DNA of 64,000 bases from Isoetes taiwanensis (Eukaryota; Streptophyta; Lycopodiopsida; Isoetales; Isoetaceae), in assembly GCA_021234155.1 (NCBI GenBank), contig JAJEKV010000010.1, forward strand, positions 19,627,418 through 19,691,417, in the 5' to 3' direction. A model generated the notes under the pieces. It did not search any database, was not told where the DNA came from, and was given only the letters and a program-made list of their open reading frames with translations. The stretch's first letter is position 1. Every line of letters starts with the position of its first letter. Position numbers and translations under genes: made by a program. Below, piece after piece: positions 1-64,000 of the stretch.

Positions 1-1
1 C

Positions 2-2347
2 CATATCAATAAGCCTTTCTATAATATGGTGATCACTGCTACTCGCTCCAACCACCACATTGATTGGCCCCAATTGTTGTTCTACCGTATTCTCCAAGAA
101 GTTGACCGTCTTCGGGCTTCCACTTCTATCTCTGAAGTTTCCGTGGGAGGCCACCTTCAAGCCCTCATCCGTCATTACTTTCCTCCCACACCTCCTCATT
201 CTCATGATTCCACTCAGCGGTCCCTTCCTCAGACTCACCAAGTCGGCACTTCACGCCCTTCTTCTTCTGGTCATGTCAAAATTCTGCTCTCACATGTCAC
301 TGTCTCCTCCTCTGCTACACAATCAAAGCCTTCCAGTTCACACCATGTCTCACAAACATCGCAAACAAGGCAACTGCAGGCTCCACCACCACAGCACCCT
401 CGTCAGCTTTTGTATCAGTATCAGCAGGATGCTCAAGCTACTGTTCTCAAGTTACAAGAATCCTAAGAAGCTCTTATGAATGGGGTTCAAACGGCCCTGA
501 CGGCCTCCGACGCGGTTCACCGTGACCTTCAATCTGCAACTGCACAAGTTCAAACTTTGGAGGCTCAACTTCAAGAAAAGCACGCGGCTCTATTACAGGC
601 CCGTATAGATCTCAAAAGTGCACAGGATCAGACCAGCCTACTTGCAGATCAGCAGGCTCAGCTCCAAACCACAATTCAGGACTTATTGGAGCAACACAAG
701 TCCAAAGATACCCTCCTGGGTAACAAGGAGAAAGATATTGCTAAGCTAGACGCCTTGTACTCAGAGCTTTGTGACAATTACAGCACTCAAGTTCAAAACC
801 TTACAGCGCGTGACGCTCAAATTGCCTCTTTGACGGCTCAGCTTTCCACACAGACCTCTCAGCTCACATCTCTCCAAGATCAGCTTACGGAGGTTCAGAA
901 ACAGAAAATTCTTGATGACGCTGAGATTGCCGTGCTTCGACTCAATGCTCCTGGGCAATCCACCTCACAGGTCAACACTTCTCAAAAATGGGTCCGTGAC
1001 CAGTCACGCCTTCTGTTAGAAAAGGACAACAGGATCCGTGACCTCGAACAACAGCTACATCAAGCTATTCAGTCTGCTGATGAGGCTCAGACCAAACTTG
1101 ACGGCTATGTTACCATCGTTAGCAACCTGCCTATTGATTTCCCTGTTCCTTCCTGTTATTTGGATTATGTGGTTGCCCGCCACCACCTCTTTCTTCTGAA
1201 GTGGCATGGGGCTGATGGTCCCGTAGATGTTCCCCTGAGCACTGCAGATTTTCTTCGGATCTGGCCAGACCTCTCTATTGAAGACAAAGGTTTATGCTGT
1301 GCCCTTTTGGTCTTTGATCTCATTCACTGTGCAGATCCGGATTTCATCACCTTCAGAGTTGTTCAGCCAATGGCCTACATTTTTCATGATTTCTATCTGG
1401 GTGATACACAGGAGAGATTTAGGGATGGGCCCCAACAGAACTTTCAGGGTGACCCCACCCTTCAATGGTTGCTTGTGGATAACAACCCCTATCTGGCTGA
1501 TCATGCTCAGACACACGCTCTTCATCAAGAGTACATGCCTGAGCTTGCTCATCATTTGCCTCTCTGGCAAGCGGAAGTGCTGCAACAAATAAGGAAGTAT
1601 CTGGGACATCCCGAGGATCTTCCCTATGCACAAGTTTATATGCAGCACCTAGCAGGTTACAATCAATTGCGTGCTCTTCTGGATAGCAAGACAGTCCCCA
1701 TGGGCTGGGATAGCCCTGCTAGTGGATCATTTTTTGGGTTGCTCTCTGCTTCTGTCTGGGAACATTGGTGCAAAGCTCTTGATCCGGCCCTTGTCAGTGA
1801 ATTCGGGGGCGGGGCTCGGCGGACCCCGCCGGGGAATGGTCCCCTCTCCCTATGCTTCCTGGGTGTCCCTCCGCCCCGGGTTCCTCCTCTCGATTGGCGT
1901 CTCCCCTTTTGGACCAAGGTCATGGATGGCCATCTTTGGATGGACTCCACCTCAGATCTCGACGGATCTCCGGTGGGATCCCCGTTTTGTTCGCCACTCC
2001 AATTGGGAGGATGGTGCCACCCTTGATAACACCATCAATTGGATCTACATCACCAATGAGCGTGGTTGGCAGCGCCTGGCGATGCTCTTCATGGTCTTGA
2101 CACCTTCTTGCGGAATGCCGCCACCTCACGGATCCTTGATCCACCTTCAAAGCTGGTTTTACGTGCTGCTCTCAAATGCATCTGCTTTCGGCTCCTTGAA
2201 TCGGCGTCCCATCTTTCCTTTGCAATCCTAATGCGATTCGGTGCCTTCGGTCTCGGACACGCCTCGCGATGGAGTGCGGTTTGTTTCTTCGGCGCCCATC
2301 GTGGCTCTCATTTTTCTCATTGGCGCCCGATCACGCCCTTGGGCTAA
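2..2347 (+). pseudogene. LTR-retroelement ORF with long coiled coil, frameshifted
   Basis: One reading frame is open from the left edge of the window and is interrupted by a single TAA at 464-466 (in the context KLQES-stop-EALMNG). It then runs open to 2026. Residues coded by about 480-1110 are a long Gln/Leu/Ala-rich coiled coil. A globular part follows (KWHGADGPVDVPLSTADF and on). Near 1940 the sensible protein jumps to another frame (WTPPQISTDLRWDPRF, NWIYITNERGWQRLAML) and near 2100 returns to the first (LRNAATSRILDPPSK). At least two indels and a stop have therefore broken it. It lies directly upstream of a polypurine tract and 3' LTR, so it belongs to an LTR retroelement whose 5' part is outside the window. 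It could be a Gag-like protein of a non-autonomous element or an extra 3' ORF. I recognise no enzyme domain. Confidence 0.6.
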
Positions 2348-2490
2348 ACCTCCTCTGCTCTCCAAATCGCCCGGGGATCTCATTGGCAAGTACCATAATG
2401 GTGCGATCCTCACTCCGTGAGGATCACTTTCGAGACGGATGGCTTCAGCCCTCGAAACACTTCCTCCTTTTCTTCACCACGAGTGTCGTT

Positions 2491-2501
2491 TGGTGGGGGA
2501 G
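2491..2501 (+). other. Polypurine tract of LTR retroelement
   Basis: TGGTGGGGGAG sits immediately before the TGTTAG start of the LTR. This is the usual plus-strand primer position in plant LTR retroelements. Confidence 0.7.
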
Positions 2502-3051
2502 TGTTAGTCTGTGCCTCTGATGCGGGACTATTCATCACATCTGACGGACCAGGTCAAGAACAAGGATCCTGATCAACCGCGAGATTGATCATCAAAGGCC
2601 CATGAAGACCAGCGGCAGCCCAAAGGGCTTCGGACAAGTGGCGGGCCATCACCAGCGTCGGCGTGATCCCGAGCATCTCGGAGGAGCCGCCCGGCATTTC
2701 CTGCAAATCCGGCCTTCTTCCAGGAGTCGGCATCGAGATCAGTCAGAGTGTCTATATTGGGCCAAAGGCTATTGTACTATATATATGAGTAGAGCTAGCA
2801 CATGAGTTCTAGATGAGTTTTGAGTCTTGTCTCTTTTCAGTCTTCTCTCGATTGCGAGAGCTCATGTATGTTCATCATTGATATCAAGGAAGCTTATCAT
2901 TTTCCTCTCATTGTTCTCTTTGTTCTGTTTTCTTCTTCTTGTTCTCTTCTTGCAAATCCCGCGTGACATAGTCCCCCGGATTCTCCTGTTAGATCCACGG
3001 GTCCTCACAGAGGGCTGTCTTCCAGGAGTTCCCGAACCCAGACCCCAAACA
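2502..3051 (+). repeat. 3' LTR of retroelement
   Basis: It starts TGTTAGTC right after the PPT and ends CCCCAAACA at 3051. A TATA-like stretch (ACTATATATATGAG) lies near 2775. The 3' border is supported independently: sequence homologous to another copy of the flanking element (reverse strand, ending near 58973) begins exactly at 3052 with TGATGG. TGATG is therefore the predicted 5-bp target duplication. The matching 5' LTR is outside the window. Confidence 0.7.
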
Positions 3052-4966
3052 TGATGGTTATTGATGAATAGAGGACAATATCACGAAGTTTAGCCACGAC
3101 TATAAATATCCTACCCAAGGAGATCCATATTTTTATAATCTAAGGGCTTACTTTGACACTTCGTCAGGAATGAGTGAAACGTTGCTCGTCATTGCTTATA
3201 TCAATGCGAAATAGCCGGGGACGAGGATAAAGATGTACCCACCACCCACTTCCCGGTAGTCCTGGAAGAGAGATCAAAAGACTCAATATATGGTAAAAAA
3301 GGATAATGGAGGTCCTTGCTGTGGTCTTATTAGAAAAAAAATGAAGAAACCTACTTACTTTCTACTATTATAAAGTTAGACAATGTGTGACTGCTCCAAA
3401 ATGTTATAGTCTAAGTAGGACCATAGTACATGTAGATCAACTTTTATGATAAGCTATATTTTTTGTAAATTTGAACCTTTGTTGGCAATATATATCTCAA
3501 ATTTCATGTTAGAATAATATATTATATACAAGATTTGAATATAAATAAGCATGGATTATTTATAGGTCCAGGATTAAACTAACTGGATTGAGAAAACTTC
3601 TCTATTTATTTGCATTGGCTCTATTCATTTTGTCCCCTACAATGATATTATGATTTCTCATCATCTATAAGATAATCTTTGAAAGGTGTAAGTGGACTTT
3701 CTCATACATTCAAAGTAGCCCTTAACTACTTAATTTTTGTGCTTCGATATCACCTTTTAGATAGACAATCCTCCCTAATCAACTAATGTTATCATATATA
3801 ATGTGATATAAACTATATTCTAAATAATTGATTAAGATGATGATGTTCTTGACTTTTAAATGAGAAGTCATGTGGACTAATAATTGGCATCGGCATAGGA
3901 GTCTATCTTGATCTTCTTTGGTCATACATTTTCATGTTTTTTCTTCGTTCATCTTGCATTGCTATCTTAACTTTAGGAAGCTTTAAAATATAGTGTTTGA
4001 AGTTCATTTTCAAGGCACGAATCTAGAGATCAAATATGAAAAACATTTGATGATAACTTGGAACTAATACTAAGAGTTTTAGCCTAAACCTAGCAATAGA
4101 TATTTTTTATTGATAGAGGACCTCATGAAATATTAATATCCTAAAATTCAGCTTGAGATCCAATAAGATAAAGAAGTTATTGATTTAAAATGAACCTGTG
4201 GACCAGTAATGGTCTTAGGTACAGAAACCTTTATTGATTTATCATGATCGTGCCTTTTGCTCTTTTTCTTTACTTGTTTTTTCATTGGTTTCATATCCAT
4301 ATAAGCATTCATATATGATTTTTTCAACGACATACTATTTCAATAAATTTCCTTCAAATATAACAAAATAAACATCAATTAAAAGTCACTTAAAATTGTT
4401 ACTATAAGTCAAAGCTGAAGCTTCAAATTACATGCCAACAAATTATTTTTTTATGCATGGAGCAATTAATCAACTACTTATTAACCAAATGTGAAGTAAA
4501 AAATCATTTTCATGCAAAAGTTATAGAATTTTCATTGAAACAGCCTTCTGGGAACCATTATTGGTCCACAGAAGACAGAAAACTGTTTTGACCCTGTCAT
4601 GTTTGATTGACTATGTCTTCCTTTCTAGACATCAGATTGGAACAAGGTTTTTTGTGTATTAATCCTTATCTCGTATAGATAAATATCACTATAATGAAAA
4701 AACTAAAAAAAAAATCTTTTTATTGAGACAGTTTTACATTATGTAAACATGAAGCAAACTGGACTTGACCCCCCTTGATTCACCTAAACATAACTTTCAA
4801 TTTTAGGGGTATATGAATTTTTAACTATTTTTCCTGTGCAATATGAATGCCATATATTAACGTGTAGAAAGGGTTTAACTGAATTTTATGCCATTGATTT
4901 TATATGAATTTTAAAGCAAACTGTACAAATGAACCATTTATGGTCCATCAAGGGACAACTCTAGTG
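3052..4966 (+). mobile_element. AT-rich non-coding element, copy A, ending TAGTG at TTAA
   Basis: No coding frame is visible. The whole stretch is homologous, in reverse orientation, to 56659-58973; for example, the block around 4141-4330 corresponds to 57230-57400. Its right end reads GGGACAACTCTAGTG followed by TTAA (4967-4970), with a subterminal palindrome ACCATTTATGGT just inside. The left part was disrupted by the LTR retroelement that ends at 3051. Class is uncertain: the terminal CACTA/TAGTG recalls CACTA elements, but the 4-bp TTAA target recalls piggyBac. Confidence 0.6.
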
Positions 4967-4983
4967 TTAAATTATATTATTCC

Positions 4984-6019
4984 ATGATTATATTATTCCA
5001 TGATCCTGTACTGCTCAAATTTGGCAGTTTGAATGCTAAAGCAAGAATTCTGCAGCATAGAGGGCACCTAAAAGGACATAAAATCTGGTTAAACGATGAT
5101 TTAACAGTCCAACAACAAAAGGAGAGGAAGCAATTGCTGGATGAAGTTAAAAGGCTGAAATCTGAAGGCAAGAATGCATATATTGTTAATAATAAACTAA
5201 TGATCAGAAATAAGGCATAGGGATGTGAGGCCCTCAAGTGTTTGATATGGAATGCACATGGATTTGATGAATCAAAAATTTTGAGCAATATCAGAATGTT
5301 TATGGAATATGACGTGCTAGCATTCACAGAAACTTGGGAATACGAAGCAAAGAGAATCTTAGATATCAAAGAATTTCAATTGGTTGGCTCTGTGTGGAAT
5401 GTAAAAGGAATGAGCAAGAGAGGATGGGGCGGTATAGCTTGCTATGTCAGAGACACAATACACAGAAAAGTTTCGGTTGCTAGCGCAGATAACCACAAAC
5501 AATATTTATGGCTAAAAATTAAGCATGATGAGAAGGATATATACTTGGCACTCGTGTACTTTGCTCCCTTAGATCCGCTTCCGGCTGCAATTTACTCTAC
5601 AGAAGGCCTCAGTGCGGATAATCCTTTTGTACAGCTATCTCATGATATTACAAAATACAGACAGCTTGGATCTGTGTTTGTAGCGGGAGATCTTAATGGC
5701 AGAACTGGATGTACACAAGCAACCTTGCTCTCTGACGTAGGCAACCCTTTGTGGTTACAAGAAAACACGGATGATACTGCCTCGTGGCCAAGGAAATCAG
5801 CAGATTATATTGTCAACAAAAGCTTTATGTGAATCATTTAATTTCATTATCTTCAATGGCATCAGTAGGTTTCCTCAATCAGTGCGCAATACATGTCATC
5901 AGCCAAATGGCAATAGTACAGCAAATTACTTGCTTGGAGACCCCGAAACATTAGATAGAGTCATGGACTTCAAAGTCTTTGACAGAAATATTCTCCTCTT
6001 GAGATTTCATTTAAGATGA
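4984..6019 (+). pseudogene. LINE ORF2 N-terminus and endonuclease domain
   Basis: The first segment (4984-5220) holds HKIWLNDDLTVQQQKERKQL, a motif that precedes the endonuclease in many LINEs; it ends in TAG. The endonuclease follows at about 5242-5832 with the expected landmarks CLIWNAHGF, FTETW, GWGGIACYVRD, LALVYFAPL and the D-x-N motif VAGDLNGRTG. A stop at 5830-5832 and a frameshift put the C-terminal part (FNFIIFNGISRF, LLGDPETLDRVMDFKV) in another frame at 5771-6019. The final Ser-Asp-His signature of active endonucleases is not seen. In life the domain nicks target DNA for target-primed reverse transcription; this copy cannot be functional. Confidence 0.8.
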
Positions 6020-7993
6020 AATCATTTCAGAAACATTATGCATATGTTCCTCCTGCAAGGCTGAAACTATCGTATAAAAAGGCAAGTACATATGAATCGG
6101 CATTGAAACAGAAAATAGAAGATACTCCAATAGTTGGGACCTTGGATGAAAAACAGAAAACTCTTGTGAATATAATTATGGATGTGGCTCAGAATGTTTT
6201 TGGCACAACAAAAGCTAGTAATCCCAAGTGGATAAAAAGCAAATGGTTTGATATTGAATGCAGACAAGCGAAAGAGAGATGCAAAGGCTCACATGATTCA
6301 GATCTTGTTAAACATTACAAAAGTTTAGTGAAGTCTAAAAAACGAGCATGGTACAGAGACCATCAGGAACATGCTATGCATGATGTAGAATTGGAGCCAA
6401 AGAGATTTTGGAATTGTTCCAAAAAGAATGTATCTCTTGGGAACATACAAAGGGAAGACCTACTGAATTGGGTTACAGAGTTATATAATATGCCACAGAT
6501 AGATCAAATGGTATATGAGGGGGAGACACATCCTATTTTTACCATCCAAGATGTACATGAAACACTTCAGAAAATGCAAAATGGGAAAGCAAGTGACTCT
6601 TGTGGCATCTCTATTGAATTATTTAAATGGGGAGGAGAATATCTTCATGCTATGCTAAAAGGAGACAAAGATGAGGTAAGAAATTACCGAACTATCTTGA
6701 TTTCTAATTCTTTTGCAAAGCTTTTCGCATCAATGCTGGAGAAAAAGATCTCACATTGGGTAGATAGCTCCCACAGTAGAGCAGTAAGTCAGGCAGGGTT
6801 TAGAAAAGAACATTCCACATTGGACCACTTGGCTACGCTGCAGGTCATAACTGAAGGAGCAAAAGGACCATGTAATAAGAGGTATTTGGGCTTTCATTGA
6901 TTTGACAAAAGCATTTGATAGGGTAAACAGGAAAGATCTTACATTAAGGTTGGATGACCTACAAGTTCCTACGGAACTAAGACAAGCAATTGCTTGCCTC
7001 TATAAACAAGTACTTGTTGAGCTGTCTTTTCCATTTACAAGACCAGATCAAATCCAGAATAATATAGGGGTGAAACAGGGCTGTCCTTGCTCACCTACAC
7101 TTTTTGGTTTGCTTATTGATGAGCTTGAAACCTGGTTGGCAAGATTAGGTGGAGTTGGAGCACACCTGGGGAGGTATGTGGTTCAATTGTTGATGTTTGC
7201 AGATGATATTGTGCTTATATCCAGAAATGCTAGCGGACTTCAACAACATTTAGATGCATTAGATGCTTTTTGCGCACACAGAAAATTTCAGATTAATGTG
7301 CTTAAATCGCCGGGTCTATCTATTAAAGGATGGGATGCAATCGAAAAAGTGCAAAAACGATTTTTATTGGAAGAATTTGGAGCTAAAATTCAAACCCCTT
7401 ACTGTATGATCTTGGCAGAAGCAGGCTTTTTGCCTCTTGAAGTGGATGCCTTATGCCGGACAATAGCGTATATTAATAGAGTCTTAGCAATGGACTCAGA
7501 TCGTTTTCCACGCCTTGCATTAAAACAATCAAGAGAAAAGGGATGGTACCTTGATATCCTGAAATGGGCAAGTAGATGGTTGGGACATGGTGTTTGGCCG
7601 GATTCTATGAAATTGCATGAAGTATACGAGCAAGTGGAGAAAATTGTTTTGAAGAAAATGTGGCAAATTAACACTGATGGAGACACTAAGAAAAAATTCT
7701 ACCTTGAAGAGATCAATGATATGCAAGATTATAAGGAACAAAGCTACCTTCTTACAGGTATTAGCAGGAAGAACCGACAGACTATCTCTCAGTTGAGGCT
7801 ATCGTCACATACCCTTCACATAGAAACTGGTAGATGGCATAATACTCCACGTTATAACAGATATTGCCCTGGATGTTTGGAATTGGAGATAGAAACAGAA
7901 AAACATGCTTTCTTAGAATGTGCGTCATATGAACATTTAAGAGCAAATAAAAGACATTTGGAAGGAAAGAAAAGATATAATTCTGTTATTTGA
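6016..7993 (+). pseudogene. LINE reverse transcriptase and zinc-knuckle region
   Basis: The first frame, 6016-6900, carries the N-terminal RT region (LQKMQNGKASDSCGISIELF, then RNYRTILISNSFAKLFASML, then QAGFRKEHSTLDHLA). Between GGEYLHAMLKG and DKDEVRNYRTI a stretch present in the related LINE at 39090 (LFDKALQEGFPLQWINSRVV) is deleted. The frame then ends with TGA at 6898-6900 and resumes at 6902 as TKAFDRVNRKDL. The catalytic box is FADD (MFADDIVLI near 7195), a variant of YADD, preceded by GVKQGCPCSPTLF. A CCHC-like knuckle (CPGCLELEIETEKHAFLEC) lies near 7865-7920. It is nonfunctional because of the frameshifts and the deletion. Confidence 0.85.
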
Positions 7994-8092
7994 TATTATG
8001 TCAGACTTTGATGCATGTGCTGATCTAAGATGAGCGCTTACACTGTACATATTTGCCAGAGAGGCCTGGGGGCCTAAATTAAATTAAATTCT

Positions 8093-9101
8093 GGTTTGCC
8101 ACTTCCAATAACGCCGTCTGTAGGTTATTATCAGATGGTATCGATGCACCCAGCTTTCGGCGGTATGCATATTAGTTGTTTACACTCAAAGTAGAACCAT
8201 GGTTTGCCTACAGATTCGCTTAAAAAATAGTTTATTCACAATTTGGAAATTTTAGAGATTGAGTTGAGAAATTCATAAGGCTAGCAGGTGGAATCATTTT
8301 TTTTTTAGTTCGCTGTTCTGGAAATCCATTACTCTGAGTTGGCTCCTCTCAATAAGGCTTCGGCTTCTTATCTGCAAGGAATTCTAAAGTTCAATTTTGG
8401 CTCTCGTCTTCCTCTATTTCCTCTCGCAGAACCAGATTAGTTCTATCTTTAATAGCTCGTTGTATTTCTGGGTTAGAATTACAACAAGAACTAGCTATCC
8501 TAGCAAAACCCCACTCGCATTCTCACTGATTGGTCGTTCCAGGCACCTTGAATCCTTGTGCTATTTGATCCACCGATTACAGGCAATAAACTAGCTGCAT
8601 ACTGGAGCCCTAGGCCGCAAGTTTACGCGTGGCTTTTTTGGCGTCCACCTGGATTTTCTTTGGATTTTTTGTAGTGCCACCTAGATTTTTGGTGGTCTTC
8701 TCTGGTCTGACCACCAACAAGAAATAACCATATCTCTAACATGGTATTTTTTTTTATATATAACGTTATTATATGTAGAAATTTAGGTATAAATCGTATT
8801 ATGTAAAATATATTATATGGATGGAATATAGGGAATGACAGGCAAATCAACATTTTTAGCCTTTCAAATGGCATGTAAATAGTTTACTTGTCTTTCCTCT
8901 AATGGGCATTTAACTATTTGACGTCCTTCATATGCAGGGCAAAAAATTTTGACAGGCAAAATAGCCGAAAACGGGTATAAAAGCCGTCAAATTTTTAGTC
9001 TTGAATCGCTAGTGCATTTGCTAGTCCTTGAATTGCTAGTCCATTAAATTAGCCGAAATGACGCCTCCATGTTAACAAGGCGCTGCGCACAAGGGGTTGC
9101 C
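8093..9101. other. Intergenic, no gene seen
   Basis: This is the stretch between the LINE tail and the Ty3/gypsy element. I see AT-rich sequence and short open frames without recognisable motifs, and no RNA gene. Confidence 0.4.
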
Positions 9102-9106
9102 CTCTG
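9102..9106. repeat. Target site duplication CTCTG, left
   Basis: CTCTG immediately precedes the LTR start TGTTGAAGG. The identical 5-mer follows the right LTR at 19780-19784. Confidence 0.9.
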
Positions 9107-11578
9107 TGTTGAAGGTGTACCTGGCAAACCTTCAACTCAGTGGTTGAGAACCTCCAGGTTGCTTGAGGCAACCAATCTATGGCCAGATCCCTGCACAAAA
9201 CAACTCAAACTAGCTTGTGAACCACTTGTCTTTAAACAAGAAAAAACTGTCTGCCAAAAATTATTTGCCAAATGAAAAGGGATGCTTGCTTAATGTTGGG
9301 AACACTTGCACTAGATGCTCAGGGGAAACCACAAAAAGATTACAGAAGTCAGTGGCAAAAGGTTGACCAGAGCTCGGTGAGAACAGCTTCCTGACTGGGT
9401 CAATTTTTGGTCAATATACCTGGTAGAGAGCTAAAATTTGCAGATGAAAATTCACGAGGATATTTTTTGAGTTTCTTTCTTTGAGACTCTTAAACTAACC
9501 TAGAAGACATGTGCATCATGTGGAGACAGCAAGAAATATGCAGTAGTGTATACAGATGCCATTTTTATGAACTTCTTTGTGACAGTCTGTAACAGAGTTA
9601 AAGAAAATGTTTTGAATCGTGGCTTAACAGGACTTTTTAATCTTTGAGTTATGGATGCAGCCTATATGAGATGAAAACAAATTCCAGATGATTGAAAACT
9701 AGTATGAAATGCTATTTGAGTAGACTTTTTTAGATTTTTTTGAGGATTTTATGACTGACCTAATAATGCAGTATTGAATAAGCACTTCTGGCTGTAGTTT
9801 AAGCTAAGAAAATACTCATACAAACCACAATTGTATCTCTTGTTGAGAAAGAGGCACTGCTACAGCATAAATTGAACCAGCCAGATTTGATCTTCAGGAT
9901 TTGCAAACAAGATCTTCACCAACTTCAAATTTTCATTCAAAGGAGCCTTCAAGAATTACAATAAGAGAATTTTCCCGTAATTTGACACAGAGAAATTCAC
10001 AGAAAGAAAGAAACAAAGGTAATACATGTCTTCAAACGATAATAAAGGACTTTATTGCATCAGATCTTCAAGAAACCTGACACAAGGAGGCAATGCAGGG
10101 CAGACAGAGGTCATTCCCAACACAAATATGCTGGATTAGATCGCTCAAAGCGCTGGGGTGCTCGAAAAAACTTTGAAACTTCAATGACCTCTTAAATCCG
10201 GCAATTTCCGGTCAGTTCTTGATAATACAGTTTGGTTTTTACCTCCTCTGCCCGTAAATGAGTTCTTGATCTGCAAGTCAATCAGTTCTGGTGTGATGCT
10301 AATGATTTCTTCTTCAAAGTGGAGTCCCCTTTTCGAATGATCCCCTTACAACTTTTGGCGAGATTTTTGGCATTAAAGGGCTAAATCCGGCCGGTTTAAT
10401 CATGATTTGGCCAGTTAGTGGGGCTAATTCTTTGGATCTTGCAATAATTTTTGGGTTCTTCATGGCAACGGATATATCCCACAGGCTTTTGGTGAAAAAT
10501 AGGCTTGAATCCAGGTGGCTAAATGCGGTTGGTCGGGGCATGACATGGTTTTTGGAGGGTATTTTGAGCCAAATATTAGTGCAACTAGGGTATGGCGCGC
10601 ATCCCAAGAAACCCCAAAACTAGGGCTAGATGTGGTCAAAATAGGAATCTTTGACCACCATTTTGCATGATTTTTTATGGGCTTTCAGATAGAAAAAACA
10701 AATTTTGAAAATAAGCAACTTCAATTTTGGGCCTTTTTTCATGGTGTATAAGGGGATGTGGCACATGTAAGATGACTAGGCAAATGCTGATGATGCGGCA
10801 TGGTGAGGTGGAAGGTAAGGTGTCAAAGAAATTTTCCCTAGGTAAAATCTTGATGAAGTGTGACAAGGTGTGAGTGACACGTGTTGGGTGAGTTGGTGAT
10901 GATGTGGATGATGTGTGCATGACCTTTGAAGGTGAGGTGGCACTAGATGTTTTTCGACTTAGTCAACTTTGGACCCTTAGGATTTGATCCTTAACCCATA
11001 CTTTGGTCTTGAATTGATCATGTAATGGACTAGTGGAGCTTCTCTTCTCTTTCTTTTTCTTTTCCTAGAGAGGGAGTGTGCTTCTAATGACTTATCAAGT
11101 GCATGGTGATGGATCATGATGTGTGTGTGATGTATAAGGTGCACATGTGTGGAATGTGTGGTGTGTGAGATTTTGCCCTAGGGAAAAAACTTTGAGCCAT
11201 GGAAATGAGATGAATGGAATGAGGAATGGGTATGAGGGATGAATGTAGAGGTGAGCAATGCCTTCTTTAGCCAATAACTCTAAGGTAGTGTGAAAATATC
11301 AAAAGTTGGCAAGATAACATACTTCTTTTGGGGTCTTCCAATCTTTGACTAGGGGCCTTCTCTTTGTGACTTGCTTTCCAACCATTAACTCAAGTCCTGC
11401 TCACTTTTGCTAACTTGAATGCTCCTTTGAATGTTCTCCATTGGTCTTCAACTTGGTGTGAGGATTTGTCTTCATACCTAAACAATGAGCTCCAAATAGA
11501 AATGCCTTGCAAGTGTGTCTCGATCTTTTTGTGTTTTCTTGTGAAGTTGCTCTTGCATGCTGCCACAAGGTGGCAGCA
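9107..11578 (-). repeat. 3' LTR of the Ty3/gypsy element
   Basis: It is 2,472 bp, reading TGTTGAAGG...GGTGGCAGCA on the plus strand. It aligns end to end with 17273-19779. It lacks a segment of about 44 bp present in the other LTR (around 18505-18550) and keeps about 10 bp near 9757 that the other LTR lost. I see no obvious polypurine tract directly at its inner border (11579 onward). Confidence 0.93.
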
Positions 11579-12101
11579 TCATGCTAAACAAACAGAGGGA
11601 GTGTGGAGTGGATGTGGTGTTCTTCTCATGAGCTTGCCAATGTGGTGGAATGGTTGGCAGCAATCAGGGAGAAGGCTTGTGTGCATGGGGGAACAAGGAT
11701 GGTGGAAGTAAGCTACTTGAGTGTTCAAATGAATATGAATGAGTCAAGTGATGAACCTGCATGACAGAGTAATAAATCTGTTAGCACTTTGACTGCCATG
11801 TGGAGGTATGGTGGCAGTTTTTGACCTGGTTTTGAATGAGGTGAAGATGGGGGAAGAGCTTGTAATGGATTTTGGCCAAGTTTGAGCAGATTATGTGCTT
11901 GTGAGTGTTCTGAAGGATGAATCTGCATGGTAATGTGTGTGACTTGCCATTGGTTTAAGCATGTTTGGAGCTCCTTTTGCTGCTTTTGCTGAGAAGTAAA
12001 CATGATTAGGAAATAAGGAAAGTACTGTTTGCATAGTAAAGTAAATCTAGGCCTAGTTAAATCTATTCTAAGCTACAATTACCTAGTTTTTGCAAGCAAG
12101 A
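11579..12101 (-). other. 3' untranslated internal segment of Ty3/gypsy element
   Basis: This stretch lies between the pol stop and the 3' LTR. No supported ORF is present. A purine-rich run on the minus strand (CTTCTCAGCAAAAGCAGCAA at about 11978-11997) lies about 400 bp from the LTR border, too far to be the canonical PPT. Confidence 0.5.
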
Positions 12102-13188
12102 TTATTCAAATAGGCTTAAGGCAACATGTTGTTGCCAGTACCTCTTTAAGTGAAGGATATTGAAAGGATTTGGCAGTTCCTGACCATCTGTGAGATCCTT
12201 GAGCCAATAAGACTCCTTGCCAGCCTCACCAATGATTTCATAGGGTCCTTCCCACAAATTTTCAAACTTCCCTGCAACTTTCTCTCTGGCCTTGTTCCAT
12301 TTCAGCACGAGTTCTTCTATCTTCATGGTACCTTGTAACCTGTGAGCAGCCTTGAATGCTGCCACATCCTTAGCCTTTTTCAGCAAGATTGCATTTTCAG
12401 CATCATACCTGTGCTCCTCAAGTTGCATCAACCTAATAAACCTGTCTTGCAAAGCATCTTCCATTTTGAGGTTAATAATATGTGCCATTCTTAGGGAAGG
12501 CAGTTTTAATTCTACAGGTAAGACATCCTCAATGCCATAAACCAAACTAAATGGGGTATGCTTAGTGGCATGCTTTATGGTAGTCCTGTAGGCCCATAAT
12601 GCATCAGTTAATCTCAAATGCCAGTCTTTCTTGGATATGCTTACTGTTTTTTGCAGAATTGACTTAAGTACCTTGTTTGTTGACTTTGCCTGACCATTTC
12701 CTTGGGGATAATATGCTGAACTCTTTGTGTGCTTGATCTTGAGGGTGCAGAGTAGCTGCTCAATCACTTCATTGACAAATTGTGAACCTCTATCTGATAT
12801 TAGCTTCAAGGGGATGCCAAATCTGGCACAGATATTTTGAAGGCCAATAGTAACCTGACCTAAGTATCTTTTTGGCAGTTGTATCTGCAGCAAAGTGACC
12901 TCCACATACACCCTCATGACAAGCTTTTAAGACCAATTCTGCCTCAAATTTGTCCACACACCTTAGCAAGACACCTTCGTTTACTCTGCGTAAAACATCA
13001 CCAATTAGCCTGAATTTTTTTACCTTGTCCTTGAATCTCCTGTTTTGGCTAGGGCTCTGATTCTTTGGCAGCTCTCCTCTTTCAAGGTACTCCCTAATTG
13101 CCTGTTGCCAATTCTCCTCCTCAAGTAGATTAATTGTAGACTCCATGTGAGTACCATCTAGATCCTCCAAGTCTTCATGCTTAAACAA
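12102..13188 (-). pseudogene. Pol: integrase, internally deleted
   Basis: The frame at 13188-12790 carries the zinc-binding N-terminus (ACHEGVCGGHFAADTTAKKI, LRSGYYWPS). It then breaks where the second half of the HHCC finger and the first catalytic Asp should be, so a deletion plus frameshift is likely near 12870-12900. The frame 12917-12102 resumes with the catalytic core (FGIPLKLISDRGSQFVNEV, second Asp) and YYPQGNGQAKSTNKV, where the catalytic Glu is replaced by Lys. The C-terminal part (KWNKAREKVAGKFENLWEGP, PNPFNILHLKRYWQQ) is typical of plant Ty3/gypsy integrases. With two of the three DDE acids missing, the enzyme cannot work. Confidence 0.88.
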
Positions 13189-13229
13189 AACATCAGTAAG
13201 ATAAGTGCTAGGATCTTTAGATTTGAGAG

Positions 13230-14547
13230 TTACTGAATGTCTATGTCATAATCTTGCACTCTGCAGGCCCATCTGCATAGCTTAGCTTTTTGTGGCTTCT
13301 TTGCAAAGAGCAAGGGTAGCGGATTCTGCTTCATGTACACTTGAGTCTTGTTACTTTGGATCAGATGTCCCTGTTTATCAAACAAATACATCAAAGCTGC
13401 TGCACTCTTCTCAAGCCTAGCATACCTCATTTCAGTATCAGACCATATTTTGCTGGAGAAAGTTACAATGTCATCCCCCTTGCATCAAAGCAAGGCCTAC
13501 AGCCTTTTTGGTTACACTCAAGTAGGCTTGGAAAGGCTTAGACATGTTTGGTGGCTTCAGCAAGGTTGATTTGCAAATGGCCTCAATGATTGTCTCAAAA
13601 GAAGCTTGGCATGCTTCTGTCCACTCTACAGGTATGAACTTGCTTTCCTTTTTCGAGAACTTCTTTCCCTTGGTCAAGTTTGTAATGGGATGAACTGTGT
13701 GAGAGAAATGTGGCACATACATCCTTAAGAAGCTTGTCATGCCCAGAAAGCTTTTGACTTGTTTGATAGTCTTGGATGGTGTTAAGTTTCTGAGAGCTTG
13801 GATCTTACTTTCTGCCACCTGAATCCCCTGACTTGAGACCTCATGTCCAAGTAGATTACCTTTTGAGCAAAAGAAGACACATTTCTTGGGGTTTAAACTC
13901 ACTCCTCCTTTCCTGCACAAAGAACACAGTTGTGTGAGATAAGTCATGTGATCTTCTAGTTTGGTGTTGACACACAGATCATCTAGATAAACTTTGAGTG
14001 ATTTAGGATCCATGTCTTTGAAAATGGTATCCATTGCCCTCTGAAATGTGGCAGATGCATTCATAAGCCCAAAGGGCATTCTCTTCATGGCAAAAGTCCC
14101 CCATGGCGTGACAAAAGATGTCTTGGCTTGATCCTCTTCCTTGATGCTTATCTGGTTAAATCCTGAGAAACCATAAAAAAATGAGTATACCTCCTTTCCT
14201 GCAACTGCCTGCAATACTTCTTCAAGGAAAGGTAGAGGATAGCAGTCTTTTATTGTTGCTTTGTTCAAGTCCTTGTAATCAATGCAAATCCTTATGGTTT
14301 TGTTCTTCTTTTCAACTGATACAATGCAAGACAGCCAGTCAGAATTAATTATCTCCTTTATAACTCCAGCATCTTTCATTTTGAAGAGTTCTTCCCTAAT
14401 AAGATCCAACAAAGAACTGTTAATTCTTCTAAGTTTTTGCACAACTGGTTTTGATTTTTCCTTTATCTTGATTTCAAACTCACAAACATTCTTATCAACA
14501 CCTAACAGTTCTCTAATCCCATGCAAAAACATCACTCCAAGTATCAA
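13230..14547 (-). pseudogene. Pol: reverse transcriptase and degenerate RNase H
   Basis: 14547-13471 encodes the RT: KPVVQKLRRINSSLL, IRICIDYKDLNKATIKDCYP, WGTFAMKRMPFGLMNASATF and the catalytic KVYLDDLCV (residues 187-190). The upstream catalytic Asp expected in the FLDG motif is replaced, reading YSFFYGFSGF (Tyr115). The connection domain (IKQVKSFLGMTSFLRMYVPH) follows. The standard RNase H begins (PFQAYLSVTKKAVGLALMQ) but lacks the usual DAS motif, as in Tat elements. A frameshift in a G run near 13470 moves the rest (MRYARLEKSAAALMYLF to CRWACRVQDYDID) into the frame at 13430-13230. The RT is also in a different frame from the protease part. The copy is inactive. Confidence 0.9.
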
Positions 14548-16075
14548 AGAAACTTACAAATGCTTCCCTCTCCTCTTCTTTGAACATGTCTCCTATATAT
14601 AAGACTCTATCTTCATTGTTTTTTCTTACCTTGATTTCCTTTACCTCTTTTTCAGAGCTGGCATTGATTACCAATATTGGGTAGAGTTGCTGAAGCTCCT
14701 CATCTTCCAGATCTTCCTCCTTGATAGCTCCCTCAGCCAGATGCTCCATTAGTACATCTCTGCATAGGGAATCTGCCTCAGAGTTAAGCTCTCTAGGTAT
14801 GTGCTGCATTTCCCAAGTTGTGAACTTTGCTAGTGCCTCCAATGCTTGATCTTTGAGTTTCATCATTTCTTCATGCTTTGCCTGATACTTCCCTTCAATC
14901 TGCCTGCATATGAGTTGTGAATCTCCAAAGATAACAAGGTTAGTAACACCCAAATGGTTAGCTTCTTGAAGACCTGCAATCAGTGCCTTATATTCTGCCA
15001 TGTTTGTTAGATCCTGATAGATTCTTCCTACTTTGGCTATCAATCTATTGTCCTTGTCTTTTATGATTGCAGCAGATGAAGCAATGCTTAGCCTTTTTGA
15101 TACACCCCCATCAAACCACATGTAAGCACTCACTTCCTTGAGCTCACCTTTGTGCACTTCCAAAGGTAGATTTTCTTTTACAGGATTTACTTGTAGGTTA
15201 TAGGGTACATCTCCTCCTTTCCTCTTAACAAAATACTCCCCAATTTGTCTGGGAATTAGCATCTCCTCTTGAATGAAGTGGTAAGACTCATACTCACCTA
15301 GTTTGTTGTAGAGTGTAACAATCCTTCTGCCATCCGAGATGGTGCATTCTCCTTTTGACCAAACTGGCCTTGCATCCATAGTTGACAGCCATCTTCTTCC
15401 TAATAATAGGTCATAAATTTCTGATCTTTCATTGGCTCCCTCAAATGCTACTACAACAAAGTTAGCAGCCACCTTGATTCCTTCAATATCAATTGCTACA
15501 TCACTTATCATGCCTACAGGATTTATTTTTGAGTTGGAGAAAGATTTTAGTATCATGGGGGCCTTTTTATCCACCTCCAATCCACTCAGCTTCATAATAT
15601 GATGTGGCATGACATTCAAGGGTGATCCCCCATCTAATAATACCTTGTTTAGGGTCTGACTTCCCACTTTTGCTGTGCAGGTGAAGGCACCAGGATCATG
15701 CTCTTCTTGTCTTAGCATCTGCTCAGCTATGTGGTTAGTAAAAACCACCTGCTCTTCTCTAGTGAGGTTTACCTGCTCTTTTTTGGACATATCTACAACC
15801 TTTTCTCTATAAGAAGGAGCAATTCTTAGAAAGGTCAATAGATCTACACTTACTTTGGCATTTTTGAGCAAATATTCAAACTCATCACTATCCTTCTTTA
15901 GAAATTTTTGGAAAGGAGGAGGAGGTACAACCTGATTATCAGTTTGCTTTAGTTTCTGCACCTCTTGTCCATGAGACTCGAGCTCTGCTTCTTTGCCTTT
16001 GGTATTTAGGGGTCCCCTTGTGTGCACAGCCATGATCTCCTCTTCTTTTTGAAAGCTTTCACCCTCAAAGTGCAA
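14513..16075 (-). CDS. Pol N-terminal part: protease plus upstream RNase H-like domain
   Basis: The frame is open for 520 residues. An aspartic protease lies at about 125-240, with active-site-like LLDGGSPLNVMP (D148; the usual DTG/DSG is DGG here) and LLLGRRWL. Then, unusually, an RNase H fold sits at about 316-440 before the reverse transcriptase. All four acidic landmarks are visible: D322 in MWFDGGVSK, E361 in MAEYKALIAGL, D385 in IFGDSQLI and D435 in NSEADSL. It resembles the additional (archaeal-type) RNase H of Tat-lineage elements, which in the well-known elements lies downstream of the reverse transcriptase. The frame ends at VFAWD-stop, just where the RT begins in another frame. Confidence 0.85.
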   Translation of the reverse strand: MHFEGESFQKEEEIMAVHTRGPLNTKGKEAELESHGQEVQKLKQTDNQVVPPPPFQKFLKKDSDEFEYLLKNAKVSVDLLTFLRIAPSYREKVVDMSKKEQVNLTREEQVVFTNHIAEQMLRQEEHDPGAFTCTAKVGSQTLNKVLLDGGSPLNVMPHHIMKLSGLEVDKKAPMILKSFSNSKINPVGMISDVAIDIEGIKVAANFVVVAFEGANERSEIYDLLLGRRWLSTMDARPVWSKGECTISDGRRIVTLYNKLGEYESYHFIQEEMLIPRQIGEYFVKRKGGDVPYNLQVNPVKENLPLEVHKGELKEVSAYMWFDGGVSKRLSIASSAAIIKDKDNRLIAKVGRIYQDLTNMAEYKALIAGLQEANHLGVTNLVIFGDSQLICRQIEGKYQAKHEEMMKLKDQALEALAKFTTWEMQHIPRELNSEADSLCRDVLMEHLAEGAIKEEDLEDEELQQLYPILVINASSEKEVKEIKVRKNNEDRVLYIGDMFKEEEREAFVSFFDTWSDVFAWD

Positions 16076-16174
16076 TGAATTGCTTTCTTCCTACAAATAT
16101 CTTATGGAAGCACTAGGCTTGGGAAACATCTTTCATCCTGCAAAAACTTGACAGATGTACTTGGCTCAACAGCC

Positions 16175-17227
16175 TTAGCCATATTCTTTAACACTACATT
16201 TATCTTTATAATGTCCTATAGCTTTGCAGAAAGTACAAAGAGGGCATTCCTTACCATAATGCCCCTTCTTACCACATTTGAGACATGTTCTATACCAACA
16301 ATAGTATGAGGAATGGGTGTTTCTGGTGCAATGAGCACATGCTGGGTAGATTCTCCTCTCTGGTTGGCTGGCCTTCATTTCCATAAGTTGTTTGGTCACT
16401 TCAGCCAAGGTCTCAGTGACTTTGTTGAGATCTGCTCTCATATCTGACTCAGAACAGTTTACATCATCAGTCTTAGTTTTTTTCTTCTCCTTTTGAATGG
16501 CATAGACAGGCACAGGGGCAGATCCTATGTATTCTTGGTCATAATCAGAGAAAAAAGGATCATTTGAAGCTTGCAGGTCATCAGGGAGGTAGGCCAACAT
16601 TTCAGATGCTTCAATGGATCTCGTGAAAGCCTTGTGTATAGTGCCAAAGCCTTCTTGCCTCTGTAGCTTTAGCATTTTTCTGTACACTCGAGGTCTGCTG
16701 CTTAATCCCCTGATAAAAGAAGCAACCAAATGTAAAGTGTGGTTAGGTACCTTGTGCACTTGGCACTTGGTGAGATAGCAATTGAACCTCTCAACATATT
16801 GGTGAATTGTTTCACCATTTTTGATGTGAAAGTTCTGTAGCTCAAAGACTAGATCTTGTGGCTCAAGAAGCTTTCCAAACCTGGCCAAGAATTTTTTGAC
16901 AATTTCCTCCCAAGTATTAGCACCATCACTAACCATATATTCTAACCAAGCTCTAACCTCCTCATTTTTAAAACATTTCTTAAATTCAGCAAACTTACTC
17001 CCCTTCTTGTAGCCACACTCTTGATAATACGCTTCAAAGGTTTTCAGAAAGTTATTGGCATTGATACTTGGATCAAAAGTGGGGACAGGGGTAGGAATAT
17101 TCAGCTCAAAATATGTGCAGGGCATGCTTGAACCATTAGGCAGTGTGACATGTGGCATTGATGATGATTCAGGGTTTTCTGGTAATTCAGTATGCTCAGC
17201 AGCATCAACAATTCTCCTGGGAGCCAT
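16175..17227 (-). CDS. Gag polyprotein of the Ty3/gypsy element
   Basis: The frame is intact at 350 residues from MAPRRIVDAAEHTEL, the first Met after the 5' LTR and primer site; the frame is also open upstream into the LTR. The capsid-like retrotransposon Gag region lies at about residues 50-200 (FLKTFEAYYQECGYKKGSKF, then WEEIVKKFLARFGKL, then LQNFHIKNGETIHQYVERFN). The C-terminus holds three Cys/His clusters: CAHCTRNTHSSYYC, then two canonical CX2CX4HX4C knuckles, CLKCGKKGHYGKEC and CTFCKAIGHYKDKC. The protein would package element RNA into particles in the cytoplasm. It ends in TAG or TGA just upstream of the pol frame, which is separate. Confidence 0.85.
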   Translation of the reverse strand: MAPRRIVDAAEHTELPENPESSSMPHVTLPNGSSMPCTYFELNIPTPVPTFDPSINANNFLKTFEAYYQECGYKKGSKFAEFKKCFKNEEVRAWLEYMVSDGANTWEEIVKKFLARFGKLLEPQDLVFELQNFHIKNGETIHQYVERFNCYLTKCQVHKVPNHTLHLVASFIRGLSSRPRVYRKMLKLQRQEGFGTIHKAFTRSIEASEMLAYLPDDLQASNDPFFSDYDQEYIGSAPVPVYAIQKEKKKTKTDDVNCSESDMRADLNKVTETLAEVTKQLMEMKASQPERRIYPACAHCTRNTHSSYYCWYRTCLKCGKKGHYGKECPLCTFCKAIGHYKDKCSVKEYG

Positions 17228-17251
17228 GAGTTCCAAGATCCAGGTGATGTG

Positions 17252-17269
17252 ATCTCGGTAGAACCTCCA
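17252..17269 (-). other. Candidate primer binding site
   Basis: On the minus strand the 5' LTR ends ...CTTCAACA. After the three bases TCT comes TGGAGGTTCTACCGAGAT. The TGG start and the position fit a tRNA 3'-end complement. I cannot name the tRNA with certainty. Confidence 0.55.
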
Positions 17270-17272
17270 AGA

Positions 17273-19779
17273 TGTTGAAGGTGTACCTGGCAAACCTTCA
17301 ACTCGGTGGTTGAGAACCTCCACGTTGCTTGAGGCAACCAATCTATGGCCAGATCCCTGCACAAAACAACTCAAACTAGCTTGTGAACCACTTGTCCCTA
17401 AACAAGAAAAAACTGTCTGCCAAAAATTATTTGCCAAATGAAAAGGGATGCTTGCTTAATGTTGGGAACACTTGCACTAGATGCTCAGGGGAAACCACAA
17501 AAAGATTACAGAAGTCAGTGGCAAAAGGTTGACCAGAGCTCGGTGAGAAACAGCGTCCTGACTGGGTCAATTTTTGGTCAATAACCCTGGCAGAGAGCTA
17601 AAATTTGCAGATGAAAATTCACGAGGATATTTTTTGAGTTTCTTTCTTTGAGACTCTTAAACTAACCTAGAAGACATGTGCATCATGTGGAGACAGCAAG
17701 AAATATGCAGTAGTGTATACAGATGCCATTTTTATGGACTTCTTTGTGACAGTCTGTAACAGAGTTAAAGAAAATGTTTTGAATGGTGGCTTAACAGGAC
17801 TTTTTAATCTTTGAGTTATGGATGCAGCCTATATGAGATGAAAACAGATTCCAGATGATTGAAAACTAGTATGAAATGATATTTGAGTAGACTTTTTTAG
17901 ATTTTTTTGAGGATTTTATGACTTGCAGTATTGAATAAGCACTTCTGGCTGTAGTTTAAGCTAAGGAAATACTCATACAAACCACAATTGTATCTCTTGT
18001 TGAGAAAGAGGCACTGCTACAGCATAAATTGAACCAGCAAGATTTGATCTTCAGGATTTGCAAACAAGATCTTCACCAACTTCAAATTTTCATTCAAAGG
18101 AGCCTTCAAGAATTACAATAAGAGAATTTTCCCGTAATTTGACACAGAGAAATTCGCAGGAAGAAAGAAACAAAGGTAATACATGTCTTCAAACGATAAT
18201 AAAGGACTTTATTGCATCAGATCTTCAAGAAACCTGACACAAGGAGGCAATGCAGGGCAGACAGAGGTCATTCCCAGCACAAGTATGCTGGATTAGATCG
18301 CTCAAAGCGCTGGGGTGCTCGAAAAAACTTTGAAACTTCAATGACCTCTTAAATCCGGCAATTTCCGGTCAGTTCTTGATAATACAGTTTGGTTTTTACC
18401 TCCTCTGCCCGTAAATGAGTTCTTGATCTGCAAGTCAATCAGTTGTGGTGTAATGCTAATGATTTCTTCTTCAAAGTGGAGTTCCCTTTTCGAATGATCC
18501 CCTTCATCGTGGCCTTGCCATTGTCTGGCATTAATAAATGAGTTTTTAACAACTTTTGGCGAGATTCTTGGCATTAAAGGGCTAAATCCGGACGGTTTAA
18601 TCATGATTTGGCCAGTTAGTGGGGCTAATTCTTTGGATCTTGCAATAATTTTTGGGTTCTTCATGGCAACGGATATATTCCACAGGCTTTTGGTGAAAAA
18701 TAGGCTTGAATCCAGGTGGCTAAATGCGGTTGGTCGGGGCATGACATGGTTTTTGGAGGGTATTTTGAGCCAAATATTAGTGCAACTAGGGTATGGCGCG
18801 CATCCCAAGAAACCCCAAAACTAGGGCTAGATGTGGTCAAAATAGGAATCTTTGACCATCATTTTGCATGATTTTTTACTGGCTTTCAGATAGAAAAAAC
18901 AAATTTTGAAAATAAGCAACTTCAATTTTGGGCCTTTTTTCATGGTGTATAAGGGGATGTGGCACATGTGAGATGACTAGGCAAATGCTGATGATGTGAC
19001 ATGGTGAGGTGGAAGGCAAGGTGTCAAAGAAATTTTCCCTAGGTAAAATCTTGATGAAGTGTGACAAGGTGTGAGTGACACGTGTTGGGTGAGTTGGTGA
19101 TGATGTGGATGATGTGTGCATGACCTTTGAAGGTGAGGTGGCACTAGATGTTCTTCGACTTAGTCAACTTTGGACCTTTAGGATTTGATCCTTAACCCAT
19201 ACTTTGGTCTTGAATTGATCATGTAATGGACTAGTGGAGCTTCTCTTCTCTTTCTTTTTCTTTTCCTAGAGAGAGAGTGTGCTTCTAATGACTTATCAAG
19301 TGCATGGTGATGGATCATGATGTGTGTGTGATGTATAAGGTGCACATGTGTGGAATGTGTGGTGTGTGAGATTTTGCCCTAGGGAAAAAACTTTGAGCCA
19401 TGGAAATGAGATGAATGGAATGAGGAATGGGTATGAGGGATGAATGTAGAGGTGAGCAATGCCTTCTTTAGCCAATAACTCTAAGGTAGTGTGAAAATCT
19501 CAAAAGTTGGCAAGATAACATACTTCTTTTGGGGTCTTCCAATCTTTGACTAGGGGTCTTCTCTTTGTGACTTGCTTTCCAACCATTGACTCAAGTCCTG
19601 CTCACTTTTGCTAACTTGAATGCTCCTTTGAACGTTCTCCATTGGTCTTCAACTTGGTGTGAGGATTTGTCTTCATACCTAAACAATGAGCTCCAAATAG
19701 AAATGCCTTGCAAGTGTGTCTCGATCTTTTTGTGTTTTCTTGTGAAGTTGCACTTGCATGCTGCCAGAAGGTGGCAGCA
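17273..19779 (-). repeat. 5' LTR of the Ty3/gypsy element
   Basis: It is 2,507 bp and is the partner of 9107-11578. Relative to it, this copy carries the additional segment ATCGTGGCCTTGCCATTGTC and on near 18508-18552. Transcription of the element would begin inside it on the minus strand. Confidence 0.93.
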
Positions 19780-19784
19780 CTCTG
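19780..19784. repeat. Target site duplication CTCTG, right
   Basis: It follows the LTR end GTGGCAGCA directly and matches 9102-9106. Confidence 0.9.
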
Positions 19785-19799
19785 GTGGCCCCAGAATGT

Positions 19800-20330
19800 G
19801 TTTTCATGGTTTCTGTTTTGTAGAAGTGAAGTGAAGTGTATTAAGCCTTTGGGAGGCCTCAAAGGCCTAAAAGACAACCAAAATTTTACACAATATCATA
19901 AAAGAGTAGATGAGTTTCAGAGTCCTCATCTAACTCATCGCTCTCACTCAACATATCTTCATCATCTAAGATACTATTTAATCTTCTCAAACAATTCTCT
20001 CTACATCTCAGTAATTCCAATAAGTATTCCCCAATCTTATCTCCTTCAATATTGAAGAAGGTCTGAAGATCTTCGGCGTGAACTCCATGTCGTGCCCTCA
20101 AAGAATGATATGCACTACAACGAAGCAATGTGTGATCTTCATCTTCTATTTGTTCTTCTCCACAAATCTTGCAATATCTCTCTGCCCTAGGCACAATACG
20201 CCCCCATCTCCCAGTTTCCACCCCCAGATGATGTGAACCTAGAGAGTGGGTTTGTTCAGGATTCATCACTCCATGGGTTGTTTGTTTTGTATTGTAGAAC
20301 TTAGTAGAAATGAGCAAAACTCTACAATTA
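19800..20330 (-). pseudogene. LINE 3' fragment (C-terminal zinc knuckle)
   Basis: The minus-strand frame 20317-19886 encodes ETGRWGRIVPRAERYCKICG and DEDHTLLRCSAYHSLRARHG, a CCHC knuckle as in the C-terminus of plant LINE ORF2 (compare the LINE at 7865-7960). An acidic tail (SESDELDEDSETH) follows. The 3' end reads, on the minus strand, AGGCCTCCCAAAGGCTTAAT followed by a short ACTTC repeat near 19835. It is severely 5'-truncated. Confidence 0.75.
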
Positions 20331-20339
20331 TATATCCCA

Positions 20340-21749
20340 TCTGAAGATGTATACGAGGTGAAAATGTTGATTTGATATATCTTGCTTGGTTTTTTTATTG
20401 CCAGATTTTGCTCGCATGTGGTATCTCCTATGAAGCGTGGTCAAATCAGTGGTTAATTATTTGGTGAACTCCCTAGGCCAGGTATGTGATGTTCAACCTA
20501 TTAGGTTGGATATGGAGTGTACATATCTATGAGTGAATATATGGAGTGTATATATGGGTTGGTTGGCAACTTAAACATCTTACTATGGGCTCTTTAATGC
20601 CACGTAACAATGGCACTTTTGTGTAGTATAGTATGTGCAGTGCATATGTAGTTGTGAATTACTGGAGGTGCTTATACTGGTGGGGATAGTTCTCTTAGCA
20701 ATAACCGAAAGTGAGTATTCATTTGACGTGGCCGAACTCTTCTATTATTCGAATCATTTTGTTTCCCATCGCTTTAAGTTGTCGGACATGCATTAAGGTC
20801 TATGGCATTACAATTTCAGTACCCAATAGCACGAACACATGTAGCTCTAACAATATTGCAATAACAAATTTGAAGTGGTATGCAATCAAACACATCTAAC
20901 ACCACCAAATCTGCACTAAAAAATATCGTGAGAAAAAAGTAGTACACAAGAGGACTCATTGCAAGGATATATTAGTATGTTCATGTTGGTAATAGCTAAA
21001 AGATGTATTCCAACTAGATAAAGGGGCTATGGTAGTCATAGCCAATCCATAGTTTTTGGATTTCGTTTCTAATTAATTTTTTTCAATAATTGCTTTCTAA
21101 TTAACCATTTCCAATAATGCACACTTGAAACGGATGCCATATTCTTTGTTGTTGCTCAGGCCGTATTGAGAAGCTAACAAATACACATACTATACTGACA
21201 TTTACCTGTTGTTATGTTCGTTTAGCTACACCTGCCTTATGAAGGAAGAAGCATAACAACCGAATCGATCTTTAAATAGCTTCCGGTTAAAAGAAAAAAA
21301 AGGGGGAAAAAGGGGGCTTACCAAATTAAAATCTCTTGAAGCATTTCCTGCATGGCTGAATTTTTACAACCATAATCAGCCCTTTCATTTCTAAAATCAG
21401 TAGTTGTAGCCACAAGGTAAGAAAGAAGTCTGATTTTCTTCGCAAACCTTTGACATATTCAATTCGATGACAGTCTCTGTCATTGGCAGCTATAGACCGA
21501 GACCGTTACATGCTTGCTTGGCAATGGATCCGTTCCGAGGCAGGCCTGACGTGCTCCAACTGCGCTTGTTTGGCAACCGTAAGACCAAGACTAAGGAAGA
21601 ATGACTAATATTAGCTTCCAAATGGCTGGAACCAGCATCCAATCACCTTGAAGCCTTGAAACGTAGCATCTTGCTGCAGAGCGGAAGCAGATTCTACTAT
21701 AGGGGCAAGGTTTAAGCTCTTTAACTAAGGCATTTGGTGACTAAAACAT
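20340..21749. other. Intergenic, no gene seen
   Basis: AT-rich unique-looking sequence. The short frames (for example at 20711 and one starting MDPFRGRPDVLQL at 21523) have no support from motifs or splice sites. Confidence 0.35.
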
Positions 21750-21920
21750 GGGAATACGTACATAACTGTTTTCTTACTTATTTGCCAGAATACCCTTGTA
21801 GTATTTGTTAAAATGCCCTTATTTTTTATACCTCTGTAGCTTCTTTTCCAACGGGAGAGTTATAAACTGGGCTAGGCATGGAAACGGAAATCGGCAAGTG
21901 CGCATAGCCACCGTGCTGCC

Positions 21921-22075
21921 ATAACCAAGCTTCACACCAAATTTGTCCTTCCAATCCTTCTCTGCTGCCATAGCCAAGCTCCATACCTTCAGATTTGCCC
22001 TTCCAATCCTTCTCTGCCGCTATAGCCAAGCTCTATACCACGAGATTTGCCCTTCCAATTCTTCTCTGCTTGGCT
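21921..22075 (+). repeat. Tandem repeat, about 51 bp x 3
   Basis: Three diverged units, each with CCATAGCCAAGCTCCATACC, then GATTTGCCCTTCCAATCCTT, then CTCTGC. Confidence 0.75.
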
Positions 22076-22468
22076 TCCACTGCATTTCTCTCTATTCTTA
22101 CCACCAAATCAATTCGAATTTTTCTGCTCATCTCAGACATTGAGTAATCCTATTTTAGACTGTGCTTTGCTCTACAATAAAAGCATTAAGCTCTTCCTAG
22201 ATGAAGAATTGCTTGATATCGCAGATATAATATAGGTCTCGGGTTGTCTAGTTGAGTAGAGCTAGAGTCACGAAAGGACTGTAACTTCTGATGGGTTGAA
22301 ATGCCTCTATGCAAAAGCCGCCAGATTTGATGCAAAAATCCTGCACTACGGCAAACTTTTGGAGAAATACAAAGAAGGCTTTTCCCTTCTGTAACATGGT
22401 AACTCATCTTCTCTTTCCTTTTCTGCTTTTGCTATCCTTACCAATCAACAATATCCTGTTTTGTTCAG

Positions 22469-22648
22469 CATCTCTATGCAGAGGCTAGCGCTGCTAAAGA
22501 GAAATGGTGATGGAAAAGCAAGAACAATTTCGCTGAAGGCTTGAATAGTTGGTTTGAGGAATATGTTGAGATCGACAGGGACAAAAGACATATAAAATTT
22601 GAGCTTGATGATGAGAAACACAGCTGGCTATGGCAGAAAACGGAATAG
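22469..22648 (+). pseudogene. Captured exon-like fragment
   Basis: A polypyrimidine tract and TTTTGTTCAG precede 22469. The frame then reads HLYAEASAAKEKW, stop (TGA), [20 protein letters not shown], then [20 protein letters not shown] and a terminal TAG at 22646-22648. The charged composition and the flanking acceptor suggest a last exon captured from a host gene. An upstream piece, YNKSIKLFLDEELLDIADI, near 22170-22230 may be another exon. I do not recognise the family. One in-frame stop makes it nonfunctional as seen. Confidence 0.35.
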
Positions 22649-23235
22649 AATAAGATTAGGGGCATTTTAATAAATATCAGAAATATCGGGGTATTTTGAC
22701 AAATAAGCAAAAATACAGGGGCAATTTTATAATTTTCCCTATAATTTAATGTTGATCGGTCTGGGGGCAGACTATTTGTCGCATTAGCAACTTGTTAAAA
22801 ACTAGTTGGGCCAGCGTATTTAAGTTATTATACGATACAAGTCTATTGGTATTACAATTTTCACACTATATGCAATGTCTTCAACCAGACAGTAAAAATA
22901 GTTTGCCATAGACAACACGAGTGCCATAAACCACCATGTGGAGACGAATCATTCTGCAAAACTCGCCTTCATTACCTTGACTTTAAAATATATACATCAG
23001 AGACAAAGAGACAGTAGTTTGGAGATACAAGAAGAAATGACTAAAGCAGTTCAGCAAAGGTTTGGAAGAAAATTAAAAGACACTTAAGATGTTTCAGGGT
23101 CTCTTCATCTTTGTAGCGACAACATATTTTCTTTGAGCACTATCTCTGAATGAGAACATTCCTGCATAAAGAAAATTATCTGCATCGCTCGTTGCAAATA
23201 GTTGAACAAATGAAACTACTAATAAGATCACTAGG

Positions 23236-25107
23236 TGGTTAAGATGAAGCCAAAACTTCAATATCAAGCGCTTACTTCCACTTCCAAGACCGAACTAAGC
23301 GGAACCTGTTACCAGAAAGTGCTTACTCATCACTGTCCACTTCTAAGGTTGAAATCCCATATGCTCCCAATCAACCTCAATCCAATCCCGCTCCCTCAAT
23401 CAACTACTTGGAGATTTGCTTTTCCATTTGCAGGCTGAACTAGACCCACCTTGTTTTTCACCATTATCTGCAATATAATGGTCACTTTTTGCTCTCCATT
23501 TTGCCCTTTTTGTTGTCTTCTTACTAATCTTCAATATCAAGCGCTTATTGTCCACTTCCAAGACTGAATTAAGCCAATCATGTACCAGAAAGTGCTCACT
23601 CATCACTGTCCACCTCTAAGGCTGAAATCCCATATGCTCCCAATTCAACCTCAATCCACTCCCGTTCCCTCACCCACTTACTTGGAGATTTGCTTTTCCA
23701 TTTGCAGGCTGAACTAGACCCACCTTGTTTTGAACCACTATCTGCAATATAATGGCCACTTTTTGCTCTTCATTTTGCCCTTTTTGATGTCTTCTTACTA
23801 ACTTCAGTAGATATTGAGGCATCCGCATTGATAGCTACATCCTTTTTGACCTTGTTATCCATAATACTGTTTTCTGGCTTATGCCTGTACTTCCCCCTGG
23901 CATCTCTAAGCTTAATCTCCTGCCAGTCTTACCTAATTGATCCCGGAACATCTGCTGCTCTCGTTTCGCATTCTTCACTTGTTGTTTATGCTCTTTGCGG
24001 GCTTCCTTACTCTGAATTTTAAGAACAGGGGGTTTTTCGTTTCACTTACCTTTTCATTATCTGTACTGCTTGTACAACTATCAGTTTCACTCCCTTCGCC
24101 TTGCCCCACATGCAATGAATCATCTTCCTTAACAGCTTTCTTTGAATCTACAACTTGTTCAATTGATTCTTTCAGAAAAAAGCGCACAGAGAACCATTTA
24201 TGGGAAACCTCTTTAAATGGCAGACTAGAAAGATCTACATCTTCCAGTTGATACTGTTCTTTAGCTTCCAGTTCTGTGATGAGTGCATATTTTGAGAATG
24301 CATGCTCACATTTGCATTAACAAATGTCAAATTATGTATCATGAATAGTGATGAGCACATAAAAGACAATTAAACTACTCACTTTTTGCAGAGATGCTTC
24401 CGACTTGGCAAGAGTATAAAGACATACTGTATAGGCTCACCACATTCTGTGCATCTCCTATTCTGTTGCAATAGCAAGGTTGTTTATTTGGCTGACATAA
24501 AGCTTATAATTTATTGTCCTTGTTGAAGCTCTAGACGATTGATGTTTTTGCACAACATGGGCATCAATGCTCAAGTTCAGAAGTTCTAGATATAACAAGA
24601 ATATTAGACATCTTAAAATTTTTGTCAATTTGAGCTATGAAATGATATGGTCACCATTGTGAGCTGTACAGTACGATATAATGAGGCAGAATAGGAGGTC
24701 ACATTGAGGAAGATTTTAAAAAAAGGAATATACATTAACGATCCAACAAGACTTGCAGCATAGACTGTTTGTCAACACAAAATTAAAGATGAAAATGCAT
24801 CCTAAAGGTTAAGAAAAACCTGATTGTGGCAGAAATTCTTGTGCCAAGAGGTCCGAAGAGTAGGTGGACCAAGATCCCCTGATATGTCCAGAGTTTGTGA
24901 CCCTTGTCGTGATAGCATTGGAATGAAATCAAATGCAATACAATGAGGAAGCCAAAGTTGATCCATAGTTGCCATGAGTCTTAAATGTCGACTACAGCAT
25001 GCCAGTCGACCCAAAGTGGAAGCATTCAAGGATGAATTCAGAAGAAGTGGTCCTGGAAGTGACTCCAGCATTGAGCTTCCATTTCCCTGTTCTCCTGACA
25101 TCTTCAC
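23236..25107 (-). pseudogene. F-box gene remnant with Lys-rich C-terminal region
   Basis: The first exon-like frame (from 25107) encodes an F-box: SMLESLPGPLLLNSSLNAST, LGRLACCSRHLRLMATMDQL, with several residues missing between LLLN and SSLN. It ends ...HNQ before GTTTTT. A second block (about 24270-24060) reads LEAKEQYQLEDVDLSSLPFK, EVSHKWFSVRFFLKESIEQV and ends before GTAAGT. Just after, across a one-base shift in an A/C run near 24025, comes a basic coiled segment KEARKEHKQQVKNAKREQQM. Further down, 23801-23256 codes twice for SSSACKWKSKSPSKW... EWIEVEL... HFLVHDWLNSVLEV in different states of decay. The exon phases I can see do not join cleanly and stops are present, so it is probably a pseudogene. 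F-box proteins are substrate adaptors of SCF ubiquitin ligases; the target here is unknown. Confidence 0.5.
23256..23801 (-). repeat. Tandem duplication of a 273-bp exon block
   Basis: CTTCAATATCAAGCGCTTA begins at 23256 and again at 23529. The two units are about 90% alike across their length (shared CACTGTCCAC, GAAATCCCATATGCTCCCAA, TTGCTTTTCCATTTGCAGGC, CTGCAATATAATGG). Confidence 0.85.
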
Positions 25108-25109
25108 TA

Positions 25110-26300
25110 GAGATGCAGAATTTACTATATACTTTTACCAATTCAGCTACTCAAGCTCTTTCTGCAGGCCCTACATAAGAATTTTATTTATCAGGCCCAT
25201 ATCTTTATAGAAAGACATAGTAACTATGTTTTACAGACTTCTATATTTGAAGCATCATAGAATGCCCATTTTCTTTTGCAAAAAATGCTAATCGAAAATG
25301 GCAATTGTGGCAACAACAATCTGCACTTTCTTAGAACGCTGCAATCTTGGCCTTATCAATAAATTAAGAAATTTGAAAACACATGCTCACATATAAATAA
25401 TATGCCAATCCAATTTGGCGAGATCTAAAAACAAGGAAGAAGCTGGAGCTACAGCAGCCACCATCGCCAAAACACCGGTTCGCCGGTTTCCACAGAGGCT
25501 GCCTAGCAACAGAAATGACCGCCAGTTTACAGTCAATAATAGTCAATAATGGGTTTGGAGCAGTCATCGGCATATTCCAGGCATATACTGGCATATGCTT
25601 GGAATATGCCACAAACCCACATGGACGAGTGCCCCCTTAGGGGCAACCCAAAAGGACAATTAGTGTCCTTATGACCACGACAAAATGTCAAGGAGACATG
25701 GAAGTTCAAACATCTGAAATATTGTGACAAGTGATACCATCTGTAGTCTGTACACTACAATCCGACCTCAAGACCACATGCGGCCAGAATAATGGACCCT
25801 GTAAAAGTCCCGCATGATACCATGCGCCAGTGCGTTCTTCCCTGGTATCACAGTTGGCTTGGGTGATAGTAGGCCAGCCAATTGTATGTTTAGCTGATAT
25901 GGCCCATAATATTTGGGGCAGCTAAATGAACTTTATTATATGAATGTTCAGATAGAAAGTATGGCACCTTGTTGATGAAACGAAGCTACTTCCTCAAGCT
26001 CATTACATCAATGCTCTCGAATATTCATTCTGCAGTTTGAGGTTCGAATTTGGCCAGCACGTGTCTATGTGTACACCCGCAAACCATTTAGTTCTTTATT
26101 GGCACAAACTACATATATGGTCCTTAATACAGTGCTACATATATGGTCCTTAATACAGTGCTGAGATGGCTACAGGTCACTTCCTAATGATCAAGTGGTA
26201 TTGCAATGAAGAGTTAGACAAATTTGAAATAACCTGTTAAAGAGACAAAAGCACATCTTTCCTCCACACAAAACATGCCAAAATCTCTAGCTTCAATTTT
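25110..26300. other. Intergenic with a 26-bp tandem duplication
   Basis: No supported gene. The 26-mer starting ACATATATGGTCCTTAATAC occurs at 26111 and again directly at 26137. Confidence 0.45.
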
Positions 26301-26326
26301 GCTGCAGCCTTTACAATCGTTACATC

Positions 26327-27844
26327 TTACAGCTCCTCATGGCTTTCATTGTCACTTTCTATATCCACACCCCAAACTGCAGCATGAATATTTGACAGTA
26401 GTATGTATGTTCCTGAATCTGTTGGATCTAGCTCTAAAGCATGCAAAGCAGCAAGACCTCCACGAACTACATCGACATGTGTTCTACACGAACCAAGAAG
26501 AGCTTTCCATGAAGTTGCACTAGCTTGTAAAGGTAAATTGTTAATAAAGGCCTCTGCACTATCCAAACATGAAGCCCGGCCAAGAAGATCAATGATGCAA
26601 TTAAAATGCTCCAAATTTTGAGATATACCATGATCTTGACTTATAGAAACAACTAAATGATAGCCTTCATCTGTCAATCCTGTATGGCTGCATGCTGATA
26701 AAATAGTCAGAAAAGTTACGTCATCAGCCAAAACACCTTCGACCTTCATTTGTTTAAGAAGGTCAAGACCTTTCTTAGCATGTCCATGCTGACAATAAAC
26801 CGTGATCAGTGCATTCCATGAAACCAGACTTCGAGATGACATTTTATCAAACACAGCATGGGCATCTACCAAGCTGCCACATTTTCCATACATATTGATC
26901 AAAACTGTATTAATGATGACATCATGATGAAATCCATACTTTTCAATAAGTTTGTGTATCTGCTTGCCTTCCGCTAGAGCTGCCTGAATGCTGCATCCTT
27001 CCAAAATGCTTACAAATGCAATCCTATCTGGTGTCAGCCCTTGTAGCTGCATTTGCTGAAAGAGTTGAAGAGCTTCCTTAGGGAGGCCCTGTTGTACATA
27101 CCCAGAGATCATCGCCATCTAGGAGACAACATTTCTTGAAGGCATCGTTCGAAATAACTGCAAAGCCTCATCAAGATGTCTCTGCTGAGCATAGCCAAAA
27201 AGAATGGCAGTAAAGGAGACAATATCTGGATTTGGCATTGCCTTAAAAAATTTAAGGGCTTTATTTACCTGACCATGTTGGATGCAACCAGTAATCAGAG
27301 AATTCCATGAAACAACATCAGGTTCAGGCATTTGCTGGAAAATGTCAAATGCTGAATCCAAGTAGCCCTGTTGGATATATGCTGCAAGCATAGAGTTCCA
27401 TGACACCACATCTCTACAAGGCATTTCCTGGAAAAACTGAAATGCTTGCTGGATTTCTCCGTTCTGAGTACAAGCCCGAAGCATCATGTTCCAGGAAAAA
27501 CAATTCCTCTTATCCATAGAATCAAATACAGCACGAGCTTCATGCAAAGCTCTGCATTTGCCATACATTTCAATTAGCAAGTTCCCTAGATATCTATCTT
27601 TTTCTAAGCCTTTATGAATAATTTGGTCATGAATCTGCTTACCTGTTGATAAATCACTTGCACTTTTACACTTCCGCAATAAAGTTGCAAATGTGTTGAT
27701 CTCTTCTGAACCCATGCCCCTGTTACCCTTATATAATTCTTGCATCTTGTTAGAGAAACCTCGTCCCTTACGGAAATTCTGCTGCTGCATAGGCCGCAAG
27801 AAGATTGTTGCAGCCGTTCTCACCGTACCATGCCAGAAGTTCAT
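26327..27844 (-). pseudogene. PLS-class PPR gene with in-frame stop
   Basis: A single intronless frame of 505 codons runs from MNFWHGTVRTAATIFLRP. It is broken only by TAG at 27121-27119. The upstream part (241 residues) has tandem PPR motifs such as LLIEMYGKCRALHEARAVFD, VVSWNSMLAAYIQQGYLDSA and VVSWNSLITGCIQHGQVNKA. The downstream part continues directly with MAMISGYVQQGLPKEALQLF and VLINMYGKCGSLVDAHAVFD. It ends in an E-like domain (TSWKALLGSCRTHVDV, LDPTDSGTYILLSNIHA) and lacks E+/DYW. The stop falls where the repeat register expects Trp (VVS-W-MAMISGY), so one TGG-to-TAG change explains it. PPR proteins bind organelle RNA for editing or processing; the N-terminus is basic and Phe/Arg-rich as in a targeting peptide. 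It could be a fresh pseudogene, a sequencing error, or translated by readthrough. Confidence 0.85.
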
Positions 27845-27949
27845 AAAGTCATTTTTCTGCGCAGTGTTAGGGTTCTTGCTATTTGTTTTTCAATTCTTCA
27901 GAATCTTCTTCTGGAGGATAATTATATGGTTTGATGTAAAATTCGTTTG

Positions 27950-28247
27950 AGGCTTAACTTTTGCAGACAAACTTGCTCGCTAATCTAATTTTCAATTTGG
28001 GACTCTGATTATTAGGCCGCCTATCAAAAATACAAAACCAATTAACACTAGAGAAACCTATTCCCGAGTGAATATTTCTCTTTGTCTACTCGATTGAGAG
28101 TTGAGCCCAATCTTGAATGTTCTTGTGTTCTAATCCTCATTTAAACATTTCATAATAGAATACCAATTGATAATAGCGAGCCGGTGGTTCTTATTGTGAT
28201 TCGAATACAGTTGTTTTTTTTTTTTGGGCGGTGCATGCGTTTCAAAA
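27950..28247. other. Short intergenic stretch upstream of the PPR gene
   Basis: AT-rich. It includes TTAACACTAGAG at 28042-28053, which resembles the terminal motif of the elements at 4966 and 38107. No gene is seen. Confidence 0.35.
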
Positions 28248-28453
28248 GTCCAGTAAATTGCATAAGTTCTTTATACTTTTCGTATAAGGGAAAGGCCCCC
28301 TAGGCTTCTTTCTGGAAGGGAAGTTGGCCGCCAGAAGAGAAGCTGGCCGAGTCCAGTAAATTGCATAAGTTCTTTATACTTTTCGTATAAGGGGAAGGCC
28401 CCCTAGGCTTCTTTCCGGAAGGGAAGTTGGCCGCCGGAAGAGAAGCTGGCCGA
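28248..28453 (+). repeat. Tandem duplication, 103 bp x 2, foldback-prone
   Basis: GTCCAGTAAATTGCATAAGT starts at 28248 and at 28351, and the units are almost identical. Each contains AAGGCCCCCTAGGCTTCTTT. Its inverse (GAAAGAAGCCAGGGGGCCTT) lies just downstream at about 28485-28506, so the block can fold back. Confidence 0.9.
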
Positions 28454-29999
28454 CGCACAAAGCGCGAAGACCTGCTTGACCTCCCTGAAAGAAGCCAGGG
28501 GGCCTTTGGCCTAACGAAAAGAAATCCTTACTTGCCATTTTGGTGTTGAATCGAAGGTAAAATGGCCAGAATCGAAGGTAAAAATAGTCACGATCAAGTT
28601 TCGTTCTTCCATTTGACTTCCAAGTTTGGAAAACGTGCCACGTGGCATAATTTGATTGGACGCGGAGCCAAAATAATAAGGATACTTTCCGTTATTTAAA
28701 TTGTAAATGATACATAATATATCAAACGTCAACAAGAGTTATCAACTGCAGATTAGCGTCAACAATAACTCGAAAATGTTTCATCATTATTTTTGCGAAT
28801 AGCATAAGTTATGAAATAACGATGGCCTCCCTCAATACAAATTATAAAAGGTGCCAATCCACCATCCATAAAGTCATCTAGGTTTGGTTCAATAATGTAC
28901 TCTTCTTTTATATGTACCATATTTGTAGATATCAAACACATATATAAGACATAGTTAAGGTTAAAGTGAAACGTGATCGCAAATCAAATGTTAGCTAATA
29001 TATCACACAAGGATCAAGACCCCTCTCATCTCGCAAACCACTCATATCCCTTTAATCAACTATTGCTCCTTTAAAAATGAGCTTCAGATCTAGGAAGTTA
29101 AAGTTTCTATGGATGTTGCTTTTGTGCTAGCCTTGAAGTCAAGTGCACTTGAAGTGATATAATTTGATGGTAAATCTTTCTTGGCTAAATTTAACTGATA
29201 TTGTAGAGTTCTTTCATATCAGAAATGCATACTGTATTTTTATAAGGCAAACTTAACCAGAATGATCTAATGTTTTCCCATCTCCCTCTAAGAATACATT
29301 AATCTTAGGACCTTTTAATTCTTGCCTTGGTGGGCATGAGAAAGATGCCAGGACAAGTAGCAAGGGGATTGTCCATGATGAGCCCCATCCTTTCAAGGGG
29401 AAAACCAAGTCGTATCAGCCTTATCGAAGGAAAATTGTTGTTTCTATAATTTTATGTTGCAATCGTAGTGGCATCATTTGTTCTTCTATGCAAAACCCAA
29501 ATTCTTAAAACTAAAATGCATAGCTAGCATTTTGATAGTAGAAAGAGGCTCTAAGGTAGGTGATTTGCATCTGTAGTATGTATTTATGATTGCGGCCAAG
29601 AATGCATGCTTTATTAACAAAATGGTTAAGGATGGAGTTCTGGCAAATTAAATGGGTGCATCCCCATTTGTAAAGTGTCGAAGGATTTCAAATTGCATTG
29701 TTTCTAGAGCATGGCTGGAATCTGCCTCAAGGATGTTGGTAGGCATCAACATTAGCATGCTCTTCATAAAATCATTGATGATAATGTTATGAATAGCAGA
29801 TGGTTCTACATAATGTATGGGGTCGGAGATTGAAGGAGAAGTCATTTTAGGCCACAAAAACCTGATTGCTAGGGCCATCCACATTAGGAAGTACCAGACT
29901 AGTAGTAGATTAATTCTTAGGTTCATTTATGTTGCTAGAAGATGATAAAAACAACTTACAAACAAACAAGCTTTGAGGCTAGCATTAAATCCTCACTTA
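28454..29999. other. Intergenic, no gene seen
   Basis: Mostly AT-rich. The minus-strand frame at 29648-29926 has no recognisable domain and no supportive splice signals. Confidence 0.4.
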
Positions 30000-30720
30000 G
30001 CTATTGCTTTAATTCTTGCTAGAAAATTCTAGAGTGCTCTAGAAAATTCTAGACGTTCTAAATAAATGTGGAATATTGTGGAAAAATTAGGAGCCCTCTA
30101 AAAAGTTTTAGAATTTTAGAAGGGTTTAGAACCCTTTAAAATGGTCTAGAACCTTTTTGCAGGTTTTAAAACATTATAGAATAAAGGAATCTCACGAAAC
30201 CTAATGGAATCTCATAAAACATAAGGGAATCTATGCAAATTCAAAAAAACCTTCGTGAAGCCTTAGAAACCCTAAGAGAATCTTGATAGAATCTAAAGGC
30301 ATCGCACGAAATCTAAAAGAAGCTATAGAATTTTTTTAGTTAACATTTTTGTATTAGACCCCTAGCCTTATCACCCACAAGAAAGCCCCTTATCCAACTT
30401 TCCACACTTTCATTTCAAATAAATAAGAATGTTCTGGAAAATTTAGGAGTCCTTTGGAAAGTTATAGAAATTCTAGAAGGGTTTAGAACCTTTTAAAATG
30501 GTCTAGAACCCTAGTGGACTTCTAGAACATCCTAGAATAAAGGAATCTCACGAAACCTAACGGAATTTCATAAAACATAAGGGAATCTATGCAAATTCAA
30601 AAAACCTTCGTGAAGCCTTAGAAACCCTAAGAGAATCTTGATAGGATCTGAAGGCATCTCGCGAAAGTTCTAGAAATTCTAGAAGGGTTTAGAACCCTTT
30701 AAAATGGTCTAGAACCCTAA
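30000..30720 (+). repeat. Direct repeat, about 358-bp period, with TTCTAGAA motifs
   Basis: Blocks beginning GAAAAATTAGGAG (30078) and GAAAATTTAGGAG (about 30436) share TTTAGAACCCTTTAAAATGG, GGAATCTCACGAAACCTAA and ACCTTCGTGAAGCCTTAGAA. A third partial unit begins near 30668. Many TTCTAGAA and GAATCT strings recur, similar in style to the minisatellite at 40930-42060. Confidence 0.8.
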
Positions 30721-30729
30721 TGAGAAGTG

Positions 30730-32405
30730 GCCTTGGGTCTCTGAGTCCCATTAATTAAGTTCTTCTTTTATGTGAGAAATTTTGTGGATATTATATGTCC
30801 AAAGTTTTGCACTTATTGCTAATACTTGAAACTGCTGATAATGAACTCATATCTATATATCTGAACTAGTGGTCCATTTGACAATAAATCTGGAATGAAA
30901 CTGGAAACTCAAATCTTTGTCCATTGGGCAATAGGTTTTGAAATGAAACTGGACTTGAAATCTGTGTTAATGATATGAGGGAGATATTGCGCAAGGTTTA
31001 TTCATTTTTACAAAACAAGAGTAAAACAATATAGTGAGGGTAGGGCCTTGATTACAGCAAGGTCCTACTCTCCTTGTTGTAATCAAATTTGCCCATTTAG
31101 CATTGTTCACTTGGCCCCCGCCCTTACTACGGTTGTAGGATTTTTTTATCAAGCATTCCATTTTTGGTGACGATTTCTTTAAGAGCCTATGTAGTTGGTT
31201 TACGGGCTACAATGTGCTGATATAATGATGTGTTTTTCTATATGCATATAGAAGTAAATTTATACCTACTCGCGAAGATTGCTTATGCTCTTAAAGGAAT
31301 ATATGATGTCGAATAATTTTCATATTGGGGCTAAACCATTTAACATTTTTATGATTATATCTTACATACCTTTTTGGATTTTTGAAGAACATATCATTTA
31401 TCCAGATTATGGTTTGAAAATTTTGGCTGTGGACTACCCTAAACCTAAGCCGATTGTTCATTACTCTTCTGTCTGATAAGCTATTTTTGAAAAAATCTGG
31501 TAACTTTCCTTGATTTTGTTCTGCATCTGGCTGGTACTGTCATGAATGAAGCTCTGGCCTTCTAATAGCTCGGTTTAAGCCTAGCTAGAAGTATTGCACT
31601 TCTGGTTTTGCTCGGCTAAATGTCCTGTAGCCCATCAAGACTCTTCCACCAGCCATTATCTGAAGGATAGCTGATAATACTGAAGCAAGCAAGATTGAAG
31701 GCATCACCACTGGCCCTATTAGAGCATCTGAGGTAAACATGGCTGCAGATCTGCCTGCTAATATCATGGTGTTGCCACTATTGAGGCCGATACAAGCAGT
31801 CATATGAGCAAAAGAGTCTGTGCAAGCATGTGGTATCTAGCAACGTGCCAACCATAGAACCTCCTGGTCTCAACCAACAAACTCAGGTTTGAAGTTTTTT
31901 TTTTTTAAATTAAATGCATCTCATAGGAACTCTGAGTCTAAAATTACAAAGTTGTTACCTATACGAAAATCTACATCTTCTAGTCGTTGGCTTTTGCTTA
32001 TATCGATGCATAGATCTTAAATTTTTGGCTAGATCTATTTATGAGCTGAGACATGCTAGCTCTGAAGATAAACATGTTCTTGCATTGCCCATTTTCTAGG
32101 CTGTGCCGTATCAGTGATCTGATGCATGTACATGGATTTTCACTTCTAAGTTTTTTGCTGCTTATACTTTCAAACGAATGTTAATTTTAAGCTCTTGGTT
32201 ATTCGTTTAATCCATTCAATGACTTGTTAGATCTAGGAGCTCAAAGATGTTTACTTCTTCCTACATGTGTCTATTTCATGGATTGATTCTTAATGAATAC
32301 ATCGATAAATCCTGTAGTTTAGGGAGCATTTGTAGTCACCTAAGCTTCCTCTTTAGCTGATCTATTTAACTGGTTTGCTTCATCGGATGCATGTCATATT
32401 TTATC
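30730..32405. other. Intergenic with one exon-like frame
   Basis: Most of this interval shows no gene. The one candidate is the minus-strand frame at 31838-31585, listed separately. Confidence 0.4.
31585..31838 (-). other. Possible orphan exon, small-residue hydrophobic
   Basis: On the minus strand TTGCTAG precedes the frame IPHACTDSFAHMTACIGLNS, which continues through AAMFTSDALIGPVVMPSILL and ASVLSAILQIMAGGRVLM to TAG. Its composition looks like real protein with one or two membrane-like segments. I recognise no family and see no partner exons nearby, so it may be a captured fragment or chance. Confidence 0.25.
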
Positions 32406-32410
32406 ATTCT

Positions 32411-33955
32411 TGTGACGTTCTAGGTATCTATATGGTATATGTATGCCTACCCTGATATGTCACCAGGACTCAATGGGCTTAATGGTCCAAGTGAGGGTTA
32501 CCCATAATGGTTTTTATTAGCTATGTTAATAAAGCCAAAGGGATAATTACGAATTATAATGGCTTAATTAACTAATTAAGTCATTATGGTCTAATTAGCT
32601 AATTATCACCAATAGGGGGGTGCCACCTGGCCCAAATCGATTGGCCAGAAGGGACTTACCATTTTGGGCCTAGGAATAGGGGTCCTACCCCATTCTCTCT
32701 CCCAAATTCGAATTGGGATTGAGGAGGAGCAGCAGCCAGCAGCCTAAGCTTGTTTTGCCAACACTTACCTACCAGTTTCGAGAGATGGATGCCTACCGTG
32801 ACCATGGTTCCAGCCAGAACACCGGTTAGTCAGTAGATAGGGTTCTTTTCTGCTGACACTTCTTTGAGCAGATGGAATGGTTAAATTCTCTTTATGAATT
32901 GTTCTGAATACATGGATGGTAATTACATTAGTTCTTTCTGCTTTCTCCGTGTATTGGGAATTAAGGGAAGGGTAGTGGCCTGAAAGCTTCCTAGGATTAG
33001 AGATACCTCTAGTTAGATCCTTTAATACCCAATAATGCGGCATGTGCACAAGAGCCAATCTGGCTGTGGGTGCTATGATGTGGTTCAGCACCAGACAACG
33101 AGTATGAAGGTGAATCGGGGGTGGAGTCTTGCCTAGCGCGGCTACGGGACTCCTACAGTGTGCTAGGCTCATACCTGGTCACTGTGTGAGGGCTGGTTAT
33201 GGGTCTGACACTCTCTGGGCCAGAGGGCGGTGCCTATAGGGACGCCCTGGGCTCGAACGGGTTGGAGAGCTGACCTTTAGATTTAGGGGAGTAAGTCGGG
33301 TACGGATGCGGGAGTCGCTGATGTGGCACGTGTTCTCTAGCACACCCAAGGATCCGTCATATTTGGGGAGGAGACGCCTCTCTGACCTGCCTCATCGGAC
33401 CGGGGAGATGTAACCTGGAGTAGTCCCGAAGGGTGATTCCTTGGGATTGCGTCTCCGGATGGCCATAAGCACGTCATACCATGATTCAGCATATCTGCAA
33501 AGTGTGCACATGAGGGGCGGATAGAGTGGACAACTTTAGCCATTGTCTTATGCCAGCCAACACCATGTTATACTTCCATCTGTTGATATCTTGAGACCCT
33601 GGCCGTCAGTTGATCCCTTGGAGTATGAGCCCGGGGTAGTGGCCTGTTATTATGTTATTTCAGGTTGTTATGAATGGATTGTCTTTCCAGGATGATGATG
33701 GATGGGCCACCCCTCGTGGTGGTATAATATTTGCATTATAACTGTATGCTAATGTATATGTATGCTTCCGCTGTATAGGATTTCCCATAGAGGACGTGGG
33801 ACGAATGACACCTCCGTGTTCCTCGCCCGGATACTTGGCCATCCCAAGTAGTCCGAGTATGACGGAGGGCCTTGCCATGGTGATGTAGTCGCCATGGGAG
33901 GGGAAGTCCCGTCTCTATATGATGGGAGCATCGTATGGATTCCGGGAGCGTCACA
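32411..33955 (+). mobile_element. Solo LTR of the chromovirus-like family
   Basis: It starts TGTGACGTTCTAG and ends GAGCGTCACA, 1,545 bp. Both sides carry the 5-bp target duplication ATTCT (32406-32410, 33956-33960). It is homologous in reverse orientation to the LTR at 53884-55716; for example GGTAATGG/CCATTACC near the start, and the blocks around 33780-33950 match 53885-54050. No internal region remains, so it arose by LTR-LTR recombination. Confidence 0.9.
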
Positions 33956-33960
33956 ATTCT

Positions 33961-34915
33961 GGTCTTCTCTTTTCTGCTATTATCTTTATGCGTATCAAGC
34001 AGAGTGAAGGGGATAACCTAAAGGATCCCATGACATCTGCTACCCATCTCATGGCAACCATTAGCATGCTTATTTTTTATTTGTGGTGTAGGTATCATGA
34101 TCTTTTACTCTTTGCATTGATATATTTATCTATCAATTCATTGGAGCATCTCTCTTTGAGTTTTACTTCGGATATTGGAAGGGCTTCCACTTTTTAATCG
34201 TAAACTGTGATATTTGGATCTTAAAAATGAATTATTTACTTTCTTTCTACTTGAAGTCGGATGCCAAACATTATTATATCTCTGAAATACTAAGGCATGC
34301 TGGAATATATGGTCTTCATTACTTCCAATGGTCTTATACTGAAAATGTTTTAAACTTGTCATTTATCTAATGCATTTGACTTATGACTTTCTGTCTAGTC
34401 CTTCTATTCTAATCATGATTATATTGCACCTATACTATCTAAGGCCGCTAATTGCAGACTAATTTCTCAAATGAGTTTTTAGTTCTAAATGTCTTGTTTT
34501 AGAACTTAAGTTTTTTTCTTTCTTTCTTTCTTTTTTTGTTAAGTACTAACCCAATGGTTATAAAAAAATTAAAGATGCATAGATAAATAGTACTTTTTAT
34601 GGCAAAACACTCGAAGGAGAAAAAGAACAAAATGACAAAATGGTGCACATAAGTTAGGCAAATAAGTATAGTTCCACATAGCATAAATAAAAGATAGCAT
34701 TGGAGTTGCTTAGGGTCCTTGCTCGATGATTGTGATGAAAGCTTGAACCATTCCAAGACTTTGTGCGACAAAATGATAGAGCAGATTTGGCATATTCGTT
34801 TGACGCATAAGAAGCCTGGCCGCATCGTTTTGTGACGGCGAGCATGGTTTCTTTCTTTGTCTGTTTAGTCCAGGAATTCATTCCTATTCCACATCATGAA
34901 TATGAATTATAAAAT
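33961..34915. other. Intergenic, no gene seen
   Basis: AT-rich. It contains a TTTC microsatellite at about 34510-34535. Confidence 0.4.
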
Positions 34916-35385
34916 TACTTTGAATTGAAATTACCCTTTCCTTGACACTACTCTTTTGCTTGAAAATACCCTGGTATTTATTGCCATCCCCTATTTTTTC
35001 ACTAATTTCCCTTTCACTCAATCCCCATTTATTAAAAAATTCCCAATCCATTCGCAATTCCTTTAGAACCAGTCCACCTTTCTTAAAAATACCCCAATTC
35101 ATTTGCAAATTCTCTTTTTGAACTTCTTGAAAATACCCCAATCCATTTGCAAATTCCCTTTTGACCCAATTCCCCTTTCTTGGAAATACCCCACTGTGCA
35201 TATGCAATCCCCTATTTCTATTAATTCCCCTTTAGAATATACCCTTTTATTCAAGAATCCCCCGTTTCTACTAATCTCCCCCGTACGATATACCCTTTTG
35301 TTCAAGAATCTTCTGTTGCTACTAGTCTCCCCCATACGATATACCCATTGCTCTTGAGTCCCCCGGTTCCTCAATGGAAGGTTTT
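34916..35385 (+). repeat. Degenerate minisatellite (TTCCCCTTT / ATACCC units)
   Basis: Repeated strings such as AATACCCCAATCCATTTGCA, AATTCCCCTTT and CGATATACCCTTTTGTTCAA recur with drifting spacing of roughly 25-45 bp. Open frames here are by-products of the repeat. Confidence 0.65.
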
Positions 35386-35389
35386 CCCA

Positions 35390-36380
35390 GGAATGTGAGC
35401 ACCTTTTTTGTTGTATATTGAATGCATATGCTTTTTGGATCCATATTAAGTTCTAAGGAAGCTCGATACTAATGAAATACTAATGGAAACAAAGCTCTTA
35501 AGTGTTTATCACATGAAATTAGGGTAAATTCTCGCTTATCTGCTAATGAGATGCTACCATGTGCTATGTCTTCTTTCTCAAAATGTCTCCTTGGTTGCAT
35601 TCTAAATTTTTACTGACATTATACCTACACTGTGAGAGTTTACTTGCATTCTAAAATTTTTACCTTTCGCATTCTACTTTCTTGGTTTAGTTTTACAGAA
35701 CATTCAACATTTACTGGCTAGGGTATTGGACCCCTATGAGACCAAAGCTCCAACAACATATTCCTTCCAGGGACTCATCAACCCGTATGGGTCCGTCAAT
35801 TCCTTCTCGACATTAGGGACTAGTTCTTTATGATGATACTTATGAGATTTTAAATATGAACACCTTGTACCACCATATTCAATGGCAAAATAAAATTCTT
35901 CACAAGTTTGGTACAATTGCACCTTGAAATACACTCAATTCAATGATTTCGATGATATGATATAATCTCATGACACTCAACATGGAATACAAATTTCAAG
36001 ATAACATTAATTTTCTATGAACATAGCCTACAAATGCTATTTATTTTTCAAATTTCATGTGATTTCATAAAAATTTGATGTATCAATGAGCAAATCATAA
36101 TTTCAATCCTTGAGAAACCCAGTCAGGTCCCCAAGAAATTTCTGAAAAACAGATATCCAGGAACCATTTCATATCCATGATATTTGAATATGTAGCACAA
36201 TAACAGGGGGTTACTTTTAGATTTTTATACGCTTTTTCACATGGTTTTTCTATGATTTCGTTGTTGTATTCGTTGAGGTGTACTAAATAGTATTTCTAGA
36301 GTGCACCCTTTATGGGCCGTTGATTTTCGTTGGTTGGAACAATCCGAGGGTTGTTGTCTTTCTCTGCATGTGTTTGTGCA
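35390..36380. other. Intergenic, no gene seen
   Basis: AT-rich unique-looking sequence with no supported frame or RNA. Confidence 0.4.
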
Positions 36381-36384
36381 TGAA

Positions 36385-36535
36385 CACTGCGCATGTGTAT
36401 GCATGTGCATGTGCACATGCATGTGCATGTGTGTGCATGTGCATGTTCATGTGCATGTGCATGTGTATTGTGCATGTGCAAGTGTAAGTGCATGTGCATG
36501 TGTGCATGTGTGTGCATGTGTGCATATGCATGTGT
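36385..36535 (+). repeat. GCATGT/GTGCAT microsatellite
   Basis: About 150 bp of alternating purine-pyrimidine built from TGCATG, GTGCAT and TGTGTG units. This is a Z-DNA-prone tract. Frames of Met-His/Cys repeats on both strands are artefacts of it. Confidence 0.9.
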
Positions 36536-36539
36536 ACTT

Positions 36540-38107
36540 GCCCTCTTGGATTCTTATTGCCGGAGTGGATTTTACTACCACGAGATGGATTTTTTGCTCA
36601 CACTTACAAAGGTATTTGTTTTTTAATGTTTCTTCAGTTAGCATAATGTTTTTTTTTACAAGGTATTGGTTTCCTGATTCTACAATGTAGTCTTTGCAAA
36701 ACCCTTTTTTTGTTTCCTTCCTAAGATTTGCTGCAGATTCAAGTTTAGGCCCTCTGATTGCTTCCAACTCTTGGATATTCCTGGCTGCCGGATTATTCAT
36801 AGCGTGCCAGCCTTTAGCTTCAATCAACAAACGGATTCTTATGCACACAACATGCGGATTATTCGCCCTTTTCCATGTCACTTGAGATCAATCAAGCGGT
36901 GGCCACAAGAATGCATTTATATTGTAGGTTTGGAACTTTAATCGAACCATAAGGTGAATCATGCATTACCTTTAAGCTAAAGATAGAGCATCCAAAATCA
37001 TATGGATTGATAAACAATGGTGTCATTGTGAAAGAGAAATAGTTGTAGCGGAAGTAACAATATGTAGCATAATAACAGGAGGTTTTCTTTGTGTTGCAAA
37101 CTTTATGACTTTTAGAATAGTGGGATCAATCTGCTCTATCTTTATGGTAACTTTTACTTATGTTCTATTTGTTTTATTGTGATCAAATGCAAAAGCTACA
37201 TGTGATGAAAGCCTCAAATAAATTCTAGTTTTTTCTGGTTTGAATTCTAAATTTTTGTCACAAGGGGGGGGTGGCGTCCCTAAGGCCCCGAAGGGGCTAA
37301 AAAAATTTTTTTGCAACACAAACCATTAACATCTAACATATAAAAATTAAATTCCCCAACACATAACAACCATTGACATTAACAACCAACACATAACTAC
37401 CATTGACATTAATTAACACAACCATTGGGTCCAACACATTTAAATTAAAATCCCCCTTAAACCCCCTTTGGTTTGGGTGCATATTCACACGGGGGGTGAC
37501 GTAGGGCAACGAGAGCTGTTGGATAGGCATATTCACCCCTTATTCCTTAATCTATACCGTACGTAAAGTTCCTCGTTTGTGGTTTGTGAAGATACTATTA
37601 TTTTTCAATGGAAATAGATACTAAGTATTACACGTCTTGCTAAATGGATTTCATTTTTTCAAAAAGTGGGGTAGTACTATGAAATTTCAAAATTTTGACC
37701 CTCGGGGGACCTAACTAGGTCCATAAAGAACTTCTGAACTTCAAACTTTAAGGAATTATTTCTCGAAAATTCTACCATAGAATTTTCTAATTCTTCTTGT
37801 GATAGATTTCTCATATCATGATTTACAAGATGGAAGAATTAGAATTCCTAGAAAAAATTATTTTTGCAAAATAATGTGAGAAATGCTAAAGACTTTGAGA
37901 ATAAACTTGAACTCTTTGAATTCGGCTCCACATTATATTTGGTAATAGAAGCTTTTATATTTTTCATAATTTTTCCTTATATGTACACTCATGGAGGACA
38001 ACATATTGTGAGAGTGTAGAGAAATTCTTTATCTCGGAGCTATAATAGAATTTCAAAAAAAGTGTACGAATGAACCCATTTGGGTTCATCAAGGGATAAC
38101 TCTAGTG
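36540..38107 (+). other. Repeat-derived AT-rich region ending TAGTG|TTAA (copy C terminus)
   Basis: No gene is present. The right end reads GGGATAACTCTAGTG followed by TTAA at 38108-38111, with a subterminal palindrome GAACCCATTTGGGTTC. This is the same terminal design as 3052-4966. The segment at about 37420-37500 is homologous in reverse to 53340-53440 (both contain GGTTTGGGTGCATATT or close variants). The left end of this copy is not defined. Confidence 0.45.
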
Positions 38108-39064
38108 TTAAGGAAAACACAAATGGCAGCTGTTAAAAGCCTGCAACCTCGGTCGACCATACGAGAACCAGATCCTTATTCAAGAATATGCACTAGAGCA
38201 AAGCGCCATTGCCAAAACAGAATGCCGTCATCAGAGTTGGGGCACTATAGCCGTAGAACTGAGCCGCCAGAATTTACCCCAAGCAAAGTGTTCACGTAAC
38301 CATAACTTCCCTTTTGTTGCAATTCTGCTATGTCACATGTGCCTCCACAGTAGAATCGCAACAAAAGGGAAGTTCTTGTATTCAAAAATGCAAGTTATTA
38401 TTCTCTGCTTTGCCAATATCTAATGCATATGGTGTTATGCATATTTAGGGTACATTCTTGAGATGGAAATAAGGGGACGCGCAGAATGCTGGCTAAGCCC
38501 ATGGAAAGCAAGGTAAATACTCTTGAATGCTGGTAAACACTCCGCAATGCAGAATAAACACTCCGGATGGACAGAGGAAATGCAGTCGCTAAGCAAAACT
38601 TTTAGGAAGACTACCAAAATGCCCCTATGAGTTTATGTAATTACTAAAATGCTCCTATGATTTTCAAAATTACCAAAATGCTTTTGACTCAAATAAATAT
38701 ACAAATAAGCCCCTACACACCAAACTTAATTACCAAAATACCTCTACACACCAAAGATAATTACCAAAATACTAGTTTTGGTCAATCTACACCAAATTTA
38801 ATTGCCTAAATGCCCCGTACATCAAAATTAATTGCCAAAATGCCTCTATACAGTCTTGTTACGACACTTACAAGGAGACAGTATTGGCTATAGTTTTAGT
38901 GCATGATGGCGCATGTTACCACCAGCCACATGCAGTCCTCCTGGACGTCCAAAACCTAGATGCATATGTACAGGAAAAGAAAATGTAGAGAAGAGGAACA
39001 ACATTATGGAAGGTGTAATGCAAGGGACAGAATGCGCACATTGTTGTAGGGCTGCAATTCAGTG

Positions 39065-40414
39065 ATGATTATGACTTCTGTAAGGCCCAGTGCTGGAAAT
39101 CACAGAGTCAGACGTGGACCAAGTCTTACAGCGTCTTCCCAATGGGAAAATGCCAGACCTGGATGGTATGCAAGCAGAATTGCTTAAGTGGACAGGGTCG
39201 TCCATAGTACCAGTGCTGACCACCTTGTTCGACAAGGCATTACAGGAAGGCTTCCCACTACAGTGGATCAATAGCAGAGTTGTTTCCATCTATAAGGCAG
39301 GTGACCCGCACTGCCCAGCCAATTACCAAACAATAATGGTCAGTTCGGTATTTGCAAAACTGCTCGCGGAGATTCTCGAGCAGCAGTTGACGGGTTGGGC
39401 AGAGGCAACAGAGGTGCGGGCCCTCACCCAGGCAGAATTCAGACCCCGGCACTCGACCATTGACCACATCTTCACGTTGCAGACTCTGGTTGGAGACAGC
39501 AGGAACTGCCGGCAAGACCCATATTGTTGCTTCGTGGATTTTGCAGTGCCTCGGAAAAAATCATGGGCAAGATTGCAACAGCTCAGGGTTCCTGTAGATT
39601 TGCAGAATGCAGTGTACAGACTATATGAGAGATGCTCGGGCCAGTTGCAGCCGACAAACCAACCATTTGATAGTAGTATCGGGATTCTCAGGGATGCCCT
39701 CTCTTCCCAACATTATTTGAGCTTTACATTGATCAGTTGGAGAGCTGACTTGCTGATAATGGGGGCGACGAAGCTCACCTTCTGCACCAGATCATCGGGT
39801 AGTTAATATATGCTGATGATGTGGACCTCCTAGCTCGTACCAGCAGACATACAGTGCCATCTCGATGCCCTGGACATATTCTGCCAAACGATTGATATGC
39901 GTGTCAACCTGGCCAAGACTAAGGTGGTCCTCATATCATCCTCACGTCAACCGAGGATCTCCTCCTTTAGTTACCGAGGGCAGAATGTGGAAGTGGCACC
40001 TGTATACAAATATTTGGAAGTGGAGTTTCCTTCTACTATACACTGGGACACATCCATACAGCTATGAGTGACGGCAGGCTGGAAGGCACTATATGCAATG
40101 TAAAACAATAGTCATAGAGCAGAGTTGTATGATTGGGCCCGTCAGTCGCACCTGTTCAAGATCGGGGGCAGAAAACCTCTCAAATGGGAGTCATTGAGGA
40201 TGAATCTCATACGCTTCAAAGCTGCCCAGTATATGATCAAATCCGGACGCGCTATGCTAAGTTGGTCAGACCTGGCCAGCCGCTACATGTGACATTGAGC
40301 ACGGCTTCCGTACGGATGCTCGGATCATACTTCAGGAGGTCATGGACATGCGAGATCAACTATGTCCTCGGGCACACACTTGACATGTATATCTCTATAT
40401 ATACACAATTATAA
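39065..40414 (+). pseudogene. LINE fragment (reverse transcriptase to knuckle)
   Basis: The frame 39090-39806 encodes the RT fingers/palm: DQVLQRLPNGKMPDLDGMQA, RVVSIYKAGDPHCPANYQTI, LTQAEFRPRHSTIDHIFTLQ. The catalytic region follows in another frame near 39808-39850 (YADDVDLLA). A C-terminal piece near 40190-40260 (EDESHTLQSCPVYDQIRTRY) is a decayed knuckle. It is related to the LINE at 4971-8092 and retains the stretch deleted there. Frameshifts and stops make it inactive. Confidence 0.8.
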
Positions 40415-40929
40415 AAGCACCCCCCTTGTATCCAATGTTGCAATATTTTGAAATGGCACTGTCTGGGCCGTCCAAATATGAGATCGACGGCCTGAATTGA
40501 ACCACCACTTAAGCTCCACTCTTATTCAGTAGTGGTCCAGTATTTGAGGTGTCATTGTCTGGGTCATCCAGATCTAAGATCGACGGCTAAGACAATGCCA
40601 CATCAATCGACCTTAAGCAGCCCCCCCCCCTGGGTGAACATGCACCATGTCTCTCAGCTGTCGGTTGAAAAGGGAAGGAGAAATCCTAGCCTTTGAATTT
40701 TGTTAGGAAGGTGCAAGGAAGGTGCCAAAAGGTGGATTTAATGTAGTAAATTCTATCGTTAGATCAAAAGGTGAATAAATCCTAGCCATTAAGTTTTTAT
40801 ATTAAATTGCCTTTTTTTAAAGAGATGAGGTGGCACTCTCATTAATAAAAAGTTAGTGAGGTGGCAAAGCATTTATGAGTGGACTTTCCAAGAAGCTTCT
40901 TTTTTTTAATCGCCTTCAAAGACACGTAA

Positions 40930-42060
40930 CTTGCAGTAGGGGGGTCGGATGAAGGTGGGGCCCATGCCATTGGATTCCTATGAAAATCTTCATAGGATCT
41001 AAGGGAATCTATATAGAATTGTGAGGAATCTAGGTGAATCTTGGGACAATCTTTGAGGATCTTGAGAATCTCGAGAGAATTTATGGAAACCTAGGGAATC
41101 TTCATAGAATATTTGAGAATCTAGGAGAACCTTGATAGGATCTTCGAGAATCTAAGAGAATCTGTATAGAATCTTTTAGAATTTAGAGGAATCTTAATAG
41201 AATTTTTTAGATTTTAGGCGATTCTTGATGGAATTTTGGAGGACCTAAGGAATGTTCATAAGATCTAAGGGAATATTAAGGAATCTTCATAAAATCTTTA
41301 GAAATCTAGGGGAATCTTGACGTAATCTTTGAGAACCTAGAGGAATTTTCATAGAATGTAAAGGAATCCAAGAGAAACTACATAGAATCATGGGGAATCT
41401 AGGTGAATCTTGGGGCAACCTTTAGAAATCTAGGGGAATCTCGAGAGGATCTAAGAGAATCGAAGGGAATCTTCATAGAATATTTGAGAATCTATGGGAA
41501 TATTCTTAGGCTCTTACAAAATCTAGGAGAATCTTGGGGAAGTTATGTGAATCTTGAGAGGATCTTTGAGAATCTAGAGGAATCTTAGTGGAATCTTTGG
41601 GATTCTAAGGGGAATCTTGATAGAAACTTGAAGAATCTAAGGAAATCTTCGTAGGATCTAAAGGAATCTTCGTAGAATCTAAAGGAATCTTCGTAAAATC
41701 TTTAGTAATCGAGGGGAATCCTGATGAAATGTTGAAGAACCTAAAGGAATCTAAGGGAACTGAAGAGAATCTACATAGAATTGTGGGAATCTAGGTGAAT
41801 CTTGAGACAATCTTTGGGAATCTAGAGGTATCTCAAGGGAACCTTAGGAAATCTATGAGAATCTCGGGGAATCTTTATAAAATCTTTGAGAATATAGGGG
41901 AGCCTAGGGGTTTTTTACAAATTTTGAATGAATCTAGAAGAATCTACGTAGAAGCGTGAGGAATTTATGAGCATCTTAGAATAATCTTAGAGAATCTAGA
42001 GAAATCTTTGTAGAGTCTTAAAAATCTAAAGGCATCTTCCACCATCCACATCGTAGGGTC
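40930..42060 (+). repeat. GAATCT-rich minisatellite, about 1.1 kb
   Basis: Dozens of degenerate units built on GGAATCTAGGGGAATCTTGA, TAGAATCTTTGAGAATCTA and similar strings, spaced roughly 15-35 bp apart. No coding potential. The motif GGAATCT also recurs in the direct repeats at 30180-30680. Confidence 0.85.
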
Positions 42061-42380
42061 GGTCTCATATAGTCCTTCATAGTACAAACACTTGTATATA
42101 TATATTTCATGATGATGTCTACATGTATAGTTTGACAGCATTCTTATTACTGCCACAGTGTTTCCCTCGAAAACCCTTCGGGGCGGGGGTTTTTTTTATC
42201 CCGGACAGTAATAAGTTTGTGGCGCTCCTTCTGGGTCCCATAGGCCGATTGGTCTCAGTGGACGATAAAAATCATTCTTTCTTTATTGAATTCAAACTTC
42301 TATTCTTGAGGCATTTAGTGTAGATTGAGTAGGATCTATATATAATAATAAAGGCGTTTTATGATAGTCTGTGCGCAATC

Positions 42381-42641
42381 TTACGCGTTGAATTTTCTCA
42401 ACTTATTTTCATCCCTTGATTTTGGCTTTTTGGCGGTTTTCTTTATACGATCGTTCTGCCTCTCCTCTTCCCACATCCGGGCCTCCTCCCTTTCCAGTTC
42501 CTGTTCCTGAATGCCGGAATGGGGTTCTACGATCTCCTCAAGATCCTGTGCAATAAACAGAAATGGCATCATTGCTCCGCAGAATACAAGTTTTAGATTT
42601 CTACTAACCTCTCGGTCAGCAAGACCAATCGCTCTTTGCAA
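42381..42641 (-). pseudogene. Captured exon pair of unidentified gene
   Basis: On the minus strand FALQRAIGLADRE ends at GAG followed by GTTAGT. After a short intron ending TTTATTGCACAG, the frame resumes with DLEEIVEPHSGIQEQELERE, EARMWEEERQNDRIKKTAKK and PKSRDENKLRKFNA-stop. The splice signals are good and the last exon is a highly charged C-terminus. I do not recognise the parent gene. It lies just inside the Helitron 5' end, in opposite orientation to the other cargo. Confidence 0.45.
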
Positions 42642-42812
42642 GGCAAATATGCATGAGGATAGGGCAATGTGATCTATTTTTTAGGCAAATGCTTATATGC
42701 CATGATCCCAGTTTCGGATCTGGGTTGAATTGGTGCCTTTGTAAAATGCTGGGAGATCGAGTTTCTTCTTAAACGTCGGACTTGATTTTGTTTTCTTTTA
42801 GCTGCCTACATA

Positions 42813-43419
42813 ATGTTTCGCCGTTCACGAGACCTGAAGGGAGATAGCACATCCTCCTTTTCGACGGAGATATCAGTCACTGGCTTATCCCATAGCATTG
42901 CTGATAGTGATGGGCAGCTTGATGAAGGCACCATTCAAGATGTGGAGTCTTCTCTCCGAGATGCTATATCCTTAAATGACGAGGTAATTTTTCTTAACAT
43001 GTTATCAGTTATTGTCTTGCTTCTTAACTCCGATTGTATTTCTTGCCCACTTCCTACTGTTATTCTAGATCTATTGTCCTGAACATGGTAGATAAACTTT
43101 ATATTCTCATTTATATGTCCTGCATATATCATAAAGTTTGTAGTTGCTCTGATAACAATATGATGCTTTTTAATACAGGAAGCACGTGCACTTCTTGGGA
43201 GGCTTGAATATCAAAGAGGAAATGCATATGCAGCTTTACAAGTTTTAAATGGTATTGACATGAATATGGTTGTTCTTGGTCTGGGAATGCCAAGTTCTCG
43301 AAAGAAACGTCATCACAAGAGCAAGTCTAAGTCAGACAGGCCTGCACTAGCAACTGGCCTTCTTTTTGAAGCCGTATATTTCAAAGCGAAGTCTTTACAG
43401 AAGCTAGGTCGATTAACGG
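42813..43419 (+). pseudogene. NPG1-like (calmodulin-binding TPR protein) exons 1-2
   Basis: Exon 42813-42983 starts MFRRSRDLKGDSTSSF and ends QDVESSLRDAISLNDE before GTAATT. Exon 43179-43419, after TTTTTAATACAG, continues EARALLGRLEYQRGNAYAAL, then LQVLNGIDMNM, then ATGLLFEAVYFKAKSLQKLG and RLT before GTAGGG. This matches the N-terminus of the NO POLLEN GERMINATION 1 / NPG-related family, where the first TPR follows the conserved SLREALSLN-EEARALLGRLEYQRGN region. The family's remaining roughly 500 residues of TPRs are absent; the next in-phase exon comes from an LRR gene. Both visible exons are open and the splice sites intact. It may be transcribed as part of a chimera. Confidence 0.8.
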
Positions 43420-43788
43420 GTAGGGATAATAGCTTTGTTTTTATGTCAATGCCATGCTGAATAAATCAAGTTGATGTCATTATAGCATAAGCATGTTTCC
43501 CATTTGTATGAAGATATTATTTCAGCACCCTCTAGGACACTCCAAAGAATGTGGATCTCCCATGTTTTTCTGCCGGTTCTTTCCTCATGCAACCTTATTT
43601 TTGCTGAAAGACCGATTTGGTGCTGAGTGGACGTATTTCTGTAACCTATTCCACTATAGTTTCTGTAGAATTCTATGCTATTCTCTGTTTATGAAGGTTC
43701 AAAGGTTTACATTCAAAGATTTTCCTGAGGTTTACATTCATATTACATTTCTCACGGAGCTAATACTGTTTTTTATGCTTGTCTACAG

Positions 43789-45296
43789 CTGAACTTCCAC
43801 TGCAGATAGAAGTTTTAGTCAATCTTCAAAGACTGGTAAGACCAAAAACCAATTTGATGCAGTGCAGTAACATGGCGAAAGCAAAAGGGAATAGCTCTTT
43901 TTTATTAGTCTCTTATTTTCCTTGATGAACATGGTTGTAGATACTTGTAGAAAATTGTTTGACGCGGCTTCCTTCCACCTTGGGCAGGCTTCGATCCCTT
44001 AAAGTCCTTACACTCGATGGGAACAGACTATCAGAGATCCCTGATGAAGGTCACTTTCTAGGCAAAACAGATTTTATATTCTGTTTTGAATCAGTACATG
44101 TTTTACATTTGAAACCAAGTTGTGCTTCTAAGTCTACGTTAAATGTTATCTTCATATCATCTGTATCTGAGGTTAGCGAAATAATCCTTATTCATTATTT
44201 ACTTATATATATGAATGTCTTCATATTCTTGCTTAAAACTACTATTTCCAATTTATAACAGATTATGCAGCATGGCAACATTTGCTATGGTTTAAATGTC
44301 ATAAATCACATTCAAACAATGTTCTTATTGCTACTGACTTGATGCGATTGGGATTGCTTGTCCGGCTTGAGCGGTTGTCTATTGCAAAAACTCTCTTTTC
44401 GCTTTTACCATCTACTATTGGGAGCTTGCACGATTGCAAGTAAATCGTATTTTAAGCACTGTAATGCATCGTTCACGAGTTTTCTATTCACGAAACAAGG
44501 TTATTTAACATGATATTAACTTTTCTCTTCTTCTTGTTTTAAAACCACCGGGCTTCTTAATATCGTTGATAATCAAATAAAACATCTTTCGCATCTTTGG
44601 GAAGTGTGGGTCCCTTGAAGAACTTGTTGAAAATGGTAAGCTTCATGCTTTTATTTTTCTTTTGTTGTGGAGTGTGTTTGCAAATTGTAGAGTGACAAAT
44701 CATTGTTTCTAAAATAGAGTATTGCCAAGCTAGAAGCGGATAAGAAATGTCCGCCATGCAAAAATCGGCTCTTTCTTTTTTTGATCTTTTGGGAACCTCG
44801 GTTCCATTCATAATCGTTTTTCAAACATAATGGAGGCAATTATTTGAGTACATATATAACTACTTTCTTTATAGGCAATTTGATAGAGGAGCTTCCCAAG
44901 ACCCGAGCAACTTAAGCAAACTGAAAACACTTGAATTATCGAAAACAAAATTGTGCGGTATGGATGCTACTTTATATCTTAAGAATGGCGATGCTTGGTT
45001 TTAATAAAATTGTTGTTCTTCAAGCGACTTCTGCATCACTTTTAATGAGACCTTAAGGTGTTACAAACTTTATCTTTGCATGGGAACCCATTCACACTTG
45101 AACAACTTCAACGGGTATTGTAAAGTGCGGTTTTTTACGCATTAAGTACACTCGATTCGATATGTTTATGACGAATTTTTAGATGGATAACTATGAAGCG
45201 TATGAAGGGCGTCGGAGAAAAAAGTTTGACAAGCAAATAGATACAAAGGTGATGACAAACTCACGATTATTTGATGAAGGCATTGATAGAAAATAG
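43789..45296 (+). pseudogene. LRR-protein exons (AT5G07910-type), 3' half decayed
   Basis: Exon 43789-43835 (AELPLQIEVLVNLQRL) and exon 43941-44049 (ILVENCLTRLPSTLGRLRSL, KVLTLDGNRLSEIPDE) have intact AG/GT borders and join in phase. Downstream blocks are recognisable but damaged: GLLVRLERLSIAKTLFSLLP near 44355-44420, LLNIVDNQIKHLSHLW near 44550 with a frameshift before SLEELVEN, NLIEELPKT near 44880, and DLKVLQTLSLHGNPFTLEQL near 45050. The last exon at 45183-45296 is MDNYEAYEGRRRKKFDKQID, then TKVMTNSRLFDEGIDRK-stop. From memory the order matches the plant cytosolic LRR protein family that includes Arabidopsis AT5G07910, with its typical KKFDKQIDSNVM tail. The first exons of that gene are missing and replaced by the NPG exons. 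Confidence 0.75.
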
Positions 45297-45930
45297 TTTG
45301 GTTGAATGCAAGTTGAGATTTATTTCATAAAAGTGTGATGATCATCATGGAACGGATCATCACTATACAAACATCTGTGTGGGCATGATTCCGTTTTTCG
45401 GTGCTTCCGATTAAGTAAAAGAGCTCATGTCTCGACTTTGGTTAACTATTATATACGTTGTATCGGGGCCAAGGTTGATTCGTAAAACTTGTGTTTTGTA
45501 CCCTCGGTGGCTGACATTTATTACGGTGACTTCAAAGACACTTGCATATCCAATAGTAAAAGAACAAAGGCTTTGTTTGTAAAAAAGAATGTTTTCTCAA
45601 ACATGGATTTTTTTCAAATTTCAGTGACCAAGATCAGGGAATTAGCCATTTACAAGTTGCTATAAGAGCTAAGGTTCTATGCCATATATGAACCTTGACT
45701 AGAGGGTTAAACAAGTTGTTATTATAGAACGTTCCTGGCACCTTCTAAGTAAGCAACATAAAAATTTTGTCTATCTATGTTGCTTCTTAGTTTCTATATA
45801 GGGCCTCACATTCTATCATTTGTGGATAAAGCATTGCGCATTATTTATGGCCATTCAAAATTCTGGGATATTGAATGCACAGATTGCTCCATTAAACTTA
45901 GGAGCTTTTGGCTATCAACTTATGTTTTGT

Positions 45931-46420
45931 GATAATGCTTTCATTATATTGTTATCGTGATCGTGAACAAAGGCAAACTAATAGAGCAAATGAAGGGATT
46001 CGATGTGTGAAAGAATATATGATGTTTATCTTACAATGCCTTTGTTTTCATTGCGATGGACCTTCATTTGGCACATGGTATCTTTTTCATATGACCAGGA
46101 TCCATAAGGACAAAAATCCTTGCCTTTACATGCTTCCATTTGTGGTAATGCCTTCACTATAGTGTTGTCATGATCGTAAACCAAGGCAAGAACTAATAGA
46201 GCAAATGAAGGATTCAATATCTGTGAAAGAATGTATGATATTATCTTACAATGCCTTCGTTTTAGGGTTCCTTTTTTTTTTGTATATGGTCACTATTTTA
46301 GTTTTAAGGTTGCTTATTTCGTATGAAAGGCATAGAAGAGAGGAGTTTGACAAGCAAATAGATACAAATGTGATGACAAACTCACGATTATTTGACGGAG
46401 GCATCATTGATAGAAAATAG
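45931..46420 (+). repeat. Duplicated block including a second LRR last exon
   Basis: About 115 bp at 45931-46046 recur at about 46146-46263 (shared TAGAGCAAATGAAG, GTGAAAGAAT, TCTTACAATGCCTT). At 46323-46420 the LRR last exon appears again as RHRREEFDKQIDTNVM, then TNSRLFDGG, stop. This points to internal segmental duplication within the Helitron cargo. Confidence 0.7.
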
Positions 46421-47019
46421 TTTGGTTGAATGCAAGTTCAAATTTATTTCATAAGAGTGTAATGATGGTCATGGAGCAAATCCCCATTATACACACGTGT
46501 GCAGTATAGGTCAAGAATTAGCACATAATGGAGAGCACAAACAGGGGATAATGTCGGGTAATATCCGGTGCAATAATATTGTCTTTTAACAATGATTTCA
46601 CAATTTATCCTCAATGATTTCTCTCAAGGTTTTACAATGTTTAATGCACTTTCAAAAGCATATAACCTATGCATCGTACCTAAAAATGTGGCAATACATG
46701 CTCAACAATTATATTTGATTGAACATTTTTTTTGCTTACATTGGAGGATAATGCACCTTCAGGAACAAAAAAATACAAGGTTACATTAAACTTTAAATCA
46801 TGCATACGACTTGAACAAATCTCTAAACCAAGTAACCTAAGTGACTTACCATGTCTCCTTTGCGCATTTAAGTTATAACACACAAAATATTCGCAAGATT
46901 ACACATTTGTTAACATTTGTTCCACATTTAGGATCAGATTAAATCCACCATTTAGCACAAACCTTCTCAAGTGGATTCTACCATTTTGTATTAGTTTTTT
47001 AAATTATATCCGACGAAAA

Positions 47020-47047
47020 GCCCAGCAACGCTGGGCACTTTTTCTAG
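47020..47047 (+). other. Helitron 3' terminal hairpin and CTAG end
   Basis: The 7-bp perfect stem with a 3-nt loop ends 7 nt before CTAG. In Helitrons this structure signals termination of rolling-circle transfer. Confidence 0.9.
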
Positions 47048-47289
47048 TAAGTATATAAGGGCATTTTGATAATTAAGTTTGGTGTGTAAGGGGTATTTTG
47101 TTTGTTAAGTTTGGTGTGTAGGGTATTTTGGTAATTAAGTTTGGTGTATAATGGCAAATTGGTAATTTATTTGTATGTGTATCTTATACAGTGTATTTAT
47201 TTGAACCAGGAGCATTTTGAAACTCATAGGGGCATTTTGGTAATTACATAAACTCATAGGGGTATTTTGGTAGTTTTCCCAACTTTTTT

Positions 47290-49000
47290 TACTAACATTC
47301 TTTGTTTCAAACAATACCACGTGTACAACGCTACTGGCAGACGCCGCAAAATGCTTCCTAAGTGTTTTTTAATGTCTTTGAAAAATCTGTCTTAATCCGA
47401 GCATAGATGATTTTATGCACATATTTCAATCCATGCATTGGTCTAATGGGTCCATTAATGAGGGTAAAATGCAATTGGAAGAGATGCGGCATTAGTAGAG
47501 GCAAATCTTAGAGGGATCTATTTGCGAGCAAGGAATTTCTTAAGGGTATCAATCCAACTTGAAATTACTATTGGGTAGCTCCGATGACAGTTCCTTACTG
47601 GCAGCAGCTTTTGGCGCATGGTTTAGAAGAGCAAGCAAAGCATGAAAGAAAGTCAAATACTGTATATTATACTATACTTCTACCTTGAGATTTTGTTATT
47701 ATTGTAGACAAACTACATTCCTCGTTTTAAATTGTATATATGATCAAAGATGCTTTTATTTCAATGAACTTGATTGGCTTAATTGCAAGTTTGGACTTGT
47801 TGTGTAGCCAGTCTTATTAAGAACTCGAAAGCAATCAGAGTAAGATGGCCTTGACCTATTGGCATTTAATGCTGGTCTGAGTTATGAAAAAGAAACAACA
47901 GGCTTTGTGCAAGAGTTATGAAAAAGGAGCAAGATTTTTCGTGTTGTTTATTGTTCTGTCTGGCTCAACTTCAAGCAGCCAACGTGTTTGAGGGCTTGAA
48001 AGCCATCAAAACAAGTCTTGATCTATGGGCACTCCATGCTGATATGATGTTACAAAAGAAGATTTATGCGAAGATTGAGACATTCTGTAATCATTGTTGT
48101 TATTGAGCACTCCAAAGCAATCAGAGTAGATGGTCTTGAGCTGTAGTAATTACAACCCAATGGTTACATTAGGTGGACTTTTGTCCTACCATTAAATATT
48201 GGATTGGACATGTCCTGCAATTTTGAGATGTCCTATTCCTTTCCAGATGAAAAAAGAATTTTGTATGCCTTTGATTTTATGAAATTTCTGAACCTGTTCT
48301 TCTATCCGTTGCTAAAGGGCAAAACATTTTGTTCCTCCAAGGAATAAAGGTTATATAAGCAAAAACGTCCAAAACCTATTATCGCGTGTTTTCAAGACTC
48401 AACTTCTGACCTAAAATAACCATAAGTGTGATTACTGTTTCATACATTGTAAGAAATAGAAGACTGGCTAAAACAAGTTCGAGTATAAGCACAAGGCAGG
48501 CGTTTCTGTGCCGCCCTTTTCAGCTTGTTCCTATTTCTTCATTACAAAATGTTAAGTCGCGGCCTAGTTCAGATGAAGATAACACACATGCAAGCATGTT
48601 AGCAGATATCTGGTCTACTGTTTACAAAAAGTAGATGACTAGGCACGTTTCCTTAAACTTCAAACCTGTGCTGGAGCTACATGAAAAGTGAAGCTTATTA
48701 AGGGTGCAGTAAAGGACTAAACAATTTCCTTAGCACTGTGAACACATGGAAAATCTGATAATTCACAAACAGAGCGGTCTTAAATTTAGTCTTGGAACAT
48801 CTTCATTTGTCATATTTTCTAAAATCTTAGAAACTGCAGTGTTGATGATTCTGCTGTCCTAAGTTTGGCCTGCTAAATTTCAAATTTTGTCATATGGTTA
48901 ACATGGCAACCAAAGTTAGTCTTTAATAACAAGCGTTTGCATAAACTTTTTTTTTATATGCTAGGAAATGTATCATCTGATGTCATTCTTTGAATCATGA
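47290..49000. other. Intergenic / 3' flank of TMEM258 gene
   Basis: No supported gene. Short plus frames at 47918 and 48428 lack family resemblance. The 3' untranslated region of the gene at 49033-50116 (minus) probably occupies part of 48700-49032. Confidence 0.35.
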
Positions 49001-49032
49001 AGCACAGTGGCAAAAAGCGTGTGGATGGCACT

Positions 49033-50116
49033 TTATACATAAACTCCAGTCCAAAGTAGCAGAAACAGTGTGCCAAAACCCTGTGGACATGAATCATCAA
49101 AATATCAGATTTCAAACAGCAAATGTAGTTCCCTTGAAAGTGCAGGCATGTATTACCATGCAATAGCTTTCTAGAAAACCAACAGTTAAAACATAGAGAC
49201 ACAAACCAGAAAAAGTGAAGATGCCCCGCCTGTGACCAGCTCATGTGTGATGCTCCTGCTGAATTTGGATGTCGTAACCTCATAACTGTTAATTACAAAA
49301 CAGTGACAGTGAGCCATAACACATCATAGCCAGATTTCTATTATGCCTATTTAGGAAACCAAAGTTAACTTGGAAATAACGTTTGGAAAAGCCAGCTTCA
49401 CTAGAAGGTGTACATCTTTTAACATATAATCTTCAACCAGACTGATCTTAAGTTGGCATATCTGGCATGAGGAAAAATCTTGCTGAAAATAGTTCTATAA
49501 CATCCGTTCCATGAACTGAGAATTTGTGCTTATTTAAGCTTAACGCAATTCAAGATCTCTTCAGGCCTACGAATCATTCCTTATTGAATCGCAAGAATCC
49601 AACTTGTATCCTTGAGATAGGACTATGATGTCACATTATTCTTTATGCATATTCTTCAGACAAAAAGAGGGAATAGAAAAAAGCATTTTTGGGAAGACCT
49701 TGAGACTTGAAGGCGTCATCCATGAGTTTGAACTTCCAAATCCTACTCTGCAGCTGCAGCTTATAGGACCTGGAATCCGTCTATTTTCTGATTTACAGTG
49801 CAACTTGGTTCATAAATTTCCACGTCCTTCAGAACCAGAGCTACTATATATTTTTTGGTGGAATTCTTAATCAGTTTGGAGTTATATCGACACTGGAAGA
49901 GAACCCACTTACATGAAGAACGAAGCTGTCAAGAGAAGTCCTACAGTTAGGAGAAGAACCGCCAGAGTAGGATAAAGAGACTCTGGCACCGGACTTGTGA
50001 TAGCTCCTATCGATGAAGCCTGTAGAATACCAAATAACAAGACAGAAGAAAGAAAGAAATCAGATCTGCGTGAACTGAATGTGTACCAGATTAAATGCAG
50101 AATTCAGTCTTACCAT
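49033..50116 (-). CDS. TMEM258: TMEM258 homologue, oligosaccharyltransferase subunit (4 exons)
   Basis: Exons on the minus strand are 50116-50114 (ATG only), 50019-49913, 49285-49207 and 49080-49033. All introns are GT-AG (ATG|GTAAGA, CTACAG|GC, CAT|GTAAGT, TTAACAG|TT, CTG|GTTTGT, CCACAG|GG). The product has 78 residues: MASSIGAITSPVPESLYPTL begins it, TASFFIYEVTTSKFSRSIT lies mid-protein, and it ends GFGTLFLLLWTGVYV. Two hydrophobic segments (about 18-36 and 58-78) flank a polar loop with the family's FFxYE and SR motifs. TMEM258 (Kuduk) is a small ER membrane subunit of the oligosaccharyltransferase, which N-glycosylates proteins. Length equals the family's usual ~79 residues and there are no stops, so the gene looks functional. 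A 3-nt first coding exon is unusual but well supported by the flanking signals. Confidence 0.92.
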
Positions 50117-50199
50117 TGTGATTTCGACCCGACCGAGCTCCTGGGCTTCAGATCCGCTTCGTTGCTAGGGCAGTAACCTGAGGTAAACGAGTATTTAAA

Positions 50200-53100
50200 A
50201 TGTATGTATATTAACGTATATACCTTTTGCAGCAATAGACTACTTTTCATACACACTTATGGTAGAAATTTGTTTGAGAATGAATTTGTATTTTCTTGTA
50301 AAAGGTCCTATAAGGTTCCCAAATTATCTAATTAGTAAGGTTTTGGCGAAGGTGGGCCGAAATATGGGGGTTAGGGTTTTGAGGAAAGGAAAGTTAGTTT
50401 GCAATCAATGGTTCAGGAAAATAGCATTTGTTAGCATGATGGGGTGGCAAAAATGGCATGGCCGGAGCATGGCGGGAAGCAGAGGAGGTCCGGCGCACCT
50501 GAGAAGTTTTGCAGTCAGGACTCAGCACTCAGGACTATTTGCTTGCACTCAGCACCGTTTACTCAGCACTCAGGAAGCAACAACCAAGGGCTGAGAAGCT
50601 GCGAAGCCTTTGGCGGGAAGCTGGGTTTCCTGCTTTGTTTCCTCTCAACACTCGGCACTATCATATGTATGTGCTTGCACTCAGCACAAAGCATGTATTT
50701 CTGCTTTGTTCGTCTGACTACACAGGTATTTCCAGGCTTCTTCTTGAGGCTGCTATGTAAATCGAGTTGATAAATCCAGGGCTTCGAAGTTTTCATTTTG
50801 AAAGCTCTAGAATCCAGGGTTTTGAAGTGGGTGGTTGGGAGGTTCGGAGGAGTGCTGCAGAGGTTCAGAAGAAGACTCCAACTCTGTTTCGGGTGCCAGG
50901 ATGTCATTAGAGAGCTTGTTCTTCATGGTGCTATGTGGTTGTAGTTTATGAATGCGGGTGCACGATGCAGGCGTGAGATGGCTGTGGCATCTCTTCTACT
51001 CAGGCTTTCCCTCATGTTTTGTGGTGTTTTGCACTTCTGTTCATGTTCTGCTTATGTACAGACATTTTGGGCATGCACGCCCTTTGTGGAAGCTTCTTCT
51101 TGAAGCTTATTTCATGACTGTTTTGCACATCTGCCAATGTAATATATGTGACCTGTTCATTTTCATCCACTGTTATCTTGCTGTGTATCTCTTGTAAATG
51201 CAATGCTATGACGTTTATTGTTTACTTGTATGCATTAAAGTATTAGATGTACGTAGATACGTAGAAACAACGTATGGGGTGTGCAGGCGTATACATGGGT
51301 CTGATGTGGAAATTCCACAACCCTTGATCTGGCACATTCATAGAATAATGCTTCGATCCAATGATCGAAAAAAAAGCAATAAGGATAGAGCAACATTATT
51401 TAGGGACTAGTAAATGTGTGTCTGGCGACACTGGGCAGTGACAAACGTTGATGCATATGAACGTATATGGAATGGTATAAAATTGAGTCATACATATGAC
51501 CATGCCTCATACAACATTCCGTGTGTGTTTCTGAACATTTGCCCCTAAAAGAGCTTCTTTATTAGTGATGCCGAGCATGCGTAGGGGTGTGGATCTGCTA
51601 TTGATGTGCTATTGATGTACGAAGGGATGTGTATTTAAATTAGGCAATGTATTTGCCATATCTAATGTCATATTTGAAGTGTCCTTTAGTGGCAACGTCA
51701 ATACCTAGTGCATCTATGTACAACCAATGGAATTGGTTAAGGTTTAGGGGTTAAATGTCGATTAAATAAATTTATTTCAAATGTCAAACAACACCTCAAA
51801 TATGGTATTGATATAAATACACACTCCACCATACATCGTATGACTTTATAGGATATGATCGACTAAACTTGTAAACCCTAAAAACTAAAACCTAACATGT
51901 AACCCTGATAGAACTTATATTCCATTGGTTGTCCATAAAAATGGATGCCTAAGATTCGGGCCTTATTAGTTATGTGTGGGGCTATTGGCATGTGTGTGTA
52001 TGTTGACACACAACCTTTGTACTGGGGGATTCACCTCTATATGTCTTGGATGTGCCATCTACGAAGATGGGATCAGGTAAAAACCCCTTATTTATCATTG
52101 TTCATAACAAACACCCCTTTTCATAAATCCCATCCATCTCTCTGTACGTATACCCTATAAAATATTTCTACATATTCAAGACGAAAAACTAGTATACTTT
52201 TGTATGTCTTCTCTGTGTATAGTCATCCTTTTTTACATGTTTTTGTGCATATGCTAATCTCTTCATGTATTTTCCATGTAACTAAGCCAATACTTGCATA
52301 TTTTTGTGTATGTATATGTACCCAAATACTAGTAAAAAACCCCCTAAAATATTCATTGATGTTATGTACTCACTCTCCTTGCCTTTGTATGCTTTCTAAA
52401 ATTCTAGACAAGCATGTTATGCCTATTGTCAAAGTGTGAATGTCTTACTCTGAAGTTGTATGTTTTCCTCCTCATTCATGAGACTAAGCAAGAAGTATCG
52501 GGCTCAAATCTTTAGTCCTAAGCAAAAATGAATGTTGTCATGGGGTATCTTTTATGAATGTTGAGCTGCAAGCTAGAAAGGAGGAATGTTCTGCATAGAT
52601 TTTGTTCATAAACCATACATCATACGACAACCTTTGATATTTGAATTTAAAATATGTGTAAGACACCCTTTTATTTGGCTACATATTCTGAATGAGGTGC
52701 GCCTTAGGCTACCTCGGCCATCGGATCCGTCCATTCTATGGCCCAGATCATATGTTGGGGCCTCTGGGCGCCTCTCATTTCAATTATGCTCATTTATAAT
52801 AGGGAGTGCCTATGATTTTGAAATAGGAAATACAGCTTTATTTAAGGTTTTGGTAAAGGTTTTGGTATATGAAATATGGGGACTCATCTCTATAGGTGGT
52901 TCGCCTATAGTTTTAGAATATGAAATAAGGAGACTTGAACCACTACCAAAATAATTCAATATCCTAATAAGAATGTGTCAACCAATGCAACCAGCGAGCT
53001 GACATTCTTATTTTTTCTATTAAGGTTTTTTTTTAATAATGACCCATCCAATTGTTATAGGGGTATGGTCTATGGTCTAAGGAATGGGTATATATGCATC

Positions 53101-53883
53101 CATACCAAATCCTTCTAGAACTAATATTGTACTATATATTCACGAGGAGCGCTCTGGCCATTCAGGGTTGTAGGATAGGCAAATTCGTGAATTGTTTGTG
53201 CCTCTCGATGTAGATACCGATCCTCGTTTGTGGGGTATGTTCCCACAAATAAGAAAATATTGTACATAACAAATTATAGAGATATTGTAAGGTTTGAAAC
53301 AATATTTAATAATGTTGATATCTATGCGTATTGTACAATTGAAGAAAATGGGCTTTTGCTCCCAGCATCGCTCCTCGTGTAAATATGCACCCAAACAAAA
53401 GGGGTTCTTAGGGGGATTTTATATCTAAATTTCAAAGCCTTGTGGTATGATGTATGGTTTGTATTGTACGAAAAAAATAGCCCCCCAGCCAAGAAAAAAG
53501 GGAGACTAGCAGTGAGGCAGGATTAGGCAAAGGAATGGATGGATCAAATGAGGAGAGTGATGGGAAAGAAGCAAGATGAACGAAAAACAAAAACAAACAA
53601 AAAAAAAACATGTCGTTGAAGCATATGCTTTTGATATTGCTTTTGGAGTATCTTGTCGCAAGAGGGGGATGACCATGAATTGCACCCGATTGTCTATCAC
53701 TCTTGTAAGTTTTAGGCTGCAAAAATCAATTATCCAATTCATGACAAGGAACTTTTAGCAATAGTTGATTCTTCGAGAAGTGGAGACCTTTCCTTGAAGG
53801 ATCCCCTCATAAGGCCACAATCTATACTGATTGGCACAATCTGGAATATTTGCAGTCTACTCGAGTGTTCAACTATTGCCAGT
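50200..53883. other. Intergenic, repeats only
   Basis: No gene is supported. 50510-50700 repeats ACTCAGCAC/ACTCAGGA strings. 53210-53440 is partly homologous in reverse to about 37420-37560. A/T tracts are common. Confidence 0.4.
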
Positions 53884-55716
53884 TGTGATGCTCCCCAAAC
53901 CCATACGATGCTCCCATCGTCTAAATATGGGAAATCCACCGAGAAAGGCCCTCCTTCTGACTCAGACCATTTGTGATGGCCAAGTATCCGAGCGAAGGAC
54001 ACGGAGATGTCATGCATGCCATGCCTTCTCTGGAATATCCTATACTGCATAAGTGTACATACATGTTAGCACTAGCAATGATACATATGAATAATATGCC
54101 ACCACGAAGTGTACATATCCATCATCAATACGAACTTCAATATAATATAAATAAATATAACATACACAATGCATCATAAATGAGGTTTCTAACCCTGGCT
54201 CAGACTTAAAGGGAATTGGCTAACAATCAAGGTCTCCGAATAGCAACAGATAGAGTCATGCAGGGTAGCCCTTAAGGACGAAAGTTCGCCAAAAGCATAA
54301 TTTTTAAGGGTATCGAGAAATTTTGACACTATGGTTTAGTAGGGTCCGTTATAGATGAAAAAAATAAAATTAGCCAACTTTTCTACAAACAAATCTCACT
54401 CCACTTAAAAATTCGCCACATCCACTAAGCATCATTTGCAAAGGTTAAGTTGTGGTTTTGCATCATGCAACTATAGTTATAATGTGTTTGTGTCCTTGAT
54501 TAAATATGGATGCCAGTGAATAAAATTTCACCACAGAAATTGCACTTGAAAAATAAAGACACTTAAATCTTGGCAAAATAATATTGGCCATGATTCGTCT
54601 AGATTTCTTTGGCCTTAAGGGCAACCCTGGTCATGACAATGGCGTTGGCTGGCATAGAACATTCGCTAGGATAGTCCACTCCATCCTCTCCTCATGTGCA
54701 CACTTTGCAAATAGATTGAAAACATGATGTGGCGTGATTATAACATTTCGGAGATGTAATCTCCTTCGGAGATGTAATCTCATGGAGTAACCCTACAAGG
54801 CTACTCCAAGTTGCATCTCCCCAGTCCAATGAGGCAAGAATGGAACAAGCCCCATAATGGTTCCATGAATAGCTAGAGGATCGTGCCAAAGTCCATAGGT
54901 CGAGATCACCCACACCTATCGAGCCCAGAATGACCTTTTGGGTCGACACCTGTGACCCAGGGAGTGTCAGACCCATACCCGATCCACATACAGTGACTGA
55001 CTATAAGCCTAGCACACAATAAGAGCCCCCGTAGCCACGTTTAGCAAGGCCCCACCTCCACTTCACTATTGTGTCTGTTATCTGGTGCTCAATCATATCA
55101 TAGCATCCACAGCCAGGTGGCCTCTTGTGCACAGGCTATGTTTATTGGGATTTATGTGGTTCTAGCTAGAAACATCTCCATTCCTATTAGCTTTTAGGTC
55201 TCTATCCTCCCTCATCCCAGAAGTGGTACAACAATGAACTACTATACGTCCATCTATAACTTCAAATTGAGCATCAATATAAGATTAATCATCTATATAA
55301 TCACACAAGGGTTAAGTCTTAACTAGAAACTCAAGCTACCTACTCATATTAATTGGTGTTTTGACTAGACCCATTGTCTCTCAAGTTCTCCATACTCTCT
55401 GGATTGAACAAGTTGTTCCCTGCTTCTCCTTCCCAAAGTTCTCCAAATCAATTTGGGGCAATTTGATGGAGAAGCCCCAATTTTGATTAGCTCTTGATTA
55501 GCAAGTACCTTAGGCACAATTGGTTTGGCCTAATTAATTAGCATAATTAGTTAATAATTAACTAGTTTTGCATAATTAGCTATTTACTTAGTGTTTAATT
55601 TAGTATAGCTGACTTTGCCCCTTTAATTCATCACATGAGTGGTCAATAAACCATTACCCATGGTGACGTGTCATATATTTTGTATGTATATCATATAAAA
55701 TACTTGGAACGCCACA
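53884..55716 (-). repeat. 3' LTR of the chromovirus-like element
   Basis: On the minus strand it starts TGTGGCGTTCCAAG directly after the PPT and ends GAGCATCACA, 1,833 bp. It is homologous to the solo LTR at 32411-33955 in opposite orientation. It contains a direct duplication CGGAGATGTAATCTC (54750-54782). Confidence 0.8.
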
Positions 55717-55728
55717 TTTCCCTCCCTT
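55717..55728 (-). other. Polypurine tract
   Basis: AAGGGAGGGAAA on the minus strand, abutting the LTR start TGTGGCG. It is preceded by GAGGACAACATTAGTCC, wording typical of plant chromovirus 3' ends. Confidence 0.85.
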
Positions 55729-55788
55729 GGACTAATGTTGTCCTCAGCATTGAAGCACAGTAGTCTAAACGAAAGGAGAGCATTATAT

Positions 55789-56658
55789 TTAAATTACTAA
55801 AGTAGTAATAGAAAGATACAATGATAATGTATGACCATCCTTTTGACCGGAATCATCCAAACAAAGCAATACACAATATTCAGAACATAGCAAAAGAAAA
55901 GTCGCAGGTCCACAGTGGAACATGATGAAACCCGCAGACGCGAAACCAACTATTACTACCATCAAGGCATCATATCCCCTCATGGTTCGTGGAAGACCAA
56001 CTATAAATTCCATGGTAATGATTTCTCACTTTGCATTGGGGACCTCCAAAGGTTCGATCACTCCTGGAACACACAATTGCTCGGCCTTGATTTGCTAGCA
56101 AAGCTGACACTACTCAATGTATCTCGCAATATGCTTCTTCATGGCAGGCCAATAGTAACTGGACCTTATCTTCAAATAAGCCTTTATAAATCATGCTTGT
56201 CCCGCTATTGGACTATTATGTGTATCATGGAGGATAACCTTTTTTACTTCTAAGGGTTCAGGAACACATAACTTATTCTTGTAATATAGAAGATTACCTT
56301 CCTTCTTGTAATGCATGAAGGTGTCATATTCCTTATCAGTTCTCGCCTCCTTGGACAAGCTTTGCTGCACTTCCTTAAACTCGGGGTCATTCGGAAGAGT
56401 CTGCTCAATTGTCTTGCCAAACTCACTCGTGAGGGTAGAAAATGCATTATAATGAGTTTGAGTTATAGATAGAGCGGCTGCAACAATATTATGCTTGTTG
56501 AATTTGTAGACAACTTCAAAATCATACTCCTCCAGAAATTCCATCCATCTCCTTTGTCTAAGGTTGAGATGTGGCTGTGTGAAAATGTATTGGTGGCTCT
56601 GATGGTCCGTGTCCAACTTAAACCATCTCCCAATAAGGTAATGCCGCCAAATCCTTAA
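55789..56658 (-). pseudogene. RNase H tail and integrase remnants of chromovirus
   Basis: The minus frame below 56655 reads RIWRHYLIGRWFKLDTDHQS and LRQRRWMEFLEEYDFEVVYK, the end of RNase H. It then continues through YYKNKLCVPEPLEVKKVILH and DTHNSPIAGQA, the start of the integrase zinc finger. A second piece at 56013-55789 (MEFIVGLPRTMRGYDALMVV) is the first strand of the integrase core with its catalytic Asp region. The rest of the core and the chromodomain are lost or scrambled. Confidence 0.75.
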
Positions 56659-59651
56659 TAATAAAGTTGTCCCTTGATTGACCATAAAACTTGTATAAAA
56701 TTAATGGCTTTAAAATTTAGTTAAACCATTTTTATACATTAGTATATGGCATTCATGTTGCACATGAAAAATAGTTAGAAATGCATATACCTCCAAAATT
56801 GAAAGTTATGATTAGGTATATTTACATAATGTAAAAATGTCTCAATAAAATGTTTTTTTTTCTATTATAATGGTATTTTTCTATACAAGATAAAGATGAA
56901 TACACAAAAAAACTTGTTCCAATCCGAAGTCTAGGAAGGAAGATATAATCAATCACACATGACAGGATCAATTTATTTTCTGTCTTATGTGGAGCAATAA
57001 TGATTTCCAGAAGGCTGCTTCAATTAAAATTCTACATCTTTTACATGGAAATGGTTTTTTACTTCAAATTTGGTATAGAAAAGTTGACTAATTACTTCAT
57101 GCATAAAAAATATTTGTTGGCTTAAGTTTCAATTTCAACTTCTAGTAACAATCTCGAGTGACTTTTAATTGATGTCTATTTCGTTAAATTTGAAGGAAAT
57201 TTTATTGAAATAATATGTCATTGAAAAAATCATATATGTTATATGGATATGAGATCAACACAACAAGAAGTAAAGAAAAAGAGCAAAAGGCATGATCATG
57301 ATAAATCAAGCAAGGTTCTATACCTAAGATCATTACTGATCCATAGGTATATTTTAAGTCAATAACTTCTTTATCTTAGTCAATCTCAAGTTGAATTTGT
57401 AGTAGCTCATGAGCTACTCTATTTCAAAGCTTCCTAAAGTTAAGAAAGCAATGCAAGATGAACCAAGGAGAAATATGAAAAGTTATGACTAAAGAAGATC
57501 TAGATAGATTGCTATATCAATGCCAATTATTGGTCCCCATGACCTCTCATTTAAAAAACAAGAACATCAGCATCTTAATCAATTCTTTAGAATATAGTTC
57601 ACATATACCACATTGGGGGATTGTCTATCTAAAGGGTGATATTGAAGCACAAAACTAAGCAGTTAAGGGCTACTTTGAATGAATATGGATGGCTATTTAC
57701 ACCTTTCAAAGTTATCTCATAGACAATGAGGTGTCATATTATCATTGTAGGGGGCAAAAAAAAGAATTAGTGCAAATAATTAGAGAGAGTTTCTCCATTC
57801 AATTGGTCTAATCATGGATCTAAAAATAGTCCATGCCTATTTATATTCAAATCTTGTCCATGCCTCAGAGTCAACAGGTTAGTCCATAAAATGGATAATC
57901 GGATTTCAGAGCTCTGCCCTTTATGCCAGCAAAGGGTTGAGAGTATTGAGCATTGTTTTTTCTTGTGTGAGAGGCTTCGGCAGGCATGGTCTTGGTTGTT
58001 GACCCTTTTTGGCACGTCTCGATCTAGCCAGCAAATTTTGCTTGCTATCTATCCTGATGCTTGGCCCAAACAACGGAAACGAGCTTTTCATCTCGCATGC
58101 GGCTGGCTTTTATGGTCAATCTGGAAGAGAAGGAGGTTGTTTATCTTTAAGGGCATAGATACTGCAGATGAGGTTGTTCTTCAGTGGGCGCAAGATAAAA
58201 TTGTTATGGCTTACAATTGTTCTTCTCTTGATCAAGAGAAGAAAGTACTGATCTGGCATACTTACCTTCAGATTCATTCTTTTGCATAGGCAGGTGGTTG
58301 TGCTCAGTTGGATCGGTTTGTCCACTGGGGTTATAATCCTGTCTTTGCATTTATGTTGCTCTGGTTTCTAGTTGGTGACCGCTACATCAGTTACTCGCAT
58401 CACCTATGGTAGCGCGACTGGGAGCTTACATCCTGCAGATTTCGGCCGTCAGACTTGCTCTTTTGGGGCATGGTATTTGAGAGCCTACTGTTAGGGTTTT
58501 TCCTCCCAAGTGGGGGTTTTTTCATCCCGGTAGTAGGGTTCCACTGTACAGTTACATTGTTTGTTTTTGGTGTTGGGGTTTTTGGCTTTTTTGCCTGTTC
58601 TGTTCCTTCCTTCCTTCCTTCCTTCTAACATGAAATTGAGATATATTTTGCACATAAATTATAATCAGGTGATCTACATGTATTATGGTATGCCACTTTA
58701 GAGCAACCACACATTCACTAACTTTATAATAGTTAAGAAGTAAGTAGGTTTCTTTATTTTTTTTTCTAATAAGACCAAGAACCTCTATATTCCTTTTTAT
58801 GATGTATTATATCAATTAAAAAGTCTATGGGAGAAATGTACTGCAATAAGTTAATCTTTTAGCTGAACTAGAAAAACATGTACGAAAAGTCCTTTGATTT
58901 ATTTATCGATACATGGCTAAGCTTTGTGATAGTGTTCTCCATTCATCAGTAACCATCACTAGCCACATCATTGTTGAGTTTTAGACCTAGTGTAATCAAT
59001 GCACTTTTGGACCGTTTAATATGTTCATCACATTATGCTAAATCTTGCTTAGATCCAGATAATGCGTGGTTACTATATCTAAGTTGATAGAGTAAATTCT
59101 TAATAGAGTTAACTAGAATGCATCATTTACCATCATTGTGAGACTTATAGATGGAGTTTATTGGAGCACTTTAACCTACATTTTGTTTTTAATTTTATAC
59201 AATAATTTCTTTAGTTAGTAACGATACTAATAAAACATGTGAACATCTAAAAGATTCCTTGGAGTATAGCTTGCATTGTTAAGAACTCATTGTCACAAGA
59301 ATTAAGTCAAAACTTGTAATAGTAAGAGAGAAATAATTCTCCAACCTCGTAACATTTTTAAGCAAAATGGGATTTGGTGACTTCAATTGATATCAAATGA
59401 TAGCGGGCAAATGTGAAAACATGCTACTTGATATGGTTTATCAAGTTAATATATCAATACTTTCATATTTAGCAAGGTTTAAATACTTTTATGCTAGAAA
59501 ATTGAAGAATGCAGTTCTAAATTTGAATGATCATACTAACATAAAGGTGAATCTATTGGTTATGAAATTTTCATAGATCGTCAAGAATCAAGTGAAGACT
59601 CAAAAAGCGGTGGTAGATTATAAACTTAAAATTTCGTCTATGAGATCAGTG
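56659..59651 (-). mobile_element. TTAA-flanked AT-rich element, copy B
   Basis: It is homologous in reverse to 3052-4966. It interrupts the chromovirus codons for VRALRIWRHY. The minus-strand host text GTGCGAGCC|TTAA|GGATTTGG is split so that TTAA (56655-56658) and TTGA (59652-59655) flank the insert, giving a 4-bp TTAA duplication with one later change. The left end TAATAAAGTTGTCCC corresponds to CACTAGAGTTGTCCC of copy A, and the right end is ATCAGTG. Length is 2,993 bp including an inserted LINE fragment. There is no transposase ORF. Confidence 0.7.
57860..58624 (+). pseudogene. LINE 3' fragment nested in copy B
   Basis: The frame 57891-58289 encodes NRISELCPLCQQRVESIEHC and FFLCERLRQAWSW, the reverse-transcriptase C-terminal zinc-binding region, then FHLACGWLLWSIWKRRRLFI. 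The 3' part ends with a TTCC microsatellite tail (58604-58624). Both sides (CAAATCTTGT and TCTAACATGAAA) match the uninterrupted copy A at 3505-3540, so the LINE is a later insertion. It is a different LINE type from the one at 4971. Confidence 0.8.
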
Positions 59652-61345
59652 TTGAGGCTCGCACGACCGCAAGTAACTCTAGGTCATGCATATGATAACG
59701 CTGCTCCAACATCATTCATCTTTTTGGAGTCATAGGTGATAACTCGCCCTTCTTGCATAAAAACACCCCTAGTAGCTATCTTATTTGCATCAGTGATCAT
59801 CCACTTATCCTTCTGGGGATGTGGCAACATAAAAACTGGTGCAACAGTTAATGCATCTTTTAACTGTTATAAGAATGATTAAATCTTCTCTTGCCAATGT
59901 GTGATCCAATCCCTTACTTTCTCATGCTTTGTAAGGTCAATCAGGCGTGCTACTACCTTGGCAAAGTCTTTGACAAACTTTATATAATATCTTGCTAATC
60001 CAAGAAAACTTCTCACCTTTGAAACATTTCTAGGTGCAAACCACTTTTTAACTGGATTAATTTTTGTCCAGCTCATGGATATGCCATCTGCAGAGACTAC
60101 ATGCCTTGAATACTACAATTTCGTCGCAATTTTGCACTTGAAGAACTTGGTAAAAAGCTTATGTCATCACAGTTTTTGCAAAGCCAGTCGAAGATGGCGT
60201 TCGTGCACCTCTAATGTCCTGCTGTAAATAAGTATGTCGTCAAAGAAGACGATGACAAACCCGTCAAGGAATTTATAGAGGACATCATTCATTAGTCTCA
60301 GAATGTTGCAGGAGCATTGGTTAGCCCAAAAGCTATAATGATAAACTCATAGTGGTCATATCTGATCCTGAAAGCTGACTTATGAACGTCTTCCCCCGTT
60401 ATCCTTATCAGGTAATAACCAATTCAGAGATCAATCTTGAAGAAATACTTAACTCCCTGTAATTGGTCCATGAGATCATCTACCCTCTGTAAAGTATACC
60501 TATTCTTGATAGTATTCTCGTTAAATTAACGATATTCAATGCACATTCTCAAAGTACCATCCTTTTTCTTGACAAACAAAATAGGTGCCCTGAAACATGA
60601 GACACTCGATTGAATGAATCCCAACTTAAGAAGGTCCTGCAACTGCTTCTTAGGTTCTACCAGTTCAGGGGTACTCATGCGAAAGGATTTGCCAGTTGCG
60701 TGCTATCTCACACTCCATTCCCCTGAAAGGTATGAGATCCTTGATCTCATCAGGAAAAAGACCATAAAATTTCATAATCAGGTTGCCAATAGTTTTGGGC
60801 AAGCCACTAGTAACTTCTTTTTATTTAGAGGAAATACACTCTATGATTGGATTAACTTGATTACCTGAGATTGTGACATGTGTAGATGCTGTGAATGTCA
60901 CTTCCCATTTTTGCAATCATTGCTGGCCTTGGTCAAGAACTCCAAGCCAACTTTGAGGTCATATTTTCCAATATTCATTATCTTGGCTCCTAAAGGAACT
61001 AATGCTCCTGGCAGCTGTACATCTAAATTGAGGTGATGCCCTTGCATATGTCAGATATCTCCCCTTGTCAATACAATTGGCCGCAGATTAGATCTCAAGG
61101 GTTTGATATGCAAGATTTTTGCCATCTTGGGAGATGCAAAATGTGGGCGCTACCCGTATTCATAAGAATTACAAAGGGTTTAGCATCTCTCTCTCAATAA
61201 TGGATATGATAGTGGGCTGAATATCTGCATTTTTAGTTTCTATGGCGTCAAAGATATGAGAATTAGTTTGAATATAGTCGCACGCCTCTTCATCTGCTAA
61301 GGTAGGCAAGTCAGTCAGGGCAGGCACTTCTTCCCAATCAACCTC
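59652..61345 (-). pseudogene. Protease and RT remnants of chromovirus
   Basis: Reading the minus strand from 61345: protease-like ILMNTGSAHILHLP near 61150 (DTG is NTG here). The RT follows: [63 protein letters not shown] near 60300. The connection domain is APRNVSKVRSFLGLARYYIK near 60000, and the start of RNase H is WMITDANKIATRGVFMQEGR near 59800. Many stops interrupt it. Confidence 0.75.
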
Positions 61346-61351
61346 TGCTAA

Positions 61352-61850
61352 TGTGACGTTCTAGCACAGTATACGGTCCCAGGACGTGTACTGTACTGCC
61401 TCATCACGCATACACGCCACCCCCACTGACGTGTACGCCGACACGTAACCAAGCAGGTAACACCCTAGGGGGCAACCTGCAAGGTGTGTGCATTTATTAA
61501 TGTGCACATTTTTCCAATGTGCACATTTATCCAAGTTTGCACATTTTTCCATGTGGACACTTTATGCCACTTAATAAAGGCAAGTGGGCCACACCAATTA
61601 TCCCACACGCTAAAAGGGGTAATTGGAAACCCTAGCCCTAACCCCTTGTCTATTTAGGTAAAGGAAACCCAAACTTGCTATTTTCGTTCATGCCATTTTA
61701 GGGCTCTGTTTTACTTGCTCCAGGAGTCAAACCCGCCTCCCAGACTCTGTCTGAGCGATCTAGCTCGTTAGTTTCCCATTCTAGCTTCATCTTCTAGCAG
61801 CAGAGCAGGATGGTCGAGTTCAGAGCAAAAGGAGCGAGCCAAGGATCAGG
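61352..61850 (+). other. LTR-like sequence, 5' border only
   Basis: It begins TGTGACGTTCTAG, the same first 13 bases as the solo LTR at 32411, exactly where the chromovirus coding text stops. The 3' limit is not clear and no duplication was found, so 61850 is a guess. It holds an 18-bp type tandem repeat. Confidence 0.35.
61484..61560 (+). repeat. Tandem repeat, about 17-18 bp x 4
   Basis: Units of the type ATGTGCACATTTTTCCA, diverged in the last copies. Confidence 0.7.
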
Positions 61851-62011
61851 TATTTAGTCAATGTAATAGCCTAAACCGTCTTCCAGTCATTGAATCAGTA
61901 GGTTTAGCCTATTAAATTGCCCATAGCAGCCATTTAGATCCCCAGATACCAAGCTCTAACTAAAGAACCTAACTCTATGATATAGATTAAATATAGTTCT
62001 TTAGTTCCTCT

Positions 62012-62640
62012 CACTACAAGAGAAAGGGTCAATTAGTGTCACTTATTGTGCCAAAATTTGGCCTAGAATCGCAACTCAAACATTTTTAGAAATTGACGCT
62101 ATAGGTGACATATACTGGTGACACAAAAGTAGCAATGAGAACGTTACATATAATGTCAGCGCCTTTGTCACTGATAGTGTCAGTGCTAATGTTACCTTTA
62201 ATGTCAAATATAGTGTCATCTATATAGTCAACTATAATGTCACGCATAATGTCACCATTAATGTTATCAATTTTGTCACAAATTAAGTCATATATGTTGT
62301 CATCTCTAGTGTCAATTTTATTGTCGCAAATAAAGTCATAAATAATGCCATCTATTTTCTCAATATCAATGTCATCTATTTTGTCAATATCAATGTCGTT
62401 TATTGCTCTAGTCATGTTGGAGATTGCCACATATAGTGGCATCATATATGTCATTTACTTAATCATATATGATGCAATTGAGTCAACTATATTGCCACAT
62501 ATAGTGGCACTATTTATCTCACTTATTAAGTCATGGAGAATGCAATTGACCAACAGTAATAACAGATATTGTCGCTTATATCATTGAATGTTATCTCTTG
62601 ATGTCACTGTTTATATCACTTGTAAGGTAATACATAATGC
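62012..62640 (+). mobile_element. CACTA-type transposon end with subterminal repeats
   Basis: CACTACAAGAGAAAGGG at 62012 is a typical CACTA/EnSpm terminus. It is followed by some 600 bp crowded with copies of AATGTCA, TAGTGTCA and similar strings in both orientations, the subterminal transposase-binding arrays of this superfamily. Frames of Asp/Ile repeats on the minus strand are translations of the array. The opposite terminus and any transposase are not in the window. Confidence 0.75.
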
Positions 62641-62649
62641 GATCTTCAG

Positions 62650-64000
62650 GGGTCATTGTATTTTATTTTTTTTAGCATTTATATATTATAAGAATATTTC
62701 AAAAACCATGCCAAAAAACCATGCCAAAAAACCATGCCAACTTAGCCTTTATTGCCAATTATTGTTCTTTTTACATTACAATACAATAATTTTACATCAG
62801 CAAAAATCTCGCTCAAAAATCCTTGTGAGTTGAATCTTATTCAAATTACTCTAAAAAAGAGGTTCACTTGTGCACATTTATTTTTCAAATAGGATATTAG
62901 AAGCCTTGTTTTTATTAATGCATTATACAGATTTAGCAACATGCTTTTTGCAAGCATGTTTTAGCCAAGAATGTGATTATCAAACAAGAAATCAGCGGAA
63001 GCTTGACTTAGCCAAGAATTAAAACTTGATACAAATAATAGTGATTTAGACAACATATGTTGATGGTGGTGATAATATTCTTGCACTTACAATCGCTCCT
63101 TGGTTTATGACTGCAGGACCCCAACACTTCTGCTTCAAGTTGCTTGAAATGAAGCCAAAAAACCATGGATGATTTGTAACCCTGCTTTTGGCATAAAAAA
63201 GGAGCTGAATGATCAATATCTTGTGACAATTCGTGCATTTTCACCTCAAATTATTTAGCTCCTATCAACCATTGTACATTTTTCTGAAGCTTCAGATCTC
63301 CTAGCCTGCTACAAGGAACCTCTTTTCTTTGAACAACAGCTGCTAACAAATGATTCCTAAACTTTTTACCAAATACACGTCGGCCTGACAGAATTCAGCC
63401 AGAATTGCCCACACGATGTACGTTTTCTCATTCCAAACAGACCCACTTTGGATTTCGGATTAACCCACCCACTCTGATTTGTTTTCAAGCATTTAGAATC
63501 CCTATTGACAGCATGTTATTACTCTGAAATTATCTGAAGGAAATCTACTAGAAAAATGTCTCCAAAGAAACAATGGGAACAAGCTACCCGTCATTTTTTG
63601 CTTCCATGAGCAACTGAAGCTGAATCGGGGATATAATGCCCCAGTAAATCTACTTCGAAATCCCTGTGCATTCCGGCATACATATTTAAAAGCAAAACGA
63701 AGGCAAAAGGAAAATCTTCTAACCCGTTTGTTGCCATCGCCCTAAAGCTGGAAAAAAGAGCAAATATGATTGGCAGAACCGTCCTTCTTGTAGATCGCCA
63801 TCATGAGGAGGGATAATGAAGATCGTCATCTATAAAACCGAAGATCATAAGCAGAAGAAGCCATATCGGGCATTGCCTCACAATTTGCTCTGCTTTGCAC
63901 GACCTCTCCTTCATCTCAGCGCCTTCAACAAATTCGATCTTCAACAAATTCGATCTTCTTCTGCCTTGCAAAACAGAATAACTTAGGGTTAGGTCTTTGG
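62650..64000. other. Right edge, no supported gene
   Basis: A triple AAAAAACCATGCC repeat lies at 62700-62740, and a 16-bp tandem CAACAAATTCGATCTT is at 63927-63958. A 48-codon minus frame from 63739 (MATNGLEDFPFAFVLLLNMY) follows a TTTTTTCCAG-like acceptor, but nothing confirms it. Any CACTA interior would lie here and beyond. Confidence 0.35.

Follow-up and report, generated by a model that had tools for sequence, protein, structure and literature searches.

A gene-carrying Helitron of Isoetes taiwanensis in which NPG and LRR exons are predicted to be joined in phase

The window analysed here is a stretch of 64,000 nucleotides of Isoetes taiwanensis DNA (contig JAJEKV010000010.1, positions 19,627,418 to 19,691,417 of the forward strand). 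Judged by its sequence, the interval 42335-47047 is a non-autonomous Helitron from a large family, carrying fragments of an NPG gene and of a gene for a leucine-rich repeat (LRR) protein. The latter is called PIRL7-like (plant intracellular Ras-group-related LRR protein 7), a name taken from its protein matches. The features are as follows.

42335..47047, plus strand: non-autonomous Helitron with captured gene fragments, flanked by A (42334) and T (47048)
42335..42528, plus strand: 5'-terminal module of the Helitron family, 79-96% identical to other copies
42634..43526, plus strand: captured segment of an NPG gene, comprising non-coding sequence upstream, exons 1-2 and the beginning of intron 2
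42813..42983, plus strand: NPG exon 1, coding from the ATG
43179..43419, plus strand: NPG exon 2 (241 nt), ending in phase 1 at donor GTAGGG
43525..43705, plus strand: filler of other origin within the composite intron, an unrelated third piece of 181 bp
43712..46253, plus strand: captured PIRL7-like LRR gene segment and 3' flank, left limit 43712-43720
43789..43835, plus strand: LRR exon A, entered in phase 1
43941..44049, plus strand: LRR exon B, the last cleanly reading exon
44290..45500, plus strand: stretch with altered CAG/CTG sites over LRR exons C-G, probably unpolished long-read consensus
46320..46404, plus strand: the last LRR exon region again, as a partial copy 88% identical to 45199-45283
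46851..47047, plus strand: 3'-terminal module of the Helitron family, 84-93% identical to loci L003-L007
47020..47036, plus strand: 3' hairpin GCCCAGC-AAC-GCTGGGC (7-bp stem, 3-nt loop), 7 nt before CTAG

The 5' border reads A/TCTATATATAATAATAAAGG at 42334/42335 and the 3' border reads GCCCAGC-AAC-GCTGGGC followed by ACTTTTTCTAG/T at 47047/47048. These are the 5' TC and 3' CTRR ends of Helitrons, inserted between A and T, with the short G+C-rich hairpin close upstream of the 3' end. The sequence-only reading had placed exact Helitron termini here, and comparison bears this out: both ends are common to five other retrieved loci in the genome, where similarity begins at 42331-42334 and ends at 47048-47072 and the flanks differ (as judged from the plus-strand loci L001, which is the window itself, L002, L003 and L007, and from the BLAST borders of all). 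Because loci with different flanks share these borders, both termini are ends of the element. Exact copies of the 29-bp 3' end number 985 in the host genome, against 0 for the reversed control, and the similarity of L003-L007 to the 3' module ends at CTAG or slightly beyond. At the 5' end, 39 of the 40 matches besides the window overlap 42336-42528, at 79-96% identity (40 of 614 candidates scored); this query began at the outer border, and the border itself rests on the comparison of shared ends. No target-site duplication was seen on reading the element's flanks, and none of the 19 inverted-repeat pairs in 42000-47400 links both ends. No reading frame exceeds 105 codons within 42335-47047. 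A 99-codon minus-strand frame across the 5' module (42381-42680) gave no convincing family (HMG_box at E 0.04, below the cut-off). Over the window, Rfam at gathering thresholds returned no match and a tRNA scan found none.

NPG exon 2 is bounded by acceptor TACAG/GAA and donor G/GTAGGG. The proposed NPG homology of the first two exons stands: of 3820 candidates, 972 proteins match at E ≤ 0.001 (best E 9.3e-28; identity 47-55% among the 120 matches listed of the 972), as does the assignment of the donor to phase 1. Pfam gave sub-threshold TPR and TerB signals only, and none of the solved structures matches these exons by sequence. Isoetes taiwanensis is not known to make pollen. The label 'pollen calmodulin-binding' attached to the fragment at first reading needs correcting; it describes Arabidopsis NPG1, and the family is described as a scaffold with a bridging role in the PI4K-alpha1 complex, comparable to TTC7 of animals (PMC8774046). 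The captured exons resemble such scaffold genes in lying within a segment that is 97.7% identical, over 42654-43526, to an NPG gene on another contig (C1063) that looks complete. That gene runs on into three further open segments matching NPG proteins to residue 701-702, whereas of about 700 residues the element carries just the N-terminal 137 and not a full-length TPR protein. A piece on C1054 (L019) is closer, at 99.0% identity over 42634-43116, and shares 20 bp absent from the C1063 gene, which is therefore not the exact source. Similarity to the C1063 gene begins only 159 bp upstream of the ATG, so the NPG promoter probably lies outside the captured segment.

The acceptor CTACAG/CT at 43789 opens LRR exon A, encoding AELPLQIEVLVNLQRL, and exon B encodes ILVENCLTRLPSTLGRLRSLKVLTLDGNRLSEIPDE. 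Together they score above the Pfam cut-offs for LRR_4, LRR_8 and LRR_1, and a protein search (best E 2.6e-49, 57% identity) upholds the LRR homology ascribed to the downstream exons. In order, the pieces match most of the span between residues 56 and 259 of P0121, a Selaginella protein of 262 residues, the exon D piece only weakly; compared with PIRL7-like genes, the element differs in missing the first two coding exons and in holding the last exon region twice. One locus on C1059 and two on C1089 are 88.8-91% identical over about 43720-45500, with matches extending to about 46253, and are not clean in the assembly either. With the C1063 near-donor, the genome thus holds relatives of both predicted parental genes. 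Three loci on C919 hold window 44023-46962 next to other sequence, and the 4-6 kb retrieved at each contains no NPG match. Searching the genome at the protein level for LRR donors brought up an excess of other LRR genes (best identity 39%), and the result was set aside.

Joined together, NPG exons 1-2 and LRR exons A and B give 567 nt encoding 189 residues with no stop, the last codon ending at 44048 and the predicted junction reading ...SLQKLGRLT-AELPLQIEVL...; the shared phase claimed for these four exons therefore holds. In the native NPG gene exon 3 begins AG/AA (E), and in the native LRR gene exon 2 ends CTT G/GTATGT, each implying a phase-1 intron. The four exons are open in frame because each splice site of the joint, donor and acceptor alike, derives from a native phase-1 intron; the phase match is inherited, an easy coincidence and no sign of selection. 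The splice dinucleotides of the joint, and those of exons A and B, are intact. The two genes are joined in phase, as had been proposed, but not directly, since the unrelated filler lies in the composite intron; it is 96-97% identical to sequence on C1032 and C1035 and 80% to C933, with shorter partial matches elsewhere. Its left joint shows a 2-bp GC microhomology and the other internal joint an exact 12-nt repeat. Host gene fragments from at least two loci therefore lie within one element, and among 47 genomic matches (39 of 39 candidates scored) the NPG-LRR join occurs in the window only, with no locus showing the same exon order outside Helitron ends. Exon shuffling of NPG with LRR is thus borne out at the DNA level but not among proteins, where a search with the fusion found none spanning both halves: the 37 matches at E ≤ 1e-10 cover at most 70% of it, about the length of the NPG half.

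As assembled, the exon C acceptor is lost and exons C-F contain indels. Within 44290-45490, 38 of 42 CAG/CTG sites are altered relative to the three LRR loci, against 2 of 18 just upstream and 199 of 1166 other trinucleotides in the same stretch; against the three C919 copies, 36 of 40 sites in the stretch are altered. In exon C, each of the 10 columns that differ is no more than 2 bp from a CAG/CTG, and so is every indel column in exons C, D and F; the exceptions are one indel column in exon E and three substitutions in exon G. The same signature is present in a sister Helitron without NPG or LRR cargo and in one other copy of the LRR cassette. CAG and CTG are CHG methylation contexts. The Isoetes taiwanensis assembly is nanopore-based (PMC8566536), and plant methylation is described as likely to lower base-calling accuracy (PMC9749173). 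The frameshifts and lost splice sites in 44290-45500 are probably assembly errors, and past the fourth exon the assembled sequence is not to be trusted as a guide to the frame of exons C-F or to a reading of the fusion as far as the LRR stop.

A different account takes the frameshifts and lost splice sites as real and the LRR part as a decayed pseudogene whose capture long predates that of the NPG piece. The missing exon C acceptor and the indels would then be genuine, and the lower identity to the LRR loci (88.8-91%, against 97.7% for NPG) fits, as does a gap of 53 bp at 44287 relative to each of the three LRR loci; the sequence at 45500-46962 is truly diverged, only 16 of its 100 columns differing from the C919 copies being at CAG/CTG. 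Even so, the clustering of changes at CAG/CTG, their sharp onset near 44290, their being mostly other than C-to-T, and the near identity of 44023-44290 to the C919 copies (2 of 273 columns differ) make this unlikely. The altered sites could also be explained by real CHG-targeted mutation on silenced transposon copies, given that they are CHG contexts and that the signature recurs in three separate comparisons. A minority does resemble 5mC deamination (CAG>CAA nine times in L011; in 45500-46962, where 9 sites are changed, CTG>TTG, CTG>TTA, CAG>CAA and CAG>TAG), but the commonest products in 44290-45500 and L011 are CGG, CCG, CGA, CGT and deletions rather than TAG, TTG and CAA. Moreover, CTG>CCG (30) in L011 far outnumbers the complementary CAG>CGG, which falls outside its eight commonest changes, and such strand bias is hard to obtain from mutation. 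With the nanopore basis of the assembly, these points leave CHG mutation extremely improbable.

If the lesions are all assembly errors, the fusion might be a working chimeric gene, transcribed, with the composite intron spliced out and the LRR part read to its end. The in-frame joint, the intact splice dinucleotides and the confinement of differences in exon C, and of indels in C, D and F, to CAG/CTG sites are all consistent with this. So is the count against the donors of four nonsynonymous and six synonymous differences (P 0.018 against neutral expectation), which would fit some constraint but includes the donors' own branches. Against it stand the single copy found, the coverage of protein matches, the probable absence of the NPG promoter, and the exon E indel and exon G substitutions away from CAG/CTG; we regard a working gene as very unlikely. 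That the element encodes a functional fusion of roughly 340 residues, open as far as the LRR stop because its frameshifts are base-calling errors at methylated CAG/CTG, likewise seems to us very unlikely.

We therefore favour, with high confidence, stepwise uptake of an NPG fragment, filler and LRR fragment by a Helitron, the fusion predicted from the DNA being most likely a non-functional passenger. A non-autonomous Helitron would have captured the NPG fragment, a short filler and the PIRL7-like fragment in steps, in an order that is proposed; both gene pieces lie in its own direction and were cut within introns. The 2-bp microhomology and 12-nt repeat would fit repair-type or strand-switch joining during rolling-circle replication, and mobilisation may have been provided by the Rep/helicase of an autonomous relative. 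Both cut introns were by chance phase 1, so that splicing of the composite intron would bring NPG exon 2 and LRR exon A together in frame.

Gene capture by Helitrons is a well-known phenomenon, of which the Isoetes element is a clear new example. The maize elements Hel1-331, -332 and -333 are likewise non-autonomous, with TC/CTRR ends between A and T and exons of unrelated genes that can splice together; they are transcribed and alternatively spliced (PMC4528327), whereas the fusion in the Isoetes element is predicted from DNA, and its host is a lycophyte. Pack-MULEs and CACTA elements have terminal inverted repeats and target duplications. The Isoetes element shows neither, although these too are mobile elements that combine host-gene exons (PMC1947982, PMC13317346). 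The word Helitron is absent from the main text of the genome paper (PMC8566536). CAG/CTG appears to be miscalled in some stretches of this assembly, and apparent frameshifts in transposons or captured genes should not be equated with decay unless checked. For a stepwise Helitron capture, a single genome, that of an early-diverging vascular plant, here shows loci close to the donors of both genes, two internal joints and the phases of the introns, which bears on the question of new genes arising by such shuffling in plants other than flowering plants.

The Helitron termini proposed from the sequence are exact: reading the region on both strands, we found A|TC at 42334|42335, a hairpin with a 7-bp stem, and CTAG|T at 47047|47048. 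Genome searches were made against an assembly of 1,658,258,908 bases in 1110 contigs. The element's last 148 bp gave 40 scored matches from 700 candidates, and six of these, the window included, are at least 93% identical over the full length. When flanks were compared, seven other loci resembled the window up to 47048-47072 and then diverged; the plus-strand loci L002, L003 and L007 match it through CTAG|T and differ in the flank beyond. The genome contains 985 exact copies (489 + 496) of the 29-mer that ends in the terminal T, and none of its reversed sequence, used as a control. The 193 bp following 42335 are also widespread, with 41 matches including the window (40 of 614 candidates scored), 32 of them beginning at query base 1 and 3 at base 2; this query started at the element's second base, and the 5' border is shown instead by a flank-inclusive comparison. 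Both ends are present in five of the eight loci fetched around 3'-end matches, with 5' similarity setting in at 42331-42334.

Fetched loci with both Helitron ends
L010, L011 and L013: 7.4 kb each, both ends, 93-98% mutual identity
L012: 2.6 kb, both ends
L015: 5.0 kb, both ends

L013 starts with ATAT as against ATCT. The 5' end was not seen within the stretches fetched for L009, L014 and L016, and the window's gene cargo is absent from all five two-ended loci. Immediately left of the Helitron, at 42124-42271, lies a repeat of ~150 bp that is also found in L009, L014 (the same place as L008) and L016 (the same place as L005) at 75-81%, and at two of these three places it lies near another Helitron 3' end. 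The right end adjoins a minisatellite (47056-47194, unit ~30 bp), and arrays that resemble it by eye are present at 38612-38844 (other strand) and 22658-22732.

The cargo was searched with 42780-44060 as DNA query, and all 39/39 candidates were scored, giving 47 matches including the window. Its left part holds the two NPG1-like exons ending at donor G|GTAGGG, and its right part opens at the acceptor CTACAG|CT of an LRR exon, both as the sequence-only reading had described. The NPG piece is 97.7% identical across 42654-43526 to a locus on contig C1063, which extends into three further open segments and whose matches to NPG proteins reach residue 701-702, so that it looks like a complete gene. 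Contig C1054 carries 42634-43116 alone, at 99.0% identity, and shares with the element a 20-bp upstream stretch absent from the C1063 gene. This closer match and its extra 20 bp show more than one copying event for the NPG piece, with the C1063 gene a near donor and not the exact one. Shorter fragments of NPG exon 2 lie on C1048 (two places), C1049 and C1067. The filler between the two captured pieces, 43525-43705, is 96-97% identical to sequence on C1032 and C1035 and 80% to C933.

From a left limit at about 43712-43720 to about 45500, the LRR piece matches a locus on C1059 (91%) and two on C1089 (89.9% and 88.8%). Upstream coding exons missing from the element are recognisable at these loci, most clearly on C1059; the loci are themselves flawed in the assembly, with a surplus A in the final exon on C1059 and further breaks in the C1089 copies. 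Three loci on contig C919 hold window 44023-46962, and their left neighbour is, by eye, a piece of a PPR-like gene; the LRR cassette has thus moved without NPG. These three copies of cassette plus PPR-like sequence are L059 (2376-5368), L060 and L061; two of them are 99.3% alike across 5.4 kb, in opposite orientation and ~10 kb apart.

At the break between NPG and filler, GC is common to both parents, and at the joint between filler and LRR GGTTTACATTCA occurs twice by eye, at the joint and a few bases on, where LRR similarity starts. Both joints are consistent with joining by microhomology or template switch. NPG exon 2 is 241 nt long, and exon 3 of the C1063 gene starts AG|AA, completing G|AA; at the LRR locus on C1059 the end of exon 2 reads CTT G|GTATGT and the start of exon A reads AG|CC. 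Both native introns are thus in phase 1, and the in-phase joint is simply inherited from them. Given the usual phase frequencies, about one random pair in three, or more, would be expected to match in this way. The claimed stop-free frame through four exons holds, the spliced frame being open for 189 codons. Relative to the donors, the fusion exons carry three nonsynonymous and four synonymous differences in NPG, and one nonsynonymous and two synonymous in LRR exons A and B. The pooled binomial P = 0.018 against neutrality is no evidence of selection on the fusion, because changes on the branches of the donors, which are under constraint, are counted too.

No protein covering >70% of the 189-residue fusion was found among 37 matches at E<=1e-10 (446 candidates), a limit close to the length of the NPG half (137/189). 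This negative is weak because the host's own proteins are apparently poorly represented, no NPG match exceeding 55% identity among the 120 listed. The NPG family in Arabidopsis is described as bridging PI4K-alpha1 and its membrane anchor (PMC8774046). No role can be predicted for a 137-residue NPG fragment together with the greater part of an LRR domain, and the fusion is most likely a passenger. Maize Helitrons with captured, alternatively spliced exons are established, as described in PMC4528327 and PMC13317346; the window's element is of the same kind, its host a lycophyte. A narrow literature search found no report of Helitrons in Isoetes.

Further into the LRR cargo, CAG/CTG is altered relative to the three LRR loci at 38/42 sites in 44290-45490 as against 2/18 in 43722-44290 (Fisher P 4e-9). 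Other trinucleotides are altered at 199/1166 and 129/598 respectively; a 53-bp gap at 44287 is part of the latter count, as is the left edge close to the capture joint, where the sequences do not match. In comparison with the three C919 copies, CAG/CTG is altered at 0/9 sites in 44023-44290, where 2/273 columns differ, and at 36/40 in 44290-45500, where 67 of the 86 differing columns are no more than 2 bp from a CAG/CTG. The left border is sharp and the alteration continues more weakly to 46962; in 45500-46962 CAG/CTG is altered at 9/19 sites and just 16/100 differing columns lie near it, so that this last part has genuinely diverged as well. In 44290-45500 CAG has mainly become CGG, CGA or CGT, while CTG has mainly become CCG or C-G; other changes occur at single sites. 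The same pattern marks L011, a sister Helitron without the window's cargo (128/180 CAG/CTG versus 780/7001 other trinucleotides; 0/52 in L010 and 3/55 in L013), and the cassette copy L060 (45/68; 0/23 each in L059 and L061). Deamination-like CAG>CAA changes occur nine times in L011 and four times in L060. The assembly was built from nanopore reads and polished with racon and pilon, as described in PMC8566536. We read the pattern as systematic miscalls at cytosines putatively methylated in CHG context, in stretches that short-read polishing probably failed to correct, which suggests that parts of the assembly are unpolished long-read consensus with miscalls at such sites. Away from CAG/CTG, LRR exons C, D, E, F and G have 0, 2, 1, 1 and 3 differing columns, one of them, in exon E, an indel. 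The assembly thus cannot decide whether the fusion stays open past exon B; the four exons bearing the finding fall outside 44290-45500.

CAG/CTG density in window 44501-45500 is 3 versus ~20 expected. Other 1-kb stretches below 0.45 of expectation are 19001-20000 (8), 37001-38000 (5) and 41001-42000 (3), the last a degenerate tandem array rich in AATCT. Elsewhere in the window, a frame at 39084-39806 (+) is reverse transcriptase-like by eye, with no Pfam match. A LINE-type element at 5221-7993 (+) has a reverse transcriptase and an endonuclease match just under the cut-off, and the remains of an LTR retrotransposon at 12102-17455 (-) include gag, reverse transcriptase and a weak integrase core. 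A PPR gene at 26327-27889 (-) is split into two long frames by one in-frame stop, and an E motif is present in the scanned part.
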